Assembly (NCBI GenBank): GCA_033344915.1
Contig: JAWPML010000001.1
Coordinates: forward strand, 3,305,736 to 3,369,735
Origin: Acidimicrobiales bacterium
Lineage (GTDB): Bacteria; Actinomycetota; Acidimicrobiia; Acidimicrobiales; Aldehydirespiratoraceae
Direction of reading: 5' to 3'
Length of the DNA: 64,000 nt
How positions within the stretch are numbered: position 1 is the stretch's first letter; every line of letters starts with the position of its first letter. The position numbers and the translations under genes were made by a program. Shown here in pieces: positions 1 to 64,000 of the stretch. The notes under the pieces are model-generated. The model worked only from the letters and a program-made list of their open reading frames with translations. It was not told where the DNA came from and searched no databases.

Positions 1-98
1 CCGACCGAGACCGCGCCGATGCTCAGACCGAAGTGGTCGACGTGCAACGAGTGGTCGCCGCCGATGGCGTCCTGGGTGTCGGTGAAGGCCACGGCCAC
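1..98 (-). CDS. N-terminal part of an unrecognised protein (cut by window edge)
   Basis: The minus-strand frame that opens with GTG at 98 reads VAVAFTDTQDAIGGDHSL and stays open to the edge, with almost every third codon position G or C, as in the real genes around it. It starts 43 bases after the methyltransferase stop and probably belongs to the same transcript. No upstream ATG exists in this frame, so GTG at 98 is the first usable start. Only about 32 residues are visible and I do not recognise the family. Confidence 0.4.
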   Translation of the reverse strand, partial: MAVAFTDTQDAIGGDHSLHVDHFGLSIGAVSV

Positions 99-141
99 CC
101 AGGAAACCGCACGGCGGGCACCCCGACCTGAGGCGGTCGAC

Positions 142-1194
142 TCATTTGCCGGTCGAGTCGATCCACTCGAGGACCTCGAATCCACCCATGCCAGCCGGAT
201 CCGTGAGCGCCTCCGCCTCGCGGACACGGCTGCGGGCCTTCAGCGCGGCGAGGTCGCCGACCGCCGCGGACGCCTCCCAGATGCGCCGACCCTCGTCAAC
301 GAGGGTGTCGATGCCATGCACCGCCAGCCAGGCCGCCTGCGTGCGCCGGTCGGTGGGCGCGGGCAGCTGGTCGAACGCCACGTCGGCCGTGATGTCGCAC
401 GTTCCGGGGTCGGCGAGCCAGTCGGAACCCCCCTCGTGGCCGTGGTGGGTCCGTAGCCAGCCGTCGCCGCGGGCGGCGAGCTCGACGGTGTCGGCCCCGT
501 AGTCGAGTACGACGACGCGACCGGCCCGGGCGGCCGACCGCTCGACCCAGCGCCGGGCTTCGGTCTGGACCGGGATCCGCCCACCGACCGGCACCGCCGC
601 CGCGACCGCGAGCGCCTCGACACCGTCGAGGATTTCGCCGAGCCGTTCGGTGAACCGCCCGGACGCATCCCGCGCGCCGATGCGGACCGAGCGCCACCCG
701 GTGGAGGTGCGCTCGGCGATGTCGAACGCGAGGTTGTCGAGCAGTTCGTTGGCGAGGATCACATCGACCGGGTCCGTCACGTTCCCGGGCGCGACCGAGG
801 CGAGCTGGGGATGCTCCGGGTGCAACGCCCGTTGGGCGACGGCGCGCTCGACGGCGACCCACCGCAGCGCGCCGGAGGCCAGCACCTCCGGTGCCGCCGC
901 CACGACGGCGCGGGCGAGCGTGCCGGGTCCGGCCCCCCACTCCTCCACCACGAACGACGGCGGACGACCGGCGGCGGCCCACCAGGCGTCGATGGCGCGG
1001 GCCACCACCGCGCCGAACAGTGGTCCGACCTCGGGGGCCGTCAGGAAGTCGCCACGCCGACCGGCCCGGCCCCCCGTTGCGTAGAAGCCGGCGTCCTCGT
1101 CGTACAGCGCCGCTTCCACGAACGCGGCGACGGGCATCGGCCCCGACCTGGCAATCTCACGATCGAGCCGGTCGGCGAGCGACTCGGCCGGCAT
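142..1194 (-). CDS. midA: MidA/NDUFAF7-family SAM-dependent protein arginine methyltransferase
   Basis: About 350 residues of the COG1565/DUF185 family. The typical opening (DRLDREIARSGPMPVAAF, then ALYDEDAGFYA) is followed by GRRGDFLTAPEVGPLFG and the SAM-binding EEWGAGPGTLARAV. Later segments VILANELLDNLAF and VVLDYGADTVEL also fit. The mitochondrial member, NDUFAF7, dimethylates an arginine of the NuoD homologue NDUFS2 during complex I assembly. The ATG at 1194, 7 bases after the nuoN stop, fits the family N-terminus better than the GTG at 1239 inside nuoN. Its place at the end of the 11-subunit nuo operon suggests that this NuoD is the substrate; that is inference. The family assignment is firm. 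Confidence 0.88.
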   Translation of the reverse strand: MPAESLADRLDREIARSGPMPVAAFVEAALYDEDAGFYATGGRAGRRGDFLTAPEVGPLFGAVVARAIDAWWAAAGRPPSFVVEEWGAGPGTLARAVVAAAPEVLASGALRWVAVERAVAQRALHPEHPQLASVAPGNVTDPVDVILANELLDNLAFDIAERTSTGWRSVRIGARDASGRFTERLGEILDGVEALAVAAAVPVGGRIPVQTEARRWVERSAARAGRVVVLDYGADTVELAARGDGWLRTHHGHEGGSDWLADPGTCDITADVAFDQLPAPTDRRTQAAWLAVHGIDTLVDEGRRIWEASAAVGDLAALKARSRVREAEALTDPAGMGGFEVLEWIDSTGK

Positions 1195-1201
1195 GGGCGG
1201 A

Positions 1202-2695
1202 TCAGCCGCCGGCGACGAGGCTGACGTCGGTGAAGTCACCGACGACGAAGCCGAGACCGAAGGCGATCGTCACGATCGCGGTGATACCGATCGCGGCGAC
1301 CAACGAGACCGGCACGTCGACCCTGCTCAGATCATCGTCCGGCGCCTCTTCGCCCCACATGGCGAGTCCGATGCGGGCGTAGTAGTAGAGGGCGATCACG
1401 GAGTTGACGGCGACGACGACGCCGAGCACGACACCGGAGGTGTTGTTGGCATCGATGAGCGCCTCGATCACACGGAACTTGGCGAACCAGCCACCGAGCG
1501 GCGGGATCCCGGCGAGGGAGAAGAGGAAGATCGTCATGGCCACGGTGAGACCGGGCGCGTAGTTGAACAGACCCCGGTAGTCGCTGATCTCGGCGGAGCG
1601 CGTCTTGCGGGCGACCGCCATGACGACCGCGAAGGCGCCGAGGTTCATCGCCGCGTAGATCACGAGATAGGTGACCACGGCGCCGAGCGCCGTCTCGGGC
1701 ACATCGCCGTAGACGGCGAGCGGCGCGAGCATGTACCCGGCCTGGGCGACGCCCGAGTAGGCGAGCATGCGGACGATGTTGGTCTGGCGGAGGGCGACGA
1801 GGTTTCCGACGGTCATCGAGGCCGCGGCGAGCACCCACATCAGCGGTTCGACGACGTCATCGCGCCCGAGCAGACCGACGAACACGATGTTCATCAACGC
1901 CACGAAGCCGGCCGCCTTGGACGCGACCGAGAGGAACGCGGTGATGGGGGTCGGCGCGCCCTCGTAGGTGTCGGGCGCCCAGGTGTGGAACGGGAAGGCC
2001 GACACCTTGAAGGCGAAGCCGACCGTCACGAACACGATGCCGAGCACCACGACCGACGACGGGTCACCGGCGGCCGACAACGCGACATTGATGTCGGCGA
2101 GCAGGGTCGAGCCCGACGAGCCGTAGAGCAGTGACATGCCGTAGAGCATCACGGCGGAGGCGAAGACACCCATGAGGTAGTACTTCATGCCGGCTTCGTT
2201 GCTCTTGAGATCCCGCTTGCGCCACGTGGCGAGCATGTAGGCGGGAATCGACAGCAGCTCGAGGGCGACGAAGATCGTGATCAGGTCGCGCGCCGATGCC
2301 ATGAGCACCATGCCGAGGATCGAGCTCAGCAGGAGCCCGTAGTACTCGTTCTCCCAGTAGTCGCCCTCGGCGATGTAGTTCGTGGAGAGCAGCACGACCA
2401 CATAGCCGGCCAGCACGAACATGGCCTTCATGATGAGGCTGTAGTTGTCGACGACGAAGGCGCCGCCGAACATCGTGCGATCGGCGCCGTCGACGGCGAG
2501 TGTGATGATCGGGATCATCGTCGCCAGCAGGGCCAGCGAGGCGAGAACCGACGCGGCCTTGCGCCCCCGCTCCAGCCAGCCGATGTCCATCATGGTCAGC
2601 AGGGCGCCGAACGCGAGCAGGGTGAGTTCGGGCGCGGCCGCATGCCAGTCGATCGGCGGGCGGACGAAGTCCGAGGCGGCGAGAAGGGCAGACAT
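1202..2695 (-). CDS. nuoN: NADH-quinone oxidoreductase subunit N, 11-subunit complex I
   Basis: 497 residues, an antiporter-like proton-pumping membrane subunit with about 14 hydrophobic helices. The ALELLSIPAYMLA segment near residue 150 carries the glutamate expected in helix 5. The proton-channel core follows, with FKVSAFPFHTWAPDTYEGAPTP typical of NuoN. The start codon shares one base with the nuoM stop (TGATG), which implies translational coupling. It is the last complex I gene of this operon. Length and helix pattern are normal. Confidence 0.95.
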   Translation of the reverse strand: MSALLAASDFVRPPIDWHAAAPELTLLAFGALLTMMDIGWLERGRKAASVLASLALLATMIPIITLAVDGADRTMFGGAFVVDNYSLIMKAMFVLAGYVVVLLSTNYIAEGDYWENEYYGLLLSSILGMVLMASARDLITIFVALELLSIPAYMLATWRKRDLKSNEAGMKYYLMGVFASAVMLYGMSLLYGSSGSTLLADINVALSAAGDPSSVVVLGIVFVTVGFAFKVSAFPFHTWAPDTYEGAPTPITAFLSVASKAAGFVALMNIVFVGLLGRDDVVEPLMWVLAAASMTVGNLVALRQTNIVRMLAYSGVAQAGYMLAPLAVYGDVPETALGAVVTYLVIYAAMNLGAFAVVMAVARKTRSAEISDYRGLFNYAPGLTVAMTIFLFSLAGIPPLGGWFAKFRVIEALIDANNTSGVVLGVVVAVNSVIALYYYARIGLAMWGEEAPDDDLSRVDVPVSLVAAIGITAIVTIAFGLGFVVGDFTDVSLVAGG

Positions 2696-4266
2696 CAGCC
2701 GCCCACGACCTCACATCCGGTCTGGATGCAGTTGTTGAGGGACTCGACGACCGCCGGGTCGGTGATCTCGAAGATCAGGCCGGGAGCGACGCCGAAGAGC
2801 AGGATGAGGACCAGGAACGGCGTCCACGCGATCCACTCGATGGTGGACACGTCGGTGATCTCGGGATCGTCGGCGAACTCCTCCGACGGCTCGCCCATGG
2901 CGGTGCGCTGGAGCAGCCACAGGAGGTAGCCGGCGGCGAGCACGGTGCCGATGGCCGCGACGACCATGTAGCCGCGGAAGGTCTCCTCGGGGATGCCGGC
3001 GGCCGGGTTGTAGGCCGAGAGGATCGCCGGGAACTCGCCCCAGAAGCCGGCCAGGCCGGGCAGGCCGAGGGAGGCCATGGCGCAGAAGCCGAGGATCCAC
3101 CCGAGCTTGGGTGCCTGCACGAGCATGCCGCCGAGGCGGTTGATCTCGAGGGTGTGGTAGCGCTCCTTCACCGACCCGGCGATGAAGAAGAGCATGCCGG
3201 TGATGAGACCGTGGGCGACCATGCCGAAGATGGCCGCGTTGATGCCGAAGTCGGTCAGGGTGGCGATGCCGAGCATCACGAAGCCCATGTGGGCCACCGA
3301 CGAGAAGGCGATCAGGCGCTTCATGTCGGTCTGGGCCAGACAGCCGAGGGCGCCGTAGATGATGCCGATGACGGCGAGGAGACCGATCCAGGGAGCCCAC
3401 GCCTCGGCGGCTTCGGGGAGCATCGGGATGGCGATGCGGATGAAGCCGTAGGTACCGAGCTTCAGCAGCACGGCGGCCAGGATGACCGAGCCCTGGGTTG
3501 GCGCCTGGGTATGGGCGTCCGGCAGCCAGGTGTGGAACGGGAACATCGGCACCTTCACGCCGAAGCCGATGAACATGCCGCCGAAGATGATCAGCTGCGT
3601 CGACCGGACGATCCCGTCACCGGCGCTCTCCGACAGCACCAGCATGTTGAACGTGTGCTCGCCCGTCGCCGGGTCGGTGGTCAGGAAGAACAGCGCCAGG
3701 AACGACAGCAGCATGAGCGCCGAACCGAAGAGCGTGTAGAGGAAGAACTTCAGCGAGGCGTAGCGGCGATCCTCGCCGCCCCAGACCGCGATCATGAAGA
3801 ACATCGGGAGCAGGACGACCTCGAAGAAGACGAAGAACAGGATCAGGTCCTGCGCCACGAAGGTGCCGATCATGCCCGTCTCGAGGATGAGCATGAGCAT
3901 CAGGAACGCCTTGGCGTTGCCCGGCTTCGGGATGTGGTCCCACGAGTAGATGAACACCAGCGGCATCACCAGCACGGTGAGACCGACGAGCGGGAGCGAC
4001 ATGCCGTCGACGCCCATCGTGTAGCCGGCGCCGATGACCTCGATCCAGTCCCAGTCGACGAACTGCTGGAGCGCGCCGGCGTTGTCGTAGTCGAACTCCA
4101 CGAACAAGAAGACGCCGAGGCCCAGCGTGACGAGTGACGTCAGCAACGCCAGACGCTTGTGGAGCTCCTCCTCATCCTGCGGGAACAACGCCATGACGAG
4201 CGCACCGGCGAGCGGCGCGAACACGAGGGCGGTGAGGAGCCAGTCGAGATCAGCGATGGTTTCCAT
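2695..4266 (-). CDS. nuoM: NADH-quinone oxidoreductase subunit M, 11-subunit complex I
   Basis: 523 residues, the antiporter-like subunit between NuoN and NuoL in the membrane arm. The motif FFEVVLLPMFFMIAVWGG carries the conserved helix-5 glutamate. VPMFPFHTWLPDAHTQAPT and the LIAFSSVAHMGFVMLGI segment are diagnostic of NuoM. The start METIADLDWL lies 27 bases after the nuoL stop. The C-terminal tail, after a WLLQR motif, ends in a short segment with two cysteines (NNCIQTGCEVVGG), a small oddity. Its family role is proton translocation driven by quinone reduction. Confidence 0.95.
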   Translation of the reverse strand: METIADLDWLLTALVFAPLAGALVMALFPQDEEELHKRLALLTSLVTLGLGVFLFVEFDYDNAGALQQFVDWDWIEVIGAGYTMGVDGMSLPLVGLTVLVMPLVFIYSWDHIPKPGNAKAFLMLMLILETGMIGTFVAQDLILFFVFFEVVLLPMFFMIAVWGGEDRRYASLKFFLYTLFGSALMLLSFLALFFLTTDPATGEHTFNMLVLSESAGDGIVRSTQLIIFGGMFIGFGVKVPMFPFHTWLPDAHTQAPTQGSVILAAVLLKLGTYGFIRIAIPMLPEAAEAWAPWIGLLAVIGIIYGALGCLAQTDMKRLIAFSSVAHMGFVMLGIATLTDFGINAAIFGMVAHGLITGMLFFIAGSVKERYHTLEINRLGGMLVQAPKLGWILGFCAMASLGLPGLAGFWGEFPAILSAYNPAAGIPEETFRGYMVVAAIGTVLAAGYLLWLLQRTAMGEPSEEFADDPEITDVSTIEWIAWTPFLVLILLFGVAPGLIFEITDPAVVESLNNCIQTGCEVVGG

Positions 4267-4293
4267 GAGACATGTTTCCTAGAGAGGAGATAC

Positions 4294-6690
4294 CTAGAGG
4301 GCGAGGATGACGATGAAGGCGCCGGCGAGGATGGCCGCGCCGGCGAAGAGGATGGCGGCGTAGTTCTGGACCTTGCCGGAGTTGATGCGGCGGAGTTCTT
4401 GACCGGTGACGTCGGAGACCCGGCCCGAGCCGTTGATGAAGCCGTCGATGAGGCCCTGGTCGATCTTGTCGTAGACCTGGCGTCCGGTGCGCACCGCGGT
4501 CTCGCCGGCGGTGTTGACCACGCCGTCGATGAGGTGGGTGTTGGTCCAGTTCGCCGCCCGGGCGATCGGACCCTTCGTGGCCCCGGCGATGATGCCGGTG
4601 TAGAGGTGGTCGAGGTAGTACTTCTCGACGAGCACCCGGTGGCCGGCCCGGGCCCACTTGTTCGTGGTGACGAGACCGTTCGGCAACTCGGTGAGCTTCT
4701 GGCCGGTGGACTTCGCGAGGCCGTCGACCTTCACGAAGTAGTACCAGAAGGCCAGGCCGGCCCCGGCGAAGGCGATGAGGCTGGAGATGATCGCGAGCGA
4801 CCAGCTCGGCGTGCCGTGGCCCACGGCCGGGAAGTAGGACGCCCCGGCCGGCTCCACGAAGTGCAGGAAGCGCTCCTGCCAGGACTCGGGCACCAGTTGG
4901 AAGCCGGGCGGGAAGTTGACGAATCCGATGACGATCGAGAAGCCCGAGAGGATGTAGAGCGGGTAGAGGATGCGGGGACCCGATTCGTGCGGGTCGCCGT
5001 GGCCGTGGGTGTCGCCGCGGAACTCGCCGTGGAAGGTGAGGTAGATGCAGCGGGTCATGTAGGCCGCCGTCAGCGCGGCGCCGATCATGCCCATGGTCAG
5101 GTGGAACGTGTAGCTCCCCGGCCCACCCGTGCCGCCGAAGATGCCCCAGCCGCCGGTGCCGACGAGGATCTCGTCCTTCGACCAGAAGCCGGCGAGCGGG
5201 AACACGCCGGCGAGCGCGACGGAGCCGATGATGAACGTCTTGTAGGTCTGCGGCATGAACTTGCGCATACCGCCCATGTCCTTCTTCATGTCGAAGCTGT
5301 GGACCGCGTGGGCGACCGAGCCCGAGCCGAGGAACAGGTTCGCCTTGAAGAACGCGTGGGTGAACAGGTGGAAGACGGCGGCGGTCCAGGCACCGACGCC
5401 GAGCGCCATCGCCATGTAGCCGAGCTGTGAGACCGTCGAGTAGGCCAGCACCTTCTTGATGTCCGTCTGGACGAAGGCGAGGAGGCCGGCGCCGACGAGG
5501 GTGACCGCACCGACCGTGGCGAGCAGATTGATGCTCGAACCCGGGATCTGCATGCCTTCCCAGAAGACCGGGTAGAGCCGGGCGACCATGAAGATGCCGG
5601 CGACGACCATGGTCGCGGCGTGGATGAGCGCGGAGACCGGGGTGGGGCCGGCCATGGCGTCGGGCAGCCAGGTGTGGAGGATGAACTGACCCGACTTCGA
5701 CATGACCGCGGCCATCAGTGCGGCCGCGGCGACGACGAGCGCCGTGTGGCTCACGCCGCCCTGGTTGATCGTGTTGGTGATCGAGAGCGTGTCGAACGTC
5801 TGACCGCCACCGGCCGCGAAGAACAGCGTGATCATGCCGACGAGCAGGCCGACGTCGCCCACGCGGTTGGTGAGGAACGCCTTCAGCGCGGCGTCGCTGT
5901 TCGGCTTCTCCTCCCACCAGTGGCCGATCAGCGCGAACGAACACACGCCCACGAGCTCCCAGCCCACGATCATCTGGAGGATGTTGTCGCTGAGGACGAA
6001 GAACAGCATCGACGCCGTGAACAGCGACAGGAAGGCGAAGAAGTGGGTGTAGCGCCGGTCGCCGCTGACGTAGTCGGTCGAGTAGACGTGGACCAGGAGC
6101 GAGATCAGGGTGACGACGAAGAGCATCATCACGGACAGGCCGTCGACGAGGGTTCCGGCGCTGAACTCGATACCGCCGGACTGCAACCACTGGGTGGAGT
6201 TCTGGACGGCGACGTAGGCGTGGCCCTCCTCGCCGTGACCGTCGCCCTCGGCTTCCACGGCAAGGGCGACCGCGTCGGCGGAGGTCGAGCCGTCGTCGGT
6301 GACCACACCGATGGCGTGCTCGTCGTCGCCCTCGTCCTCGTGACCCTCGTCCTCGTGGCCCTCGTCTTCGGCGTGATCGTCGTGCGCCGGCTCGATGCCG
6401 GTCGCCGGCGACTCGGCGAGCGGGCCGTCGAAGTTGTCGCGATGGTCGAGCCAGGCCGCACCGGTGATGAGCGCCAACACGAAGGCGAGCCCCACCGCGG
6501 CGATGCCGAACTCGGCGCCCTTCTTGGGCATCCGCTTGCCGAAGAACAGTATGAGCAGGAACGAGATCGCCGGCAGCAGCGGGATGATGAAGGCGTTCTC
6601 GAGGAACCAGTTGGCCTCGCGCGTGACCGACGAGACCTCGGACGGTCCCTCGGTGAACACGGGCAGGGCGGCAGCGAGCAGTGCGTTCAT
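4294..6690 (-). CDS. nuoL: NADH-quinone oxidoreductase subunit L, 11-subunit complex I, with acidic/His-rich insert
   Basis: 798 residues, against about 610-660 for usual NuoL. The core is canonical: VGWELVGVCSF with the key glutamate, LTNRVGDVG, ILHTWLPDAMAGPTPVSALIHAATMV and VLAYSTVSQLGYM. A long amphipathic C-terminal region is followed by a last helix. Most of the extra length lies at residues 82-170, between an early helix and the start of the antiporter domain. This segment is rich in Asp, Glu and His, contains two copies of HEDEG in a row, and should form an extracytoplasmic loop. The nuoK stop lies 4 bases upstream of the start. Confidence 0.93.
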   Translation of the reverse strand: MNALLAAALPVFTEGPSEVSSVTREANWFLENAFIIPLLPAISFLLILFFGKRMPKKGAEFGIAAVGLAFVLALITGAAWLDHRDNFDGPLAESPATGIEPAHDDHAEDEGHEDEGHEDEGDDEHAIGVVTDDGSTSADAVALAVEAEGDGHGEEGHAYVAVQNSTQWLQSGGIEFSAGTLVDGLSVMMLFVVTLISLLVHVYSTDYVSGDRRYTHFFAFLSLFTASMLFFVLSDNILQMIVGWELVGVCSFALIGHWWEEKPNSDAALKAFLTNRVGDVGLLVGMITLFFAAGGGQTFDTLSITNTINQGGVSHTALVVAAAALMAAVMSKSGQFILHTWLPDAMAGPTPVSALIHAATMVVAGIFMVARLYPVFWEGMQIPGSSINLLATVGAVTLVGAGLLAFVQTDIKKVLAYSTVSQLGYMAMALGVGAWTAAVFHLFTHAFFKANLFLGSGSVAHAVHSFDMKKDMGGMRKFMPQTYKTFIIGSVALAGVFPLAGFWSKDEILVGTGGWGIFGGTGGPGSYTFHLTMGMIGAALTAAYMTRCIYLTFHGEFRGDTHGHGDPHESGPRILYPLYILSGFSIVIGFVNFPPGFQLVPESWQERFLHFVEPAGASYFPAVGHGTPSWSLAIISSLIAFAGAGLAFWYYFVKVDGLAKSTGQKLTELPNGLVTTNKWARAGHRVLVEKYYLDHLYTGIIAGATKGPIARAANWTNTHLIDGVVNTAGETAVRTGRQVYDKIDQGLIDGFINGSGRVSDVTGQELRRINSGKVQNYAAILFAGAAILAGAFIVILAL

Positions 6691-6694
6691 GCTG

Positions 6695-6994
6695 TCAGCC
6701 CTTCATGAGATCGGCCTCGGAGAGGTCGATGCTTCGGCGGTTGCGGTACATGAGCAGGACGATGGCGAGGCCGACCCCCACCTCGGCGGCGGCCACGGCG
6801 ATCGTGAAGAGGGCGAACACCTCGCCCCCGACGTCGTCGGTGAGCGCACCGAAGGCGACGAGGTTGATGTTCACGGCGTTGAGGATGAGTTCGACGGACA
6901 TCAGCACGAGCATGCCGTTCTTGCGGACGAGCACGCCGTAGACGCCGATGCAGAAGAGGGCGGCGGCGAGGAGGAGGAACTGGTTCAGCAGCAT
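6695..6994 (-). CDS. nuoK: NADH-quinone oxidoreductase subunit K, 11-subunit complex I
   Basis: 99 residues, three transmembrane helices, normal length. The two membrane glutamates of the proton path are visible in SVELILNAVNIN (helix 2) and AAAEVGVGLAI (helix 3). The gene lies 10 bases after nuoJ and 4 bases before nuoL, the usual JKL order. Related to the MrpC subunit of cation antiporters. Confidence 0.95.
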   Translation of the reverse strand: MLLNQFLLLAAALFCIGVYGVLVRKNGMLVLMSVELILNAVNINLVAFGALTDDVGGEVFALFTIAVAAAEVGVGLAIVLLMYRNRRSIDLSEADLMKG

Positions 6995-7004
6995 GGGAGG
7001 CCCC

Positions 7005-7538
7005 TCAGTCCTTTCTCGCCACGACGATCGCGCCGATCAGCGCCGCGAGGAGCAGCACCGAGACGGCTTCGAACGGGATGATGTACTGGGAGAAGATCGA
7101 GTCGCTGACCTCGGCGACGCCCTGGGGTGCGTCGATGACCAGTTCGTCGTCGCCGTAGGTGTCGACGAGAGCGACCGCCATGACGACGGCGAGCAGCACG
7201 CCCACGAGCGCGGCCATCGTCCGCTTCTCCTGGGCGACCGATTCGTCGTCACCCATGGACGCCCGCGTGAGCATCACACCGAAGAGGAACAACACGACCA
7301 CCGCACCGATGTAGACCAGCACCTGGGTGACGGCGACGAACTCGGAGCCGAGGAAGATGAACTGGGTGGCGACGCCGGCGAGCACGACCACGAGCCACAG
7401 GGCGGCGTGGACGACGTTCTTCGTGGTGACGACGCGCAGCGCGGCGACGATCATCACCGCCGCGATGACGCCCCAGAAGGAGTTGACGACCCACTTCTCG
7501 GTGTCGGTGAACTCCGCAGCAAGAAGGCTCCCGATCAT
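7005..7538 (-). CDS. nuoJ: NADH-quinone oxidoreductase subunit J, 11-subunit complex I
   Basis: 177 residues with five predicted helices. The [18 protein letters not shown] segment is the helix-3 region that carries the pi-bulge in known structures. The true start is the ATG at 7538, whose A is shared with the nuoI stop (ATGA overlap). A longer open frame upstream is only a shadow of nuoI. The loop [22 protein letters not shown] before the last helix is acidic. Neighbours and order are canonical. Confidence 0.93.
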
Positions 7539-8074
7539 GTGGGGGGTACCTTCAGCTTCTTCTGTTCGGACCCGGCCTCGTAGTCCTCGAATTCGGGCAC
7601 CGTCTCCATCCACTCCGACAGACGGGACTTGTCGTGGAGCAGATCGGCGATCCGGGGCTCGGAGTACTCGAACTCCGGGCTCCAGAACAGGGCTTCGAAC
7701 GGGCAGACCTCGACACAGATGCCGCAGTACATGCACAGCGCGAAGTCGATGTCGAAGCGGTCGAGCTTGTTGCGCTGACGGGGCTTGCCGCCGGCACGAC
7801 GGGGCGGCGCCTTCTCCTTGTGCCCCTCGATGTAGATGCACCAGTCCGGGCACTCACGCGCGCACAGCATGCACGAGGTGCAGTTCTCCTCGTGGAGCGC
7901 GATGACACCGCGGGCCCGGGTGGGCGGCGCTTCCTTCTCGTGGGGGTACTGCACCGTGGCCGCACCCTTGACCGGGTTCGGGATCGGCTTCTTGATGCCG
8001 TCGGGGAAGATCGTCCGCAGCATGGTGCCGCCGGTGACGCCGAGGCCCTTGATGAGTCCTGGTACCAAGCCCAT
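7535..8074 (-). CDS. nuoI: NADH-quinone oxidoreductase subunit I, 2x[4Fe-4S], 11-subunit complex I
   Basis: 179 residues, the ferredoxin-like subunit carrying clusters N6a and N6b. The motifs [12 protein letters not shown] and [12 protein letters not shown] give all eight cysteine ligands. A basic segment ([15 protein letters not shown]) separates them. In an enzyme without NuoEFG this is the most likely entry point for electrons from a soluble donor such as ferredoxin. That is inference from 11-subunit relatives. The C-terminal tail beyond the second cluster is about 55 residues long and charged. Confidence 0.94.
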
Positions 8075-8078
8075 GTGA

Positions 8079-9107
8079 TCAGATCCAGACCTTGAAGATC
8101 GCCGTGACGACGATGTTGAGCAGCGCGAGGGGGATGAGGAACTTCCAGGCGATCCGCTGGAGCTGGTCCTCGCGGAAACGAGGGAAGGTGAAGCGCACCC
8201 AGAACACGACGAATGTGAGGCCGATGACCTTCACGAACATCACGAGCGGGCCGAGGACGTTCATGATGTTGTCGTCCGGGTCGATGCCCGGGACGTACCA
8301 ACCGCCGAGGAAGAGCACGGCCGCGATCGCCGAGAAAACGCCGGCCGTCGCGAACTCGGCGATGAAGAAGAGCAGGAAGCGCATGCCCGAGTACTCGGTC
8401 ATGTAGCCCGACACGAGCTCCGATTCGGCGATCGGCATGTCGAAGGGCGTCTGGGTGAGCTCGGCCTGCATCGCCGTGAGGAACAAGAAGAAGGCGACGA
8501 ACTGGGTGAGGATGTAGGGGTTGCCGAGGCCGTCCCAGCCGAAGATCTCGCCGTTGGCCTGCTGGTAAACGATGCCCTGGAGGTTCATGGTGCCGGCCTG
8601 GATGACCACGCCGACGACGGCGAGGATCAGCGGCAGCTCGTAGGCGATCAGCTGACCGGTGGCGCGCAGGCCGCCGAGCAGGGAGTACTTGTTGGCCGAG
8701 CCCCAACCGGCCATGAGGATGCCGATGACCGAGACGGACGAGACGGCCATCGCCAGATAGATGCCGAGGTCGTTCTGGATGAACCAGGCGTCCGGGCCGC
8801 CCGGCAGGACGACCACGAGCAGGAAGGTCGAGGCGAGCACCACGAAGGGCGCGGCGGCGAAGACGACCTTGTCGGCCTTGCGGGGAACGATGTCCTCCTT
8901 CTGGAGGTGCTTGCCGACCTCGGCGAGCAGCTGCAGCGAGCCGAACGGGCCGGCTTCCATCGGACCGAGCCGGCTCTGCATGAACGAGACGAGCTTGAAG
9001 AGATGGAGCATCACGAGCGTGCCCGCGACGAGGATGACCGCGACGAGCCCGGCACCGACGCGGATACTGGTCTGCTGCCAGTAGGACAGTTCTGCGAGCA
9101 GGCTCAC
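8079..9107 (-). CDS. nuoH: NADH-quinone oxidoreductase subunit H, 11-subunit complex I
   Basis: 342 residues, the membrane subunit that forms most of the quinone tunnel. Recognisable segments are [33 protein letters not shown] with its acidic cluster, and [14 protein letters not shown]. The start is GTG at 9107, overlapping the nuoD stop by 4 bases (GTGA). An ATG further upstream lies inside nuoD and would add an unnatural Arg/His-rich leader. Confidence 0.93.
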
Positions 9108-10276
9108 CGGTCGATGTCCCCGAGGATGAAGTAGAGCGACCCGAGGATCGTGATGATGTCGGGCACGTAGACACCCTTGAGCAGCCACGGGGTGATCGAC
9201 ATGTTGTTGAACGACGCCGAGCGGATCTTGACCCGGTACGGGACGAGATCACCCTTCGAAACGACGTAGTAGCCCATCACGCCGAGCGGGTTCTCGGTCT
9301 CGACGAAGGCCTCGCCGGCGGGGACCTTGATGATGCGGGGCACCTTGGCCATGATCGGGCCGGCGGGGATCCCGTCGAGCAGTTGGTCGACGATCTTCGT
9401 GGCTTCGCGGGTTTCCTGGAGACGGACCCAGAAGCGGCTGAACGAGTCACCGTCGGGGTGGGTCCACACCTTCCAGTCGACCTGGTCGTAGGCGAGGCCG
9501 CAGGGGTTGTCGCGGCGGACGTCCCAGTCCACGCCGGATCCACGGATATTCGCGCCGGACAGGCCGTAGCTGAGCCCGACGTCGGCCGGGATCACCCCGA
9601 TGCCGCGGGTGCGGGCCTGGAAGATCTCGTTGCCCATGACGAGGGTCTCGATCTCGTCACAGAAGGCCCGCATCTTCTTCATGACCTGCTTGGTCTCGGC
9701 GACCCAGCCGGCCGGCAGGTCGTCCTTGAGTCCGCCGATGCGGTCGAAGTTCGGGTGGAAGCGGCCGCCGGTCGCTCCCTCGATCTGGTTGAGGATGTGC
9801 TCGCGGTCGCGGAAGGCGAAGAACACCGGGGTGACGGCGCCGACCTGCACGGCCATGTCGCCGAGAAACAGCACCACGTTGGCGATGCGGCTCATCTCGA
9901 ACAGAATCGTGCGGATCCACTGGGCCCGGGGCGGCGCCTCGACCTCCATCAGCCGCTCGGCCGCGAGGATGAACGGCACCTCGTTGGCGAAGCTGCCGAG
10001 CCAGTCGATGCGGTTGATGAGGGTGGTCACCTGCGGGTAGGTGCGTACCTCGGAGAGCTTCTCGTAGCCCCGGTGCATGTAGCCCATCACCGGGTCGGCG
10101 GCGATGACCTGCTCGCCGTCGAGCTTGGCGACGATCCGCAGAGTGCCGTGGGTGGCCGGGTGCTGGGGACCGATGTTGAGGGTCATGCCCTCGGTCTCGA
10201 GCTCCAGGTTCACGCGTGCGTCGGCCGCCTGGGCCGCGATGTAGGACAGCTGCTGGCGATCGGAGATGTCAGTCAC
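9104..10276 (-). CDS. nuoD: NADH-quinone oxidoreductase subunit D, 11-subunit complex I, variant quinone site
   Basis: 390 residues, the 49-kDa-type subunit that shapes the quinone headgroup site. [12 protein letters not shown] supplies the conserved histidine (His43). [10 protein letters not shown] keeps the arginine (Arg69) equivalent to the one methylated in mitochondrial NDUFS2. The usual tyrosine of the R-[IL]-D-Y motif is a tryptophan here (RIDW, residue 92; codon at 10001-10003). The NuoD of the other cluster keeps tyrosine. The start overlaps the nuoC stop by 4 bases. Confidence 0.95.
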
Positions 10277-10986
10277 GGTTCACCTCCGGCATCCGCGGAC
10301 GTGGATGCGTCGTCCTCGTCGTCGTCGCCGGGCATGGCCTCGACGTCGACGATGCCGGGCCACGGCTTCACCCGGCGGGCCAGCAGCGGATAGTCCTTGC
10401 GCAGCGGGTTCCCCTCGAACTCGCCGGGCAGGTAGATGTGGCGCAGGCCGGGATGCCCGTCGAACGAGATGCCGAACATCTCCCATGCCTCGCGCTCGTG
10501 CCAGTTCGCCCCGCCGTAGGTGGCGACCCAGCTGGGAACGGTGAGCGAGTCGTCGGGCACATCGGCCTTCACCGTGACGGCGAGATGGTTGACGATGTCG
10601 TTGACGCGGGCGAACACCTGGAACCGGGTGTCGCCCCCGGTGGTGCCGGTCTCAATGGTCGAGTCGATCTCCGACTTCTCGTCGTGCCCGAGCGTGAGGT
10701 CGACCTGGGAGTCCATGTCGCGCCCGAACGGCGACGGCATCCAGTCGATGGCGCTGAGGAAGTTGAAGTAGGCGAAGCCCATGCCGGTTCGCAGGAACGC
10801 GCCGGTGTCACCCCAGGCCTCGGGCGTCACCCGGACGGTGAGATCGATCCCGGGCTCGAGGTGGCTGGCGACGAACGCGTCGCCGAGTTCGGCCGTGAGC
10901 TGCTCGACGACCGCTTCACGAGCGGTGTCGGGCTCCGCTGCCTCTTCCACGACCTCGACGTCGGTCGAGGCATCATTCGACGACAA
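10273..10986 (-). CDS. nuoC: NADH-quinone oxidoreductase subunit C, 11-subunit complex I
   Basis: About 237 residues of the 30-kDa family. The signature [20 protein letters not shown] followed by [10 protein letters not shown] is clear. The ends are unusual: an acidic N-terminus and a C-terminal tail [14 protein letters not shown]. The start is uncertain. A GGAAGG ribosome-binding site lies 9 bases before TTG at 10986, whereas the GTG at 10995 has no spacing from it. Both starts lie inside the nuoB end. No ATG is available in this frame in the right place. Confidence 0.88.
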
Positions 10987-11473
10987 TTGCCTCACCCTTC
11001 CAACGCTCGGCCATGTCCTCGTTCTGGATGCGTTCCTGGAGCAGCACGATGCCCTCGAGCAGTGCTTCGGGGCGGGGCGGGCAGCCCGGCACGTAGACGT
11101 CGACGGGGATGATCTGGTCGACACCCTTGGTGACGGAGTAGCTGTCCCAGTACGGCCCGCCGCAGTTGGCGCAGGACCCCATCGAGATCACGTACTTCGG
11201 CTCCGGCATCTGCTCGTAGAGACGACGCACGGCCGGGGCCATCTTGTCGGTGACGGTGCCGGACACGACCACGAGGTCGGTCTGGCGGGGGCTCGCCGGC
11301 AGCGGGATCACGCCGAGGCGCATCACGTCGTAGCGAGCGGAGCCGAACGCGGCGCCCATCTCGATCGCGCAACACGCGAGACCCCACTGATACACCCAGA
11401 GGCTGTACTTGCGGCTCATGTTGAGCAGCGAGGTGAGCGGTTGCGGGATCTTCCCGGATTCGACGAGACCCAT
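10973..11473 (-). CDS. nuoB: NADH-quinone oxidoreductase subunit B, cluster N2, 11-subunit complex I
   Basis: 166 residues. The N2 [4Fe-4S] ligands are visible: the tandem cysteines in GLACCAIEM, the cysteine in [10 protein letters not shown] and the one in VPGCPPRPE. The second cysteine in CANC is extra compared with the usual CANS or CASS. The ATG at 11473 shares one base with the nuoA stop. The longer open frame upstream is a shadow of nuoA. The protein passes electrons to the quinone at the NuoD interface. Confidence 0.94.
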
Positions 11474-11904
11474 CAGACCCACCTGAGCATTCCCTTGCGC
11501 CAGGCGTAGAGCAGCCCGAGCAGCAAGATGTAGATGAAGATCGCCATTTCGATCAGACCGAAGAGCTCGTAGGCCTCGAGCCGGGTGGCCCAGGGGAAGA
11601 TGAACACGGCCTCGACGTCGAACATGACGAAGAGCAGGGCGAAGATGTAGTAGCGGATGTTCGACTGCGACCACATGTCACCGGTCGGGTCCACGCCGGA
11701 TTCGTAGGTCTCCAGCTTCTGCACGGTCGGATTCGAGGGTCGCAGAATGCGCCCGATGCCGAGCAGGACGGCAACGAGAACGACGGCGACGAGACCGAAG
11801 ATCCCGACGGTGAGGTAACTACGGAGAAAATCCGACACGAAGGGAGAGCCTAGCGATCGTGTTTCGGGCAGAACAAAGCCGGGGAACATTGTCTGAACGA
11901 CCAT
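11473..11904 (-). CDS. nuoA: NADH-quinone oxidoreductase subunit A, 11-subunit complex I
   Basis: Three-helix membrane subunit, first gene of the operon. The conserved acidic pair is in [13 protein letters not shown]. From ATG at 11904 it has 143 residues. A GTG at 11838 would give 121 residues ([15 protein letters not shown]), closer to the family length, so the first 22 residues may be untranslated. Upstream is an 89-base divergent gap shared with the acetyltransferase gene. Confidence 0.92.
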
Positions 11905-11993
11905 GTTCCCGGCCGCCAGAACCTACCGCCCGGCGGCAATTCTCATCGGGATTCGGGCGAATTTCCGACGCCGGCGATCTAGGGTCGCGGCTG
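11905..11993. promoter_or_regulatory. Divergent intergenic region between nuoA and a GNAT gene
   Basis: This 89-base gap must hold the promoter of the 11-subunit nuo operon (minus) and probably that of the acetyltransferase (plus). I see no convincing -35/-10 pair, no Rex-type TTGTGA half site and no strong inverted repeat. Confidence 0.4.
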
Positions 11994-12488
11994 ATGAGCG
12001 ACGGGGCGGAGCCGATCACGATCCGGCGAGCGGGGACGGACGATCTCGAACTCGTCGTCGCCCGTCGCATCGCCTTCTTCGGCGACACGCGGGGTTGGAC
12101 GATCGACGAGATGCCGGCTGACTTCGTCGTCGCCAACCGGGCGTTCATCGAACGAACCCACGGCCACACGTTCCTTTCGTGGCTGGCCGAGGCCGACGGC
12201 GGCTGTGTCGGCATCGTCTCCGCCGTGGTCTCCGATGCACCACCGCGGCCCGAGGACCTGCGCCATCTCGATGCCTACATCGTGAACATGCACGTCGACC
12301 GGGATCACCGCACCCGAGGCGTGGGGCGGCTCCTGGTCGACGCCTGCATGGCCGAGTGCGAGGCGATGGGCGTGCGCCGGTTCAGTCTCTTCACGACCGA
12401 GGACGGACGCCCCCTCTACGAGTCGGTCGGCTTCTCCGACCACTACGGGTGGATGAACCACTACGTCAGCGCCGACAGCGCCCAGTAG
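11994..12488 (+). CDS. GNAT-family N-acetyltransferase
   Basis: 164 residues. It starts MSDGAEPITIRRAGTDDLEL, a standard GNAT opening. The acetyl-CoA motif A is VDRDHRTRGVGRLLVDACMAE (RTRGVG loop), followed by RRFSLFTTEDGRPLYESVGF, the typical last motif. An upstream in-frame extension has no family similarity, so the ATG at 11994 was chosen. It is divergent from nuoA and overlaps the end of azlD by 28 bases tail to tail. The substrate is unknown. Confidence 0.85.
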   Translation: MSDGAEPITIRRAGTDDLELVVARRIAFFGDTRGWTIDEMPADFVVANRAFIERTHGHTFLSWLAEADGGCVGIVSAVVSDAPPRPEDLRHLDAYIVNMHVDRDHRTRGVGRLLVDACMAECEAMGVRRFSLFTTEDGRPLYESVGFSDHYGWMNHYVSADSAQ

Positions 12489-12772
12489 GTCGGAAAGCCG
12501 ACGGCGAACGAGGCGGCCAGCGTGCCGGTGCGCCGAACCGCCCACGCGGCCGCGAGCACGGCCACCACCTCGGCGCCGACCGGCCCGCAGCGTGCGCCGC
12601 CGTCCAGGAACAGCGATGAGGCGACCAACGAGGTCACCATGACCGGCGACACCAGCCCCAGCCGAGCGGTCCACACGGCGTCGAGCCGCTCGCCGATACC
12701 GCTCACGATCATCGAGGTCCGCAGCGCGTAGACACCGAGCGCCGCGACGAGAAAGACGAGGAGTGCGCTCAT
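12461..12772 (-). CDS. azlD: AzlD-family branched-chain amino-acid exporter small subunit
   Basis: 103 residues with about four hydrophobic helices. ALGVYALRTS near the N-terminus and GLVSPVMVTSLVAS are typical of AzlD (the YgaH partner of YgaZ). The start overlaps the azlC stop by 4 bases, so the two are translationally coupled. Together they should form an inner-membrane exporter of branched-chain amino acids or analogues; the actual substrate is not shown by the sequence. Confidence 0.85.
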   Translation of the reverse strand: MSALLVFLVAALGVYALRTSMIVSGIGERLDAVWTARLGLVSPVMVTSLVASSLFLDGGARCGPVGAEVVAVLAAAWAVRRTGTLAASFAVGFPTYWALSALT

Positions 12773-13476
12773 GCGTCGACCTCCAGGAACCGGCTACCGA
12801 CCGCGAGTCCGGCGACCGCCGCGGTCGGGAGGGCCAGCGCTCCGAGCAGCGGGCCCAGGGAGACGACCGCGACGGCGGCCACCAGAGCGGCGACCACGTC
12901 GGCGCGCGCCCGAATCGCCGGACCGAGGAGCCCGGCGAACGCCAGCGGCGCGGCGAGGTGTAGACCAGCGCCGTCGGGAAGACGATCGCCGAGCACGTAG
13001 CCGATGGGCAGCGACGCCAGATAGGCGGCGATGAGGACGCCGGTCACCGCGAGGTAGTAGCGGACCCGCCAGGCGTCGTCGTCTTCCTCGGCGAACCGCG
13101 GTTGGCAGAGCAGGAACTGCTGATCGACGAGCGGGAAGGCGAGCAGGAGACTCCGGCGCCGTGACCCGGCCGCGAACCACTGCGCCAGCCCCGCGGAGTA
13201 CAGGGCGAACCGAGCGCTGACGAGGACGGCGGCGCCGGCCGCCGCGAGCAGTGTGCCGCCATCACCGAGGGTCTCGGTCAGCACGAGGTGGGCGCTTCCC
13301 GCCATGAGGATCGCCCCGCCGAGGTACCCGGCGGCGAAGGAGATGCCGGCGTCCGCGGTTGCGGCACCGACCGCCATCGCGAACGGCACGATCGGCAGGG
13401 CGAGCGGCACGGTGTCACGCGCGCCCTGACCGATCGGGCCGCTCCGCAGGGCGCGAACCGTCGTCGACGTGGTCAT
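12769..13476 (-). CDS. azlC: AzlC-family branched-chain amino-acid exporter large subunit
   Basis: 235 residues with a family-typical course: TVPLALPIVPFAMAVGAAT, GAILMAGSAHLV, then SARFALYSAGLAQWF and FPLVDQQFLL, with several helices. The ATG at 13476 overlaps the PIG-L gene stop by 4 bases. An earlier start at 13527 would lie within that gene. It forms an operon with the deacetylase upstream and azlD downstream. Confidence 0.88.
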   Translation of the reverse strand: MTTSTTVRALRSGPIGQGARDTVPLALPIVPFAMAVGAATADAGISFAAGYLGGAILMAGSAHLVLTETLGDGGTLLAAAGAAVLVSARFALYSAGLAQWFAAGSRRRSLLLAFPLVDQQFLLCQPRFAEEDDDAWRVRYYLAVTGVLIAAYLASLPIGYVLGDRLPDGAGLHLAAPLAFAGLLGPAIRARADVVAALVAAVAVVSLGPLLGALALPTAAVAGLAVGSRFLEVDA

Positions 13477-14294
13477 GCCGCGACCGCTCCCCGACGGCAG
13501 GTCCGGGGCGTCCACGGCGACCCCCACTCGGCCGACACGACCGCCTGCAACAACTCCTGCGAAGTCGGCGACCGGAAGGCCTCCTGGTCGATCCAGCGGA
13601 GATAGTCGGACTCACCCATGAGGCCCGCCAGCGGCTCCGTCTGGCTGGCGTGGCAGCGCAGCACCGCGCGCTTGGTGGCGAGGGCCGCCCCTCGGACGTC
13701 GAGGACCAGATCGAGATCCGCCGGCGACGCGCCCGTGGGCTCGTCGGTCATCCACGCGCCCACGGCGTCGTGGAACGGACGCCACTCGTCCAGCCACTCG
13801 GTCGTCTTCGCGGCGAAGCGGAGTTCACCGATGCCGGTGTCGAGCCAGGCTGATGTGGTGGCCAGCCCACAGGCGACGTGGTCGCCGTGGCCGGTCACCC
13901 CGTCCGGCCCGAAGGTCACCGTGAGCTCCGGACGGACCTCGGCCATCACCGCGACGATCTCGTCGGCGACGATGCCGGTGTCGAGCCGCTCGAGCGACCC
14001 GTCGGGCGCGCCCATGAAGCGGACGTCGGTGACACCGATCGTGGCCATCGCCTCGCGCAGCTCGGCGCGGCGCAACCGCGATCGGCCCGCGTGCGGGCGT
14101 TCGTCGTCGGCCGCGAAACCGAGCTCACCGTCGGTCAGGGCGAGCACCGTCACGGCGCCGCCCCGGGCGACGACCTCGGCCATGAGCCCGGCGCTCAGGT
14201 ACGCCTCGTCGTCGGGGTGGGCCCAGACGCCGAGCAGCCGCTGAGGGATGTGGCACTCGAGGTCGGGGGTGGGAAGGGCATGTGGGTTCTGCAT
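13473..14294 (-). CDS. PIG-L/LmbE-family N-acetyl deacetylase
   Basis: 273 residues. The zinc and catalytic motif AHPDDE is at 25-30. DGELGF follows and the second metal motif appears as GHGDHVA. The family removes acetyl from N-acetylglucosaminyl compounds (MshB and Mca in mycothiol metabolism are members), but the C-terminal half differs enough that the substrate is open. It is the first gene of a three-gene unit with azlCD. A periodic TCT repeat array lies just upstream. Confidence 0.85.
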   Translation of the reverse strand: MQNPHALPTPDLECHIPQRLLGVWAHPDDEAYLSAGLMAEVVARGGAVTVLALTDGELGFAADDERPHAGRSRLRRAELREAMATIGVTDVRFMGAPDGSLERLDTGIVADEIVAVMAEVRPELTVTFGPDGVTGHGDHVACGLATTSAWLDTGIGELRFAAKTTEWLDEWRPFHDAVGAWMTDEPTGASPADLDLVLDVRGAALATKRAVLRCHASQTEPLAGLMGESDYLRWIDQEAFRSPTSQELLQAVVSAEWGSPWTPRTCRRGAVAA

Positions 14295-14326
14295 GCCTCC
14301 ATTCGTACGAAATCGCAGGTCAGAGG

Positions 14327-14398
14327 TCTTGGAGACGGTCTGGAGATCTGATCTTCAGGATCTCCAGATGTTCTCCAGACGGTCTTCAAGATCTGCGG
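14327..14398. repeat. Array of about seven TCT-led repeats with helical spacing, divergent promoter region
   Basis: Units begin at 14327, 14339, 14352, 14361, 14372, 14383 and 14392, so the mean spacing is near 11 bases. The clearest are TCTCCAGATGT (14361) and TCTCCAGACGG (14372). Overlaid on this are inverted repeats: TCTGGAGATC (14339-14348) with GATCTCCAGA (14359-14368), and AGACGGTCTGGAGA (14333-14346) with TCTCCAGACGGTCT (14372-14385, one mismatch). The array sits between the divergent PIG-L/azlCD and osmC-type genes and looks like an operator for a regulator that binds one face of the helix. The function is inferred. Confidence 0.55.
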
Positions 14399-14472
14399 TC
14401 GCCGGTCCTTCAGGGTGGGGCCATCAACCACCGGGGCCGACCGGCTCCGACCAACCGAAAGCAGAGAATCCA

Positions 14473-15039
14473 ATGAGCATCACCGAAACCCCCACGGCGG
14501 ACAACGGCGTGAACGTCGAGGCCCTCCTCGGCGCCAAGGAGCACGTTGCGGCCGAGCCCGCGCTCGCCGCCTTCGTCTGGAAGGCCTCCAGCGAGTGGGT
14601 CAACGGAGCCCACACCCGCTCCACGATCGAGAAGTTCCACGGCCTCCAGGGCGAGCAGTCGCACCGTGAGGCGTACGAGCTCGAGACCGATCACCCGGAG
14701 CTGTTCGCGGCCACCGACAACGGCGTGACCCCCGTCGAGATGGTGCTGGCCGGCCTGGCCGGCTGCCTCACCGCGGGCGTCGCCAGCGTCGCCCAGAACC
14801 GCGGCATCCAGCTGCGCTCGGTCACCGCCGAGCTCGGCGGCTCCATGGACATCCGCGGCATCCTCGGTGCCGACCGCGACGTCCGCAACGGCTTCGACGG
14901 CATCACGGTCACGTTCACGGTCGATGCGGATGCGTCGGCGGAGGACATCGCGAAGCTCGTCGCCCAGTCGCAGAAGCGCAGCGCCGTCTTCGACGTCATC
15001 GCCAACGAAACGCCGATCGCGATCGAGGTCGCGTCCTGA
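14473..15039 (+). CDS. OsmC/Ohr-superfamily protein
   Basis: 188 residues. The OsmC fold signature NGVTPVEMVLAGLAGCLTAGVASVA is at about 83-107, with Cys98 in the place of the first redox cysteine. The region that in peroxidases carries the second cysteine reads SQKRSAVFDVI, so it has Ser/Ala there. This protein therefore probably does not work as a two-cysteine peroxidase. The ATG at 14473 follows a weak AG-rich site. It is the first gene of a plus-strand group that includes two flavoproteins. Confidence 0.82.
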   Translation: MSITETPTADNGVNVEALLGAKEHVAAEPALAAFVWKASSEWVNGAHTRSTIEKFHGLQGEQSHREAYELETDHPELFAATDNGVTPVEMVLAGLAGCLTAGVASVAQNRGIQLRSVTAELGGSMDIRGILGADRDVRNGFDGITVTFTVDADASAEDIAKLVAQSQKRSAVFDVIANETPIAIEVAS

Positions 15040-15052
15040 ACCCCGCCCGATG

Positions 15053-15099
15053 CGATCGGGTCAGGCCGCACGTCCCCTCCGGACTCCCTGACCCGATCG
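15053..15099 (+). repeat. 13-base perfect inverted repeat downstream of the OsmC gene
   Basis: CGATCGGGTCAGG at 15053-15065 is matched exactly by CCTGACCCGATCG at 15087-15099, with a 21-base loop. It lies 14 bases after the osmC-type stop and 33 bases before the next gene. No T-run follows, so it is not a classical intrinsic terminator. It may end transcription, protect the 3' end of the mRNA, or be an operator. Confidence 0.55.
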
Positions 15100-15131
15100 T
15101 CGTCGGCGGCCCGAAACGACGGAGTCGAGCC

Positions 15132-16388
15132 ATGCCCTACACCCCCGCACTCATCATCGGCGCCGGCCAGTGCGGCCTCGCCATGAGCCGGTCGCTCACC
15201 GAGCGCAGGATCGACCACGTGATCCTCGAGCGAGGCAACGTGGCGAACTCGTGGCACACCGAGCGATGGGACTCGCTCCGCCTCCTCACCCCCAACTGGC
15301 AGACCCGGCTCCCCGACTGGCACTACACCGGCACCGACCCCGACGGCTACATGACCGCCGGCGACGTCGCCGGCTACCTCGGCGAGTACGCCGACAAGAT
15401 CGACGCCCCCATCCACACCAACACGTCCGTCCGCAGCGTGCGGCGCATGGGCGGCGGCTTCCCCGGCTGGGAGGTCCGCACGGACGACGATCTCTGGTTC
15501 GCCCGCACGGTCGTGATCGCGACGGGCGCCTGCAGCACGCCGAACATCCCGGACGTCGCCGCCGGCCTGCCCGACCACATCGACCAGCTGTCACCCATCC
15601 ACTACCGCAACCCGGCCCAGCTGGCTCCCGGGGGCGTGCTGGTCGTCGGTGCGTCCGCATCGGGCACCCAGCTCGCCGACGAACTCTGCCGCGCCGGCCG
15701 CGACGTGACGCTCGCCGTGTCCCGCCACGTCCGCCTGCCCCGGACCTACCGGGGGATGGACATCCAGTGGTGGCTCGACACGGCCGGCATCCTCGACACC
15801 CGCTTCGACGAGGTGCCCGACATCGAACGGGCCCGCCGGGCACCGTCGCTGCAGATCGTCGGCACGCCCGACCGGCGCAGCGTGGACCTCGACCTGCTCC
15901 GCCGCCGGGGCGTGCGGTTGGCCGGCCGGGTCATCGACATCGACGGCGCCGACGTCCGCTTCGACGACCTCGTCGCCGACCGCTGCGGACACGCCGACGA
16001 CAAGCTCTTCCGGCTGCTCGACCGCTTCGACGCCACGGCGCGCGAGCGCGGCATCGAGGACGAGCTCGAACCGTCGGATCGCCCCGCCCGCATCACGGTG
16101 CCGCCCACCCCGGCATCGATCGATCTCGATGCCGACGGGATCTCGACGGTGATCTGGGCGACCGGCTTCCGTCCGAACTACCCGTGGCTGCAGGAACGCG
16201 TCTTCGACGAGCGGGGCGAGATCCGCCACGACGGGGGCGTCGTCGATGCCGAGCACGGGCTCTACGCGCTCGGGCTGCCGTTCCTGCGCCGCCGCAAGTC
16301 CACCTTCATCGACGGGGCCGGCGCCGATGCCGCCGACGTCGCCGACCACCTGTCCACCCATCTCGACCGTGTGCCGCTCGTCGTCTGA
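15132..16388 (+). CDS. FAD-dependent, NAD(P)H-binding monooxygenase-like protein (FMO/CzcO type)
   Basis: 418 residues. The FAD Rossmann motif is at the N-terminus (IIGAGQCGLAMS). The RWDSLRLLTP segment is typical of the YUCCA/CzcO-type class. A second Rossmann motif, VVGASASGTQLADEL, near residue 175 binds the nicotinamide cofactor. The ATGF-type motif is IWATGFRPNYPW near 340. The C-terminus resembles putative flavoproteins of actinobacteria. The substrate is not evident. It precedes another flavoprotein by 31 bases, probably in the same transcript. Confidence 0.82.
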   Translation: MPYTPALIIGAGQCGLAMSRSLTERRIDHVILERGNVANSWHTERWDSLRLLTPNWQTRLPDWHYTGTDPDGYMTAGDVAGYLGEYADKIDAPIHTNTSVRSVRRMGGGFPGWEVRTDDDLWFARTVVIATGACSTPNIPDVAAGLPDHIDQLSPIHYRNPAQLAPGGVLVVGASASGTQLADELCRAGRDVTLAVSRHVRLPRTYRGMDIQWWLDTAGILDTRFDEVPDIERARRAPSLQIVGTPDRRSVDLDLLRRRGVRLAGRVIDIDGADVRFDDLVADRCGHADDKLFRLLDRFDATARERGIEDELEPSDRPARITVPPTPASIDLDADGISTVIWATGFRPNYPWLQERVFDERGEIRHDGGVVDAEHGLYALGLPFLRRRKSTFIDGAGADAADVADHLSTHLDRVPLVV

Positions 16389-16419
16389 CGAGCGGCCGCC
16401 CAGCCCACGGAGCACAACC

Positions 16420-17586
16420 ATGAACCAGTCCCCTTCCCACTACGACGCCGTCATCGTCGGCGCCCGCGTCGCCGGCGCATCGACCGCGATGCTGCTCGCC
16501 CGCGCCGGCCTCGACGTCCTCGTCGTCGATCGGTCGGCCCCCGGCAGCGACACGCTGTCGAGCCACGCGCTGATGCGCCAGGCGGTGTCCCAGCTCAACC
16601 GGTGGGGCGTCGTCCCCGCGATCATCGACGCCGGAACGCCGGTCATCCGCCGCACCGTGTTCGCCTATCCCGATCACGAGGTGTCGGTCGACATCCGGCC
16701 GGAGGGCGACGCCGAGGGCCTCTACGCGCCGCGCCGCACGGTGCTCGACCCGATCCTCGTGGATGCGGCTCGCGCCGCCGGCGCCGAGGTCCACCACGAC
16801 ACCGCCCTCCTCTCGCTGGTGCGCAACGAGAGTGGACGGGTCGGCGGCGTGCACCTCCGCGATGCATTCGGCCGCGAGCGAACAGTGCTGGCCGACCTCG
16901 TCATCGGCGCCGACGGACTCCACAGCAAGGTCGCCCGCGAGGTCGACGCCCCCGTCATCCGCCGGGGCCGGGCGGCCAACGCGGTGGTCATGCGCTACCT
17001 GTCCGGGTGCGACCTCGTCGACGACGAGTATCGCTGGATCAACCGCCCCACCCGCCTGGGCGGCGTCATCCCGACGAACGACGGGGTCCACTGCCTCTTC
17101 TCGTCGCTGTCACAGGCCGAGTTCGCCACCGCCCGCCACGATGTCGAGTCGTTGTTCTGGCGCGGCCTCCGCGAGCTCGATCCCGCGGTGGCCGACGCCG
17201 CCCGGGGCGGCGATGGGGCCGGTCCGTTCCGGACCTTCCCCGGGCACCTCGGTCAGTTCCGTCAAGCGGTCGGTGACGGCTGGGCGCTCGTCGGCGACGC
17301 CGGCTACTTCAAGGACCCGGCCGCTGCGCACGGCATCTCGGACGCGTTGCGCGACGCCGAACTGCTCGCCGACGCCATCGTCGACGGCGACCTCCGGACC
17401 TACGGGCCGACCCGGGACCGCCTGTCCGCCGGCTTGTTCGATGCCCTCGAATCGATCGTCGACTGGAGCTGGACGATCGACGAACTGCCCGAACGCCACT
17501 TCCGCATGGGCAAGGCGATGTCCGTCGAGCACCGGGCGGTCCTCGAGCACTTCGCCGCCGAGGACGCCCCGGTCGCCGCCGCCTAG
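16420..17586 (+). CDS. FAD-dependent monooxygenase/geranylgeranyl-reductase-like flavoprotein
   Basis: 388 residues of the PHBH-like flavoprotein group. It opens with YDAVIVGARVAGASTAMLLARAG, in which the GxGxxG motif is degenerate (GARVAG), as is common in this subfamily. The DG motif is IGADGLHSKVA. The second FAD motif is GDAGYFKDPAAAHGISDALRDAE. The ATG at 16420 was chosen because the open frame upstream overlaps the previous gene. It could be a hydroxylase or a prenyl reductase; the sequence does not decide. Its stop codon shares bases with the convergent neighbour. Confidence 0.82.
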   Translation: MNQSPSHYDAVIVGARVAGASTAMLLARAGLDVLVVDRSAPGSDTLSSHALMRQAVSQLNRWGVVPAIIDAGTPVIRRTVFAYPDHEVSVDIRPEGDAEGLYAPRRTVLDPILVDAARAAGAEVHHDTALLSLVRNESGRVGGVHLRDAFGRERTVLADLVIGADGLHSKVAREVDAPVIRRGRAANAVVMRYLSGCDLVDDEYRWINRPTRLGGVIPTNDGVHCLFSSLSQAEFATARHDVESLFWRGLRELDPAVADAARGGDGAGPFRTFPGHLGQFRQAVGDGWALVGDAGYFKDPAAAHGISDALRDAELLADAIVDGDLRTYGPTRDRLSAGLFDALESIVDWSWTIDELPERHFRMGKAMSVEHRAVLEHFAAEDAPVAAA

Positions 17587-18713
17587 TCCGCGACGGCGTC
17601 GGGCGACATCCAGCCGAACGGGATGTACAGACCGGCGTAGAGGTTCTCGTGCATGCCGTAGCCCACGCGGCCGTCGTTGGTCTGGTGGCGGCACAGGGTC
17701 TCGTTGAGGTACGCGATGTCGAGCCGTTCGGTCGGTTCGCCGATCGGCGTGTCGACCCCCTCGACCTTCAGCTCGTCGCCCTGCCACACGCCGTGGCCCC
17801 AGTAGCCGTCGTACATGTAACCCGACCCGGCCTTGAGGTAGACGGTGCGCAACGGCGTGGTCGTGATGCGCAGATCCGACGCGCCGTCGCCGCTGAACCA
17901 GATCTCCGCCGTCTGGACCTCCCGGGTCCCGGGGAAGAACGTGACGTCGATCTCCGGGCGGCCCAGATGCTCGGGCGGGCGATCGTCGCCCAGGTTGTAG
18001 AGCTTCACCGCTTCCTCGAGGACCCGACGACCGGCATGGTCGTTGTCGATGGTGATCTTCACCATGTGGTCGTCGAACTGGATCGGCAGCCAATTGTGGA
18101 AGAAGCCCATCGACATGTCCGGATGGATCTTGGCGCCGATCCCCTTCGGCTCCGGTTCGCCGATCCCGTGACGTACACCCCAGCTGTGATCGCGGGCACC
18201 GTGCCAGCGATCCGGCGTGATGTCGTAGCGGACCCCGTCGACCTCGAGCCAGCCCTCGTAGCTGCCGACGTGGGCGAGCCGGTAGGTGTTCTGGGTCTGG
18301 CGTTGCTGGACGTGGCTGTAGGACTTCGGTTCCGCGAGCGCCTCGGTCATCGCCCGGAACGTGAGGTCGCACGAGAGGCCCCACTCGTTCTCGTCGCAGG
18401 TCAGTCGCAGCTCGCGCAGTCCCTCGATCACCTCGACCTTCAGCGGCCCGACCGTGGTGTTCATCCGATCCGAGCCGAGCTCGCGGCTGGACCGCACGGT
18501 CACCTGATGGTCGCCATGGCTGACCGTGACGAAGGCGTCGGTCACGCCGAGGTTCGGGTACTGGCCCATGCCGAAGACCATGAAGAGCGAGTCGTCCGAC
18601 CCGTGCATGTTGAAGTAGTAGCGATCGTAGAAGTGGCGATCGCCTGTGTAGACGGTGTCGATCGGTTCGGGGAACTGGTGGATGAGGAAGTCGTCACCGG
18701 GGCTGAGAGGCAT
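17583..18713 (-). CDS. Unknown protein with AttH/CrtC-like (lipocalin-type) features
   Basis: 376 soluble residues with no signal peptide or membrane segment. The stretch GARDHSWGVRHG near 180-190 resembles the conserved motif of AttH/hydroxyneurosporene-synthase-like domains, and the many aromatic beta-type segments fit a double lipocalin-like barrel. I cannot assign an activity. Its stop codon lies within the stop of the convergent flavoprotein gene (shared CTAG). Upstream, 44 bases away, is the VanY/SLH gene, so it may be the last gene of the long respiratory transcript. Confidence 0.6.
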   Translation of the reverse strand: MPLSPGDDFLIHQFPEPIDTVYTGDRHFYDRYYFNMHGSDDSLFMVFGMGQYPNLGVTDAFVTVSHGDHQVTVRSSRELGSDRMNTTVGPLKVEVIEGLRELRLTCDENEWGLSCDLTFRAMTEALAEPKSYSHVQQRQTQNTYRLAHVGSYEGWLEVDGVRYDITPDRWHGARDHSWGVRHGIGEPEPKGIGAKIHPDMSMGFFHNWLPIQFDDHMVKITIDNDHAGRRVLEEAVKLYNLGDDRPPEHLGRPEIDVTFFPGTREVQTAEIWFSGDGASDLRITTTPLRTVYLKAGSGYMYDGYWGHGVWQGDELKVEGVDTPIGEPTERLDIAYLNETLCRHQTNDGRVGYGMHENLYAGLYIPFGWMSPDAVAD

Positions 18714-18757
18714 GACCGGCAGTCTCGCGGCCCAACGTGAACGCCGTCCAGATCAGC

Positions 18758-19978
18758 TCAGTCGCGGGCGTCGGCGATGGCAGTGGAGCGCAGGATACTG
18801 GCGAACTCGGCACGGCTGAGTTGCACACCGATGTCCCCCACGACGATCGGGTCGGCCGCGAAGTCGACCACCGGGGGCCCGAGACCGGAGGACGCGGGGA
18901 GGTCAGCCGCGCCGGTTCGCAGGAGCATGGCCAGCGCGGCGTCGGGGGTGAGGAGCTCGTCGGGCGAGAAGGTGGTGGCGCTGGTCCCCGTGGTCAGTCC
19001 CTCGCTCCACAGCCAGTCGACGGCGTCGGAGAAGTGGTCCGTCGCGAAGACGTCCGCGAACGGCGCCTGCTCGGTCGCCGCCGGCGCGCCGTGGAGCCGC
19101 CAGAGCATCGACGCGGCTTCGCCCCGCAACACCGGATCGTCGGGACAGAAGCGGCCGGGCGCGCAGCCGACCGTCACACCGATCTCGCTCAACCACGTGA
19201 TGTCGTCGGCGCGAGGACCGGGGCCGACGTCGCAGAATCCGGTCGGGAAGTCGGCCCCGAGAGCGCAGGCGATCCGTCCCGTGCCGACCCACACGAACTC
19301 CCACGCCTCGGGATCGGGGCCCATGAGGGCGCCGTCCTGGGGATACGAGGGCACGAACCCGTGGGCCTTGGCCCGGGCGAAGTCGTCGGCGGCCAGCCAC
19401 GCGTAGGCGCGGGTGTTGACGAACCCGGGGCGCGCTTCGCCGGCCTGACCGACGTCGATCGCGTACCCCGTGTGGTGCTTCGAATAGCCCGGCGGGGCCG
19501 ATATCCGCAGCGCCGCGTCGATCCCCGCGTCGGACGTGCGGCCGGCCAGCCGGTCCCGGAAGAGGAACTGCTGATCGCGCAGATCGCGGAACGCCGACGT
19601 GAGCACGAGCGAGATGCCGTCGGCACGCGCTTCGGCCTGCAGCGCCTCCCATGCCTCGGCGGCCGGCGCCTGGAGCAGTCGCCCGTCGACCGGCACGAGG
19701 TCGACACTCGCGACTGGTTGACGGCGATAGCCCCGCTCCTCCGCGAGCGCCCGGATGCGGGCGTCGAGCTCCGCGTCGCCCGTGATGTCGATGTAGAGGT
19801 CGTAGATCTCGTCCGGTGGCCGGTCCACGCCCCGAACGTTCGCGTCGACCCAGATGCCGAGATAGGTGTCGGCGTCGATCCCGGGATCGGCGACGTCCGC
19901 GGCCACCGGGGAGACCGGCGAGATCGCCAGCAGGGCGACGATCAGTCCGCCGAGAAGAAGTCGCCGCAGCTCAATCAC
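18758..19978 (-). CDS. Secreted VanY-type (M15B) D,D-carboxypeptidase-like protein with SLH-like repeats
   Basis: 406 residues. A signal peptide is evident (MIELRRLLLGGLIVALLAIS, cut near VAA-DV). The M15B motif SxHxxGxAxD is present as SKHHTGYAID (166-175). The second motif, normally E-P-W-H, reads EAWE (224-227): the glutamate base is kept but the third zinc-ligand histidine is glutamate (codon 19298-19300). Residues 250-360 contain S-layer-homology-like units (WLSEIGVTVGC, FCPDDPVLRGEAASML, then a second). It is probably exported and attached to the cell wall, but its catalytic state is uncertain. Confidence 0.75.
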   Translation of the reverse strand: MIELRRLLLGGLIVALLAISPVSPVAADVADPGIDADTYLGIWVDANVRGVDRPPDEIYDLYIDITGDAELDARIRALAEERGYRRQPVASVDLVPVDGRLLQAPAAEAWEALQAEARADGISLVLTSAFRDLRDQQFLFRDRLAGRTSDAGIDAALRISAPPGYSKHHTGYAIDVGQAGEARPGFVNTRAYAWLAADDFARAKAHGFVPSYPQDGALMGPDPEAWEFVWVGTGRIACALGADFPTGFCDVGPGPRADDITWLSEIGVTVGCAPGRFCPDDPVLRGEAASMLWRLHGAPAATEQAPFADVFATDHFSDAVDWLWSEGLTTGTSATTFSPDELLTPDAALAMLLRTGAADLPASSGLGPPVVDFAADPIVVGDIGVQLSRAEFASILRSTAIADARD

Positions 19979-20441
19979 CCGGGAAGGGTACGACGCGTCG
20001 GGCCAACCACCCGGCCATGCCGGCCATCAACGCGGTCGGCAGCGGCGAGCGGAGGATGGTCGGGAAGCGACGGAAGAACTCACGCACCCCACCTGCCGTC
20101 GGTCCGAAGAGGATGTCGAGGATGAGCACGACGGCGAGCGCCGTGATCACCATGCTCACGATGTTGACGGCCCGTCGGGTGCCGGGCGCGACGTCGACGG
20201 CCGGCGTCGTCCCCACGAGAACCGCCGCGCCGAGGATCACGACGCCGACGGTCGGCGTGGTCGACGAGATCAGGGTGCCGTTCCACGCCCATCGGTCGAG
20301 TTGCCCGTCGACGAGGCGGCTCAGGATCGGTGCCATCGTCATCAGAGCGGCGCACAGCGTGAGCCCGAGGGCCACCACCTCACGGGCCTCGTCCCACGCG
20401 ACGGGCAGCGGGCCGTGGTCGTGCGGGCCGCCGGGTTCCAT
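19971..20441 (-). CDS. Unknown small membrane protein downstream of nuoN
   Basis: 156 residues with three to four hydrophobic segments (about 24-45, 53-75, 88-111 and a shorter one near 135-150) and a His/Pro N-terminus. No family recognised. It starts 3 bases after the nuoN stop and overlaps the VanY gene by 8 bases, so it is almost certainly translated from the nuo transcript. A role in complex I assembly cannot be excluded but is not shown. Confidence 0.65.
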   Translation of the reverse strand: MEPGGPHDHGPLPVAWDEAREVVALGLTLCAALMTMAPILSRLVDGQLDRWAWNGTLISSTTPTVGVVILGAAVLVGTTPAVDVAPGTRRAVNIVSMVITALAVVLILDILFGPTAGGVREFFRRFPTILRSPLPTALMAGMAGWLARRVVPFPGD

Positions 20442-20444
20442 GGA

Positions 20445-22175
20445 TCAGCCGGTGAAGGCCAGGATCGCGTCGTTCGCCAGCTGATCGATCGGGCCCGGGA
20501 CCACCCCGAAACCGATGGTGAGCAGCAGGGCCACGCCGATCGCGACGGCGGCGGCGGGATGAACCGAGACCGGCTCCGCTTCCTCGTCGGTCGATCCGAG
20601 ATACATCGACAGCACGATGCGCAGGTAGAGGAACGCCGACACGACGGCGGCGATCATCGCGACGACCGCGAGCCAGAACGAACGGGCGTCCACCGCGGCC
20701 CCGATCACCTCGAACTTGGCGACGAAGCCCGTGGTCAGCGGCACGCCGGCCTGGCCGAGCAGGAAGATCGTGAACGCGAAGGCCAGCGCCGGGTTGCGCC
20801 GGTTGAGTCCGTCGAGGTCGTCGAGGCTCGTGGCGCGATCGCCCTCGCCCGAGACGACCGTCAGCACACCGAAGGAACCGATCACGAGGAACGTGTAGGC
20901 GGCGGCGTAGAAGACGACCGACGCGACGCCGCGGGCGCTCGCCGCCTGCACCCCGACCAGGATGAAGCCGGCGTGGCTGATCGACGAGTACGCAAGCATG
21001 CGCTTGGCGTCACGCTGCACGATCGCCAGCACGGATCCGACCAGGAGCGTGGCGACGGCGAGCGCGTAGATCACCGGCTGCCAGTCATCGGCGAACCCGA
21101 TGAACGACAGGTAGAAGACCCGCACGAGGGCGGCGAACCCGGCCGCCTTGACGGCCGACGCCATGAACGCGACGACCGGCGTGGGCGCGCCCTGGTAGAC
21201 GTCGGGCGTCCATGCGTGGAACGGCACGGCCGCCACCTTGAAGCCGAGCCCGACGAGCAGCATGGCGAAGCCGATCAACAGCATCGCGTCGTCGATCAGG
21301 ATCGTAGCTTCGAGATAGATCCGGATCTCCAGCAGGTTCAGCGACCCGGTGGCGCCGTAGACCATCGCCATTCCGTAGAGGAGAAACGCCGACGAGAAGG
21401 CACCCAGGACGAAGTACTTGAGGCCCGCCTCCAGCGACTCGGTGCGGCGGGCGTGCATCGCCGCCATCACGTAGACGGCGATGGAGAGCGTCTCGAGGCC
21501 GAGGAACAGGACGATGAGATCGTTGGCCCCGACCATGACGAGGCCGCCGGCCGCGGACAGCATGAGCAGGACGTACATCTCCGCGCCCACGAGCCGTTCC
21601 CGCCGCAGGAAGCCGTCGAACAACAACGCGCTGAAGACCACGGCGAGTGCGATGAGCCCACCGAACACCAGCGCGAAGCCGTCGAGGCCGTACTGCGTGC
21701 CGAAGGCGGCGATCGGACCACCGCCGGGGTTCGCCCCGGCGAGGAGATCCGCGTCGCTCAGGTCCTCGGGCCGGAAGTGCTGTTGCCACAGGACGACGGT
21801 GGCGATGAACGACACGAGGCCGACGCCCACCGTGAACGCGGCGTCGAAGCCGATGCGCAGGGCTTGCACGAACCCGGCCGAGAGGACGAGCACGGCGAGG
21901 AGACCGATGTAGAACACCGGCTCGGACACGTCGTCGCGCACGCCGGCGAGGGGGACGTCGTTGCCGACGAGGCCCCCGACGATCCACATGGCGAGCACGG
22001 TGACCGGCCCGATCGCGGTCGTGATCAGCGCGTCGAACTCCGCCGGCAACCGCTTCACGATCGAGCGGAACATGATCAGCAGGATGGCGCCGAGAGCCAG
22101 CGTCATCAGCGGTGTGAGCGCCGACCAGACGACGTCCGGTGTCTCCACGGGTGGGGAGGTGAGCTGGGCGAGCAT
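20445..22175 (-). CDS. nuoN: NADH-quinone oxidoreductase subunit N, 14-subunit complex I
   Basis: 576 residues, about 80 longer than the copy in the first cluster. GLETLSIAVYVMAAMHARR carries the helix-5 glutamate, and FKVAAVPFHAWTPDVYQGAPTP is the NuoN signature. The N-terminal part has additional hydrophobic segments. Start and nuoM stop share one base. It is the last of 14 nuo genes here. Role: proton pumping. Confidence 0.95.
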   Translation of the reverse strand: MLAQLTSPPVETPDVVWSALTPLMTLALGAILLIMFRSIVKRLPAEFDALITTAIGPVTVLAMWIVGGLVGNDVPLAGVRDDVSEPVFYIGLLAVLVLSAGFVQALRIGFDAAFTVGVGLVSFIATVVLWQQHFRPEDLSDADLLAGANPGGGPIAAFGTQYGLDGFALVFGGLIALAVVFSALLFDGFLRRERLVGAEMYVLLMLSAAGGLVMVGANDLIVLFLGLETLSIAVYVMAAMHARRTESLEAGLKYFVLGAFSSAFLLYGMAMVYGATGSLNLLEIRIYLEATILIDDAMLLIGFAMLLVGLGFKVAAVPFHAWTPDVYQGAPTPVVAFMASAVKAAGFAALVRVFYLSFIGFADDWQPVIYALAVATLLVGSVLAIVQRDAKRMLAYSSISHAGFILVGVQAASARGVASVVFYAAAYTFLVIGSFGVLTVVSGEGDRATSLDDLDGLNRRNPALAFAFTIFLLGQAGVPLTTGFVAKFEVIGAAVDARSFWLAVVAMIAAVVSAFLYLRIVLSMYLGSTDEEAEPVSVHPAAAVAIGVALLLTIGFGVVPGPIDQLANDAILAFTG

Positions 22176-23806
22176 CAGTGATCGTCCTCCGCGTCCTCAG
22201 CCTCGCCATGGTCGTCAGCGTCGTCAGGGTCGGGGACGACGAAGTCGGCGGTCGGTTCCTCGAAGTCGTCGACGTGGAACTCGACATGGGAGATCAGCGC
22301 GTCGACCGCCGGTTCCATGCGATCGATCACCGGCTTCGGATAGACGCCCATGAACACGATGCCGAAGAGGAACGGCGCCATGATGAACGCCTCCTTCAGC
22401 GTGAGGTCCTTCATGGTGGCGTTGTCGCCCTCGGCCGGGCCGTGGAAGACCCGCTGGTAGGCCCACAACAGATACAGGGCGGCGATGATCACGCCGCTGG
22501 CGGCGACGACGGCCCACCAACGATGGGCGGCGAACGCCCCGATGAGGGTCAGGAACTCACCGACGAACCCGTTGAGCCCGGGAAGCCCGATCGACGACAG
22601 CATCACGACCATGAAGACACCCGCGAAGAACGGGGCCGGCTTCTGGAGGCCGCCGAGCTCGCTGATCTCGCGGGTGTGGCGGCGGTCGTAGATCCAGCCG
22701 ACCAGCAGGAACAGCGCACCGGTCGAGAGGCCGTGGTTGACCATCTGGAGGATGCCGCCCTCGATGCCCTCGGTGTTGAGGGCGAAGGTGCCGATCACGA
22801 TGAAGCCGAGATGAGCGACGGACGAATAGGCGACGAGCCGTTTGAGATCGCGCTGCATCGTCGCCGCGATCGCGCCGTAGATGATGCCGATCGTGCCGAG
22901 GGTGACCAGGGCCGGGGCGAACCAGACCGCGGCCTCGGGGAAGAGGTAGATCCCGAAGCGCAGGAACCCGTAGGTGCCGAGCTTGAGCATCACCGCGGCG
23001 AGGATGACCGAGCCGGCGGTCGGTGCGTTGGTGTGCGCGTCCGGCAACCAGGTGTGGACTGGGAAGAGCGGCACCTTCACGGCGAACGCGAGGGCGAACG
23101 ACAGGAAGATCCAGCGGGCGGTCGTGGTGGCGATCGCCTGCGACTCGGCCAGCTCGATGAGATCGAACGTGAGGACCCCGGTCTCGGCCTCGTTCAGGAA
23201 CGCGAGCGACAGGATGCCGACGAGCATGAGCGCCGAGCCGAACATCGTGTAGATGAAGAACTTCGTCGCCGCGTAGGCCCGTTCGCCGTGCCCCCACTGA
23301 CCGATCAGGAAGTACATCGGGATCAGCACGATCTCGAAGAAGACGAAGAACGCGAACAGGTCGAGGGCGAGGAACACGCCCATGCATCCGGCCTCGAGCA
23401 CGAGCAGCCACGCGTAGTACGCCTTCGGCGTGTGCTCGGCGTCGATCGCCACGATCGAGATCGGGAAGATCACGCCCGTGAGCACGACGAGCCACAGCGA
23501 GATGCCGTCCACGCCGAGGTGCCACGAGATGCCCAGACTCTCGATCCAGGTGTGGGAGTTCTCGAGCTGCATCTCCGCCGCGTGGGCGGGGCTGGTGTCG
23601 AACGCGGTCAGGACCCAGATGGCCATGGCGCCGACGACCGCCGAGAACAGGAAGGCGATCTGTTTGAAGTTCTCCGGGCGGCTGTTGGGCAACAGCAGGA
23701 GGAACAGGGCGCCGATCACCGGGAGGATCACGAGCGCGGACAGCACGGGGAAGGTGGCGGAACTGGTCCCTTCCAGCGATTCGGCGGCGAGGAGAAGTGA
23801 CTGCAT
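22175..23806 (-). CDS. nuoM: NADH-quinone oxidoreductase subunit M, 14-subunit complex I
   Basis: 543 residues. FFEIVLIPMYFLIGQWG includes the conserved glutamate. VPLFPVHTWLPDAHTNAPTAGS and LVAYSSVAHLGFIVIG are NuoM-typical. The ATG at 23806 shares one base with the nuoL stop. The C-terminal tail is strongly acidic with scattered histidines (DPDDADDHGEAEDAEDDH), which most NuoM proteins lack. Confidence 0.94.
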   Translation of the reverse strand: MQSLLLAAESLEGTSSATFPVLSALVILPVIGALFLLLLPNSRPENFKQIAFLFSAVVGAMAIWVLTAFDTSPAHAAEMQLENSHTWIESLGISWHLGVDGISLWLVVLTGVIFPISIVAIDAEHTPKAYYAWLLVLEAGCMGVFLALDLFAFFVFFEIVLIPMYFLIGQWGHGERAYAATKFFIYTMFGSALMLVGILSLAFLNEAETGVLTFDLIELAESQAIATTTARWIFLSFALAFAVKVPLFPVHTWLPDAHTNAPTAGSVILAAVMLKLGTYGFLRFGIYLFPEAAVWFAPALVTLGTIGIIYGAIAATMQRDLKRLVAYSSVAHLGFIVIGTFALNTEGIEGGILQMVNHGLSTGALFLLVGWIYDRRHTREISELGGLQKPAPFFAGVFMVVMLSSIGLPGLNGFVGEFLTLIGAFAAHRWWAVVAASGVIIAALYLLWAYQRVFHGPAEGDNATMKDLTLKEAFIMAPFLFGIVFMGVYPKPVIDRMEPAVDALISHVEFHVDDFEEPTADFVVPDPDDADDHGEAEDAEDDH

Positions 23807-26139
23807 CAGACGTTCGCCCTCGTGAGGAACCACACGATCAGCGCGACCGCGCCGACCCCGACCATGGCGGCGTAGGACCGCACCAGACCCGACTGGAGGC
23901 GGCGCAGCTGGCCGCCGCCGCTCCGCACGAGCCGACCGACGCCGTTGACGGCGCCGTCCACGAACGTCGCATCGAACCAGGCGACCAGATCGAAGCTCTT
24001 GCGGCCCGGGCCACCCATGAAGTCACTGATCGACTCGTCGTAGCGCCAGGCCCGGGCGAGGATCGGGAGCTCGATCCGCTTGGCCGGGAATCGGCCCTGG
24101 AGGTAGACGGCAACGGCGGCCGCGATGCCGATCACCCCGCCGATGACGGCCACGACGGCGAGCGCCCACTTCGTGCCCGCACCGCTGGTGAGGTGGGCCG
24201 GATGGACGAGCGTCGGTTCGAGCCAGTGGTCGAGGAAGTGGAGATCGCTGGTGAACGGCAGGTTCATGACGCCGGCCACGATCGCCGCGCCGGCGAGCAC
24301 GACGAGCGGGACGGTCATCTGCCAGGGCGACTCGTGCGGGTGGTACTCGCGGCGGGCCCGCGCCGCGTCGGGCAGGTCTTCGTCGGCGATGTCGCCGAGG
24401 GCCGGCTCGCTGAAGAGGTCGAACTCGATCGTGCCCGCGCCCATCGACGACGCCGCGACGGTGGCCACCTGGGCCTCGGCCGTACGCACGGCATCGCGAG
24501 CGGCCTCCACGGCGACGGTCGCCTCGTCGGCGGCGGCCTGTGCCTTGGCGACACCGTCCTTCGCCTTGTCGAGGTTCTTCGTGGCCTTGTCGACGGCCTT
24601 CTCGTCGGACGAGTCGACCTCGGCCATCTCCGTCTCGCGGGTGGCCAGCTTCTCCTGGGCCTTCGCGAGCTTCTCTTGTGCCTTCACCACCGCGTCCTCG
24701 GCACCACCGATGCCCGCCTCGGCTTCGGCGACCGCGGCCTCGGCGGCGGCGACCTTCGCCGCGTTCAGCTGCTCGACCTCCTCGGCCCGCACGTCGGCGT
24801 AGCGATAGCGGCCGAAGAAGGTCATGAACACCTGACGGCTCATGTAGAAGGCCGTGAGAATCGCGGTGACGAGGCCGACGAGCCACAGACCGATGTTGTC
24901 TTCCCAGGCGAAGGCGAGGATCTCGTCCTTCGACCAGAAACCGGCGAACGGCGGCACGCCGGCGATGGCGAGCCAGCCGATGATGAAGGTGATCGACGTG
25001 ATCGGCATCAACTTCCGCAGGGCGCCGTAGTGGCGCATGTCCTGGTCCCCGTCCATACCGTGGATGACGGATCCGGAACCGAGGAACAACAACGCCTTGA
25101 AGAAGGCGTGGGTGACCATGTGGAAGATGGCAGCCACGTAGGCGCCGGTGCCGATGGCCAGGAACATGTAGCCGAGCTGGCTCACCGTCGAATAGGCGAG
25201 CACCTTCTTGATGTCGTTCTGGGCGACGGCGATCGTCGCGGCGAACAGCGCGGTTGCCGCGCCAACCCACGCGATCGTGGTGGGCGCCCACGCGGCGGAC
25301 ACGTCGATGACGCCGTTCATGCGGGTGAGCAGGTACACGCCCGAGGTGACCATCGTCGCGGCATGGATGAGCGCGGACACGGGGGTCGGGCCGGCCATGG
25401 CGTCGGGCAACCAGACGAACAAGGGGATCTGGGCGCTCTTGCCGGCCGCGCCGACGAGCAGGAGGATCGTGATCGCCGTGGCGGTCGACTCGGCGAGACC
25501 GGCGTCGGCCGCGAAGATGTCGACGTACTGGATGCTCCCGATCGTCGTGAACGTCAGGAACATCGCGACCATGAAGCCCCAGTCACCGATGCGGTTGGTG
25601 ACGAACGCCTTCTTGCCGGCCGTCGCGTTCGCCTCCTCGGTGAACCAGAAGGAGATCAGGAAGTACGAGCAGGCGCCGACGCCCTCCCAACCGAGGAAGG
25701 TGAGCAGCATGTTGTCACCGAGCACGAGCATGAGCATCGAGAAGGCGAAGAGGTTCAGGTAGAGGAAGAACTTCGAGAACTTCGGATCCCCGTGCATGTA
25801 CCCGATCGAGTACAGGTGGATCAGCGCGCCGACGCCGGTGATGAACAGGGTCATCGTGACCGACAGCGGGTCGACGAGGAAGCCGACGTCGACCTGGAAG
25901 TCGCCGGCCGGCACCCACTCGAACAGCGTCTGCACGAACTGGCGGTCGTTGTCGGCATCGCCGTGAGCATCCAGGCCGAGGAGCCCGACGTAGACGACGA
26001 CCGACGAGACGAACGAGCCGCCCATCGCGAGCGTCGCGAGCCAGCCCGCGCGGGACTCGCCGAGCTTCGGCCCCGCGAGCAGGAGCACGACGAACCCGGC
26101 CAGGGGGAACGCGGGGATCAGCCAGACTGCTTCGACCAT
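23806..26139 (-). CDS. nuoL: NADH-quinone oxidoreductase subunit L, 14-subunit complex I, with large coiled-coil insert
   Basis: 777 residues. The core is canonical: GWEGVGACSYFLISFWF, VTNRIGDWG, VWLPDAMAGPTPVSALIHAATMV and VLAYSTVSQLGYM. After FMTFFGRYRY at about 446, where most NuoL proteins have a short loop, there is an Ala/Glu/Lys-rich stretch at 451-563 (DNA 24451-24789) with continuous heptad character and no helix breaker except near 507-512. An acidic linker follows and the normal chain resumes at HESPWQM (602). The insert should be a helical hairpin in the cytoplasm or periplasm, depending on topology. Confidence 0.94.
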   Translation of the reverse strand: MVEAVWLIPAFPLAGFVVLLLAGPKLGESRAGWLATLAMGGSFVSSVVVYVGLLGLDAHGDADNDRQFVQTLFEWVPAGDFQVDVGFLVDPLSVTMTLFITGVGALIHLYSIGYMHGDPKFSKFFLYLNLFAFSMLMLVLGDNMLLTFLGWEGVGACSYFLISFWFTEEANATAGKKAFVTNRIGDWGFMVAMFLTFTTIGSIQYVDIFAADAGLAESTATAITILLLVGAAGKSAQIPLFVWLPDAMAGPTPVSALIHAATMVTSGVYLLTRMNGVIDVSAAWAPTTIAWVGAATALFAATIAVAQNDIKKVLAYSTVSQLGYMFLAIGTGAYVAAIFHMVTHAFFKALLFLGSGSVIHGMDGDQDMRHYGALRKLMPITSITFIIGWLAIAGVPPFAGFWSKDEILAFAWEDNIGLWLVGLVTAILTAFYMSRQVFMTFFGRYRYADVRAEEVEQLNAAKVAAAEAAVAEAEAGIGGAEDAVVKAQEKLAKAQEKLATRETEMAEVDSSDEKAVDKATKNLDKAKDGVAKAQAAADEATVAVEAARDAVRTAEAQVATVAASSMGAGTIEFDLFSEPALGDIADEDLPDAARARREYHPHESPWQMTVPLVVLAGAAIVAGVMNLPFTSDLHFLDHWLEPTLVHPAHLTSGAGTKWALAVVAVIGGVIGIAAAVAVYLQGRFPAKRIELPILARAWRYDESISDFMGGPGRKSFDLVAWFDATFVDGAVNGVGRLVRSGGGQLRRLQSGLVRSYAAMVGVGAVALIVWFLTRANV

Positions 26140-26143
26140 CGCC

Positions 26144-26449
26144 CTACCCCCTCAACACCGAGATGTCGTCCGCGGTCGCACCCTGGCGACGGCGGTTGAT
26201 GGCCACGACGAGCGCGAGGCCCACCACCACTTCGACGGCGGCCACGACCAGCACGAAGAACACGGCGATCTGCCCGGTCACGTTGTTCAACTCCGTGCCC
26301 ACCGCCACGAACGTGATGTTGACGGCGTTGAGCATCAGCTCCACGCACATGAACATGACCAGCGGGTTGCGGCGCACGAGCAGACCCACCGCGCCGATGG
26401 CGAACAGCACCGCCGAGAGCACGAGGTACCAGTCGGTCGAGACCTCCAT
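26144..26449 (-). CDS. nuoK: NADH-quinone oxidoreductase subunit K, 14-subunit complex I
   Basis: 101 residues, three helices. The membrane glutamates are in CVELMLNAVNIT and AAVEVVVGLAL. The start shares one base with the nuoJ stop, and nuoL follows after 4 bases. Typical in length and order. Confidence 0.95.
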   Translation of the reverse strand: MEVSTDWYLVLSAVLFAIGAVGLLVRRNPLVMFMCVELMLNAVNITFVAVGTELNNVTGQIAVFFVLVVAAVEVVVGLALVVAINRRRQGATADDISVLRG

Positions 26450-27189
26450 CAGCCCTCCTCACCTTCCGCCTCGTCAGAGGTGGGACGGGACTCTGACCCC
26501 GGGTGTCCCACCTCGGCGAGGTCGGAGTCCGGGAGGTCCGCCCCCGGCACGCCAGCGACGCCGGCGTTGCCGTTGGCGCCGCGTGGGGCGGGGTCGGGCA
26601 CGTCCATGGCGGCGGGATCGAGATCGTCGAGCGGGTCGAGGCCGATGACCGTGCGGGTCAGTACGACGGCACCGATGACGGCGATGGTGAGGAGACCGGC
26701 GGTGATCTCGAACGACATCGCATAGTCGCTGAAGAGCACCCGGCCGAGGCGCTCGATGTCGGTGAACCGCTCGCCGTTCGGACCAGCACTGTTCAACGCC
26801 TGTTCGCCGCTCTCCGTCACGCGACCGGTCAACCCGTCCGAGGCGATGATCGTGGCGACGATGACCGACCCGAACAGGGCCGCGCCGATCACGACCGCCA
26901 GCGGCTGCTGACCGGCGATGGGTTCCTTGAGGCGCCACTCCTCGGCGACATCCACGCCGAGCAGCATGATGACGAAGAGGATCAGGATGACGATGGCGGC
27001 GGCGTAGACGATGACCTGCACCGCGGCGAGGAAGTGCGCGTCCTGGACGACGAAGAGGATCGCGACGCCGAAGAGGGTCTGCACGAGGAACAGCGCGGAG
27101 TGCACCGGATTGCGAGCGGCGACTACACCGATCGCGCCCGTCAGGATGATGGCCGCGCCGACGATGAAGACGATGGTCTCGTTCGTCAC
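26449..27189 (-). CDS. nuoJ: NADH-quinone oxidoreductase subunit J, 14-subunit complex I
   Basis: 246 residues, five helices in the first 175. VQVIVYAAAIVILILFVIML is the helix-3 segment. A hydrophilic C-terminal tail of about 70 residues (Pro/Gly/Asp-rich, ending SDEAEGEEG) is appended, as is common in actinobacterial NuoJ, and looks disordered. The start overlaps the nuoI stop by 4 bases. Confidence 0.94.
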   Translation of the reverse strand: MTNETIVFIVGAAIILTGAIGVVAARNPVHSALFLVQTLFGVAILFVVQDAHFLAAVQVIVYAAAIVILILFVIMLLGVDVAEEWRLKEPIAGQQPLAVVIGAALFGSVIVATIIASDGLTGRVTESGEQALNSAGPNGERFTDIERLGRVLFSDYAMSFEITAGLLTIAVIGAVVLTRTVIGLDPLDDLDPAAMDVPDPAPRGANGNAGVAGVPGADLPDSDLAEVGHPGSESRPTSDEAEGEEG

Positions 27190-27863
27190 GCTGCCCCTCC
27201 CTCTCCCTCATCGGCATCCGCATCGGCGGACTGGCCGACCTCGGGATCGCGCACGCCGTAGCCGAGCTCGCCGGCCCAGTGGACGACACCTTCGTAGCGA
27301 TGGTCGCCGGCGGGCGACGTGGCCCGCATCCAGCCGGAGGTCATCTCGTCGTCCCCCGGACGCCAGTCCTCCCACGGCAGCTGTTGGGGCTTGCCGTCGT
27401 CGCCGACGACGAGCTCCTTCTTGGTGTAGATCGCATCGTCGCGGTTGGTGAACGAGAACTCGAACAGCTTCGTTTCGGTGATGGCCTGCGTCGGGCACGC
27501 CTCGACACACAGGTCGCAGTGGATGCAACGCAGATAGTTGATCTCGTAGACGTAGCCGAACCGCTCACCCGGCGACGTCGGGGTCTCCGGATCGTTGTCG
27601 GCGCCGCGTACGTAGATGCACTTCGCGGGACACACACCGGCGCACAGCTCGCAGCCGATGCACTTCTCCATGCCGTCCTCGTAGCGGTTGAGGACGTGGC
27701 GGCCGTGGAGACGCTCGGTCTTCTCACGCTTCTCGTCGAGCTTGCCCTCGGGAGCCTTGCCGCCGCGGTAGTCGACCGTGAGGGTCGCCCCGGTGTCGGT
27801 CGACTTGAACAGCTTGCGGAACGTGACCGCGAACCCGCGGAAGTAGTCGCCGATTTCAGCCAT
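27186..27863 (-). CDS. nuoI: NADH-quinone oxidoreductase subunit I, 2x[4Fe-4S], 14-subunit complex I
   Basis: 225 residues. The ligand motifs are CIGCELCAGVCP and CIHCDLCVEACP. An extended C-terminus of about 80 residues includes KKELVVGDDGKP and an acidic tail, a form found in actinobacteria. The start overlaps the nuoH stop by 8 bases. It carries electrons from NuoG towards NuoB. Confidence 0.95.
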   Translation of the reverse strand: MAEIGDYFRGFAVTFRKLFKSTDTGATLTVDYRGGKAPEGKLDEKREKTERLHGRHVLNRYEDGMEKCIGCELCAGVCPAKCIYVRGADNDPETPTSPGERFGYVYEINYLRCIHCDLCVEACPTQAITETKLFEFSFTNRDDAIYTKKELVVGDDGKPQQLPWEDWRPGDDEMTSGWMRATSPAGDHRYEGVVHWAGELGYGVRDPEVGQSADADADEGEGGAA

Positions 27864-29109
27864 GGTCGGCTCCTTCCCGTTCGAGGCGCTCGAGGCGCGC
27901 GGTGCGCACGGCGGCCATCAACAGACCGGCCAGCACCGCGCAGGCGGCGAAGAGGCCGACGATGAAGAGGATCTCCTGCTGCGAGTCCCAGCCGCGGTCC
28001 TCGCCCACCTGGAGACCGGCGAGCAGGATGAACCACGCGAGCGAGACGGGGATGAGCAGCTTCCAGCCGAGATCCATGAGCTGGTCGTAGCGGAAGCGGG
28101 GCAGCGTGGCCCGGACCCACACGAGGGCCCACAGGAACACCATCGTCTTGGCGAAGAACCACACGATGCCCCAGGGCCACTCGGGGCCGAAGAGCACCGG
28201 TCCGGCCGGGCCACCGAGGAAGAGGGTGACGGCGATGGCCGACATCGTGATCTGGTTCATGAACTCCGCGAGGAAGAACAGGGCGAAGCGGATCGACGAG
28301 TACTCGGTGTGGAAGCCACCGACGAGCTCCTGCTCGGCTTCGACGAGGTCGAACGGCGGATGGTTCAACTCGGCCGTGCCGGCGATGAGGAAGATGATGA
28401 AGGGGACGAACGCGGTGGTGATCAGGTTCCACCGGGGGACGAACCCGAGCCAACCGTCGCCGGCCTGCTGAGCGACGATGTCGTGGGTCGACAGCGATCC
28501 GCTGATGAGGACGACAGCGGCGATCGCGAGACCGAGTGCCGCCTCGTAGGAGATCATCTGGGCGGTCGCCCGCACCGATCCGAGCAGGGGGTACTTCGAG
28601 CCCGAACCCCATCCGGCGAGCATGATGCCGTAGATCGCGAGCGACGACATCGCGAGGAAGAAGAGGATGCCGACCGGCGGATCGGCCACCTGGAGGAAGG
28701 TCGGGTTGTCGCCCCACTGGAACAGGCCGCTCTCGGTCGAGCCGTCGGCCAGCGTGCGGCTCTCGTTGAAGTTGCCGCCCAGGGGCACGATCGCGAAGAC
28801 GAGGAACGCGGGGACGAGCGAGAGGTACGGCGCGAGCTTGAAGACGAACCGGTCCGACTTCTCCGGGACGAGGTCCTCCTTCATGAAGAGCTTGATGCCG
28901 TCGGCGAGGCTCTGGAGGATGCCCCACGGACCCGCCACGCTCGGACCGATGCGGTTCTGGAAGTCCGCGATGACCTTGCGGAGGAACCAGATGTTCAGCA
29001 TCACCGCCACGAGCAGGAAGACGAACGCGACGACGACCTTGACCAAGACCCAACCGACGTCGCCACCGTCGACACCGTCGAGGAACATGGGATCGAGCCC
29101 GAGGATCAT
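27856..29109 (-). CDS. nuoH: NADH-quinone oxidoreductase subunit H, 14-subunit complex I
   Basis: 417 residues with eight or more helices. Signature segments are FQNRIGPSVAGPWGILQ, PFDLVEAEQELVGGFHTEYSS (quinone-channel acidic cluster) and WVRATLPRFRYDQLMDLGW. The start overlaps the nuoG stop by 4 bases. A C-terminal extension with one more helix and a basic end (RTARLERLEREGADHG) is longer than in the first cluster. Confidence 0.95.
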   Translation of the reverse strand: MILGLDPMFLDGVDGGDVGWVLVKVVVAFVFLLVAVMLNIWFLRKVIADFQNRIGPSVAGPWGILQSLADGIKLFMKEDLVPEKSDRFVFKLAPYLSLVPAFLVFAIVPLGGNFNESRTLADGSTESGLFQWGDNPTFLQVADPPVGILFFLAMSSLAIYGIMLAGWGSGSKYPLLGSVRATAQMISYEAALGLAIAAVVLISGSLSTHDIVAQQAGDGWLGFVPRWNLITTAFVPFIIFLIAGTAELNHPPFDLVEAEQELVGGFHTEYSSIRFALFFLAEFMNQITMSAIAVTLFLGGPAGPVLFGPEWPWGIVWFFAKTMVFLWALVWVRATLPRFRYDQLMDLGWKLLIPVSLAWFILLAGLQVGEDRGWDSQQEILFIVGLFAACAVLAGLLMAAVRTARLERLEREGADHG

Positions 29110-31589
29110 GGCCGTTCCACCCGCACGTCGGTGACGGTGGCCGCCCCGTCGATCATCGAGTTGGCGGACCAGCCGTCGACGGAGAACGGCACCGCGGCGG
29201 TGCCGGCCGGCACGCCGGCGTCCGGCTCGACCGGGGCCAGCAGGTGGCCGCGCTCGGACTCGAGCTTCACGACCGTGCCCCGCTCGACGCCGATCTTGTC
29301 GAAGTCGACCGGGTTGAGGCGGATCTGGATCGAACGGGCGAGCCCGGCGCTGGCCGGGCTGTGACGCAACGCCACCCCGTCGTCGTACATGCGCCGGGTG
29401 GTGACGAGGCGCAGCGAGTAGGCGTCGTTCGCGGGACCACCGTCCGCCGCCGGGGCGGGCAGCGCGATGTCTCCCGAGCCGGCGATCAGCACGCCTTCGA
29501 TCCGCCCTTCGTCGAGGGCATCGGCGGTGAGGTCGCCGTGGACGGCGGACACGGCCGCGAGTTCGGCTCGGATCGACGCCGGCGAGTCGACACCCAGATC
29601 GGCGCCGAGCCGCAGCGCGAGCTCGGCCGCGATCATCCAGTCCGGGCGGGACGTGCCGGCCGGAGTGACCTTCTGCTCCATCACGCTCACCCGACCTTCG
29701 AGATTGGTGAACGTGCCGCTCGATTCCGTCGGGGCGGCGGCGGCGAGCACGACGTCCGCGAAGCGGGTGGTGGAGTCGCTCGGCAGCATGTCGACCGAGA
29801 TCACGATGCCGGCCCCGGCGAGACCGGCCGCCGCGAGTTCGTGGTCGGGGAAGTCGTTGATCGGGTCGGCCCCGAGCAACAGGAGCACGTCGATCCCGCC
29901 GTCCTTGGCGGCGGCCAGGATGCCGGCGGCGTCGTGACCGACCGAGGACGGCACGGACGACCAGGCATCGGCGAAGCGGGTCGCCCCGGCGGCGAGCGTG
30001 GTGCGGCCGGGGAGGAGCCCTGGGGAGAGGCCGTTGTCGAGCGCTCCGTGGATGTTGCCGCGGCGCAGGGCGGACAGGAACGACACGTCGGCGAGTCCGT
30101 TGAGCGCGTGGGCGGCAGCCACGGTGGCGTCGGCCGACTCGGCAACAGATCCCCGGCCGAGCACGACGGTGACGGGACCGTCGATCGCCCCGGCGGCCGC
30201 AGCGATCGCGTCGGCGGACACGCCGGCGGCATCGGCCGCCGCGCCCGATCGGGCGGCGACGAGCGCCTCCGCCAGCACGCCGACCTCGCCCGGCCGGGCG
30301 TGGAGCGAATGGGCGGCGATACCGGAGAGCCCGCCGCGTTGCGGCGTGAGCTCGATGAGCGTGGCGCCGTCCTCGACGACCGCGTGGCGCAGCCGGAGGT
30401 AGAGGGCACCGAGCTCCTCCTTCGGGTCCGACCCGACGAGGATGATCGTGCCGCCCGGGCGGCAGGCGTCGTTGATCGTGGCGCGGGGCAGACCGAGCAC
30501 GAGCTCGGCCGGGAGGCCGTCACCGAGCTGGGCGTCGACATGATCCGTGCCGACGACGCCCTTCATCAGCTTGGCCCACGCGTACTGGGCCTCGTTGGTC
30601 ATGCGGGCGCCGCCGAGGACGGCGACGCGGTTCGGGTCGACATCGGTGAGCGCGTCGACGACCGCGCTCATCGCGCCGGCCCAACCGGTGGTGACGAGGT
30701 CGCCCGTGACGCCGTCACGGTGCATCGGAGCGACGAAACGCGCCTCGGCGTTCAGCGCCTCGAAGCTGAAACGCTCCTTGTCCGACAGCCAGCCCCAGTT
30801 CACGGCATCGGCGTCGACACCGAGGAGCCGCAGCACCTGGTTGCGCGAGGACTGGACGGTGATGCGCGAGCCGACCGAGTCGGTCCACGCGGTCGAGATG
30901 GTCTCCTGGAGGTCCCACGGACGCGCCTTGAAGCGGTAGGGCTTGGCCGTGAGGGCGCCGACCGGGCAGATCTGCACGGTGTTGCCGGAGAAGTAGGAGG
31001 CGAACGGTTCGTCGGGGAAGGTGTTGACCTGGGTGTTGTTCCCGCGATCCATGAAGTGGATCAGCGTGTCGCCTGCGACCTCGTCGGCGAAGCGGGTGCA
31101 GCGGTCACAGAGGATGCAGCGCTCGCGGTCGAGGTACACGGTGTCGCTGATCGCGATGGGCTTTTCGTAGTGGCGCTTCTCCTCGACGAAACGCGATTCG
31201 CCGGGGCCGTAGGCCATCGTCTGGTCCTGGAGCGGACACTCGCCGCCCTTGTCGCAGACCGGACAGTCCAGCGGATGGTTGATCAGGAGGAACTCGAGGA
31301 CGCCGTCCTGCGCCTTCTTCACCGTCTCCGTCTCGGTCTGCACCGTCATGCCGTCGCTCACCGGGGCCATGCAGCTCGGCTGGAGCGCCGGACCGCGACC
31401 CGTGTCGACCTCGACGAGACACATCCGACACATGCCCACCGGGTTCATGCGGGAGTGATGGCAGAAGCGGGGGATGTAGGTGCCGTGGCGTTCGGCCGCG
31501 TCGATCAGCAGCTCGCCGGGGTTCGCCTGGATCTCGACGCCGTCGATGGTCACGGCGACGGTGCTCACGTTCTCCTGGGTGTCGGTCAC
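29106..31589 (-). CDS. nuoG: NADH-quinone oxidoreductase subunit G, lacking the N7 ligands
   Basis: 827 residues. The N-terminal [2Fe-2S] ligands are Cys43, 54, 57 and 73. The N5 motif is His105 with Cys109, 112 and 118. The N4 ligands are Cys158, 161, 164 and 208. After that the protein enters a molybdopterin-oxidoreductase-like domain without obvious cofactor residues. In many bacterial NuoG proteins a CxxCxxxC plus a later Cys binds cluster N7 in the 230-270 region. Here this region (ETISTAWTDSVGSR, NWGWLSD) has no cysteine. The start overlaps the nuoF stop by 4 bases. Confidence 0.95.
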   Translation of the reverse strand: MTDTQENVSTVAVTIDGVEIQANPGELLIDAAERHGTYIPRFCHHSRMNPVGMCRMCLVEVDTGRGPALQPSCMAPVSDGMTVQTETETVKKAQDGVLEFLLINHPLDCPVCDKGGECPLQDQTMAYGPGESRFVEEKRHYEKPIAISDTVYLDRERCILCDRCTRFADEVAGDTLIHFMDRGNNTQVNTFPDEPFASYFSGNTVQICPVGALTAKPYRFKARPWDLQETISTAWTDSVGSRITVQSSRNQVLRLLGVDADAVNWGWLSDKERFSFEALNAEARFVAPMHRDGVTGDLVTTGWAGAMSAVVDALTDVDPNRVAVLGGARMTNEAQYAWAKLMKGVVGTDHVDAQLGDGLPAELVLGLPRATINDACRPGGTIILVGSDPKEELGALYLRLRHAVVEDGATLIELTPQRGGLSGIAAHSLHARPGEVGVLAEALVAARSGAAADAAGVSADAIAAAAGAIDGPVTVVLGRGSVAESADATVAAAHALNGLADVSFLSALRRGNIHGALDNGLSPGLLPGRTTLAAGATRFADAWSSVPSSVGHDAAGILAAAKDGGIDVLLLLGADPINDFPDHELAAAGLAGAGIVISVDMLPSDSTTRFADVVLAAAAPTESSGTFTNLEGRVSVMEQKVTPAGTSRPDWMIAAELALRLGADLGVDSPASIRAELAAVSAVHGDLTADALDEGRIEGVLIAGSGDIALPAPAADGGPANDAYSLRLVTTRRMYDDGVALRHSPASAGLARSIQIRLNPVDFDKIGVERGTVVKLESERGHLLAPVEPDAGVPAGTAAVPFSVDGWSANSMIDGAATVTDVRVERP

Positions 31590-32998
31590 GAGCCGGCCTC
31601 CACGGGAGCAGCCGCGACCGGAATCGAGTCGCGCTTGGTGATCTTCGCCTCGTACTCGTGGCGGAAGCGGCGGATGGTCGAGGTGATCGGGGCGACCGAC
31701 GACGGACCCAGCGGGCAGATGGTGGTCTGCTTCGGCGGGAAGGGAACGGCCTCGAGCCCCTGGCTCGGGTCGGCGGCGTTGGGATACGGGCCCGGGGAGA
31801 TGTTGTCGGCGATGTCGAGCAGCATGTCGATGTCACTGGGCCGACCCTCACCGTCGAGGATGCGCTGGAGCACCCGCTCCTCCCAGGTGGTGCCCTCCCG
31901 ACACGGCGTGCACTTGCCGCAGGACTCGCGGGCGTAGAAGCGGACCAGGCGCAGCGCGGCCTTGACCGCGTCGGTGGTCTCGTCCATCACCATGATGGCG
32001 CCGGACCCGAGCATCGAGCCGGCCGCGCCGACCGGTCGGGCCTCGAGCGGCAGGTCGAGCTGCTCGGGGAAGAACCACGGGGCCGATCCGCCGCCGGGCA
32101 CGAACATCTTGAGCTCGTGGCCGTCGCGGATGCCCTGGCAGAAGTTGTCGCCGTAGAACAGCTCGCGGAAGGTGGTGACCCCCTGCTCGATCTCGTAGAC
32201 CCCGGGCCGGTTCACATGGCCGGACACCGCGATCATGCGGGTGCCGGGCGAGTCGGCGGAGCCGTAGGTCTTGTACTGGCTCGGGCCGTTGACCATCAGC
32301 CACGGGAGATTGCTGAGGGTCTCGACATTGTTCACGATCGTCGGCTGGCCGTAGAGCCCGATGGCTGCCGGGAAGTAGGGCGGCTTGAGGCGGGGCATGC
32401 CCCGGTTGCCCTCGAGCGACTCGATGAGTGCGGTCTCCTCGCCGACGATGTAGGCGCCCGCGCCCCAGGTGAGGGTGATGTCGACGGAGAAGTGGGTGCC
32501 GAGGATGTTCTTGCCGACGAGACCCTTCTCGTAGGCGTCGTTGAGCGCCTGGGCGATTCGTTCCTGGGCGAGCGCCATCTCGCCGCGGACGTAGAGGAAG
32601 CACTGAGCCAGACCCAGCGCGTAGCAGGTGATGAGACAACCCTCGATCAGCTGATGCGGGTCTCGCTCCATGAGGAGACGATCCTTGTAGGTGCCCGGCT
32701 CGGACTCGTCGCCGTTCACCACGAGGTAGTACGGGAACTTGCCGGGGGGCATGAACCCCCACTTGACCCCGGCCGGGAAGCCGGCGCCGCCGCGACCGAG
32801 CACGGTTGCCTCACGGACGTCGTCGTGGACCTCGGACGGCTTCTTGGCGAGGGCGGCGCGTAGGCCGTCGTAGCCCCCGGTCGCCTCGTAGCGTTCGAGG
32901 GTGTAGCTGTCCTCGTGGGGGAAGCGGGAGGTGACGATCTTCGGCCCGTCGTTGTCGACATAGCCGGGAGCGTGGGGGATGTAGGCGTGGGTCGGCAC
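31586..32998 (-). CDS. nuoF: NADH-quinone oxidoreductase subunit F, NADH/FMN site and N3 cluster
   Basis: 470 residues from GTG at 32998, which shares one base with the nuoE stop (TAGTG) and has a strong GGAGGAGGG site 4 bases upstream. The FMN/NADH regions are GRGGAGFPAGVKWGF and NGDESEPGTYKDR. EGNRGMPRLKPPYFP also fits. The N3 ligands are in ESCGKCTPCREGT plus the cysteine of TTICPLG. The longer open frame upstream lies within nuoE and is rejected. NADH is oxidised here. Confidence 0.95.
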   Translation of the reverse strand: MPTHAYIPHAPGYVDNDGPKIVTSRFPHEDSYTLERYEATGGYDGLRAALAKKPSEVHDDVREATVLGRGGAGFPAGVKWGFMPPGKFPYYLVVNGDESEPGTYKDRLLMERDPHQLIEGCLITCYALGLAQCFLYVRGEMALAQERIAQALNDAYEKGLVGKNILGTHFSVDITLTWGAGAYIVGEETALIESLEGNRGMPRLKPPYFPAAIGLYGQPTIVNNVETLSNLPWLMVNGPSQYKTYGSADSPGTRMIAVSGHVNRPGVYEIEQGVTTFRELFYGDNFCQGIRDGHELKMFVPGGGSAPWFFPEQLDLPLEARPVGAAGSMLGSGAIMVMDETTDAVKAALRLVRFYARESCGKCTPCREGTTWEERVLQRILDGEGRPSDIDMLLDIADNISPGPYPNAADPSQGLEAVPFPPKQTTICPLGPSSVAPITSTIRRFRHEYEAKITKRDSIPVAAAPVEAGS

Positions 32999-33618
32999 TA
33001 TCCCTCCTCCGACGAATCGTTCCGAGCCAGCCACACGGGTGCTTCTCTGGCGTCCTCGGGCGGCACGATACCGGCGCCCTTCCCGGCGGGGATCGCCTGG
33101 CGGATCGTCGCGAGCGTGCCGTGGGCGGGGATGTCGTCGGCCCGACCGGACCGGAGGTCCTCGATCATCTGATCGAACTCGTCGTGGCTCATGCGCAGCT
33201 TGTAGCGATAGTTCACCTGGAGACACGGTGCCTCGGTGCAGGCGGCGATGCACTCCACGTCCTCGAGGGTGAACATGCCGTCGGCGGTCGTTCCCCCGGC
33301 CTTCACGCCGAGCGTCTTCTCGGCGTGGTCGAGCAACTCCTCACCGCCGAGCAGCTGGCAGGAGAGGTTGGTGCACACGTTGACCATGTACGTGCCGACC
33401 GGGTGGAACTTGAACATCTCGTAGAACGAGCCGGTGCCCTTCACCTCGGCCGGCGTGGTGCCGGTCAGCTCGGCGATGTGGCGCATGGCGTCGTCGGTGA
33501 CGTAGCCGTCCTGCTCCTGGGCGAGATGCAACAGGGGGATCAGCGCCGACTTCTTCACCGGGTAGCGCGAGATGATGTCGGTGGCGATCGCGAGGTTGGC
33601 GTCGGAGAAGCGGCTCAT
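32998..33618 (-). CDS. nuoE: NADH-quinone oxidoreductase subunit E, N1a [2Fe-2S]
   Basis: 206 residues of the 24-kDa thioredoxin-like family. The four cysteines are in VNVCTNLSCQLLG and in VECIAACTEAPCLQV (first and last pairs of the usual CxxxxC...CxxxC set). An additional C-terminal stretch of about 45 residues is proline/alanine-rich. The start overlaps the nuoD stop by 4 bases, and nuoF follows with a one-base overlap. Confidence 0.95.
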   Translation of the reverse strand: MSRFSDANLAIATDIISRYPVKKSALIPLLHLAQEQDGYVTDDAMRHIAELTGTTPAEVKGTGSFYEMFKFHPVGTYMVNVCTNLSCQLLGGEELLDHAEKTLGVKAGGTTADGMFTLEDVECIAACTEAPCLQVNYRYKLRMSHDEFDQMIEDLRSGRADDIPAHGTLATIRQAIPAGKGAGIVPPEDAREAPVWLARNDSSEEG

Positions 33619-34883
33619 CGGTCCACCTCGCCCATGATCGGATCGACCGAGGAGATGATCGCGACGCCGTCGGCGATCAGACCGTCCTTCATGAGGTGCG
33701 GCATCGTCTGGAGGTTGATGAACGACGGCCCGCGCACGTGCATCCGGTACGGCGTGGCGGTGCCGTCGGACACGATGTAGACGCCGAGTTCACCGCGGGG
33801 CGACTCGACGCAGGCGTAGGCCTCCCCCACCGGCACCTGGAATCCCTCCGTGAAGATCTTGAAGTGGTGGATGAGCGCTTCCATCGACTCGTCGATCCGG
33901 ACCCGGGGCGGCGGAGTGACCTTCTTGTCCTGCACCCGATAGTCACCGGCGGGCATCTTGTCGACGATCTGGCGCACGATCCGCATCGACTCGCGGATCT
34001 CGTTGAGCCGGATCGCGTAGCGGTCATAGCAGTCGCCGTAGGTGCCGACGATCACGTCGAACTCGACCTCGTCGTAGGCGAGATACGGCTCGTGGCGGCG
34101 GAGGTCCCAGGCGTAGCCGGTGGACCGCAGGAGCGGACCGGTGGCGGACAGGGCGAGCGCCTCGTCGCTGTTCAGCACGCCGACCCCCTGGAGCCGGTCG
34201 CGCCAGATCGGCTGGCCGGTCATGAGCACGTCGTACTCGTCGAGGCGCGGGGCGGTGATGTCGAGGATGCGCACCACCTCGTCCTCCCACCCGTCGGGCA
34301 GGTCGGCGGCGACGCCCCCGGGGCGGATGTAGTTGTGGTTCATCCGCAGACCGGTGACGATCTCGAAGAACCGCAGCACCTCTTCACGCTCACGCCAGCC
34401 GTAGATCATCATGCCGACGGCGCCGAGATCCATGCCGTTCGTGGCCATGAAGAGCAGGTGCGACGACATGCGGTTGAGCTCGCACATCAGCATCCGGATC
34501 CACGTGGCCCGCTCGGGCACCTCGATGCCGAGGAGCTTCTCGGTGGCGAGGGAGAACGCGAGCTCGCTGAACAGCGGCGAGGCGTAGTCCATGCGGGTGA
34601 CGTTGGTGCAGCCCTGGAGATAGGTGAGCTGCTCGGCCTGCTTCTCCATGCCGGTGTGGAGATAACCGACGACGGGCTTGGACCGCAGCACGGTCTCACC
34701 CTCCATCTCGAGCATGAGACGCAGCACCCCATGGGTCGACGGATGCGACGGACCCATGTTGAGCAGCACGCGTTCGTCGTCGAGCGGCGTGTTCGGGTCG
34801 TTGCCGATCTCCGCCGCCTCGGCCTCGGAGAGGCGCAGCACCGCGGAGTCGTCACCGCGCCGGAGTACCCGTTCCGCAGTCAC
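33615..34883 (-). CDS. nuoD: NADH-quinone oxidoreductase subunit D, 14-subunit complex I
   Basis: 422 residues from GTG at 34883. An upstream extension is open but overlaps the end of nuoC. GPSHPSTHGVLR gives the conserved histidine, and TRMDYASPLFSE keeps the quinone-site tyrosine. At the position of the methylated arginine of mitochondrial NDUFS2 this protein has threonine (GYLHTGMEKQ), the form I know from mycobacterial NuoD. The contrast with the other NuoD in this window is informative. The N-terminal 35 residues are variable and acidic. Confidence 0.93.
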   Translation of the reverse strand: MTAERVLRRGDDSAVLRLSEAEAAEIGNDPNTPLDDERVLLNMGPSHPSTHGVLRLMLEMEGETVLRSKPVVGYLHTGMEKQAEQLTYLQGCTNVTRMDYASPLFSELAFSLATEKLLGIEVPERATWIRMLMCELNRMSSHLLFMATNGMDLGAVGMMIYGWREREEVLRFFEIVTGLRMNHNYIRPGGVAADLPDGWEDEVVRILDITAPRLDEYDVLMTGQPIWRDRLQGVGVLNSDEALALSATGPLLRSTGYAWDLRRHEPYLAYDEVEFDVIVGTYGDCYDRYAIRLNEIRESMRIVRQIVDKMPAGDYRVQDKKVTPPPRVRIDESMEALIHHFKIFTEGFQVPVGEAYACVESPRGELGVYIVSDGTATPYRMHVRGPSFINLQTMPHLMKDGLIADGVAIISSVDPIMGEVDR

Positions 34884-34920
34884 TTCCCCACCGTCGCCTT
34901 CTGGCTTCGCACCGTGCGGC

Positions 34921-35451
34921 TCATCGAATATTGCTCGCAGCCTTGAACTGCACCGGGATGCTCCCGACCGCATAGTCCTTCCGGAGCGGGTGACCGATCC
35001 AGTCCTCCGGCATGAGGATCCGGCTCATGTCGGGGTGCTCGGCGAACTCGATGCCGAACATGTCATAGACCTCGCGCTCGAGCGCCTCCGCGCCGGGCCA
35101 GAGGTCGAACAGCGACGGTGCGATCGGCTCGTCGCCGGGCACCTGGACCCGGATCCGGATCCGCTCGCCGGACTCGTGGTTGATCAGCGCGGTGACGACC
35201 TCGAAGCGCTGCGCCTCGTGACCCGCGGGCAGGCCGCGGGGAGCGGCGAAGGTGAGATAGTCCACGGCGGTCAGGTCGATCAGCTGATCGAAGCCGTCCG
35301 CCCGAGCGGCCGTTGCGACCGCCAGATAGCCCTCGACATCCGTGTGGAGCACGCCGTCGGCTCCCTCGACCCCGCCGTAGCGGCCCGCCGGCGCTTCCGC
35401 GGGCGTCTCGTCGTCAGCCGTCTCGTCGGCCGTGGTTTCCTCGTCGCTCAC
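34921..35451 (-). CDS. nuoC: NADH-quinone oxidoreductase subunit C, 14-subunit complex I
   Basis: 176 residues. The 30-kDa signature is EREVYDMFGIEFAEHPDMSRI followed by HPLRKDYAVG. The start is GTG at 35451, 2 bases after the nuoB stop, with GAGG in front; an ATG far upstream lies in nuoB. The N-terminal 30 residues are rich in Asp, Glu, Thr and Ala. A 37-base gap separates it from nuoD, the largest inside this nuo set. Confidence 0.92.
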   Translation of the reverse strand: MSDEETTADETADDETPAEAPAGRYGGVEGADGVLHTDVEGYLAVATAARADGFDQLIDLTAVDYLTFAAPRGLPAGHEAQRFEVVTALINHESGERIRIRVQVPGDEPIAPSLFDLWPGAEALEREVYDMFGIEFAEHPDMSRILMPEDWIGHPLRKDYAVGSIPVQFKAASNIR

Positions 35452-35453
35452 CC

Positions 35454-36047
35454 TCAGCTCCCGATGGTGAGGCCGGCGCTCTGGCCGTCGCGCTGTTCGA
35501 TGACGATGCCGGCACCGCCGCCGTTCTCGTCCCGTCGCTTGAGGATCTCCTGGTTCTCGATCTTCTCGTGCAGCGTGAAGATCGCGTGCATGAGCGTCTC
35601 CGGACCGGGCGGGCAGCCCGGGGCGTAGACGTCGACCGGGACGACCTGGTCGACGCCCTGCACGATGGCGTAGTTGTTGAACATGCCGCCCGACGACGCA
35701 CACACACCCATCGAGATGACCCACTTGGGTTCCATCATCTGGTCGTAGACCTGACGCAGGATGGGTGCCATCTTCTGGCTCACCCGGCCGGCGACGATCA
35801 TGAGGTCGGCCTGGCGGGGCGAGGCCCGGAAGGTCTCCATGCCGTAGCGGGCGAGGTCATAGTGGGCAGCGCCGGTGGCCATCATCTCGAGCGCGCAGCA
35901 GGCGAGGCCGAACGTGGCCGGCCAGGTGCTGCGGCGCCGCGCCCAGTTGATGAGCGACTCCACGTTCGCGGTGATGAAGTTGTGCTCGAGACCGGCGAGT
36001 CCGTCGTTGGCGATGTCGGTGGTGTCACCCAGGATCGGCAGCTTCAT
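35454..36047 (-). CDS. nuoB: NADH-quinone oxidoreductase subunit B, cluster N2, 14-subunit complex I
   Basis: 197 residues. N2 ligands: the cysteine pair in [20 protein letters not shown] and [10 protein letters not shown]. The Gly/Asp/Gln-rich C-terminal 20 residues are an extension. The start shares one base with the nuoA stop. Confidence 0.95.
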
Positions 36048-36538
36048 CAGGCCGCCTCACCGGGAGCGTCGGTGTCGTCGTCGACGCGGGGACCGCGATC
36101 CTCGAGCCCGACCCGGCGGATGGTGGACGCGAAGGTGCGCTCGGGCGAAGTCATCTCCGTCGGGGGCGCCACGTGCTTGAGCGGGCCCCACTCGAGCGCG
36201 CCGTTGCCGATCAGGTAGACGAACGACTCGAACACGGCGAACGAGAACACCATGATCAGCACCAGGCCGAAGAGGCCGAGACCACCCTGGGCGATCGCCC
36301 ACGGGTAGAAGAAGATGATCTCGATGTCGAAGACGATGAAGATCATCGCCACGAGGAAGAACCGCACCGGGAACCGTTCCGGGGTCTCGCGGGTCGGCAC
36401 GATGCCGCACTCGTAGGGCTCCCGCTTGGCGACCGTGGGGTTGCGGGGCGCGAAGAGGCCCGACACGAGGAACGATCCCGCCGCGAAAAGGGCCGCGAGG
36501 ATCAGCAGGAAGAGGAGCGGGAGGTACTGGCCGAGCAC
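36047..36538 (-). CDS. nuoA: NADH-quinone oxidoreductase subunit A, 14-subunit complex I
   Basis: 163 residues, three helices, with the acidic motif [12 protein letters not shown]. The C-terminal tail of about 45 residues is longer than usual and hydrophilic. GTG start at 36538, 10 bases after the stop of the upstream unknown membrane protein. No promoter-sized gap separates the nuo set from the cytochrome genes, so it is most likely read through from them. Confidence 0.94.
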
Positions 36539-36548
36539 GGCCTGACCC

Positions 36549-37691
36549 CTAGCCCGCCGCGGCGAACTCGGCTCGCCTGGCCATCTCGACCTTGTCGCGT
36601 TCGTGGAGCATGTAGCAGAACGCCAGGAAGATCAGCAGCGAACCGATGGTGACGAGGGCCGGCAGCTGGCGCAGGTTGCCGAGGTCCCGGACCATGACCA
36701 CCGAGATCACGGGCTCGTTCTCGTCGGCGATCGGCCGCTTGGGCGCGGTGCCGGGCAGGTTGTCGATCGATTCCGCGGTGACGGCCTGCACCTGGATCAT
36801 GGCGTAGCCGGTCGGATGCTTGATGGTGAGCGCGGAGCGGACCTGCGTCCAGATGCGGTCCCATCGGTTCGGGTCCTCCGGGAGGCCTTCCTTGCCACCG
36901 GAGGCGTAGCCGTTGAGGATCTTGAACTCCGTCTGGCTGTCGAAGGAGAACTCGCCGCTCTCGAGCAGGAAGGCGATCGCCGAGGCCTGGGCTTCACCCA
37001 TCTCGGCGGTGGACAGCAGCCGCCACTCGCCGAGCGCCTCGAGGTCGTCGGGCACGATGTGCGGCGCCACGGCCGCCAACTCCGACAGTGTCGTCTCGCT
37101 GTTCTTCTCGTTCTCCGCGGCGAGGAGCAGCTCGATCTCCGTCGCGTCGAGACCGTCGGTCTGGTCGCCGGTGAGCAGGTCCTCGGTGAGCACACCGAAG
37201 TCGAGCCAGGCCACGCCGAAGTCGATGATGTCCTGGTCGCCGGACTCGGACATCGCCTGGACGTCGACCGAGAGGTCACCGTCGATGATCTCGACGTACT
37301 CCGCGTTGGTCTCGCTCAGTTCGGCGGCCTTGGCCAGCAGGACCTCCTGCGCCGTCGGCAGATCGGCCGAACGGAGGGTCTCCGCGACATCGTTCTCCGC
37401 GAAGTCCAGGTGGGCACCGGTCTCCTCGTTCTCCTCGACGATCTCGAGCTCGACGAAGACGGGGCGATCGCCCGCGTAGCCGATGCCGTAGATCCACCAG
37501 ACACTGCCCATGATCGCCATCCAGCCGAAGAAGCCGGCGCCGGCGATGAGGGTGCCGAGGCGGGTGCCCGAGTTGGTGGCGAGCAGGAGCCACACCGAGC
37601 CCATGAGGACGACGACGCCCGTGAGGACGGCGAGGAAGCCGCGGATTTCAGGGTCCCAGGCGAGACCGGCGATGAGGTCGATCATCTGCAT
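36549..37691 (-). CDS. Unknown membrane protein with large extracytoplasmic domain, between bc and nuo genes
   Basis: 380 residues. Two N-terminal helices (about 17-37 and 44-68) and one near the C-terminus (about 342-361) flank a hydrophilic, acidic domain of about 270 residues. No heme-binding, Fe-S or enzyme motif is visible. The protein ends with a basic/charged tail (HERDKVEMARRAEF). The ATG shares one base with the cytochrome c stop; a second ATG two codons later is possible. Its position between a cytochrome bc operon and nuoA suggests a structural or assembly role. I do not recognise the family. Confidence 0.75.
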   Translation of the reverse strand: MQMIDLIAGLAWDPEIRGFLAVLTGVVVLMGSVWLLLATNSGTRLGTLIAGAGFFGWMAIMGSVWWIYGIGYAGDRPVFVELEIVEENEETGAHLDFAENDVAETLRSADLPTAQEVLLAKAAELSETNAEYVEIIDGDLSVDVQAMSESGDQDIIDFGVAWLDFGVLTEDLLTGDQTDGLDATEIELLLAAENEKNSETTLSELAAVAPHIVPDDLEALGEWRLLSTAEMGEAQASAIAFLLESGEFSFDSQTEFKILNGYASGGKEGLPEDPNRWDRIWTQVRSALTIKHPTGYAMIQVQAVTAESIDNLPGTAPKRPIADENEPVISVVMVRDLGNLRQLPALVTIGSLLIFLAFCYMLHERDKVEMARRAEFAAAG

Positions 37692-39190
37692 TACGGAAGG
37701 GTCCTCTCGAACGCGACGATCGCGTCGATCTGATCTGAGGTGAGCGTGGCCGGGTAGAAGAACTCGTCGTCGGTGCCGATCGACGGGCCGACCGCGTCGG
37801 TCTCGACTCGGGAACCGAAGCCGGGCATCTGACCGTTGCCGCCGGAGCCGCCCCGGCCGTAGGCGACGCCGATGGTCTGACCGGACTCGATGAACTGGGC
37901 GTGGGTGCGGGCGGTCTCGAACTGCTGGGTGGTCGACCCGCCGCGCAGGTTCGGGCCGAAGTAGCCGTCGCCCTGGACGTATTCGTCGAGCGGCGACTCG
38001 GTGGTGCCGTTGGCCCGTAGCGTGTAGCGCTCCGCGGCGTCGTAGCTGAAGCCGAACGTGTGGCAGCGGGCGCAGCTGTAGGTGGCGTTGGCGGCCGGGT
38101 TCGTGAAGAGGAACTCGCCGTACTTCCAGTAGGCCTCGACGTTGGGCACACCGCCGTCGGGATCGGACAGGAGCTCGAGGGTGGCCCAGCGCAGGGCATC
38201 ACCTTCGAGGGAGTCGTCGTCGTCGAGCGCCATCATCTCGGCCGCGACGCGGGCCCCCTCGGCCTCGGCCAGGAAGGCGACGGCCAGCGCGTCGATCTCT
38301 TCGCCCGCCGCTGCGTTGGCCTCGTTGAAGCGGTCGGTTGCGGCCGCGAGGGTGTCGCACAGGCCGGTCTCGTCCTCGTCGAGATCGGCGTCGCCACAGT
38401 CGATGTCGAGTGCTTCGACCGCGAGCGTCGCTTCGAGCTGGGCAGCCGATGCTTCGCGGACCTCGGTGAGTGCCGGGGAGACGTAGACGAACGCACCCGT
38501 GTCGTCGGTGCCGTCGACCACATACTCCTCGGCGCGCTGGAGCACGCCCGCCTCGACCTCGCTCGCGATGGTCTCGGCGTCGATCTGGATCGAGCGGAGG
38601 TAGTAGATGACCTCTTCGAGCTGCTGGTCCGTGAGCGGGCCACCACCACCGGCACCCCACGCGGGCATGACGCCGTTGCGGCCGAAGTTCAGGGTGTGGA
38701 GGACCTCGTCCTCGGAGAACCGCGAGAGCACGGTGTTGAGCGCGGGGGCCTTCCACACGACCTGGGCGATGAATCCACCGTCGTCCGTGGTCAGGGCGGT
38801 GCTGGTGGAGCCACCGGCACCGGCCGCGCCGTGGCACGAGACACACTGGGCACCTTCGATGTAGATGTCCTCGCCCCGGTTGGTGAAGATCCGGTCGATG
38901 TCCTTGTTGCGACCCTCTTCGCGACCCGGCTCACCGAGCCAGTAGAAGGGAAGCGCGATCGCGATGATCGTGAGCATCGCCAGGTTGGCGGCGAGCGCGA
39001 GGTCGAGACGACGACCCTCGAGGTCCTCGTCGCGCAGGGCGGGCGCGCGGTTCGCGGCCAGCTCGACCTCCGATCCGATCTCGGCCTTGGCCGCACGGAT
39101 GTTGAAGAAGAGGTAGACGAGCCCACCGATGAAGACGATCGCGAGAATCGCGAAGCCAATGGTTCGTTGTGTGGATGCAGCGAGCAGCAT
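37691..39190 (-). CDS. Membrane-anchored diheme cytochrome c of the bc complex
   Basis: 499 residues. Two helices (about 12-30 and 66-85) precede two c-type heme sites, CVSCH at 116-120 and CARCH at 373-377. Likely methionine ligands are in NGVMPAWG (175) and GNGQMPGFG. Between the two cytochrome domains is an acidic, probably helical stretch of about 140 residues containing a non-heme cysteine pair. It plays the part of cytochrome c1 or QcrC, taking electrons from the Rieske protein. It starts 51 bases after the Rieske stop. Confidence 0.88.
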   Translation of the reverse strand: MLLAASTQRTIGFAILAIVFIGGLVYLFFNIRAAKAEIGSEVELAANRAPALRDEDLEGRRLDLALAANLAMLTIIAIALPFYWLGEPGREEGRNKDIDRIFTNRGEDIYIEGAQCVSCHGAAGAGGSTSTALTTDDGGFIAQVVWKAPALNTVLSRFSEDEVLHTLNFGRNGVMPAWGAGGGGPLTDQQLEEVIYYLRSIQIDAETIASEVEAGVLQRAEEYVVDGTDDTGAFVYVSPALTEVREASAAQLEATLAVEALDIDCGDADLDEDETGLCDTLAAATDRFNEANAAAGEEIDALAVAFLAEAEGARVAAEMMALDDDDSLEGDALRWATLELLSDPDGGVPNVEAYWKYGEFLFTNPAANATYSCARCHTFGFSYDAAERYTLRANGTTESPLDEYVQGDGYFGPNLRGGSTTQQFETARTHAQFIESGQTIGVAYGRGGSGGNGQMPGFGSRVETDAVGPSIGTDDEFFYPATLTSDQIDAIVAFERTLP

Positions 39191-39241
39191 GCGCGTTGGA
39201 AGGGTTCTCGAGACTGTCTGGACGGGAACGGAGGGAGGTTA

Positions 39242-40120
39242 CTAGTGGGAGGCCTGACCGATGCAGTTGGGCCCTTCGGCTTCCTGACCGGTGGTGTTGG
39301 TCCCGATGGCGGGACCCTGGATGATGGTGCCGGTGTCGACGGTGAGGGAGCCGTCGGGACCGATGGTCATGGCGAAACGATCCATGCCGCGCGGGGCCGG
39401 GCCGCCGCGCTTCTCGCCGACCTGGTTGTACTGCGAGCCGTGGCACGGGCACTCGAACCACTGGGAGGTGGCACAGCTGGGCACGCGGCAACCGAGATGC
39501 GGGCACTTCTGGTAGAGGGCGACGATGCCGCCGTCGAGACCGAGCTGGAAGCCGGCGGTCATGCCGGAGAGCTCGGGTGCGGAGTAGACGTTGCTGGCCT
39601 TCTCGACGGCGCCGTTCGGGTATTCGGTGAGCCACATGCGTCCCTCGGCCTTGTAGAGGAAGCCGTTGCTGCTGCGGATCTGGCCGAGCAGGTCGCTCAC
39701 GAGACCGACCTTGATGGCCGAGCCGAAGCCGCCGCCGAGCTGGGGCCACAGGAAGGCGATGCACGCCGCGCCGAAGCTCGAGAGGCCGAGGGTGAACATC
39801 AACACGATCGACCGGTTGAAGAACTGCCGACGGGTGACGCCGATCTGCTCGGGGTCCGGCGGGACGTAGGGGGCGGGTGGCGCACCGCGTCCGGCGAGCT
39901 GGAGCTCCTTGGTTGCGGCCTTGCGCTCGAGCACCGCCGCCTGCTCGACCTGCTTGCCGGTGAGCTCGTCCTCGGCGCCCAGCGCGGGGCTGGCGGCGTC
40001 ACGGGCCCGGGTCTCTCGCGACAGCATGCCGACGGCATCGGTGTTCTGGCGCGCCCGCAGGCCGGCGCCGATCCCGATCAGGGCCAGCACGGCCAGCACG
40101 ACGATTGCAGCGATCAACAT
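39242..40120 (-). CDS. Rieske [2Fe-2S] protein of a menaquinol-cytochrome c reductase (QcrA/PetC-like)
   Basis: 292 residues. The cluster motifs are CPHLGC (206-211) and CPCHGS (224-229); the ligands are Cys206, His208, Cys224 and His227, with Cys211 and Cys226 for the disulfide. Helix 1 is at 2-20 and helix 2 at about 103-123. A twin-arginine TRRQFFNR stands directly before helix 2, as in actinobacterial Rieske proteins whose last helix is inserted by Tat. The intervening 80 residues are charged. Confidence 0.92.
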
Positions 40121-40198
40121 GTCAGTTGCCTCCTCGGGGGCTCATCCCCAGATTGGCTCCGGGCGTGAGCCCATACGCAGCGGTTCGGTGGTCGTTCA

Positions 40199-40972
40199 TC
40201 ACAGCTCGAAGAAGAGGCCGGCTTCCCAGGGGAAGACGAAGTTGAAGCCGGGACCCCGGAAGAACGAGCCGATCATCACGAGGACCGCCCAGAACATGAG
40301 GTGAATCGTCATTAACGACACCGCGAACTTGCGGTCCTCGGGCTTGTTGGACGGGTTCTTGTCGATGTAGGGGGCGAGGATCAGCAAGAAGATGCCGATG
40401 CCCGGAATGGTCACGCCGGCGACCATCGGGTGGAACATCGTGAGCAGTTCCTGCAGGCCGAGGAAGTACCAGGGTGCCTTCGACGGGTTCGGGGTCTCGT
40501 TGAAGTTCGCGAGCTCCAGCAGCGGGGCGTTGACGAAGATCGAGAAGATGAGGGTGAACGCGGTGATGAAGAGGGCGGCGGCGAACTCGATGACGAGCAG
40601 GTGGGGCCAGACGTGGACCTTGTCCTGCGGCATCGCCTTGACGTCCTGGATGGAGCCGGACTTGACGACGGTCAGGAGGCGCTGGGTGTGGCCACCGGGG
40701 CCGGTGGGCAGCGGACCGGCTGCGGCCGCAGCCGGGGCGGCGGCCGGCGCGGCGGTCTCGACCGCGGTGCCACCACCGTCGCCGCCGTCGGCCTTCGCCT
40801 TGGCGGCCTTCGAACGCTCGAGCAGGTGGGCGGGGATCTTCGACGCGGCTTCCTGCTGTTCGGCGGTCAACTCGGCTTCTTCGGCGGGCGCGGCATCGGA
40901 CGCCTTGGCGGCGGCGGCCTTCGCCCGCGCCTCCTCGGCCCGTTTGCGGAGATGTTCTGGGACTTCGGTCAT
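40199..40972 (-). CDS. petD: Cytochrome b C-terminal part / subunit IV with repeated PEHL-type N-terminal peptide
   Basis: 257 residues. The C-terminal 140 residues form three or four helices with PSKAPWYFLGLQELL, the Qo-site PEWY region in its APWY form. The N-terminal 95 residues are an unusual extension: EVPEHLRKRAEEARAKA (3-19) and KIPAHLLERSKAAKAKA (45-61) are two versions of one peptide, followed by an Ala/Pro linker. The divergent cytochrome c at 42994 begins with the same peptide. It lies 24 bases after the b6-like gene, so cytochrome b is split as in b6-type complexes. Confidence 0.9.
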   Translation of the reverse strand: MTEVPEHLRKRAEEARAKAAAAKASDAAPAEEAELTAEQQEAASKIPAHLLERSKAAKAKADGGDGGGTAVETAAPAAAPAAAAAGPLPTGPGGHTQRLLTVVKSGSIQDVKAMPQDKVHVWPHLLVIEFAAALFITAFTLIFSIFVNAPLLELANFNETPNPSKAPWYFLGLQELLTMFHPMVAGVTIPGIGIFLLILAPYIDKNPSNKPEDRKFAVSLMTIHLMFWAVLVMIGSFFRGPGFNFVFPWEAGLFFEL

Positions 40973-40996
40973 CGTTCCTCCTCGTCCAGCCCTGGC

Positions 40997-41794
40997 CTAC
41001 AGCGGACCCGAGATGCCGCCGTCCTTGCGCACCCGCCAGAAGTGGATCGCCATGAAGATGACGATCACGAACGGGAGCATGAGGACGTGCAACACGTACC
41101 ATCGCAACAACGTGTCCGTGCCGATCTCGACGCCGCCGAGGAGCACGAATCTGACCTGGTCGCCGAACACCGGTGTGTACCCCATCATGTTGGTGCCCAC
41201 CGTCACCGCCCAGAGTGCGAGCTGATCCCAGGGCAGCAGATAGCCGGTGAACGAGAGCAGCAGCGTGAGCGTGAGCAGGATCACGCCGATCACCCAGTTG
41301 AACTCGCGCGGCGGCTTGTAGGCGCCGTGGTAGAAGACGCGGGCCATGTGGAGGAACACGGTGAGCACCATGAGGTGCGCACCCCATCGATGCATGTTCC
41401 GTACGAGCAGCCCGAAGGTGACCGAGGTCTGCAGGGTGTAGATGTCGTCCCACGCCGCGGCGGCGGTGGGGCGGTAGAAGAACATCAGGAAGATGCCGGT
41501 GACCGTCAGCAGGATGAAGAGGAAGAAGCTGAGCCCGCCGAGACACAGCGTGTAGGAGACCTTGACCGCGTGACGCTTCACCTTCACCGGGTGGAGGTGG
41601 TACATCACCGAGTTCATGATGACGTAGGAGCGGTTACGGGGGCTGTCGGTGTAGCCCTTCCGGAAGATCGAGCCCGGACGGAAGATGGAGTTCCACGCCT
41701 GGCTGGAGACGATGTCGTCGCCGAGCTGGGCCGCGGAGTCCTGCAGCCGCTGCGGGAGGGGCTTCTTGATCTCGTCGTCGGTGTCGGTTGCCAT
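40997..41794 (-). CDS. petB: Cytochrome b6-type subunit with conserved heme-ci cysteine
   Basis: 265 residues. MHRWGAHLMVLTVFLHMARV supplies heme histidines 135 and 149. WYVLHVLMLPFVIVIFMAIHF supplies 236 and 251, with spacings of 14 and 15 as in cytochrome b6. The C-terminus GISGPL is b6-like. Cys84 in YTLCLGGLSFF aligns with the b6 cysteine that binds heme ci covalently. The protein should oxidise menaquinol at the outer site. It lies 41 bases after the ferredoxin stop. Confidence 0.93.
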   Translation of the reverse strand: MATDTDDEIKKPLPQRLQDSAAQLGDDIVSSQAWNSIFRPGSIFRKGYTDSPRNRSYVIMNSVMYHLHPVKVKRHAVKVSYTLCLGGLSFFLFILLTVTGIFLMFFYRPTAAAAWDDIYTLQTSVTFGLLVRNMHRWGAHLMVLTVFLHMARVFYHGAYKPPREFNWVIGVILLTLTLLLSFTGYLLPWDQLALWAVTVGTNMMGYTPVFGDQVRFVLLGGVEIGTDTLLRWYVLHVLMLPFVIVIFMAIHFWRVRKDGGISGPL

Positions 41795-41835
41795 GAGAGG
41801 TTCGCTTTGTCTGTCTGGTGTTGGTGGTCAGAGCC

Positions 41836-42252
41836 TCAGCCGAGGCGCATGCCGTATCCGTAGCCGTGGGAGTTGGTCCGCTGGTGGGCGTCGCCGGCCG
41901 CGGCGGGGTCGCCGATCTTGCCGAGGATGATCACACCGGTGGGACACCGATCGACGCAGAGCGCGCAACGGGTGCACACGTCGTCGTCGATGGTGAAGAT
42001 CACGTGGTCGTTCGGGTCGAGCCCGGGCTGCTCCGTGCCGATCGCCTCGTCGATGGCGTCGGGGCGCACCATGAAGATGCACTTCCACGGGCAGATGTCG
42101 ACGCAGCCCTCGCACATGATGCACTCGGACTGGTCGATGTGGATGAACTGCTTGGGCTTGACCGCCTGGGAGAGCCACGCCGCGTCCACTTCCTGGAGCA
42201 CGTAGTCGTCGCGGAACTCCGGCATCGGCGGGTTCGCATCGGTCGTGGTCAC
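41836..42252 (-). CDS. Ferredoxin-type protein with two [4Fe-4S] clusters in the bc operon
   Basis: 138 residues. CIMCEGCVDICP (cysteines 44, 47, 50, 54) and CTRCALCVDRCP (93, 96, 99, 103) are two complete 4Fe-4S motifs. An extra Cys58 (PWKC) follows the first. No signal peptide or helix is present, so it acts in the cytoplasm or at its membrane face. The GTG at 42252 overlaps the stop of the small membrane protein by 4 bases. A ferredoxin is not a standard part of bc complexes; together with its neighbour it may form an electron-input or side module. Confidence 0.88.
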   Translation of the reverse strand: MTTTDANPPMPEFRDDYVLQEVDAAWLSQAVKPKQFIHIDQSECIMCEGCVDICPWKCIFMVRPDAIDEAIGTEQPGLDPNDHVIFTIDDDVCTRCALCVDRCPTGVIILGKIGDPAAAGDAHQRTNSHGYGYGMRLG

Positions 42253-42701
42253 GACGACGAGCCCTCCTTCACCAGCGGACGGCCGAACGTGGAGCGGGCC
42301 GGCGCGGTCTCCTCCTGCGCCTTGCCCCGGTTCTGCCAGATCGACCAGAGGGCGATGTTGCCGCCCAGGACCACGCCGTAGATGACGACGGCGATGATGT
42401 GCTCGATGTGGAGGTAGTTGATCGTGATGGGGTTCCAGCCGTCCGCGGACTGGGGCTTCAGGATCCCGCCCGGCCCGTGGAAGAACTTGTCGGAGCGCCA
42501 GTTGAGCTCGTTCTCGGCCCACACCAGCCACTGATGGGGAACCACGCCGTAGGCCCAGAACAGCAGGAAGAACACGATGAACGAGCCCAGCATCGCCTCG
42601 CCCCAGGTGTGGGGTTGACCGACCGGGCGGCGCTTCGAGTACGCGACGATTCCACCGGTGATGGCGAGCATGATCAGGCTGGACAGTGTGAAGGCGACCA
42701 C
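42249..42701 (-). CDS. Unknown three-helix, histidine-bearing membrane protein, first gene of the bc-nuo run
   Basis: 150 residues from GTG at 42701, which has GGAG 6 bases upstream; a longer frame has no such site. Helices are at about 3-21, 37-54 and 99-122. Histidines 31, 56, 75, 98 and 101 lie at or near helix ends and could bind heme b, but this is speculation. WAYGVVPHQWLVWAENELNWR is a notable Trp-rich loop. It is translationally coupled to the ferredoxin. No known family recognised. Confidence 0.72.
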   Translation of the reverse strand: MVAFTLSSLIMLAITGGIVAYSKRRPVGQPHTWGEAMLGSFIVFFLLFWAYGVVPHQWLVWAENELNWRSDKFFHGPGGILKPQSADGWNPITINYLHIEHIIAVVIYGVVLGGNIALWSIWQNRGKAQEETAPARSTFGRPLVKEGSSS

Positions 42702-42993
42702 GGGGACTCCGGTGGAGAACTGGGGTAGACGGACGAGCTGAACAACACAGAATCCACGACTTCGTGAATCCACGCACAAGTGTAGACCCGAGGTGGCGCA
42801 CCACTCGGGTTGGCCGAAGGTTTACCACGGGAAAATGCGCGCGAACCCAATCCGGCGCCGCGGATTTCGCCCGGGGCCGACAAGTCCGTCTCCGAGTTGT
42901 TCGGACGTGCGACACTGCCTCTATCCTTCGAGCGGTCTGCGCTCGTTCAACGATCGACAGACCCATGTACTCGACCCCGCACCGGAGACGACG
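42702..42993. promoter_or_regulatory. Divergent control region of the bc-nuo run and the cytochrome c gene
   Basis: 292 bases without a gene. The half nearest the minus-strand operon holds GAATCCACG twice (42750-42758 and 42766-42774, 16 bases apart) and a Rex-like site at 42762-42779. On the plus side a GGAG lies 7 bases before the GTG at 42994. A possible plus-strand -10, TATCCT, occurs upstream but with poor spacing to a -35. Nothing else stands out. Confidence 0.5.
42762..42779 (-). promoter_or_regulatory. Candidate Rex operator in front of the bc-nuo run
   Basis: On the minus strand the site reads TTGTGCGTGGATTCACGA, which matches TTGTGA-N6-TCACAA at 10 of 12 positions. The right half TCACGA is identical to that of the site in front of rex in this window. 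It is 61-78 bases upstream of the first start codon, a reasonable promoter position. It could be chance; no other copy tests it here. Confidence 0.45.
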
Positions 42994-43839
42994 GTGACCG
43001 AAGTTCCCGAGCACCTTCTCAAGAAGGCCGCAGAAGCCCGTGCCCGCCTCAGCGGCGAAGAGGGCGACGCCTCGTCCGCGGACGCGCCGGCGGCCGAGGC
43101 TGCTCCCGCGTCAGCGGCGCCCGTTCCCGCGGCGGCGGCCGTGCCCGCCGAGCCGGAGCCCGAGCCAGAGCCGATTCCCGACACCCCGATGGTCGCGGCC
43201 GCCAAGGCCCGCAAGACCATCCCCGTCTGGGTCATGCCCGTGCTGCTCTTCCTGCCGATCTGGGCGATCTACTACGTCGGCTACCTCGAGAACCCGCCGA
43301 CCACCGGCGGCTTCGCCTTCGAGGGCGAAGAGGTCTACACCGCCAACTGCGCGGGCTGCCACGGTGGCGGCGGAGGCGGCGGAAGCGGCCGGGTCCTCAA
43401 CGGCGGCGAGGTGCTGCTCACCTTCCCGGTCTACGAGTCCGGCGACGCCTACGACGGCCTCGCCGGTCACATCGGCTGGGTCGCCAACGGCTCCGCCGGC
43501 ACCGAGGCCGCCGAGGGCACCAACCTCTATGGCGACCCCGACCGCCCGGGCGGCCAGCGCACGGTCGGTTCGTTCGGCTCGAGCATGGGTGCCTTCGCCA
43601 GCAGCCTCTCGGTCGAGGAGCTCGCCGCCTCGGTGTTCCACGAGCGCTCCCAGTTCGGTGGCGACCAGATCGACGCCGACGCCATCGCCGAAGAACTCGA
43701 GGTGCTCGAGGAGTTCGTCCACGTCGCCGAGGAAGAGGGCATCGAGAATCTCGGCGGCCTCACCGTCGCCGAGATCCACGACCTGCTCCAGCAGGCTCGC
43801 GGTGAGTCCGGCGGCGGCAACGAGACGGCCTCCGAGTAG
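42994..43839 (+). CDS. Membrane-anchored monoheme cytochrome c with PEHL-type N-terminal peptide
   Basis: 281 residues from GTG at 42994 (GGAG 7 bases upstream). It starts EVPEHLLKKAAEARARL, nearly the same peptide as in the subunit-IV protein. An Ala/Pro/Glu linker and one helix at about 76-95 follow. The heme site CAGCH at 119-123 is followed by a poly-glycine run, and Met198 (SSMGAF) is a likely ligand. It is divergent from the bc-nuo run and probably carries electrons from the bc complex to an oxidase; the oxidase genes are not in this window. Confidence 0.88.
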   Translation: MTEVPEHLLKKAAEARARLSGEEGDASSADAPAAEAAPASAAPVPAAAAVPAEPEPEPEPIPDTPMVAAAKARKTIPVWVMPVLLFLPIWAIYYVGYLENPPTTGGFAFEGEEVYTANCAGCHGGGGGGGSGRVLNGGEVLLTFPVYESGDAYDGLAGHIGWVANGSAGTEAAEGTNLYGDPDRPGGQRTVGSFGSSMGAFASSLSVEELAASVFHERSQFGGDQIDADAIAEELEVLEEFVHVAEEEGIENLGGLTVAEIHDLLQQARGESGGGNETASE

Positions 43840-43896
43840 CAACTCGTCCGGAAGCGATTCGCCGAGCGGGCCGCCTTCGGGCGGTCCGTTCCGCGT

Positions 43897-44679
43897 TCAG
43901 GCCAGGAGTCGGGCGCGGAGGTCGGCGGCGAGGGCGGCGAGCTCAGGGTCCGCCGCGAGCGTCGCGATCTTGGCGTCGACCGTGGCGCTGTCGGTCGGCC
44001 AGCCGAGCACCCAGCCGGTGAAGGTCTCGGCGAGATCCTCGTGGGCCGCGGTCGAGGCGTAGTCGTTCACGAAGTCGGCCGGATCACCACTCGCCACGTC
44101 GCCCGGCCAGAAGCGCTCGGCGAAATCCGACAGGACCGACCCGGCCGCCGCGCAGCCGAGGGAGATCTGGGTGCCGGAACAGCCGTCGACGTCACCGAAG
44201 GTGAAGACCTCGTTGTCGAGCGTGACCACATGGGAGAGCTCGTGGACGATCGTCTCCTCGATCAGGGCACGGTCCTCGACGTCGGCGATGTCGAGGCTGA
44301 GGATCCAACCGCCGGTGACCGAGGGGTGGACGACCCCGACGAGCCCCCGCTCGTCCTCCCGCACGACCGAGAGTTGCGCCAGCTCGTCGCGCTGGGCGGT
44401 CGGCCAGGTGGCGTCGACGATGGCCCAGACCGGGTCGAGCTCGGCCGTGACTGCGTCGCGAGGATGACCGTCGACGACGATCACGTCACCGACGCGCTCG
44501 ACCTCCTGGCGGTACGACACCCGCTCGACGATGCGCGCCGTGTCCCCGCCGAGTTCGACCCCTGCGGTGCCGAGCTGGGTGGACGGGCCGTCGTCTTCCC
44601 AGGGCCGGGCGATGTTGACGCCCGCGAGGATGCCCACGGCGGTCGCGAGGATGAGGATGCGTGTCGTGAGCCTGGCCAT
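43897..44679 (-). CDS. Membrane-anchored or secreted zinc metallopeptidase-like protein (HExxH)
   Basis: 260 residues from ATG at 44679. The N-terminal hydrophobic segment ([20 protein letters not shown]) is a signal anchor or signal peptide. The zinc motif is HELSH in [18 protein letters not shown]. The later segment [18 protein letters not shown] offers a second acidic ligand, as in gluzincin-like putative peptidases. The catalytic glutamate is present. An extension to 44742 is less likely. Substrate unknown. Confidence 0.72.
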
Positions 44680-44725
44680 GAGTCGTCCGCTACCGAGACT
44701 ACGGACCACGAGGGGTCCCGCTCCA

Positions 44726-44741
44726 TGAGCCATGCGGCTCA
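44726..44741. repeat. Short palindrome between divergent metallopeptidase and pgi genes
   Basis: TGAGCC and GGCTCA surround the 4-base centre ATGC. It sits in the 159-base divergent gap, 47 bases upstream of the metallopeptidase start. It may be an operator, but short palindromes arise easily in such DNA. Confidence 0.3.
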
Positions 44742-44838
44742 AGACCGCCCGGAGAATGAGTCGATGGACCCACGCGGCACCGCCAACCCGGCGCGAGCCG
44801 CGAGAATGGCGCTACCGAGGCAACCCCCGAGAGGGCCG

Positions 44839-46491
44839 ATGGACATCACGACGACCGAGGAATGGCAGGCGGTGACGGCGCTCGCCGCGGACTTCGACGC
44901 GCTCGAGCTGCGGCGGCTGTTCGAGGACGCCGGCCGGGCCGACGCGATGACGCTGACCGTGGGCGACCTCGTGGTCGACTACTCCAAGCACCGGGTGACC
45001 GGTGAGATCCTCGATGCCCTGATCGCGCTGGCCGACCGGGCCGGGCTCACGGAACGGGTCGAAGCCATGCTGCGGGGCGAGCGCATCAACACCACGGAGG
45101 ACCGTGCGGTCCTCCACACCGCCCTGCGCGCTCCCGAGGACCGGGTGATCGAGGTCGACGGCTCGTCCCACAATGTCGTGTCCGCCGTCCACGACGTCCT
45201 GCGGAAGATGACCGCGTTCTCGGATCGCGTCCGCGACGGCGACTGGGTCGGCCACACGGGGGCTGCGATCGAGACGGTCGTCAACATCGGCATCGGGGGC
45301 TCCGACCTCGGCCCCGTCATGGCCTACGAGGCCCTCGCCGCCCATCGCCACCCCCGCATCCGCTGCCGCTTCGTCAGCAACGTCGACGGCAGCGACATCG
45401 CCGCCGCGCTGGCGGATCTCGACCCGGCCACCACCCTGTTCGTGATCTCGTCGAAGACGTTCACGACCGTCGAGACGTTGACCAACGCCCGCTCGGCCCG
45501 GGGCTGGCTCACCGCCGCGCTCGGCGACGAGGCCGTCGCGAAACACTTCGTCGCCGTGTCGACCAACGACGTCGAGGTCGCCGCGTTCGGCATCGACACG
45601 AACAACATGTTCGGCTTCTGGGACTGGGTCGGCGGTCGCTACTCGGTCGACTCGGCGATCGGGCTGTCGCTCATGCTGGCCATCGGGGCGGAGGCGTTCC
45701 AGGAGTTCCTGGCCGGCTTCCGCACGGTCGACGAGCACTTCGCCACCGCGCCGCTCGATCGGAACGTGCCCGCCCTCCTCGGCCTGATCGAGGTCTGGTA
45801 CCGCACGTTCAACGACCTGCCGACCCGTGCGGTCCTCCCCTATTCGCGCTACCTGCACCGCTTCCCCGCCTACCTCCAACAGCTCGACATGGAGAGCAAC
45901 GGCAAGCGGGTGCGGGCCGACGGCGAGCCTGTCACCTACGAGACCGGCCCGATCGTCTGGGGCGAACCCGGCACGAACGGCCAGCACTCCTTCCACCAAC
46001 TGCTCCACCAGGGGACGACCGTGGTGCCGTGCGACTTCATCGTGATGGCCAGGCCTGACCACACCGACGCCGAGTTCCCCGGGGTCGAGGCCCACCACGA
46101 CCTGCTCGTCGCCAACTGTCTCGCCCAGTCCGAGGCGCTCGCCTTCGGCAGGACGGCCGCCGAGGTCGCGGCGGCCGGGACGGACCCCGCCCTCGTCCCC
46201 CATCGCACGTTCCCGGGCAACCGGCCGTCGACGACGATCATGGCGCCGGCGCTCACCCCGTCCGTGCTCGGTCAGCTGATCGCCCTCTACGAGCACCAGG
46301 TCCTGACCCAGGGCGTCGTGTGGGGTGTGAACTCGTTCGATCAGTGGGGCGTCGAACTCGGGAAGATGCTGGCGAACGCCATCGTCCCCGAGCTCACGGA
46401 CCCCTCGGCCACCCTCGACCACGACGCGTCCACCAACGCCCTCATCGAGCGCTACCGCACCCACCGCGGCGGAGAAAGTACGGGGGTCTGA
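44839..46491 (+). CDS. pgi: Glucose-6-phosphate isomerase
   Basis: 550 residues from ATG at 44839, with GAGAGGG 4 bases upstream; this is the normal family length. Substrate-binding and catalytic segments are [49 protein letters not shown] (with the catalytic glutamate and histidine) and [13 protein letters not shown]. It interconverts glucose-6-phosphate and fructose-6-phosphate in the cytoplasm. The last five residues (ESTGV) and the stop are encoded by a palindrome that also holds the end of the convergent gene. Confidence 0.95.
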
Positions 46492-46506
46492 CCCCAGTAC
46501 TTTCTC
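46472..46506. repeat. REP-like 35-base palindrome spanning the ends of pgi and yceI
   Basis: Outer arms GAGAAAGTAC (46472-46481) and GTACTTTCTC (46497-46506) match exactly. Inner arms GGGGTC (46483-46488) and GACCCC (46490-46495) also match, with one G-A mismatch between them. The pgi stop codon TGA and the first bases of the yceI stop lie inside. The GGGGTC-T-GACCCC core with a GTACTTTC flank resembles palindromes I associate with REP elements. It may act as a bidirectional terminator, since T and A runs flank it on opposite strands. Confidence 0.7.
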
Positions 46507-47254
46507 AGCGGGCGACGATGAGCTGGAACTCGACGGTTCCCTCGTCGGCCACGCTGACCACGATCGAGGCCGACGGCGGAGTGATGTCGAAGTCCTCCCA
46601 CACGAGCTCGGTCGAACCGACGATCACGCCGAACCCGTCGTCGCGCACGTTCGCATCGATGGCGAACGTCACGGGGTTGGTCACCCCGCCCACGGTGAGC
46701 TCACCCTCGACCGTGAAGCTCTGGGGATCGCCGCCGGGTTCGATGGCGGAGACGTCCACGCCGCCGTCGAACGTGAACGTGGCGGTCGGGAACTCCGAGG
46801 CATTGATCGCCCGTCGGATCGCGCTCTCCCGCCGGGGGTCGTTCGAGACGATGGAGGTCATGTCCACCGTGACGTCGGCGCCGACGAGCTGACCGTCGTC
46901 GATGGTGACGCTGCCGGTGACGCCACCGGAACGGCCGACCGCCGTCGTCTCACCGATCGTGAGCTCCTCCGCGACCCGGAATCCCGCGAAGCTGCCGCTC
47001 GCCGTCTCGAAGTCGAAGGTCCCGATCTCGTCGTCGACGGCCCACACGCCGTCGATACCCGTCGGGACGGGGCCATCGCCATCCTCCCCACCGTCGCCGT
47101 CTCCTGACGCGGCGAGGTCGGCATCGAGCTGGTCGTTGGCATCACCGAGGTCCACCGCGTCGGGGGCGTCGTCCTTGAAGAAGAGGAACCACACGGCGAA
47201 CACCACCACCGCCAGTGCGCCGATTCCGCCACCGATCACATACTTCTTGTTCAT
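46505..47254 (-). CDS. YceI-family lipid-binding protein, membrane-anchored
   Basis: 249 residues. A helix near 5-26 is followed by an Asp/Gly-rich linker (28-65), and the YceI beta-barrel starts near GVWAVDDEIGTFDF. SIVSNDPRRESAIRRAINASEFPTATF is the typical YceI segment. YceI proteins bind isoprenoid lipids such as quinones, so a role near the respiratory chain is conceivable. Convergent with pgi, 80 bases downstream of the hemL stop. Confidence 0.88.
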   Translation of the reverse strand: MNKKYVIGGGIGALAVVVFAVWFLFFKDDAPDAVDLGDANDQLDADLAASGDGDGGEDGDGPVPTGIDGVWAVDDEIGTFDFETASGSFAGFRVAEELTIGETTAVGRSGGVTGSVTIDDGQLVGADVTVDMTSIVSNDPRRESAIRRAINASEFPTATFTFDGGVDVSAIEPGGDPQSFTVEGELTVGGVTNPVTFAIDANVRDDGFGVIVGSTELVWEDFDITPPSASIVVSVADEGTVEFQLIVAR

Positions 47255-47334
47255 GCCCGCTCCTGGGTCGTTGCTCGAGATCCTCTACGCACGGCCGTCC
47301 GATCCGGTTCGCGTCTTGTGCAGACGTCGCTCCG

Positions 47335-48597
47335 TCAGAGACCGGCGGCCACCGTTCGGACGGCCTCGATGGTGGCCTCCACCTCGGCCCTACCGTGGGC
47401 GAGCGACGGGAAGAGCGCCTCGTAGGCCCCCGGAGCGAGGGCGACACCCTCGGCCAGCATCCCGTGGAAGAACCGCTCGTAGACGCCGTTCTCGCAGATC
47501 GCCTTCGCCTCGTCGAAGTCGGACGGCAGCGTCGGACCGAAGAAGAGGCCGAGCAACGGGCCGACCCGTGGGACCGTCGCCGTCACCCCGGCATCGGCGA
47601 ACGCAGCCTCCATCCCGACCTGCAGTGCGGTGGCCGTCGCGGTGAGCTCGTCATAGGCGGCGGGCGTCAACAACGACAGCTGGGCGAGCCCGGCCGCGGT
47701 GGCGAGCGGGTTTCCCGACAGCGTGCCCGCCTGGTACACGGGGCCCAGCGGGGCAAGGTGGCTCATCAGGTCGCGGGACGCGCCGAACGCGCCGACGGGC
47801 AGCCCGCCCCCGATCACCTTGCCGAACGCCCACAGGTCCGGCCGCACCCCGGACCACTCCGCAGCCCCACCGGGGCAGAGCCGGAAGCCGGTGATGACCT
47901 CGTCGAACATGAGGAGGGCGCCGGCGGCATCGCACGCGTCGCGTAGGCCCTGGAGGAATCCGGGCCGGGGCTCGATCAGCCCCATGTTGGCGGCCACCGG
48001 TTCGACGACCACGACGGCGACGGAGTCGTCGATCTCCGGGACGACGTTGTAGGGCGCGACGACGGTGTCGGCGACCGCACCCGCGGTCACACCCTCGGAC
48101 CCCTTGAGCCCCTGTTGGGCGACGCCACTGCCACCGGCGACGAGCAGGGCGTCGGAGTGGCCGTGGTAGTTGCCGGCGAACTTCACGATCGTGTCCCGAC
48201 CGGTCGCGCCGCGGGCGAGACGGATCGCGGTCATCGTCGCTTCGGTGCCGCTGTTCACCAGACGCACCATGTCCATGCCGTCGATGCGCCGGCACATCTC
48301 TTCCGCGAGGAGCACCTCGCTCGGGGTCGGCGCGCCGAAGCTCGCGCCCTGCGCCGCGGCCTTCACGATCGCCTCGGTGACGGTCGGGTGGGCGTGGCCG
48401 AGGATGCCGGGGCCGTAGCTCATGACGTAGTCGATGTAGCGGCGGCCCTCGACGTCGAAGACGTAGGGCCCCTCGCCCCGCTCGACGAAGTAAGGCGTGC
48501 CACCGACAGAGCCGAACGCCCGTACCGGCGAGTTCACGCCACCGGGGATGACGGCCCGGGCGCGGTCGAAGAAGGCCTCGTTGGTGGGCCGGCTCAC
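47335..48597 (-). CDS. hemL: Glutamate-1-semialdehyde 2,1-aminomutase
   Basis: 420 residues. It starts NEAFFDRARAVIPGGVNSPVRAFGSVGGTP, the classic HemL N-terminus. The PLP lysine is in LWAFGKVIGGGLPVGAFG, and EPVAANMG and FDEVITGFR are also conserved. It makes 5-aminolevulinate from glutamate-1-semialdehyde in the C5 route. The start overlaps the hemB stop by 4 bases. Confidence 0.96.
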   Translation of the reverse strand: MSRPTNEAFFDRARAVIPGGVNSPVRAFGSVGGTPYFVERGEGPYVFDVEGRRYIDYVMSYGPGILGHAHPTVTEAIVKAAAQGASFGAPTPSEVLLAEEMCRRIDGMDMVRLVNSGTEATMTAIRLARGATGRDTIVKFAGNYHGHSDALLVAGGSGVAQQGLKGSEGVTAGAVADTVVAPYNVVPEIDDSVAVVVVEPVAANMGLIEPRPGFLQGLRDACDAAGALLMFDEVITGFRLCPGGAAEWSGVRPDLWAFGKVIGGGLPVGAFGASRDLMSHLAPLGPVYQAGTLSGNPLATAAGLAQLSLLTPAAYDELTATATALQVGMEAAFADAGVTATVPRVGPLLGLFFGPTLPSDFDEAKAICENGVYERFFHGMLAEGVALAPGAYEALFPSLAHGRAEVEATIEAVRTVAAGL

Positions 48598-49574
48598 TGC
48601 ATGCCCTCCGCGAGCATCCGGGCGAAGTAGGTGAGGATCAGGTCCGCGCCGGCCCGCTTGATCGCGAGCGTGTGTTCGAACGCGACGGGCTCGAGCTCGA
48701 GCCAGCCCTGGATCGCCGCCGCGTGGACCATCGCGTACTCGCCGCTCACGTGATACGCCGCGATCGGCACGTCGAGCTCGGCCCGGGCCCGGGCGATCAC
48801 ATCGAGGTAGGGCATCGCCGGCTTGACCATGACCATGTCGGCGCCCTCCGCGATGTCCTCGCGGATCTCCTCCATGGCCTCGCGGGCGTTGGCCACGTCC
48901 TGCTGGTACCCCTTGCGGTCACCGCCGCCGGCGATCTGCACGTCGACCGCGTCACGGAAGGGGCCGTAGAGGGCCGTGGCGTACTTGGCCGCATACGCGA
49001 GGATCGCGGTGTCGTCGAACCCGGCGTCGTCGAGCGCCTCACGGATGGCGAAGACCTGCCCGTCCATCATCCCGGACGGCGCGACGATGTCGGCCCCCGC
49101 CGTGGCCTGCGCCACAGCGATCTGCTCGTAGAGCTCGAGCGTCGCGTCGTTGTCCGGCTGCCCGCCCGCGTCGAGCACACCACAGTGCCCGTGGTCCGTG
49201 TACTCGTCGACGCAGAGATCGGCGACGAGGACGAGGTCGTCGCCGTGGTCGTCACGCAGGTCCGAGAGCGCGACCTGGACGATCCCGTCCGGATTCCATG
49301 CCTCGGAGCCTTCGGCGTCCTTGCGTTCGGGCACGCCGAAGAGGATCACCGCCGGCACGCCGAGGTCCTTCAGTTGCCGGACCTCCTCGCGCAACGATGC
49401 CCGGCTGTGCTGGAACTGACCGGGCAGCGACTCGATCGGCTGGGGTTCGTCGATGCCCTCGCGCACGAAGAGCGGCGCGATCAGGTCGTCCGGATGAAGT
49501 CGGGTCTCCCGCACCATGCGGCGCAGCGCCGGGGTTCGCCGGAGACGACGGAGCCGCCGCTGAGGAAAGGTCAC
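48594..49574 (-). CDS. hemB: Delta-aminolevulinic acid dehydratase (porphobilinogen synthase), mixed metal motif
   Basis: 326 residues. Schiff-base lysines are in AYAAKYATALYGPFR and MVMVKPAMPYLD. The metal segment reads DLCVDEYTDHGHCG. Classical zinc enzymes have C-x-C...C and magnesium types have A-L-D...D, so this is a C-D-C intermediate. It joins two 5-aminolevulinates into porphobilinogen. The first gene of the hemB-hemL pair, with a 105-base divergent gap upstream. Confidence 0.96.
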   Translation of the reverse strand: MTFPQRRLRRLRRTPALRRMVRETRLHPDDLIAPLFVREGIDEPQPIESLPGQFQHSRASLREEVRQLKDLGVPAVILFGVPERKDAEGSEAWNPDGIVQVALSDLRDDHGDDLVLVADLCVDEYTDHGHCGVLDAGGQPDNDATLELYEQIAVAQATAGADIVAPSGMMDGQVFAIREALDDAGFDDTAILAYAAKYATALYGPFRDAVDVQIAGGGDRKGYQQDVANAREAMEEIREDIAEGADMVMVKPAMPYLDVIARARAELDVPIAAYHVSGEYAMVHAAAIQGWLELEPVAFEHTLAIKRAGADLILTYFARMLAEGMQ

Positions 49575-49639
49575 CCCGAAAGGCTACCGACACCAGGGGC
49601 CGGGGCCGAAGCCGACCGCCGCTGGACGGCCATCCGATC

Positions 49640-49661
49640 GGCGACGACACTGGTCGTCGCC
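49640..49661. repeat. 9-base perfect hairpin in the hemB upstream gap
   Basis: GGCGACGAC (49640-49648) pairs with GTCGTCGCC (49653-49661) around the loop ACTG. It ends 18 bases before the methyltransferase start (49680) and lies 66 bases upstream of hemB. It could be an operator between the divergent genes or an mRNA hairpin close to the ribosome-binding site GGAG. No T-run follows. Confidence 0.45.
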
Positions 49662-49679
49662 GTCCACGAGCGGAGTGTC

Positions 49680-50531
49680 ATGTCGGAGATCCACGAGAGC
49701 AACCAGGCCCAGGCGGACTTCTGGTCGAGCGCCGGCACGCTCTGGACCGCCCTGCGCGAGCGGTTCGACGATCAGGCCGGCGACCATGGCATCGCCGCGA
49801 TCGACGCGCTCGCCCCGGCGCCGGGCGAGCGCATCCTGGACATCGGATGCGGAGCCGGCAGCGCCACGATCGACCTCGCGGGCCGGGTCGGGCCGGAAGG
49901 GTCCGTGCGGGGGCTCGACATCAGTCCGACGATGATCGACGGCGCCCGCGAGCTCGCCGCCTCATCCGGCGTCACCAACGTCTCGTTCGAGGTCGCGGAC
50001 GCGATGGTGGCACCGTTCGAAGGCGATCACGACGGCCTCTACTCGCGGTTCGGCGTCATGTTCTTCTCGGATCCGGTCCGCGGGTTCGCCAACATGCGCA
50101 CGGCCCTCCGGCCGGGTGGCCGCATCGGGTTCGTCTGCTGGCAGACACCGGTGCAGAACGAATGGGCATCCGTCCCGCTCTCGGTCATCGGGCAGTTCGC
50201 CGAGATGCCCTTCGGGGCGGATCCGACCGCCCCCGGCCCGTTCTCCCTCAGCGACCCCGCGCGACTCGAGCAGCTGCTCACGGACGCCGGCTACACCGAC
50301 GTCGAGCTCGCGGGCCGCGAGGTCAGCGTGAAGCTCGGGGATTCCATGGGCGAGGCCGTGGACTTCCTGTTCGGACTCATGCCGCCGGCCGCCGCGCTGC
50401 GGGCGAACGACCCCGAAACCGCGGAAAAGGTCGCCGCCGCGCTCGTCGAGGCGTTCGCCGACTGGGAGGGCGACGACGGGGTCCTGGCGCCCTCGGCCAC
50501 CTGGATCGTCACCGGTCGCTCACCCGACTGA
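49680..50531 (+). CDS. Class I SAM-dependent methyltransferase (UbiE-like)
   Basis: 283 residues from ATG at 49680 with GGAG 4 bases upstream. The SAM motif I is RILDIGCGAGSATIDLAGR near 50-68. LDISPTMIDGARELA, ADAMVAPF and ALRPGGRIGFVCW are the following motifs. The closest look is to methyltransferases of the ubiquinone/menaquinone or small-molecule type; the substrate is unknown. It points towards the HAD gene and ends 4 bases before that gene's end. Confidence 0.85.
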   Translation: MSEIHESNQAQADFWSSAGTLWTALRERFDDQAGDHGIAAIDALAPAPGERILDIGCGAGSATIDLAGRVGPEGSVRGLDISPTMIDGARELAASSGVTNVSFEVADAMVAPFEGDHDGLYSRFGVMFFSDPVRGFANMRTALRPGGRIGFVCWQTPVQNEWASVPLSVIGQFAEMPFGADPTAPGPFSLSDPARLEQLLTDAGYTDVELAGREVSVKLGDSMGEAVDFLFGLMPPAAALRANDPETAEKVAAALVEAFADWEGDDGVLAPSATWIVTGRSPD

Positions 50532-50534
50532 CCG

Positions 50535-51179
50535 TCAGAGGCCGAAGCGCTCGTACGGGAACTCGTGGAGCGAGTCGAGGATCAGATCCGCGTCTCGCGG
50601 TCGGTCGAGCACGGTGATCCGGTTCGGTACCACCACGCACGTCATGCCGGCCGCCTTCGCGGCGGCGCACCCGTGCTTGGAGTCCTCGATGGCGACACAC
50701 CCGTCCGGGTCGACGCCGAGCGCGGCCGAGGCGGACAGGTAGAGATCCGGTGCGGGCTTGCCCCGGTCGACATGATCGCGGGTACGGATCGCCACGAAGT
50801 GGTGGATCAGCCCGAGACGGCGGAGGTGGGGCTCGACCCACGCGGTCGGCGAGCTGCTGGCGACCGCCAGCGGAACCGCGGCCCGGTTCGCCGCCTCGAT
50901 CACGGCCACGACCCCGGGATTGGCGACCATACGGTGGTTCCAGTCCCGACGCTGCTTCGCCGCCCGCTCGATGACGGCCGGATCCGGCGGCTCCCCGAGG
51001 GCATCGGCGATCAGCTCCGGCAGGGACTTGTTGTCCGCCAGACCGATGCCCTGCACCCACGTCTCGAGCGGCATGTCGAGCCCGTGGGCGAGGAACGCGT
51101 CGCGGGCCACCTCGTAGATCGGCCACTCGGTGTCGGCGATCGTCCCGTCGAAGTCGAAGACGATCGCCATCGCGGTCAC
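50535..51179 (-). CDS. HAD-superfamily hydrolase (beta-phosphoglucomutase-like)
   Basis: 214 residues. Motif I is FDFDGTIADTEWPIYE, motif II VASSSPTAW, motif III the lysine in RGKPAPDLYL, and motif IV AIEDSKHGCAAAKAAGM. These are the features of phosphatases/phosphomutases with a small helical cap (GIGLADNKSLPEL). The start is GTG at 51179, overlapping the previous stop by 4 bases; an ATG three codons later is possible. Substrate unknown. Confidence 0.87.
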   Translation of the reverse strand: MTAMAIVFDFDGTIADTEWPIYEVARDAFLAHGLDMPLETWVQGIGLADNKSLPELIADALGEPPDPAVIERAAKQRRDWNHRMVANPGVVAVIEAANRAAVPLAVASSSPTAWVEPHLRRLGLIHHFVAIRTRDHVDRGKPAPDLYLSASAALGVDPDGCVAIEDSKHGCAAAKAAGMTCVVVPNRITVLDRPRDADLILDSLHEFPYERFGL

Positions 51180-51508
51180 GGCGGACTCTCGCGTTCGCGC
51201 AACGCCGTGGCCTGCGCGTGCACGGCACTACGCAGGGTGCGCAATCGGTCGTTGACGGCTCGCGCCTTGTCGTCGTCGATCTCGTGACCGTTGGCGCGGT
51301 GCAGGGCCAGATCCGAGAAGCTCCCCATCCCGCCGTAGGCCGCGAGGAGATGGGCCACCGCATCCGGGTGACCGTCGGCGATGAGCCGCCGGTCCCGGTC
51401 CAACCAGTCCGCCCACGTGGTCTCGCCGTGGGTCCGCAGCAGCACGAGCAGGTCATCGAGCGTGCGAAGGAGATCGTCGCGTTCGGGCGAGGGCGCGCCG
51501 CGTTGCAT
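51176..51508 (-). CDS. Small conserved protein, probably DUF6966
   Basis: 110 residues, soluble and helical. The block LDDLLVLLRTHGETTWADWLDRD followed by AYGGMGSFSDLAL resembles the DUF6966 family of unknown function. ATG at 51508, with a GTG two codons earlier (51514) also possible. It lies 37 bases after the hemD::GNAT stop and is coupled to the HAD gene. A longer frame running from 51805 lies inside the GNAT domain and was not used. Confidence 0.65.
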   Translation of the reverse strand: MQRGAPSPERDDLLRTLDDLLVLLRTHGETTWADWLDRDRRLIADGHPDAVAHLLAAYGGMGSFSDLALHRANGHEIDDDKARAVNDRLRTLRSAVHAQATALRERESPP

Positions 51509-51545
51509 GGTCACCAGAGTGGCCGATCCGGGGCGCTCCCGCGGG

Positions 51546-52760
51546 TCAGTTCGAGGAATCCAGCTCGAGGGCGAACCAGTGGTGGGCGTGGGGCTCGTCG
51601 TTGAACGGCTCCACCTCCGCGAACCCGGCGCTGCGGTAGAGGGCGATCGCCTCGGGGAGCGCCCGGTTGGTCTCCAGTTGCACCCGCCGCAGGCCCATGG
51701 CACGCCCCTCGGCGACGAGGCGCTCCAGCAGGCGGCGGCCGATCCCCCGGCCCCGGACATCATCGGAGACCCACATCCGCTTGATGTCCGCCACGTCCGG
51801 GGCAACCTTCTTCAACACGCCGCACGCCACCGGCGCACCGGCGAGGCGGCCGGCGAGGAACAGCCCGTTCGGCGGGCTGATCTCGTGCACGTCGGTCGTC
51901 AGGACGTTCTCCCGGTCGAGGCCCGTCTCGAAGCGCCGGTCGATCTCGGCGAAGTACTGCTCGAGCATCCACTGCGACTCGGCCGCGGCAGCCGGCTCGG
52001 GCCGCAACAGCACCAGGTCGGGCACGGCCGCGGCGATCGCCGCCACGATGCCGGGAATCGAATGCTGATCGGCGACGATGTCGGGGGCCAGACCGAGCGC
52101 CACCGCCTCGTCGGCGGTCGCCGGGCCGATGCACGCGAGCACCGGCGGCAGGTTGGCGACGCCGACGCCGGCCACGAGGTGCCGCACCGTGGAGGCCGAG
52201 GTGAAGGCGGCGACGTCGGCGTGACGACACGCCTCGGCCGCGGTGGCGTCGACCTCGACCGCGACGGTGCGGTAGGCGGGAACGTCCTCGACCGTCCATC
52301 CCCGATCCCGGAGCTCGCGGGGCAGCACATCGCGGCCGGTCTCGGCCCGGGCGAGCAGCATCGTGCCCCCGTCGGCGCCCGGGCTCGGCAGCGCCTCGGC
52401 GAGGCCCTCCGCGATCGAGGACGACGGCACGAGGTCGACCCGCAGACCCGCCGCCTCGGCCTTCGCCTTCGTGCCGGGGCCGATCACGGCGACGGAGACG
52501 CCGTCCGCCAGCGGAGCCTCGAGGGCCGCGCCGACGCGCGTCGCGCCGTTCGGACTGGTGATCACGAGCCAGTCGCCCGCGGTGAGCCGCGCCAGCGCGT
52601 CGGTCAGCGCCGCGCCCCCGTCCGGCGGATCCTCGATCGTGATGACCGGCACGGGCACCGGCTCGGCGCCGAGCTCGACCAGGGCGTCGCACAGGGCGGC
52701 GGACTGCTCGCGTGGACGGGTGACGACCACCCGCACACCGGCGAGCGGCCCGGCGGTCAT
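51546..52760 (-). CDS. hemD: Uroporphyrinogen-III synthase fused to a GNAT acetyltransferase
   Basis: 404 residues in one frame. Residues 1-247 are HemD: VVVTRPREQSAALCDAL, the ITSPNGATRV segment, AYRTVAV and AFTSASTVRHLV. Residues 260-404 form a GNAT domain with motif A VSDDVRGRGIGRRLLERL and the ending ALPEAIALYRSAGFAEVEPF. No internal start with a clear ribosome-binding site was noted at the junction. The ATG overlaps the hemC stop by 4 bases. HemD closes the tetrapyrrole ring; the acetyltransferase substrate is unknown. Confidence 0.9.
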   Translation of the reverse strand: MTAGPLAGVRVVVTRPREQSAALCDALVELGAEPVPVPVITIEDPPDGGAALTDALARLTAGDWLVITSPNGATRVGAALEAPLADGVSVAVIGPGTKAKAEAAGLRVDLVPSSSIAEGLAEALPSPGADGGTMLLARAETGRDVLPRELRDRGWTVEDVPAYRTVAVEVDATAAEACRHADVAAFTSASTVRHLVAGVGVANLPPVLACIGPATADEAVALGLAPDIVADQHSIPGIVAAIAAAVPDLVLLRPEPAAAAESQWMLEQYFAEIDRRFETGLDRENVLTTDVHEISPPNGLFLAGRLAGAPVACGVLKKVAPDVADIKRMWVSDDVRGRGIGRRLLERLVAEGRAMGLRRVQLETNRALPEAIALYRSAGFAEVEPFNDEPHAHHWFALELDSSN

Positions 52761-53656
52761 CGTGCGTCCGCCAGGAGGTCTGCGCCGCCCGCGTCGTCGA
52801 GGAGGTGACGGGCGACCCCCCGGCCGAGTTGGTCGGGATCGTCGCCGGTCCGGCGCTCGCGGATCATCACCCGGCCGTCGAGCGAGGCCAGCATGCCCAC
52901 CAGCTCGACGGTGCCGTCCGCGGTCGACACCGCGTGGGCGCCGGCCGGCAGATCGCAATCGCCGCCGAGCTCGGAGAGAAAAGCGCGCTCGGCATCCACG
53001 AGGCGGCGGGTCGCGGCGTCCTGGATGGCCCCCAACGCCTCGATCGTCGCCGCGTCGTCGGCTCGACACTCGATCGCCAGCGCGCCCTGGGCGACCTGGG
53101 GCACCACCAGGGCCGGGTCGAGCCGGTCCACGTCGTCGCGGTCCAGTTCGAGGCGGTCGATCGCAGCCGCCGCCATCACGATGGCGTCGAAGTCGGCGAC
53201 CTTGTCGAGCCGGGTCGCGATGTTGCCCCGCAGCTCGGAGAAGCGGAGGTCGGGCCGATGCCAGGCGAGCTGGGCGCGGCGGCGAACGGACCCGGTCGCC
53301 ACCCGGGCCCCGGTCGGAAGGGCATCCCACGTACAGCCGACGAGAGCGTCACGCGGGTCGGCCCGCGTCGGGACGGCGGCGATCACGAGGCCGTCGGGCG
53401 TCTCGGCCGGGAGGTCCTTGCCCGAGTGCACGGCGAGGTCCGCCCGCCCGTCGAGCACGGCGGCCTGCACCTCCTTGACGAACACACCCTTGCCACCGAT
53501 CGCGTGGATCGGGGTCGCGGTGTCGCGATCGCCCGCGGTCGACACCACGACGCGTTCGAACCCGTCGCCGCTCCCTGCCGCCGTCAGCAGTGCCCGCACG
53601 TAGTCGGTCTGCCACAGCGCCAACGCACTGCCGCGAGTCGCCGCCCGGAGAGCCAC
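52757..53656 (-). CDS. hemC: Hydroxymethylbilane synthase (porphobilinogen deaminase)
   Basis: 299 residues. RAATRGSALALWQTDYV, GKGVFVKEVQAAVLDGRADLAVHSGKDLP and GSVRRRAQL (substrate-binding arginines) are canonical. The dipyrromethane-cofactor cysteine is in LGGDCDLPAGAHA, with Asp in place of the usual second glycine. It polymerises four porphobilinogens. The gene lies 4 bases after hemA. Confidence 0.95.
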   Translation of the reverse strand: MALRAATRGSALALWQTDYVRALLTAAGSGDGFERVVVSTAGDRDTATPIHAIGGKGVFVKEVQAAVLDGRADLAVHSGKDLPAETPDGLVIAAVPTRADPRDALVGCTWDALPTGARVATGSVRRRAQLAWHRPDLRFSELRGNIATRLDKVADFDAIVMAAAAIDRLELDRDDVDRLDPALVVPQVAQGALAIECRADDAATIEALGAIQDAATRRLVDAERAFLSELGGDCDLPAGAHAVSTADGTVELVGMLASLDGRVMIRERRTGDDPDQLGRGVARHLLDDAGGADLLADAR

Positions 53657-53660
53657 GGGA

Positions 53661-54917
53661 TCAGAGATCGAAGAGGTCGCGGATCGACTCGGCGAGTCGT
53701 TCGCCCCGGGCCCGGCCCGCGGCGTCCTTGAGCCGGACGGTGGGCTCGTGCAGCAGCTTGTTGACGAGACCCTTGGTGAGCGCTTCGACCGCGGCGCGCT
53801 GGTCCGGATCGAGGCCCGCCAGCTTCGCCATGTGACGTTCGAGTTCGGACGTGCGGATCGTGTCCGCTCGGTTGCGGAGCTCGGCGATCAGGGGGGCGAC
53901 CTCGCGGGCCGAGACCATCGCCTGGTAGCGGTCGACCTCTCCGTCGACGATCGCTCGCACGCTCTCGACCTCGCCGTTGCGACCGTCGAGCCCTTCGTCG
54001 ACGAAGGCGCCGATGTCGTCCATGTCGAGCAGGGTGATCCCCCTGATCTGGCGCGCAGCCGGGTCGACGTCACGCGGCACCGCGACGTCGACGATCACGA
54101 GCGGCTGCGACCGCGTCACCGCCAACTGGGACATGTCGGCGACGTCGAGAATCAGGTCCTGGGCACCGGTGGTGGTGACCAGCACGTCCACCCGGGCCAG
54201 CGCCTGTTCGAGCTCCGCCAACGGGACGGCCTGTCCCCCGCACGCCTGCGCGAGCGAGACGGCACGGTCCCAGGTGCGGTTCGCGACGAGCACGTCGGCG
54301 GCCCCGGCCTTCGCCAGCGACTTCACCGTGCCCTCGGCCATCTCGCCGGCGCCGATGACGAGAACGGTTCGCCCGGCGATGCCGTTGCTCCGCTCGTCGG
54401 CGAGCGCCACGGCCGCCTGCGAGACCGACGCGATGCCACGGCCGATGGAGGTCTCGGTGCGGGCTCGCTTGCCGGTCTCCACGGCATGGCGGAACAGGGT
54501 GCCGAGTGAGGACCCGACCGTGCCTTCGACCCGGGCCTGCTCCCAGGCATCGCGCACCTGGCCGAGGATCTCGTGTTCACCGACGACGGCGGAGTCGAGA
54601 CCGGCCGCCACCGAGAAGAGATGGCGCACCGCCTCGGTGTCGTGGTGGGCGTAGAGGTGGTCGGCGACGTCCTCCGGGGCGAGGCCGGCATGGCGGGCGA
54701 GGAACTCGCGCACGTCCTGGTAGCCGCCGTGGAACCGCTCGGCGAAGGCGTAGACCTCGATGCGGTTGCAGGTGGAGAGCACGACGACCTCGGAGAGATT
54801 GTCGGCCTGACCGAGACCGGACAGCGCCTTGCCCATGCCGTCGGGCGCGACCGTCATCCGCTCGAGTTTGGCGAGGGGGGTGGAACGGTGGTTGCACCCG
54901 ATGGCGACGATCGACAT
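53661..54917 (-). CDS. hemA: Glutamyl-tRNA reductase
   Basis: 418 residues. The catalytic cysteine is in LSTCNRIEVYAF. The N-terminus IVAIGCNHRSTPLAKLER and the VVGEHEILGQVRDAW segment are conserved. The NADPH-binding motif is VLVIGAGEMAEGTVKSL, and the C-terminal dimerisation helix is present. It catalyses the committed step of C5 heme synthesis. It lies 62 bases downstream of rex, in the same transcript by position. Confidence 0.96.
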   Translation of the reverse strand: MSIVAIGCNHRSTPLAKLERMTVAPDGMGKALSGLGQADNLSEVVVLSTCNRIEVYAFAERFHGGYQDVREFLARHAGLAPEDVADHLYAHHDTEAVRHLFSVAAGLDSAVVGEHEILGQVRDAWEQARVEGTVGSSLGTLFRHAVETGKRARTETSIGRGIASVSQAAVALADERSNGIAGRTVLVIGAGEMAEGTVKSLAKAGAADVLVANRTWDRAVSLAQACGGQAVPLAELEQALARVDVLVTTTGAQDLILDVADMSQLAVTRSQPLVIVDVAVPRDVDPAARQIRGITLLDMDDIGAFVDEGLDGRNGEVESVRAIVDGEVDRYQAMVSAREVAPLIAELRNRADTIRTSELERHMAKLAGLDPDQRAAVEALTKGLVNKLLHEPTVRLKDAAGRARGERLAESIRDLFDL

Positions 54918-54979
54918 GGGTCAAGAGTGACGGATGGCAGGCCGGTTTGCCAACCTCTGACCAGCGACGGCGACGATGG

Positions 54980-55627
54980 TCACATGTCCCCCGGATGGGG
55001 CAGATCGCGCTGGAGATGGAACCCCAGGATCTGGAGCTCGGTCGACAGGTCGACGGCGCGGACCTCGACGTCGGCGGGCACGCTGACGACCGTCGGGCTG
55101 AAGTCGAGGATCGAGCGGATGCCGGCGGCGACCAGGCGGTCGGCGGTCTCCTGGGCGGCCGCGGCGGGCGTGGCGATCACGCCGATCGCGATCCGGAGCT
55201 CGGCAACCACGTCGGCCAGCCGGTCGGGATGGTGCACGGGAACCCCATCGATCGAGGAACCGATCAGCTCGGGGTCCACGTCGACGGCGGCGACGACCGG
55301 GAACCCGCGATCCGTGAACCCCGTGTGGTTCGCCAGGGCGCGTCCGAGGTTGCCGAGGCCGCACACGACCACAGGCCACGTGTTCGCGACGCCGAGCGCC
55401 CGACTGACCTCGAAGACGAGATGGCGGACGTCGTAGCCGACGCCGCGGGTGCCATGGGTCCCGAGGTAACTGAGGTCCTTGCGCACCTTGGCGGCGTTGA
55501 CGCCGGCGAGTTCGGCCAGGACGTCCGAGGACGTCGTGGACTGGCCGTCCCCCGCGAGCGCGGTGAGACTGCGGAGGTAGACGGGGAGGCGGGCGACGGT
55601 CGCCTCGGGGATGTGTCCGGTGGCCAC
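54980..55627 (-). CDS. rex: Redox-sensing transcriptional repressor Rex
   Basis: 215 residues. The N-terminal winged helix is LPVYLRSLTALAGDGQSTTSS with VNAAKVRKDLSYLGTHGTRGVGYDV. The Rossmann motif VVVCGLGNLGRALA is followed by the NADH-preferring VAAVDVDPELIG. Rex dissociates from DNA when NADH is high. A gene order of rex followed by hemA, hemC and hemD is the one described in Streptomyces. Its own operator is visible upstream. Confidence 0.95.
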   Translation of the reverse strand: MATGHIPEATVARLPVYLRSLTALAGDGQSTTSSDVLAELAGVNAAKVRKDLSYLGTHGTRGVGYDVRHLVFEVSRALGVANTWPVVVCGLGNLGRALANHTGFTDRGFPVVAAVDVDPELIGSSIDGVPVHHPDRLADVVAELRIAIGVIATPAAAAQETADRLVAAGIRSILDFSPTVVSVPADVEVRAVDLSTELQILGFHLQRDLPHPGDM

Positions 55628-55645
55628 GCCCCTACGCTACGGAAT

Positions 55646-55663
55646 TCGTGATCGATTTCACAA
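55646..55663 (-). promoter_or_regulatory. Rex operator upstream of rex-hemACD
   Basis: The minus strand reads TTGTGAAATCGATCACGA: TTGTGA-N6-TCACAA with a single mismatch in 12 conserved positions. It lies 19 bases upstream of the rex start, between rex and the divergent DUF4328 gene, and implies autoregulation plus NADH control of heme synthesis. Confidence 0.8.
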
Positions 55664-55697
55664 GCGCACGAGCGGAAGAGCAACGCACGCATCGGCC

Positions 55698-56372
55698 ATG
55701 ACCTCGCTCCCTCCACCCCCACCGCCGCCACCGAGCGGGCCTCGCTACCCGACCCGGCCGACGGGCCCCGTGCGCTCCCTCCTCGTGCTCGGCCGGCTCA
55801 CCCAGGCGTTCGTGGGTGTCCAGATCACGATCGCCGCCTTCTCCACGCACGCCCTGTGGCGGCGGGCCGACACGGTCCGCGCGTTCACCGACCGACTCGG
55901 GGTCGGTGAACGTCACCTCGATGCCGCCGACACCCGGGTCCTGGTCACCAGCCTGCTCTTCAGCGTGACCTATCTGATCGCCGGGGTGACCTTCCTCGTC
56001 TGGTTCCACGCCGCGTACCAGAACCTCGAGCGGCGCGGCGTGGCGTCACACGCCGGCGGATGGGCGATCGGCGCCTGGTTCGTCCCCTTCCTCGCGATGT
56101 GGCGACCGGTGCGGATCATGGGGGAGCTGCTCGGTCCCACGGCGGGGCTCCGGAGCAAGCTGTTGCTGTGGACGTGGTGGGTGCTCTGGGTGCCGTCGAT
56201 GCTGATCTGGTCGGTGGCGTTCGCGATCCTGCCCGACGACGTCGACGAGTTCATCGCGCTCGACCGGTGGAGCGCGACGGGGCGGGCCGCGCACATCGCG
56301 GCGGGCGCGGTCCTGATCGTGCTGGTTCGGCGCGTCGGGCGCGCCGACGCCGCGGCCGGACCGGCTACCTGA
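55698..56372 (+). CDS. DUF4328-type membrane protein
   Basis: 224 residues. A poly-proline N-terminus (eight prolines in a row) is followed by four to five hydrophobic segments. VWFHAAYQNLERRGV, GGWAIGAWFVPFLAMWRPVRIM and TWWVLWVPSML match the aromatic-rich DUF4328 pattern. Function unknown. It is divergent from rex and overlaps the end of the acyl-CoA synthetase gene by 8 bases tail to tail. Confidence 0.78.
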   Translation: MTSLPPPPPPPPSGPRYPTRPTGPVRSLLVLGRLTQAFVGVQITIAAFSTHALWRRADTVRAFTDRLGVGERHLDAADTRVLVTSLLFSVTYLIAGVTFLVWFHAAYQNLERRGVASHAGGWAIGAWFVPFLAMWRPVRIMGELLGPTAGLRSKLLLWTWWVLWVPSMLIWSVAFAILPDDVDEFIALDRWSATGRAAHIAAGAVLIVLVRRVGRADAAAGPAT

Positions 56373-57885
56373 GCTCGCGGCGCAGGGTCTTGCCGCCCAG
56401 GCCCCGCGGGATCTCGTCGACGACGTCGACCTTCGTGGGGCACTTGTAGCGGGCGAGCTCGGTGGCGCACCACTCGATCAGCTCGTCCTCCTCGACGGCG
56501 CGGTCGGGCGCGGCCACGACGAACGCCTTCACCGCCTCACCGCTGTGGGGGTGGGGCACGCCCACGACGCCCGCGTCAGCCACTGCGGGATGCGTCATCA
56601 GCACCCGCTCGACCTCGGCCGGGTAGACGTTGAACCCGCTGACGATGATCAGGTCCTTGGCGCGGTCGACGAGGAAGAGGTAGCCGTCGTCGTCGACCAC
56701 GGCCATGTCGCCGGTGTGGAGCCAGCCGTCGTCGTCGAGGATCCGGGCGGTCGCCTCCGGATCGTCGAGATACCCCGCGAACACGTTCGGACCGCGGACG
56801 AGCACCTCACCGGCATCGCCGATGTAGACGTCGTCGCCGGCCTCGTCGACCAAGCGGACCTCGACCCCGGGAATCGGGCGACCGATCGACCCGACCGGTG
56901 CATCACCGGAGGCGACCGTGACCGACGGACTCGTCTCGGTCAGCCCGTAGCCCTCGTGGATCCGGAATCCGAGTCGGTCCCGGGCGTCGTGGACGACCCG
57001 GTCGGGCAGCGGTGCGGCGCCGGAAACGGCGATGCGCAGGCTCGCGAACTGGGCCGGGGTGACCCCGTCGACCTGCGTGAGCGCGGCCCACATCGTGGGT
57101 GGGCCGGCGAGCACGGTGATCTTCTCGTCCTCGATCAGCTCGACCATCGACGTCGGGTCGAAGCGCTCGATGAGGATGAGTGTCGCGCCGACCCACAGCG
57201 TCTGGTTGAGGATCGAGTTGAGGCCGAGCACGTGGAACATCGGCACGACACAGGCCGTGACGTCGTCCGGCCGGGTCACCGGGCCGGGCCGGGAGAGCAC
57301 CTGCCGGATGCTGGACGCGAGGTTGCCGTGGGTGAGCATCGCCGCCTTCGGGAATCCCGCGGTGCCACTGGTGAAGAGAAGGGCGCAGACGTCGTCGTCG
57401 GCCCGTTCGACGATCGGCGCCCCGCTCGACATCTCGATCGCCTCGTCGAGATCGGTCGCCTGGTCGAGATCGGCTCCGGTGGGCACGAGGACGTGTTCCA
57501 GCGTCGGGACCGCGGCGCGGTCCAGATCACCGATCGCGCCGACACCGGCCGGACCGGCGATCACCGCCTTCACGCCGGACATCGCCAGCTCCCGCTCGAT
57601 CTCCGGTGCCGGCGCCTGCGGATTGAGCGGCACGGCCACGAGACCGGCGCCGATCACGCCGAACCACGCCCGCACGAACCGCGGGTTGGTCCCGCACAGG
57701 ATCGCGACACGATCGCCCGGCGCGAGCCCGAGACCGGCGAGCACGCCGCGGGTCGCGTCGATCTCGTCGCGCAAGCGCCCGTAGCTGATGCGGTCCCCGC
57801 CCGCCACGAGCGCGGTGCGATCACCGGGATGGTCTTCCAGCAAGGTGGCCAGGTTCACCCGATGATGATGCCACGCCCGGGACAT
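56365..57885 (-). CDS. Acyl-CoA synthetase/AMP-dependent ligase (class I adenylate-forming)
   Basis: 506 residues from ATG at 57885 with a strong AGGAGG 7 bases upstream. The AMP motif is LLFTSGTAGFPKAAMLTHGN. HEGYGLTETSP, WLHTGDMAVVDDDGYLFLVDRAKDLI (hinge included) and the C-terminal lysine in PRGLGGKTLRREL complete the set. It resembles medium/long-chain fatty-acyl-CoA ligases; the acid is not determined. The N-terminal residues HHHRVNL before the first domain leave a GTG at about 57861 as an alternative start. Confidence 0.9.
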   Translation of the reverse strand: MSRAWHHHRVNLATLLEDHPGDRTALVAGGDRISYGRLRDEIDATRGVLAGLGLAPGDRVAILCGTNPRFVRAWFGVIGAGLVAVPLNPQAPAPEIERELAMSGVKAVIAGPAGVGAIGDLDRAAVPTLEHVLVPTGADLDQATDLDEAIEMSSGAPIVERADDDVCALLFTSGTAGFPKAAMLTHGNLASSIRQVLSRPGPVTRPDDVTACVVPMFHVLGLNSILNQTLWVGATLILIERFDPTSMVELIEDEKITVLAGPPTMWAALTQVDGVTPAQFASLRIAVSGAAPLPDRVVHDARDRLGFRIHEGYGLTETSPSVTVASGDAPVGSIGRPIPGVEVRLVDEAGDDVYIGDAGEVLVRGPNVFAGYLDDPEATARILDDDGWLHTGDMAVVDDDGYLFLVDRAKDLIIVSGFNVYPAEVERVLMTHPAVADAGVVGVPHPHSGEAVKAFVVAAPDRAVEEDELIEWCATELARYKCPTKVDVVDEIPRGLGGKTLRRELR

Positions 57886-57940
57886 CCAGACCTCCTGGGG
57901 ACTCAAGGAAACCGGGGCTGCGACCGACGGGAACAGCGAG

Positions 57941-58600
57941 ATGAACCTCGTCCCCGACTCGCCGCGCCGACGCAACCGTCGTCGGCTGGCCTTCATCGTC
58001 GCCGCCGCGCTCACCGTGCTGGGTTCCCAGCTGGTGCAACCGGCCGAACCCGCCTCGGCGTCGGCGAGCGACGAGTCCGCGTTCGTGGCCGCGCTGAACC
58101 AGGTCCGAGCGGACAACGGACTCCCCCCTCTGACGGTCAACATCGAGCTGAGCAACCTCGCCCGTGAGCACGCGCAGGTGATGGCCGACGCCGGCGAGAT
58201 CTTCCACGCGAACCCGATCAGCGCCGGCTACACCGGCGAGTGGGCCAAGCTGGGCGAGAACGTCGGGGTCGGCGCCAGTGTGGAGGTCCTGATGGACGCG
58301 TTCGTCGCGAGCTCCGGGCACTTCGCGAACATCGTCGACCCCTCCTTCACCGAGGTCGGCGTGGGCGTCGTCTGGCGCGACGCCGCGATGTACACAACCC
58401 ACCGCTTCCTCCAGCTCCCCGGTGCCGCGCCCTCGACGACGACCACGACGGCCCCACCGACCACGGCCCCGCCCCCGACCGCGCCACCGACGAGCGTGCC
58501 GGCGAGCACGGTGTCGCCGACCGCCCCCCTGCCCGCGCCACCGATCACCGCCGAGCGGGTGCTCGCCCTGCTCGCACTGCTCGACCAGGTCGGCACGTGA
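57941..58600 (+). CDS. Secreted CAP/SCP-domain protein with Thr/Pro-rich tail
   Basis: 219 residues. A basic N-terminus and hydrophobic segment (RRLAFIVAAALTVLGSQLV) form a signal peptide, cleaved near ASAS. The CAP domain follows: FVAALNQVRADNGLPPLTVN, LAREHAQVMADAGEIFH, LGENVGVG, and HFANIVDPSFTEVGVGVV. The tail (about 168-200) is Thr/Pro/Ala-rich and a short hydrophobic helix ends the protein. Function of bacterial CAP proteins is poorly defined. It overlaps the ABC gene by 4 bases. Confidence 0.87.
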   Translation: MNLVPDSPRRRNRRRLAFIVAAALTVLGSQLVQPAEPASASASDESAFVAALNQVRADNGLPPLTVNIELSNLAREHAQVMADAGEIFHANPISAGYTGEWAKLGENVGVGASVEVLMDAFVASSGHFANIVDPSFTEVGVGVVWRDAAMYTTHRFLQLPGAAPSTTTTTAPPTTAPPPTAPPTSVPASTVSPTAPLPAPPITAERVLALLALLDQVGT

Positions 58601-59565
58601 ACGACGCGTCGACGGCATCCGACGTCACGATCGAGGCCCACGCGCTGTCCCGTTCCTTCGACGGTCGGGTCGCGGTCGACGGGCTCGACCTGCGCGTCGC
58701 GCGCGGCGAGGTGCTCGCCCTCCTCGGACCGAACGGCGCCGGCAAGACCACGACGGTCCGCATGCTCAACGGGGTGCTGTCACCGGACCGCGGCCATGCC
58801 CGCGTCCTCGGCCTCGATCCCGCGACCGACGGCGAGGCCGTACGGCGTCGCACCGGCGTGCTCACCGAGAACGCCGGCCTCGACGACCGGCTGACCGCCC
58901 GCGAGAACCTCGAGTACGCCGCCCGAATGCGCGGGTACTCGATCGCCGACGCTCGCGCCCGCGTCGACGAACAGCTCGAGCGGTTCGCCATGGCGGACAT
59001 GGCGGAGATCCGCACCGGCGGCTTCTCCACCGGCCAACGCAAGCGGCTCGCGCTCGCCCGCGCCCTGCTCCACGCCCCCGAGGTGCTGTTCCTCGACGAG
59101 CCCACGTCGGGGCTCGATCCCGCCGCCACCCGTGACGTCACGTCACTCATCGGCACGCTGGCCCGCGACCAGGGTCGCACGATCATCCTCGCCACCCACT
59201 TCCTCGGCGAGGCCGGCCGGGTCGCCGACCGCATGGCCGTGCTCGATCGGGGCCGCCTGCGCGCGATCGGCCGACCCGAGGAGCTCGCCGCCGACCTGTG
59301 GGACGGCATCCCCGCGGACATCGACCTGGCCGGACCCGTGTCGCAACAGGTCCTCGATCTCATCGGCTCGATCACCGGCGTGCTGCGGGCCGACGCCCGC
59401 GCGACCGGGGCGACCGTCGCCCTGCGCGACCGCGCCGTCATGCCCCGGCTCGTCGCCACGCTGGCGGCCAACGACATCGACGTGTTCGGCGCCACCATTC
59501 GCCCCGCATCGATGGAGGACATCTACTTCGCCCTCGAGTCGGGCTTCGCGTCGGAGTGGACATGA
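58597..59565 (+). CDS. ABC transporter ATP-binding protein (drug/exporter type)
   Basis: 322 residues from GTG at 58597 (GTGA overlap). Walker A is LLGPNGAGKTTTVRML, the signature motif FSTGQRKRLALARAL, Walker B VLFLDEPTSGLDPAA, and the H-loop ATHFL. The C-terminal 80 residues form the accessory domain common in ABC-2 exporters. Pairs with the following permease. Confidence 0.92.
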   Translation: MNDASTASDVTIEAHALSRSFDGRVAVDGLDLRVARGEVLALLGPNGAGKTTTVRMLNGVLSPDRGHARVLGLDPATDGEAVRRRTGVLTENAGLDDRLTARENLEYAARMRGYSIADARARVDEQLERFAMADMAEIRTGGFSTGQRKRLALARALLHAPEVLFLDEPTSGLDPAATRDVTSLIGTLARDQGRTIILATHFLGEAGRVADRMAVLDRGRLRAIGRPEELAADLWDGIPADIDLAGPVSQQVLDLIGSITGVLRADARATGATVALRDRAVMPRLVATLAANDIDVFGATIRPASMEDIYFALESGFASEWT

Positions 59566-60377
59566 GCACCGACACCGCCGTGATCCGCGCGATTGTCGCC
59601 CGCGATCTACGGGCCGTGCGGCGCAGCAAGGCCGTCGTCATCCCGATGCTCACGGTCCCGGTGCTGCTGATGGTCGTGCTTCCACTGGTCGTCGGCTTCG
59701 CGGCCCGGCGGGCGAGCAGCGCCGACTCGCCCGACATCCGCATCCTCGAGAACCTCCCGGCCCGCCTCGCCGAACCCATCCAGGCGCTCCCCCCGGAGGA
59801 ACAGCTCCTCACCCTCGTGCTCGGATTCCTCCTCGCTCCGCTGTTCCTGATCGTGCCGCTGATGGTGTCCGCCGTCCTCGCCGCCGATGCCTTCGCCGGC
59901 GAGAAGGAGCGGCGCACGATGGAGACGCTGCTGCACCTGCCCGTGTCGGATCGCGACCTGTTCATCGGCAAGTTCCTGACCGGCTTCCTTCCCGCCGTCG
60001 CCGTTTCCTGGATCGGCTTCGCCTGTTTCTGTGTGGTCGCCAACCTCGTGTCGTGGGGCATCGTGGACGGGCTCATCGTGCCGAACGCCCTCTGGCTGGT
60101 GATGATCTTCTGGGTCGCGCCCGCGGTCGCCACGTTCGGGCTCGGCGTGATGGTCCGCGTCTCCGCCCGCTGTCGTACGACCCAGGAGGCGAACCAGCTC
60201 GGTGGCGCCGTGATCCTCCCGCTCGTCTTCGTCGCGGTCGGTCAGTCGACGGGCATCCTGCTGCTCGATCTGCCGCTCGCGATCGCGATCGGCGCCGTGG
60301 TCTGGATCGTCGCGCTCACCCTCGTGTGGCGCGGGGCGGCCCGCTTCACCCGTGACCGGGTGGCGGGCACGGCCTGA
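59562..60377 (+). CDS. ABC-2 type transporter permease
   Basis: 271 residues with six predicted helices. The first, PMLTVPVLLMVVLPLVVGF, is followed by a soluble loop (SADSPDIRILENLPARLAEP). ADAFAGEKERRTMETLLHLPVSDRDLFIGK is the coupling helix motif of ABC-2 permeases. The start overlaps the ATPase stop by 4 bases. Substrate unknown. Confidence 0.9.
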   Translation: MSTDTAVIRAIVARDLRAVRRSKAVVIPMLTVPVLLMVVLPLVVGFAARRASSADSPDIRILENLPARLAEPIQALPPEEQLLTLVLGFLLAPLFLIVPLMVSAVLAADAFAGEKERRTMETLLHLPVSDRDLFIGKFLTGFLPAVAVSWIGFACFCVVANLVSWGIVDGLIVPNALWLVMIFWVAPAVATFGLGVMVRVSARCRTTQEANQLGGAVILPLVFVAVGQSTGILLLDLPLAIAIGAVVWIVALTLVWRGAARFTRDRVAGTA

Positions 60378-60381
60378 TCCC

Positions 60382-60471
60382 TCAGCGGGCCAGCAGGAAG
60401 AACTGCAGGGCGCCCGCCGCGAGGATCGCGAACAGGAGCAGGGCGATCACGAGGGTCGTGCCGCTTCTCAT
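60382..60471 (-). CDS. 29-residue single-helix membrane protein
   Basis: The frame encodes a 29-residue peptide starting MRSGTTLVIALLLF and ending FFLLAR: a short polar start, one transmembrane helix and a basic end. Nearly all codons end in G or C, as in its neighbours. The ATG overlaps the SAM-hydrolase stop by 4 bases (ATGA), the coupling style used throughout this window. It is too small for most gene callers. No function can be named. Confidence 0.6.
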   Translation of the reverse strand: MRSGTTLVIALLLFAILAAGALQFFLLAR

Positions 60472-61334
60472 CGGGGACGATCTCCCAACTGGACCGGCGT
60501 GACGACGCCGGGACGGGCGTCGTCGTCGAGGGCGCGTATGCGCACCTCGTCACCTTCGGCGAGCCGGAGCTCGGCGGCCGCGGAGGAGCGGGCGACCGCG
60601 ATCGAGAGCAGTCCGCTCGAGTCGACGACGAGGCCGACGCGCCCGGTGGGGATCTCGTCGTAGGCGTCCGCTCGCAGACCGACGCGATCGTCGCCGGCGA
60701 TGGTGACCATGAGGTCCGGGCCGAAGGTCGTGAGCTCGAGGGGGTCGACGTTGAGCTGGCAGTTGCCGAACCGGTCCACCCACAACACCTCGCCGACGAG
60801 GACGCCGTCCTCGATCTGGCTCACCGGGAGCACGCCGGGCATGAGTCCGGCGGGCTCGATCTCGGGACCGAGATCGGTGAGCGGCACGCCGTTGCAGAGG
60901 TGGGCCGCCGCGGGGGCGAACACGTCGCGCCCGTCGAACGTGGCGCCCGCCGCGCTCAGCAGCCGGTGGTCCACCGACGTGAGCTCGACCGCACGGGTCG
61001 CACCACCCACCAGGCCGACCGCCGGCGCGAGCAGACCGTTGTCCGGGCCGACCAGGAAGGACGCGCCGTCCCCGACCTCGATCGCGATGGGCCGTCGGGT
61101 CGTGCCGACACCCGGGTCGACGACGGCGACCACGACGCCCGGGCAGAGATAGTTCGCGGCGCGGGCGAGGGCGAGACCGCCGGCGCGGGTGTCGTGGGGG
61201 GCGATGCCGTGGGTGACGTCCACGACGTTCACGTGGGGCGCGATCGAGCGGATCACCGAATGCACGACGCCGACGAACTCGTCGTCGAGCCCGAAGTCGG
61301 ACAGGAACGAGACGGTGTCGAAGCGGGCGTTCAC
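60468..61334 (-). CDS. SAM hydroxide adenosyltransferase (DUF62, SAM hydrolase)
   Basis: 288 residues of the fluorinase/chlorinase-like family. FLSDFGLDDEFVGVVHSVI, VVDPGVGTTRRPIA, VGPDNGLLAPA, GRDVFAPAAAHL and VDRFGNCQLN match the family. The Asp, Arg and His used by the hydroxide-forming enzymes are in the second and fourth of these. The reaction splits S-adenosylmethionine into adenosine and methionine. No halogenase-type insertion is seen. Confidence 0.88.
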   Translation of the reverse strand: MNARFDTVSFLSDFGLDDEFVGVVHSVIRSIAPHVNVVDVTHGIAPHDTRAGGLALARAANYLCPGVVVAVVDPGVGTTRRPIAIEVGDGASFLVGPDNGLLAPAVGLVGGATRAVELTSVDHRLLSAAGATFDGRDVFAPAAAHLCNGVPLTDLGPEIEPAGLMPGVLPVSQIEDGVLVGEVLWVDRFGNCQLNVDPLELTTFGPDLMVTIAGDDRVGLRADAYDEIPTGRVGLVVDSSGLLSIAVARSSAAAELRLAEGDEVRIRALDDDARPGVVTPVQLGDRPR

Positions 61335-61377
61335 ACCCGAGACGGTATCGGCCGTCCCGGTCGGCGACGTAGGCGGG

Positions 61378-62193
61378 TCACCCGCCGCCGAGTTCGCGGG
61401 AGCGGTCCGTGGCCGCCTTGACGACGCGGGCGACGAGGTCCATCAGGTCCGCCTCGGCGAACACCTCCAGGCCGGCCTGGGTGGTGCCGTTCGGCGAGGT
61501 GACGTTCGTGCGCAGCACCGCGGGATCCTCGCCGGACTCGCTGAGCAGCGTCGCCGCCCCGAGCAGCGTCTGGCGGGCGAGCGTGTCGGCCGTCTCCGGC
61601 GTGAGTCCTTCCGCGATGCCGGCGGCGATGAGCGCCTCCGCGAGGTGGAAGACGTACGCGGGGCCGGATCCGGACAGACCGGTGACGGCGTCGAGGTCGC
61701 CCTCGTCGACGACCACGACCGTGCCGACGGCGCCGAGGATCGACGACGCCCACTCGAGGTCCGCGGCGGTCGCCGCGACCCCGGGAGCGACGGCGGCTGC
61801 GCCCTGGCCGACCAGGGCCGGGGTGTTCGGCATGCAGCGCACGACCGCGGTCCCCTCGGGCAACCGGGCCTCCATCGCCGCGCACCGCACGCCGGCGGCG
61901 ATCGACACGAGTCGGCGGACGCCGGTGTCGGCCAGACCGTCCAACGCCACCGGCACGATGTTGGGCTTCACCGCGACCACCACATCGCGCGCCGCGACGG
62001 GCGTCGGGCCGGTGCGCACGCCCGGAAGGAGCGTGGCGAGGGCGGCGCGGCGATCGTCGTCCGGCTCGACGACGTGGAGTTCCTCCGGCGGCGCCCAGCC
62101 GTTGGCCACGAGGCCGCCCACCAGGGCCTCGGCCATCTTGCCGCCGCCGACGATCTGGAGCGTGGTTCGCACGGTGTCAGTCACGTCCGGCAC
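61378..62193 (-). CDS. proC: Pyrroline-5-carboxylate reductase
   Basis: 271 residues from GTG at 62193. The Rossmann motif is LQIVGGGKMAEALVGGL. VVVAVKPNIVPVAL, RCMPNTPALVGQGAAA and the catalytic region GLSGSGPAYVFHLAEALIAAG are typical, as is the C-terminal TSPNGTTQAGLEVF. Last step of proline synthesis. An alternative GTG lies three codons later. A reasonable promoter is present upstream. Confidence 0.93.
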   Translation of the reverse strand: MPDVTDTVRTTLQIVGGGKMAEALVGGLVANGWAPPEELHVVEPDDDRRAALATLLPGVRTGPTPVAARDVVVAVKPNIVPVALDGLADTGVRRLVSIAAGVRCAAMEARLPEGTAVVRCMPNTPALVGQGAAAVAPGVAATAADLEWASSILGAVGTVVVVDEGDLDAVTGLSGSGPAYVFHLAEALIAAGIAEGLTPETADTLARQTLLGAATLLSESGEDPAVLRTNVTSPNGTTQAGLEVFAEADLMDLVARVVKAATDRSRELGGG

Positions 62194-62278
62194 CGTAACG
62201 CCCGACGGCGGAGGTGCCCGGTGGAGACAGGTACAACGCACTTCCCCGAGCGTCCGAGTCCCCACCGGGCTGGGAACG

Positions 62279-62306
62279 AATATACATGAAATGACGTGAA
62301 ACGCAA
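62279..62306 (-). promoter_or_regulatory. Probable sigma70-type promoter of proC
   Basis: On the minus strand TTGCGT (62306-62301) and TATATT (62284-62279) are separated by 16 bases in an AT-rich island of otherwise GC-rich sequence. Transcription would begin near 62272, giving a leader of about 80 bases before the proC GTG. Confidence 0.5.
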
Positions 62307-62307
62307 C

Positions 62308-62772
62308 TCACCCGTCGAACCGGGAGGCGAACCCGATCCGCAGGGCCGGTTTGAAGATCAGCTCCACCGCCGCCCACATCGAGCCGAGGATGCGATCGAG
62401 CTCGGCGTCGGTCACGGCGGCAACCGGCAGCGACCCGCGCAGGAACACGGCGTGTTCCTCGCCGATCTCGAGGTGCAGCCCGGTGAGCTTGCGGTTGCGG
62501 ATCAGCAGGTGCTCGTAGAACGCGGCCTCGTTCTCCTCGGGGGCCGGCATGAGGAACGTCTCGAAACCGAGGGTGCGCTGGCCGAGCGTCCACCAGGCCG
62601 TCCACACGTCCTTCTCCTCGCCCCGGACGCGGACGAACCAGCGCACGATGTCGTCGGGCGACCGCTCGACGGCTTCGAGCGCGGGATTCTCCGCCATCTC
62701 GGCCGCGAGCCAGGCGTCGATACGGGCCTCGAGGTCGGCGAGCTCCTCCGCGGTGGCCGGCGGGGACTGCAC
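62308..62772 (-). CDS. YbjN-domain protein
   Basis: 154 residues. FVRVRGEEKDVWTAWWTLGQRTLGFETFLMPAPEEN and YEHLLIRNRKLTGLHLEIGEE match the actinobacterial YbjN/type-III-chaperone-like fold. In mycobacteria a YbjN protein is also encoded beside mshA, so the linkage is conserved. Function unknown. Its ATG is 3 bases after the mshA stop. Confidence 0.82.
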   Translation of the reverse strand: MQSPPATAEELADLEARIDAWLAAEMAENPALEAVERSPDDIVRWFVRVRGEEKDVWTAWWTLGQRTLGFETFLMPAPEENEAAFYEHLLIRNRKLTGLHLEIGEEHAVFLRGSLPVAAVTDAELDRILGSMWAAVELIFKPALRIGFASRFDG

Positions 62773-62775
62773 GTC

Positions 62776-63987
62776 TCAGGCGAGACAGTCGACGGGTTCG
62801 CGCTCGCCGAGGTCGTGGTACACCCGCCGGAGCCGGCCGGCCATGGTGGTCCAGGTGTAGGACGCCGCGGCGTCCGCCGCGTTGCGACCGAGCTCGTCGG
62901 CGAGGAGCGGCGAGTCCAGGATCCGCCGGGTGGCGGCCGCGAAGTCGCGGGGATCGCGCCCCGCGATCCGGAACCCGGTGCGGCCTTCGTCGACGAGGGT
63001 GCGCAGCCCGCCGACATCCGACGCGACCACGGGCGTGCCACAGGCTGCGGCCTCGAGGGCGACCAGCCCGAACGACTCGCTGCGTGACGGCACGAGGCAC
63101 ACGTCGGCGGCCCGGTAGTAGGTGGAGAGGACGTGGTGGGGCTGGGGCGGGATCATCGTGACCCGGTCGACGAGCCCGCGGTCCGCGATCAGCTTCTCGA
63201 TCTTGTGCACCTCGTCGTCGCCCTCCAGACCACTGGATCCGCCGACGATCAGGAGCTGCGCATCGTCGAGATCCAGCGCGGCCAGCGTCTCCACGGCAAC
63301 ATCCACGCCCTTGAGCGGCTGGATGCGACCGACGAACAGCAGCAGCGGATCGGGTCCGAGGTCGAGGGCCCGGCGGGCTCCGTCGCGGGCCCCCGGCGAG
63401 AAAAAGGCGTGGTCGACGCCCGGCGGCACGACCTCCACCCGATCGGGATCGGCGCCATAGTGGCTGACCAGCTCGTGCAGCTCGGTGACGGAGTTGGCCG
63501 TGATGACGTCCGCGCAGCGGATGACCTCGGCTTCCGCATCGATGCGCCGCTGGGGTTCGGGGTCGCCGGTCTCCGCCTTCACCCGGGCGAGCGTGTGGAA
63601 GGTGGTCACCAGCGGCAGGTCGAGCTCGTGCTTCAACCGGTGCCCGGCGACACCCGACAGCCAGTAGTTGGCGTGGATGACGTCGACCGGGTCGTCGGCG
63701 AGTCGGGCGGCGACGGCGTCGGAGAACAGGTCCACGATCTCCGGCAGTTGCTCCTTCGCCAGCTCGACCGGTCCGGCGTCGACGTGCACGACCCGGAACC
63801 CCGGCTCGACCTCGACGACGTCGGGCAGGTCGTGGGTCCAGCGGCGCACGAAGACGGTGGCGTCGGTACCGCCCTGGGCGAGCGAGGAGACCAGCTCGCG
63901 GATGTAGACGTTCATCCCGCCCGCGTCACCGGTGCCCGGCTGGACCAGGGGGGACGTGTGGAGGGACAGCACCGCGACGCGACTCAC
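62776..63987 (-). CDS. mshA: D-inositol-3-phosphate glycosyltransferase-like protein (MshA family)
   Basis: 403 residues from GTG at 63987 (GGAG 8 bases upstream, at the window edge), so the gene is complete. The GT4 features LHTSPLVQPGTGDAGGMNVYIREL, HANYWLSGVAGHRL, LVTTFHTLARVK and LLFVGRIQPLKGVDVAVE are the MshA pattern, and PSRSESFGLVALEAAACG holds the nucleotide-sugar glutamate. MshA starts mycothiol synthesis. Together with the PIG-L gene elsewhere this suggests a mycothiol producer. Confidence 0.9.
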   Translation of the reverse strand: MSRVAVLSLHTSPLVQPGTGDAGGMNVYIRELVSSLAQGGTDATVFVRRWTHDLPDVVEVEPGFRVVHVDAGPVELAKEQLPEIVDLFSDAVAARLADDPVDVIHANYWLSGVAGHRLKHELDLPLVTTFHTLARVKAETGDPEPQRRIDAEAEVIRCADVITANSVTELHELVSHYGADPDRVEVVPPGVDHAFFSPGARDGARRALDLGPDPLLLFVGRIQPLKGVDVAVETLAALDLDDAQLLIVGGSSGLEGDDEVHKIEKLIADRGLVDRVTMIPPQPHHVLSTYYRAADVCLVPSRSESFGLVALEAAACGTPVVASDVGGLRTLVDEGRTGFRIAGRDPRDFAAATRRILDSPLLADELGRNAADAAASYTWTTMAGRLRRVYHDLGEREPVDCLA

Positions 63988-64000
63988 AGCCGTCTCCAAC

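Follow-up and report, generated by a model that had tools for sequence, protein, structure and literature searches.

A predicted coiled-coil hairpin on the cytoplasmic side of NuoL in an Acidimicrobiales complex I

The 14-subunit complex I encoded in the window (the whole 64,000-nucleotide stretch of DNA that was analysed) includes a NuoL in which two membrane helices, TM13 and TM14, are separated by a long, Ala- and Glu-rich insert. This raises the question of what such a segment forms, where it came from, and what it does on the distal proton-pumping subunit.

The NuoL gene and the anatomy of its insert

The identity of the subunit is well established by curated models: the protein scores 665.1 bits against TIGR01974 (NuoL/ND5, cut-off 407.5) and 683.6 bits against NF005141 (cut-off 556). 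Its best solved relative is 8e9g_L from M. smegmatis, and the AlphaFold2 model of the full protein matches solved structures with Z scores of 43.6-49.5 for the best 50 entries, which are complex I or its supercomplexes. The fold matches through to the C-terminal lateral helix (HL), with HL and TM16 (residues 752-776) predicted after TM15 (654-680), at low confidence in that region.

The best-matching Pfam and PDB stretches stop at residues 429-455 and restart at about 590-600, with weak, sub-threshold matches between. PF01010 (NdhF C-terminus) reaches 26.1 bits against a gathering score of 26.8, and its match begins only at the end of the insert. No Pfam domain scored above its cut-off over the insert, whether the whole protein or the insert alone was searched. 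DUF4407 (14.5 against a cut-off of 31.3 in the whole-protein search) and PUMA_CC (16.5 against 30.1 for the insert alone) were rejected, as were Flagellin_C, Golgin_A5, and others, which match the insert alone weakly and are largely helical families. A viral fold library returned nothing at an E value of 0.001 or below, and the best named entries were largely tape-measure or tail proteins. An assembly artefact or frameshift as the source was also rejected, the insert being present in independent named assemblies and in many genomes.

The window encodes a second NuoL of 798 residues (4294-6690, minus strand), likewise above the TIGR01974 cut-off, in an apparent second Nuo cluster at about 1202-11904. 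It has no TM13-TM14 insert, and carries about 75 His/Asp/Glu-rich residues near its N-terminus between the first membrane helices.

Table 1. Features of the window's nuoL gene and of its insert (residue numbers are those of NuoL)
Feature	Residues	Window coordinates	Strand	Basis
nuoL, NADH-quinone oxidoreductase subunit L of the 14-subunit complex	777 aa	23806..26139	-	curated models and solved relative
TM13, last helix before the insert	416-441	24817..24894	-	AlphaFold2 (416-441); hydropathy (416-434)
N-terminal base motif RYADVRAEE	446-454	24778..24804	-	shared across hairpin rows
Hairpin helix 1 (predicted)	452-507 (56 residues)	24619..24786	-	AlphaFold2; heptad a mainly Val/Ile/Leu, d mainly Ala
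Hairpin turn VDSSD (predicted)	508-512 (5 residues)	24604..24618	-	AlphaFold2
Hairpin helix 2 (predicted)	513-567 (55 residues)	24439..24603	-	AlphaFold2; period 3.50, p=0.0010
Acidic linker with conserved end LPxxxxxRRE	568-600	24340..24438	-	charge; end pattern
TM14, first helix past the insert	606-624	24268..24324	-	AlphaFold2
Lateral helix HL, main part (low confidence)	711-748	23896..24009	-	AlphaFold2

The insert comprises about 153 residues (446-598) in the TM13-TM14 interval. An earlier note, made from the sequence alone, had placed it at 24340-24804 on the minus strand; this is exact, and corresponds to NuoL residues 446-600. The length given there, about 115 residues, matches the hairpin, while the insert together with its linker comes to about 150. 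The same note had suggested a helical hairpin followed by an acidic linker, and structure prediction agrees with it: the segment is predicted to be helical rather than disordered (Table 1), and the linker has a net charge of -6 over residues 568-598. In the full-length AlphaFold2 model, built from a 55-row alignment, block pLDDT is 82-89 over residues 451-560 and 73-78 over 561-590. When the insert was modelled alone (39 rows) both helices were retained, with pLDDT of 94-97 around the tip and a pTM of 0.64. Residues 452-567 consist of 31% Ala, 14% Glu, 11% Val, and 9% Lys, and across 21 rows the net charge of the hairpin lies between -4 and -24. As an alpha helix rises 1.5 Å per residue, arms of 55 residues would make a hairpin about 8 nm long. 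The solved antiparallel hairpins 2ysu_B, 1ujw_B, 4dk0, and 9cfs_A superpose on it over 85-115 residues at 1.4-3.8 Å with Z scores of 10.6-12.3, though values of about 10-12 are usual for long helices and speak to shape only.

The heptad regularity that had been noted earlier is stronger than expected by chance. In 22 family rows compared with 2000 shuffles, the hydrophobic fraction of arm 1 has its peak at a period of 3.60 (p=0.0020); for arm 2 the peak is at 3.50 (p=0.0010). Taken by itself, the window sequence shows an arm 1 peak at 3.6 (p=0.012) and none at 3.5 (p=0.23), and its arm 2 peak is at 3.5 (p=0.0015). In the same 22 rows the hydrophobic fraction is 0.90-0.92 at heptad position a and 0.73-0.96 at d; as the heptad phase was set so that these two positions came out as hydrophobic as they could, the periodicity shuffle test is the sole control. 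Position d is mostly Ala and is the least variable. There is no clear second hydrophobic face: apart from a and d, the fraction reaches at most 0.54 in arm 1 (at b) and 0.46 in arm 2 (at g), mostly Ala in the window, which makes a four-helix oligomer less likely.

When inserts were aligned in 15 pairs, a clean deletion of the tip was seen once (L061 against L063, a single 48-residue gap across the tip with 91 of 115 residues identical), L012/L015 and L016/L001 differ in the linker only, and several alignments are ambiguous, such as those with L073, L034, and L125. Arm lengths located by an automatic tip finder, whose tip calls are visibly unreliable, were uncorrelated (rho -0.15, p 0.27). Taken together, the models predict that the insert is an Ala-packed antiparallel coiled-coil hairpin followed by an acidic linker.

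Distribution and probable history of the hairpin

A search of other actinobacterial NuoL proteins, which had been proposed earlier, found the insert in many close relatives. A NuoL-like N-terminal match was present at 266 loci, of which 255 had a measurable loop (80 hairpins, duplicates included), loop length being counted as the residues between query positions 445 and 599. Removal of identical cores, short cores, and one duplicate fragment left 222 distinct rows. Loop length in these is bimodal, with 165 rows at 3-76 residues, 57 at 106-192, and none at 77-105. Genomes of the window's own order account for 40 of the 57 hairpin rows; the other 17 come from records titled Acidimicrobiales, Acidimicrobiaceae, Acidimicrobiia, Candidatus Microthrix, or Actinomycetota.

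Of 148 genomes sampled evenly across the order, 141 had a NuoL match at 1e-115. At least 20 of them carry the hairpin, from families f1, f13, f18, f25, f28, f40, and f54, a count that excludes, among others, G072 and genes cut by contig ends. No hairpin was found outside the order among the NuoL genes measured in the phylum and class samples. The phylum sample matched at least 105 of 159 genomes at 1e-90, and loops were measured for the best NuoL at 30 top places (some inside the order) and for another 14 genomes, most of which have long frames; at least one long-frame gene, G327, is outside this set. The class sample matched 125 of 168 genomes at 1e-130, and the 20 long-frame genes of other orders measured there (G374 and shorter frames excluded) have loops of 5-75 residues. 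Beyond the phylum, the comparison was made through PDB chains only.

The hairpin-less loops are themselves diverse. Many other actinobacteria have a TM13-TM14 loop of 3-12 residues, and many genomes of the window's class have one of 13-76 residues that is acidic or His-rich. L269-L271, NuoL2-type paralogues from another actinobacterial class, have long His/Gly/Asp-rich loops at this site that are not helical-looking. Slippage seems to have expanded the loop in two related hairpin-less records, L084 and L088 (34 and 53 residues), where it consists mostly of repeated Ala-Gly-Asp or Ala-Val-Asp triplets.

A tree of the NuoL core without the loop, which is a tree of the gene and not of the species, requires at least seven changes of the hairpin label, both with 222 rows and with 81. 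Well-supported branches alone force four changes (222 rows) or three (81 rows). Constraining all 36 hairpin rows of the 81 to one clade was rejected (p-AU 1.15e-39, quick tree). The branch that holds every hairpin contains 99 rows and 57 hairpins in the 222-row tree (support 81), and 63 rows and 36 hairpins in the 81-row tree (support 99).

The base of the hairpin is informative about this scatter. Comparing the 57 hairpin rows with 104 short loops of at least 14 residues, base motif position 2 is aromatic in 57/57 against 18/104, and position 9 is Glu in 57/57 against 21/104. Trp at position 14, absent in the window itself, occurs in 49/57 against 0/104, and the linker end pattern [LM]..R in 54/57 against 0/104. 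Because hairpin bases share motifs that are mostly missing from short loops, a single origin followed by several losses seems likeliest, although several independent gains or transfer of the whole operon may instead explain the scatter. The short loops L072, L076-L079, L085, and L087 keep both ends, and look like remnants of collapsed hairpins.

Constraint and possible roles

Median dN/dS values of the insert in four groups are 0.190, 0.204, 0.078, and 0.078, and those of the core in the respective groups are 0.108, 0.053, 0.058, and 0.091 (22 codon-aligned pairs). Residues 452-561 (insert positions 7-116) are indel-free in 24 of 25 family rows, some of them near-copies, with L030 lacking three residues. 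Identity to the window's insert falls as low as 0.37 in these rows. The low dN/dS and the near-absence of indels within the family argue that the insert is constrained, and by these comparisons it is real, inherited, and under selection.

Whole-loop length behaves differently. Between clades the loop that contains the hairpin varies nearly two-fold (106-192 residues), and when all row pairs are compared, hairpin loops keep their length no better than shorter ones do. For pairs with 75-80% core identity, the fraction of equal length is 0.18 among hairpins (181 pairs) and 0.78 among short loops (78 pairs), although the mean relative length difference is smaller for hairpins (0.050 against 0.095). 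Sequence entropy rises away from the tip (rho 0.35, 22 rows), with 10 of 116 circular shifts doing as well; among 15 representatives rho is 0.29, with 14 of 116 shifts as good. Conservation towards the tip does not pass the circular-shift control, and is only suggestive.

The side of the membrane can be assigned by homology. In E. coli NuoL, a lateral helix that runs along the cytoplasmic surface connects the two additional C-terminal membrane helices, according to the passage on this subunit in PMC3046159. With the lateral helix cytoplasmic, TM15 ends and TM14 starts in the cytoplasm, which would place the TM13-TM14 loop, and with it the hairpin, on the cytoplasmic side under standard topology.

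The best reading of these results is that the hairpin is a rigid cytoplasmic spacer or docking arm of complex I, to which we give a probability of about 0.48. Its repeated loss suggests that the hairpin is dispensable, and proton pumping presumably does not depend on it. An arm of this kind best fits a segment that appears dispensable yet constrained and cytoplasmic, with one hydrophobic face per helix and an acidic surface. The loop, often long and acidic in the order, probably expanded to a hairpin once within Acidimicrobiales, and would have been lost several times later. The conserved flanking motifs would fix the base of the hairpin to NuoL, and a rod of about 8 nm would extend from this distal end of the membrane arm into the cytoplasm and set a distance. 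The tip or the acidic surface may then contact a partner on the N side, whether another complex I, another membrane enzyme, or a soluble dehydrogenase. The nearly two-fold range of loop lengths speaks against a single, conserved partner at a constant distance. A fuller proposal, unlikely in so specific a form, is that Acidimicrobiales use an arm whose length is fixed within a family and re-tuned between families to tie complex I units together or to another N-side machine, by which bacteria lacking accessory subunits would form ordered respiratory assemblies through a core subunit.

The foremost alternative is that the insert is a weakly constrained ornament: a tolerated, Ala/Glu-rich expansion of the loop that by chance folded as a soluble coiled coil, with selection only keeping it folded and out of the way. 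The TM13-TM14 loop is an insertion hot spot, as its 3-12 and 13-76 residue forms and the long loops of L269-L271 attest, net acidity increases with length in hairpin and non-hairpin loops alike, and the hairpin appears to have been lost several times. Constraint can be read either way, in that the group medians of insert dN/dS are about equal to, and up to nearly four times, those of the core, but they lie well below 1. This, the indel-free alignment of residues 452-561 in nearly all family rows, and base motifs common to all clades make mere tolerance somewhat doubtful.

It is rather improbable that the hairpin instead lies along the cytoplasmic face over NuoL and NuoM, beside the lateral helix, as a brace stiffening the antiporter chain. 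The two elements are on the same side of the same subunit and no part is shared more widely than the base motifs, but a helix pair packed in this way is at odds with the absence of a clear second hydrophobic face and with the long, lower-confidence linker at one end.

The earlier note had named the cytochrome bc complex encoded in the same transcript as an example of a docking partner. The bc genes (36549-42779) do share the strand of a nuoA-like gene and lie directly upstream of it, about 10 bases away, but the linkage is equally common without a hairpin: bc and nuo lie within 20 kb in 21/27 hairpin genomes against 22/29 hairpin-less ones. The two are on different contigs in six genomes of each kind and unlinked in one hairpin-less genome. 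An N-terminal extension of the C-terminal half of the split cytochrome b, presumably cytoplasmic given cytochrome b topology, carries two copies of a motif in 22/25 hairpin and 23/27 hairpin-less genomes. Nor is it basic, its mean net charge being -1.0 in 24 readable hairpin genomes and -1.8 in 25 others. Docking to the bc complex gains no support from these comparisons, and is very unlikely. As a basic partner for the acidic hairpin the extension was rejected, being slightly acidic or neutral, with a net charge of -3 in the window.

The bc cluster (36549-42779, minus strand) encodes a 499-residue protein with cytochrome c domains, a Rieske protein, and cytochrome b split into two genes; its genes at 36549-37691 (380 residues) and 42249-42779 matched no Pfam family at an E value of 0.01. 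The motif, [VI]PxHL[LR]xRxxxA or alike, occurs after residues 3 and 45 of the C-terminal half of cytochrome b (40199-40972, minus strand) and once, after residue 70, in the adjoining divergent cytochrome-c-like gene (42793-43839, plus strand). Across 52 genomes, 45 have both copies in the extension, six have one by the pattern used, and one is unreadable.

That the hairpin serves to collect protons on an acidic surface, close to where they enter the NuoL channel from the cytoplasm, is hardly credible: protons do enter from the cytoplasm via NuoL and NuoM according to the passage on this in PMC10212512, and mean net charge is -16.6 in hairpin rows, with loops of 13-80 residues acidic too, but an 8 nm rod far exceeds the need, the charge is distributed over the whole rod, and His makes up 1% of hairpins against 8-11% of the 13-80-residue loops.

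Bacterial complex I is usually seen as a bare 14-subunit core, to which organelles add docking elements by way of accessory subunits. If the hairpin is indeed a spacer or docking arm, a long, selected cytoplasmic coiled coil within NuoL would offer a straightforward way of organising complex I. It would also be a single removable handle for testing whether that organisation matters. The capacity of the TM13-TM14 loop to accept large inserts is useful for tagging complex I.

Comparison with known systems

No published account of such a NuoL insert was found in the open-access literature searched, a scope outside which the structure papers of most solved NuoL chains lie. Five solved chains were compared by full alignment, and the TM13-TM14 loop is short or absent in three of them (M. 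smegmatis, T. thermophilus, and T. elongatus NdhF1). M. smegmatis NuoL (8e9g_L) closely resembles the window's protein (Z 49.5, rmsd 2.2 Å over 555 residues, 46% identity) but runs from TM13 into TM14 without an insert, its matched stretches stopping at 450 and restarting at 453. Paracoccus denitrificans NuoL (8qby_L, 703 residues) is likewise a lengthened bacterial NuoL, but it owes its length to the TM14-TM15 interval (about 515-577), and its TM13-TM14 loop is short.

Chloroplast NdhF, an orthologue, also has a longer N-side TM13-TM14 loop, of about 67 residues in 7eu3_F and about 78 in 9grx_F. This loop gave no alignment to the hairpin in sequence searches, and the likeness is one of site, judged from sequence only. 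Spinach NdhF helps bind photosystem I, mainly on the stromal side, and the passages of PMC12170339 on this contact do not credit the TM13-TM14 loop. In mitochondria, NDUFB3 with NDUFAB1-beta, NDUFB9, and NDUFB2 forms a matrix-side mass around TMH12/13/15 at the ND5 tip, as described in a passage of PMC8762328. Like the hairpin, these accessory subunits are extra N-side protein on the distal pump subunit; unlike it, they are separate proteins and not an insert of ND5, and that passage does not mention such a hairpin. The antiparallel coiled-coil hairpins of MacA and FliJ share the generic fold of the NuoL hairpin, a match by shape alone and not a family relation. The NuoL hairpin is a variant of a known subunit, and not a new kind of system.
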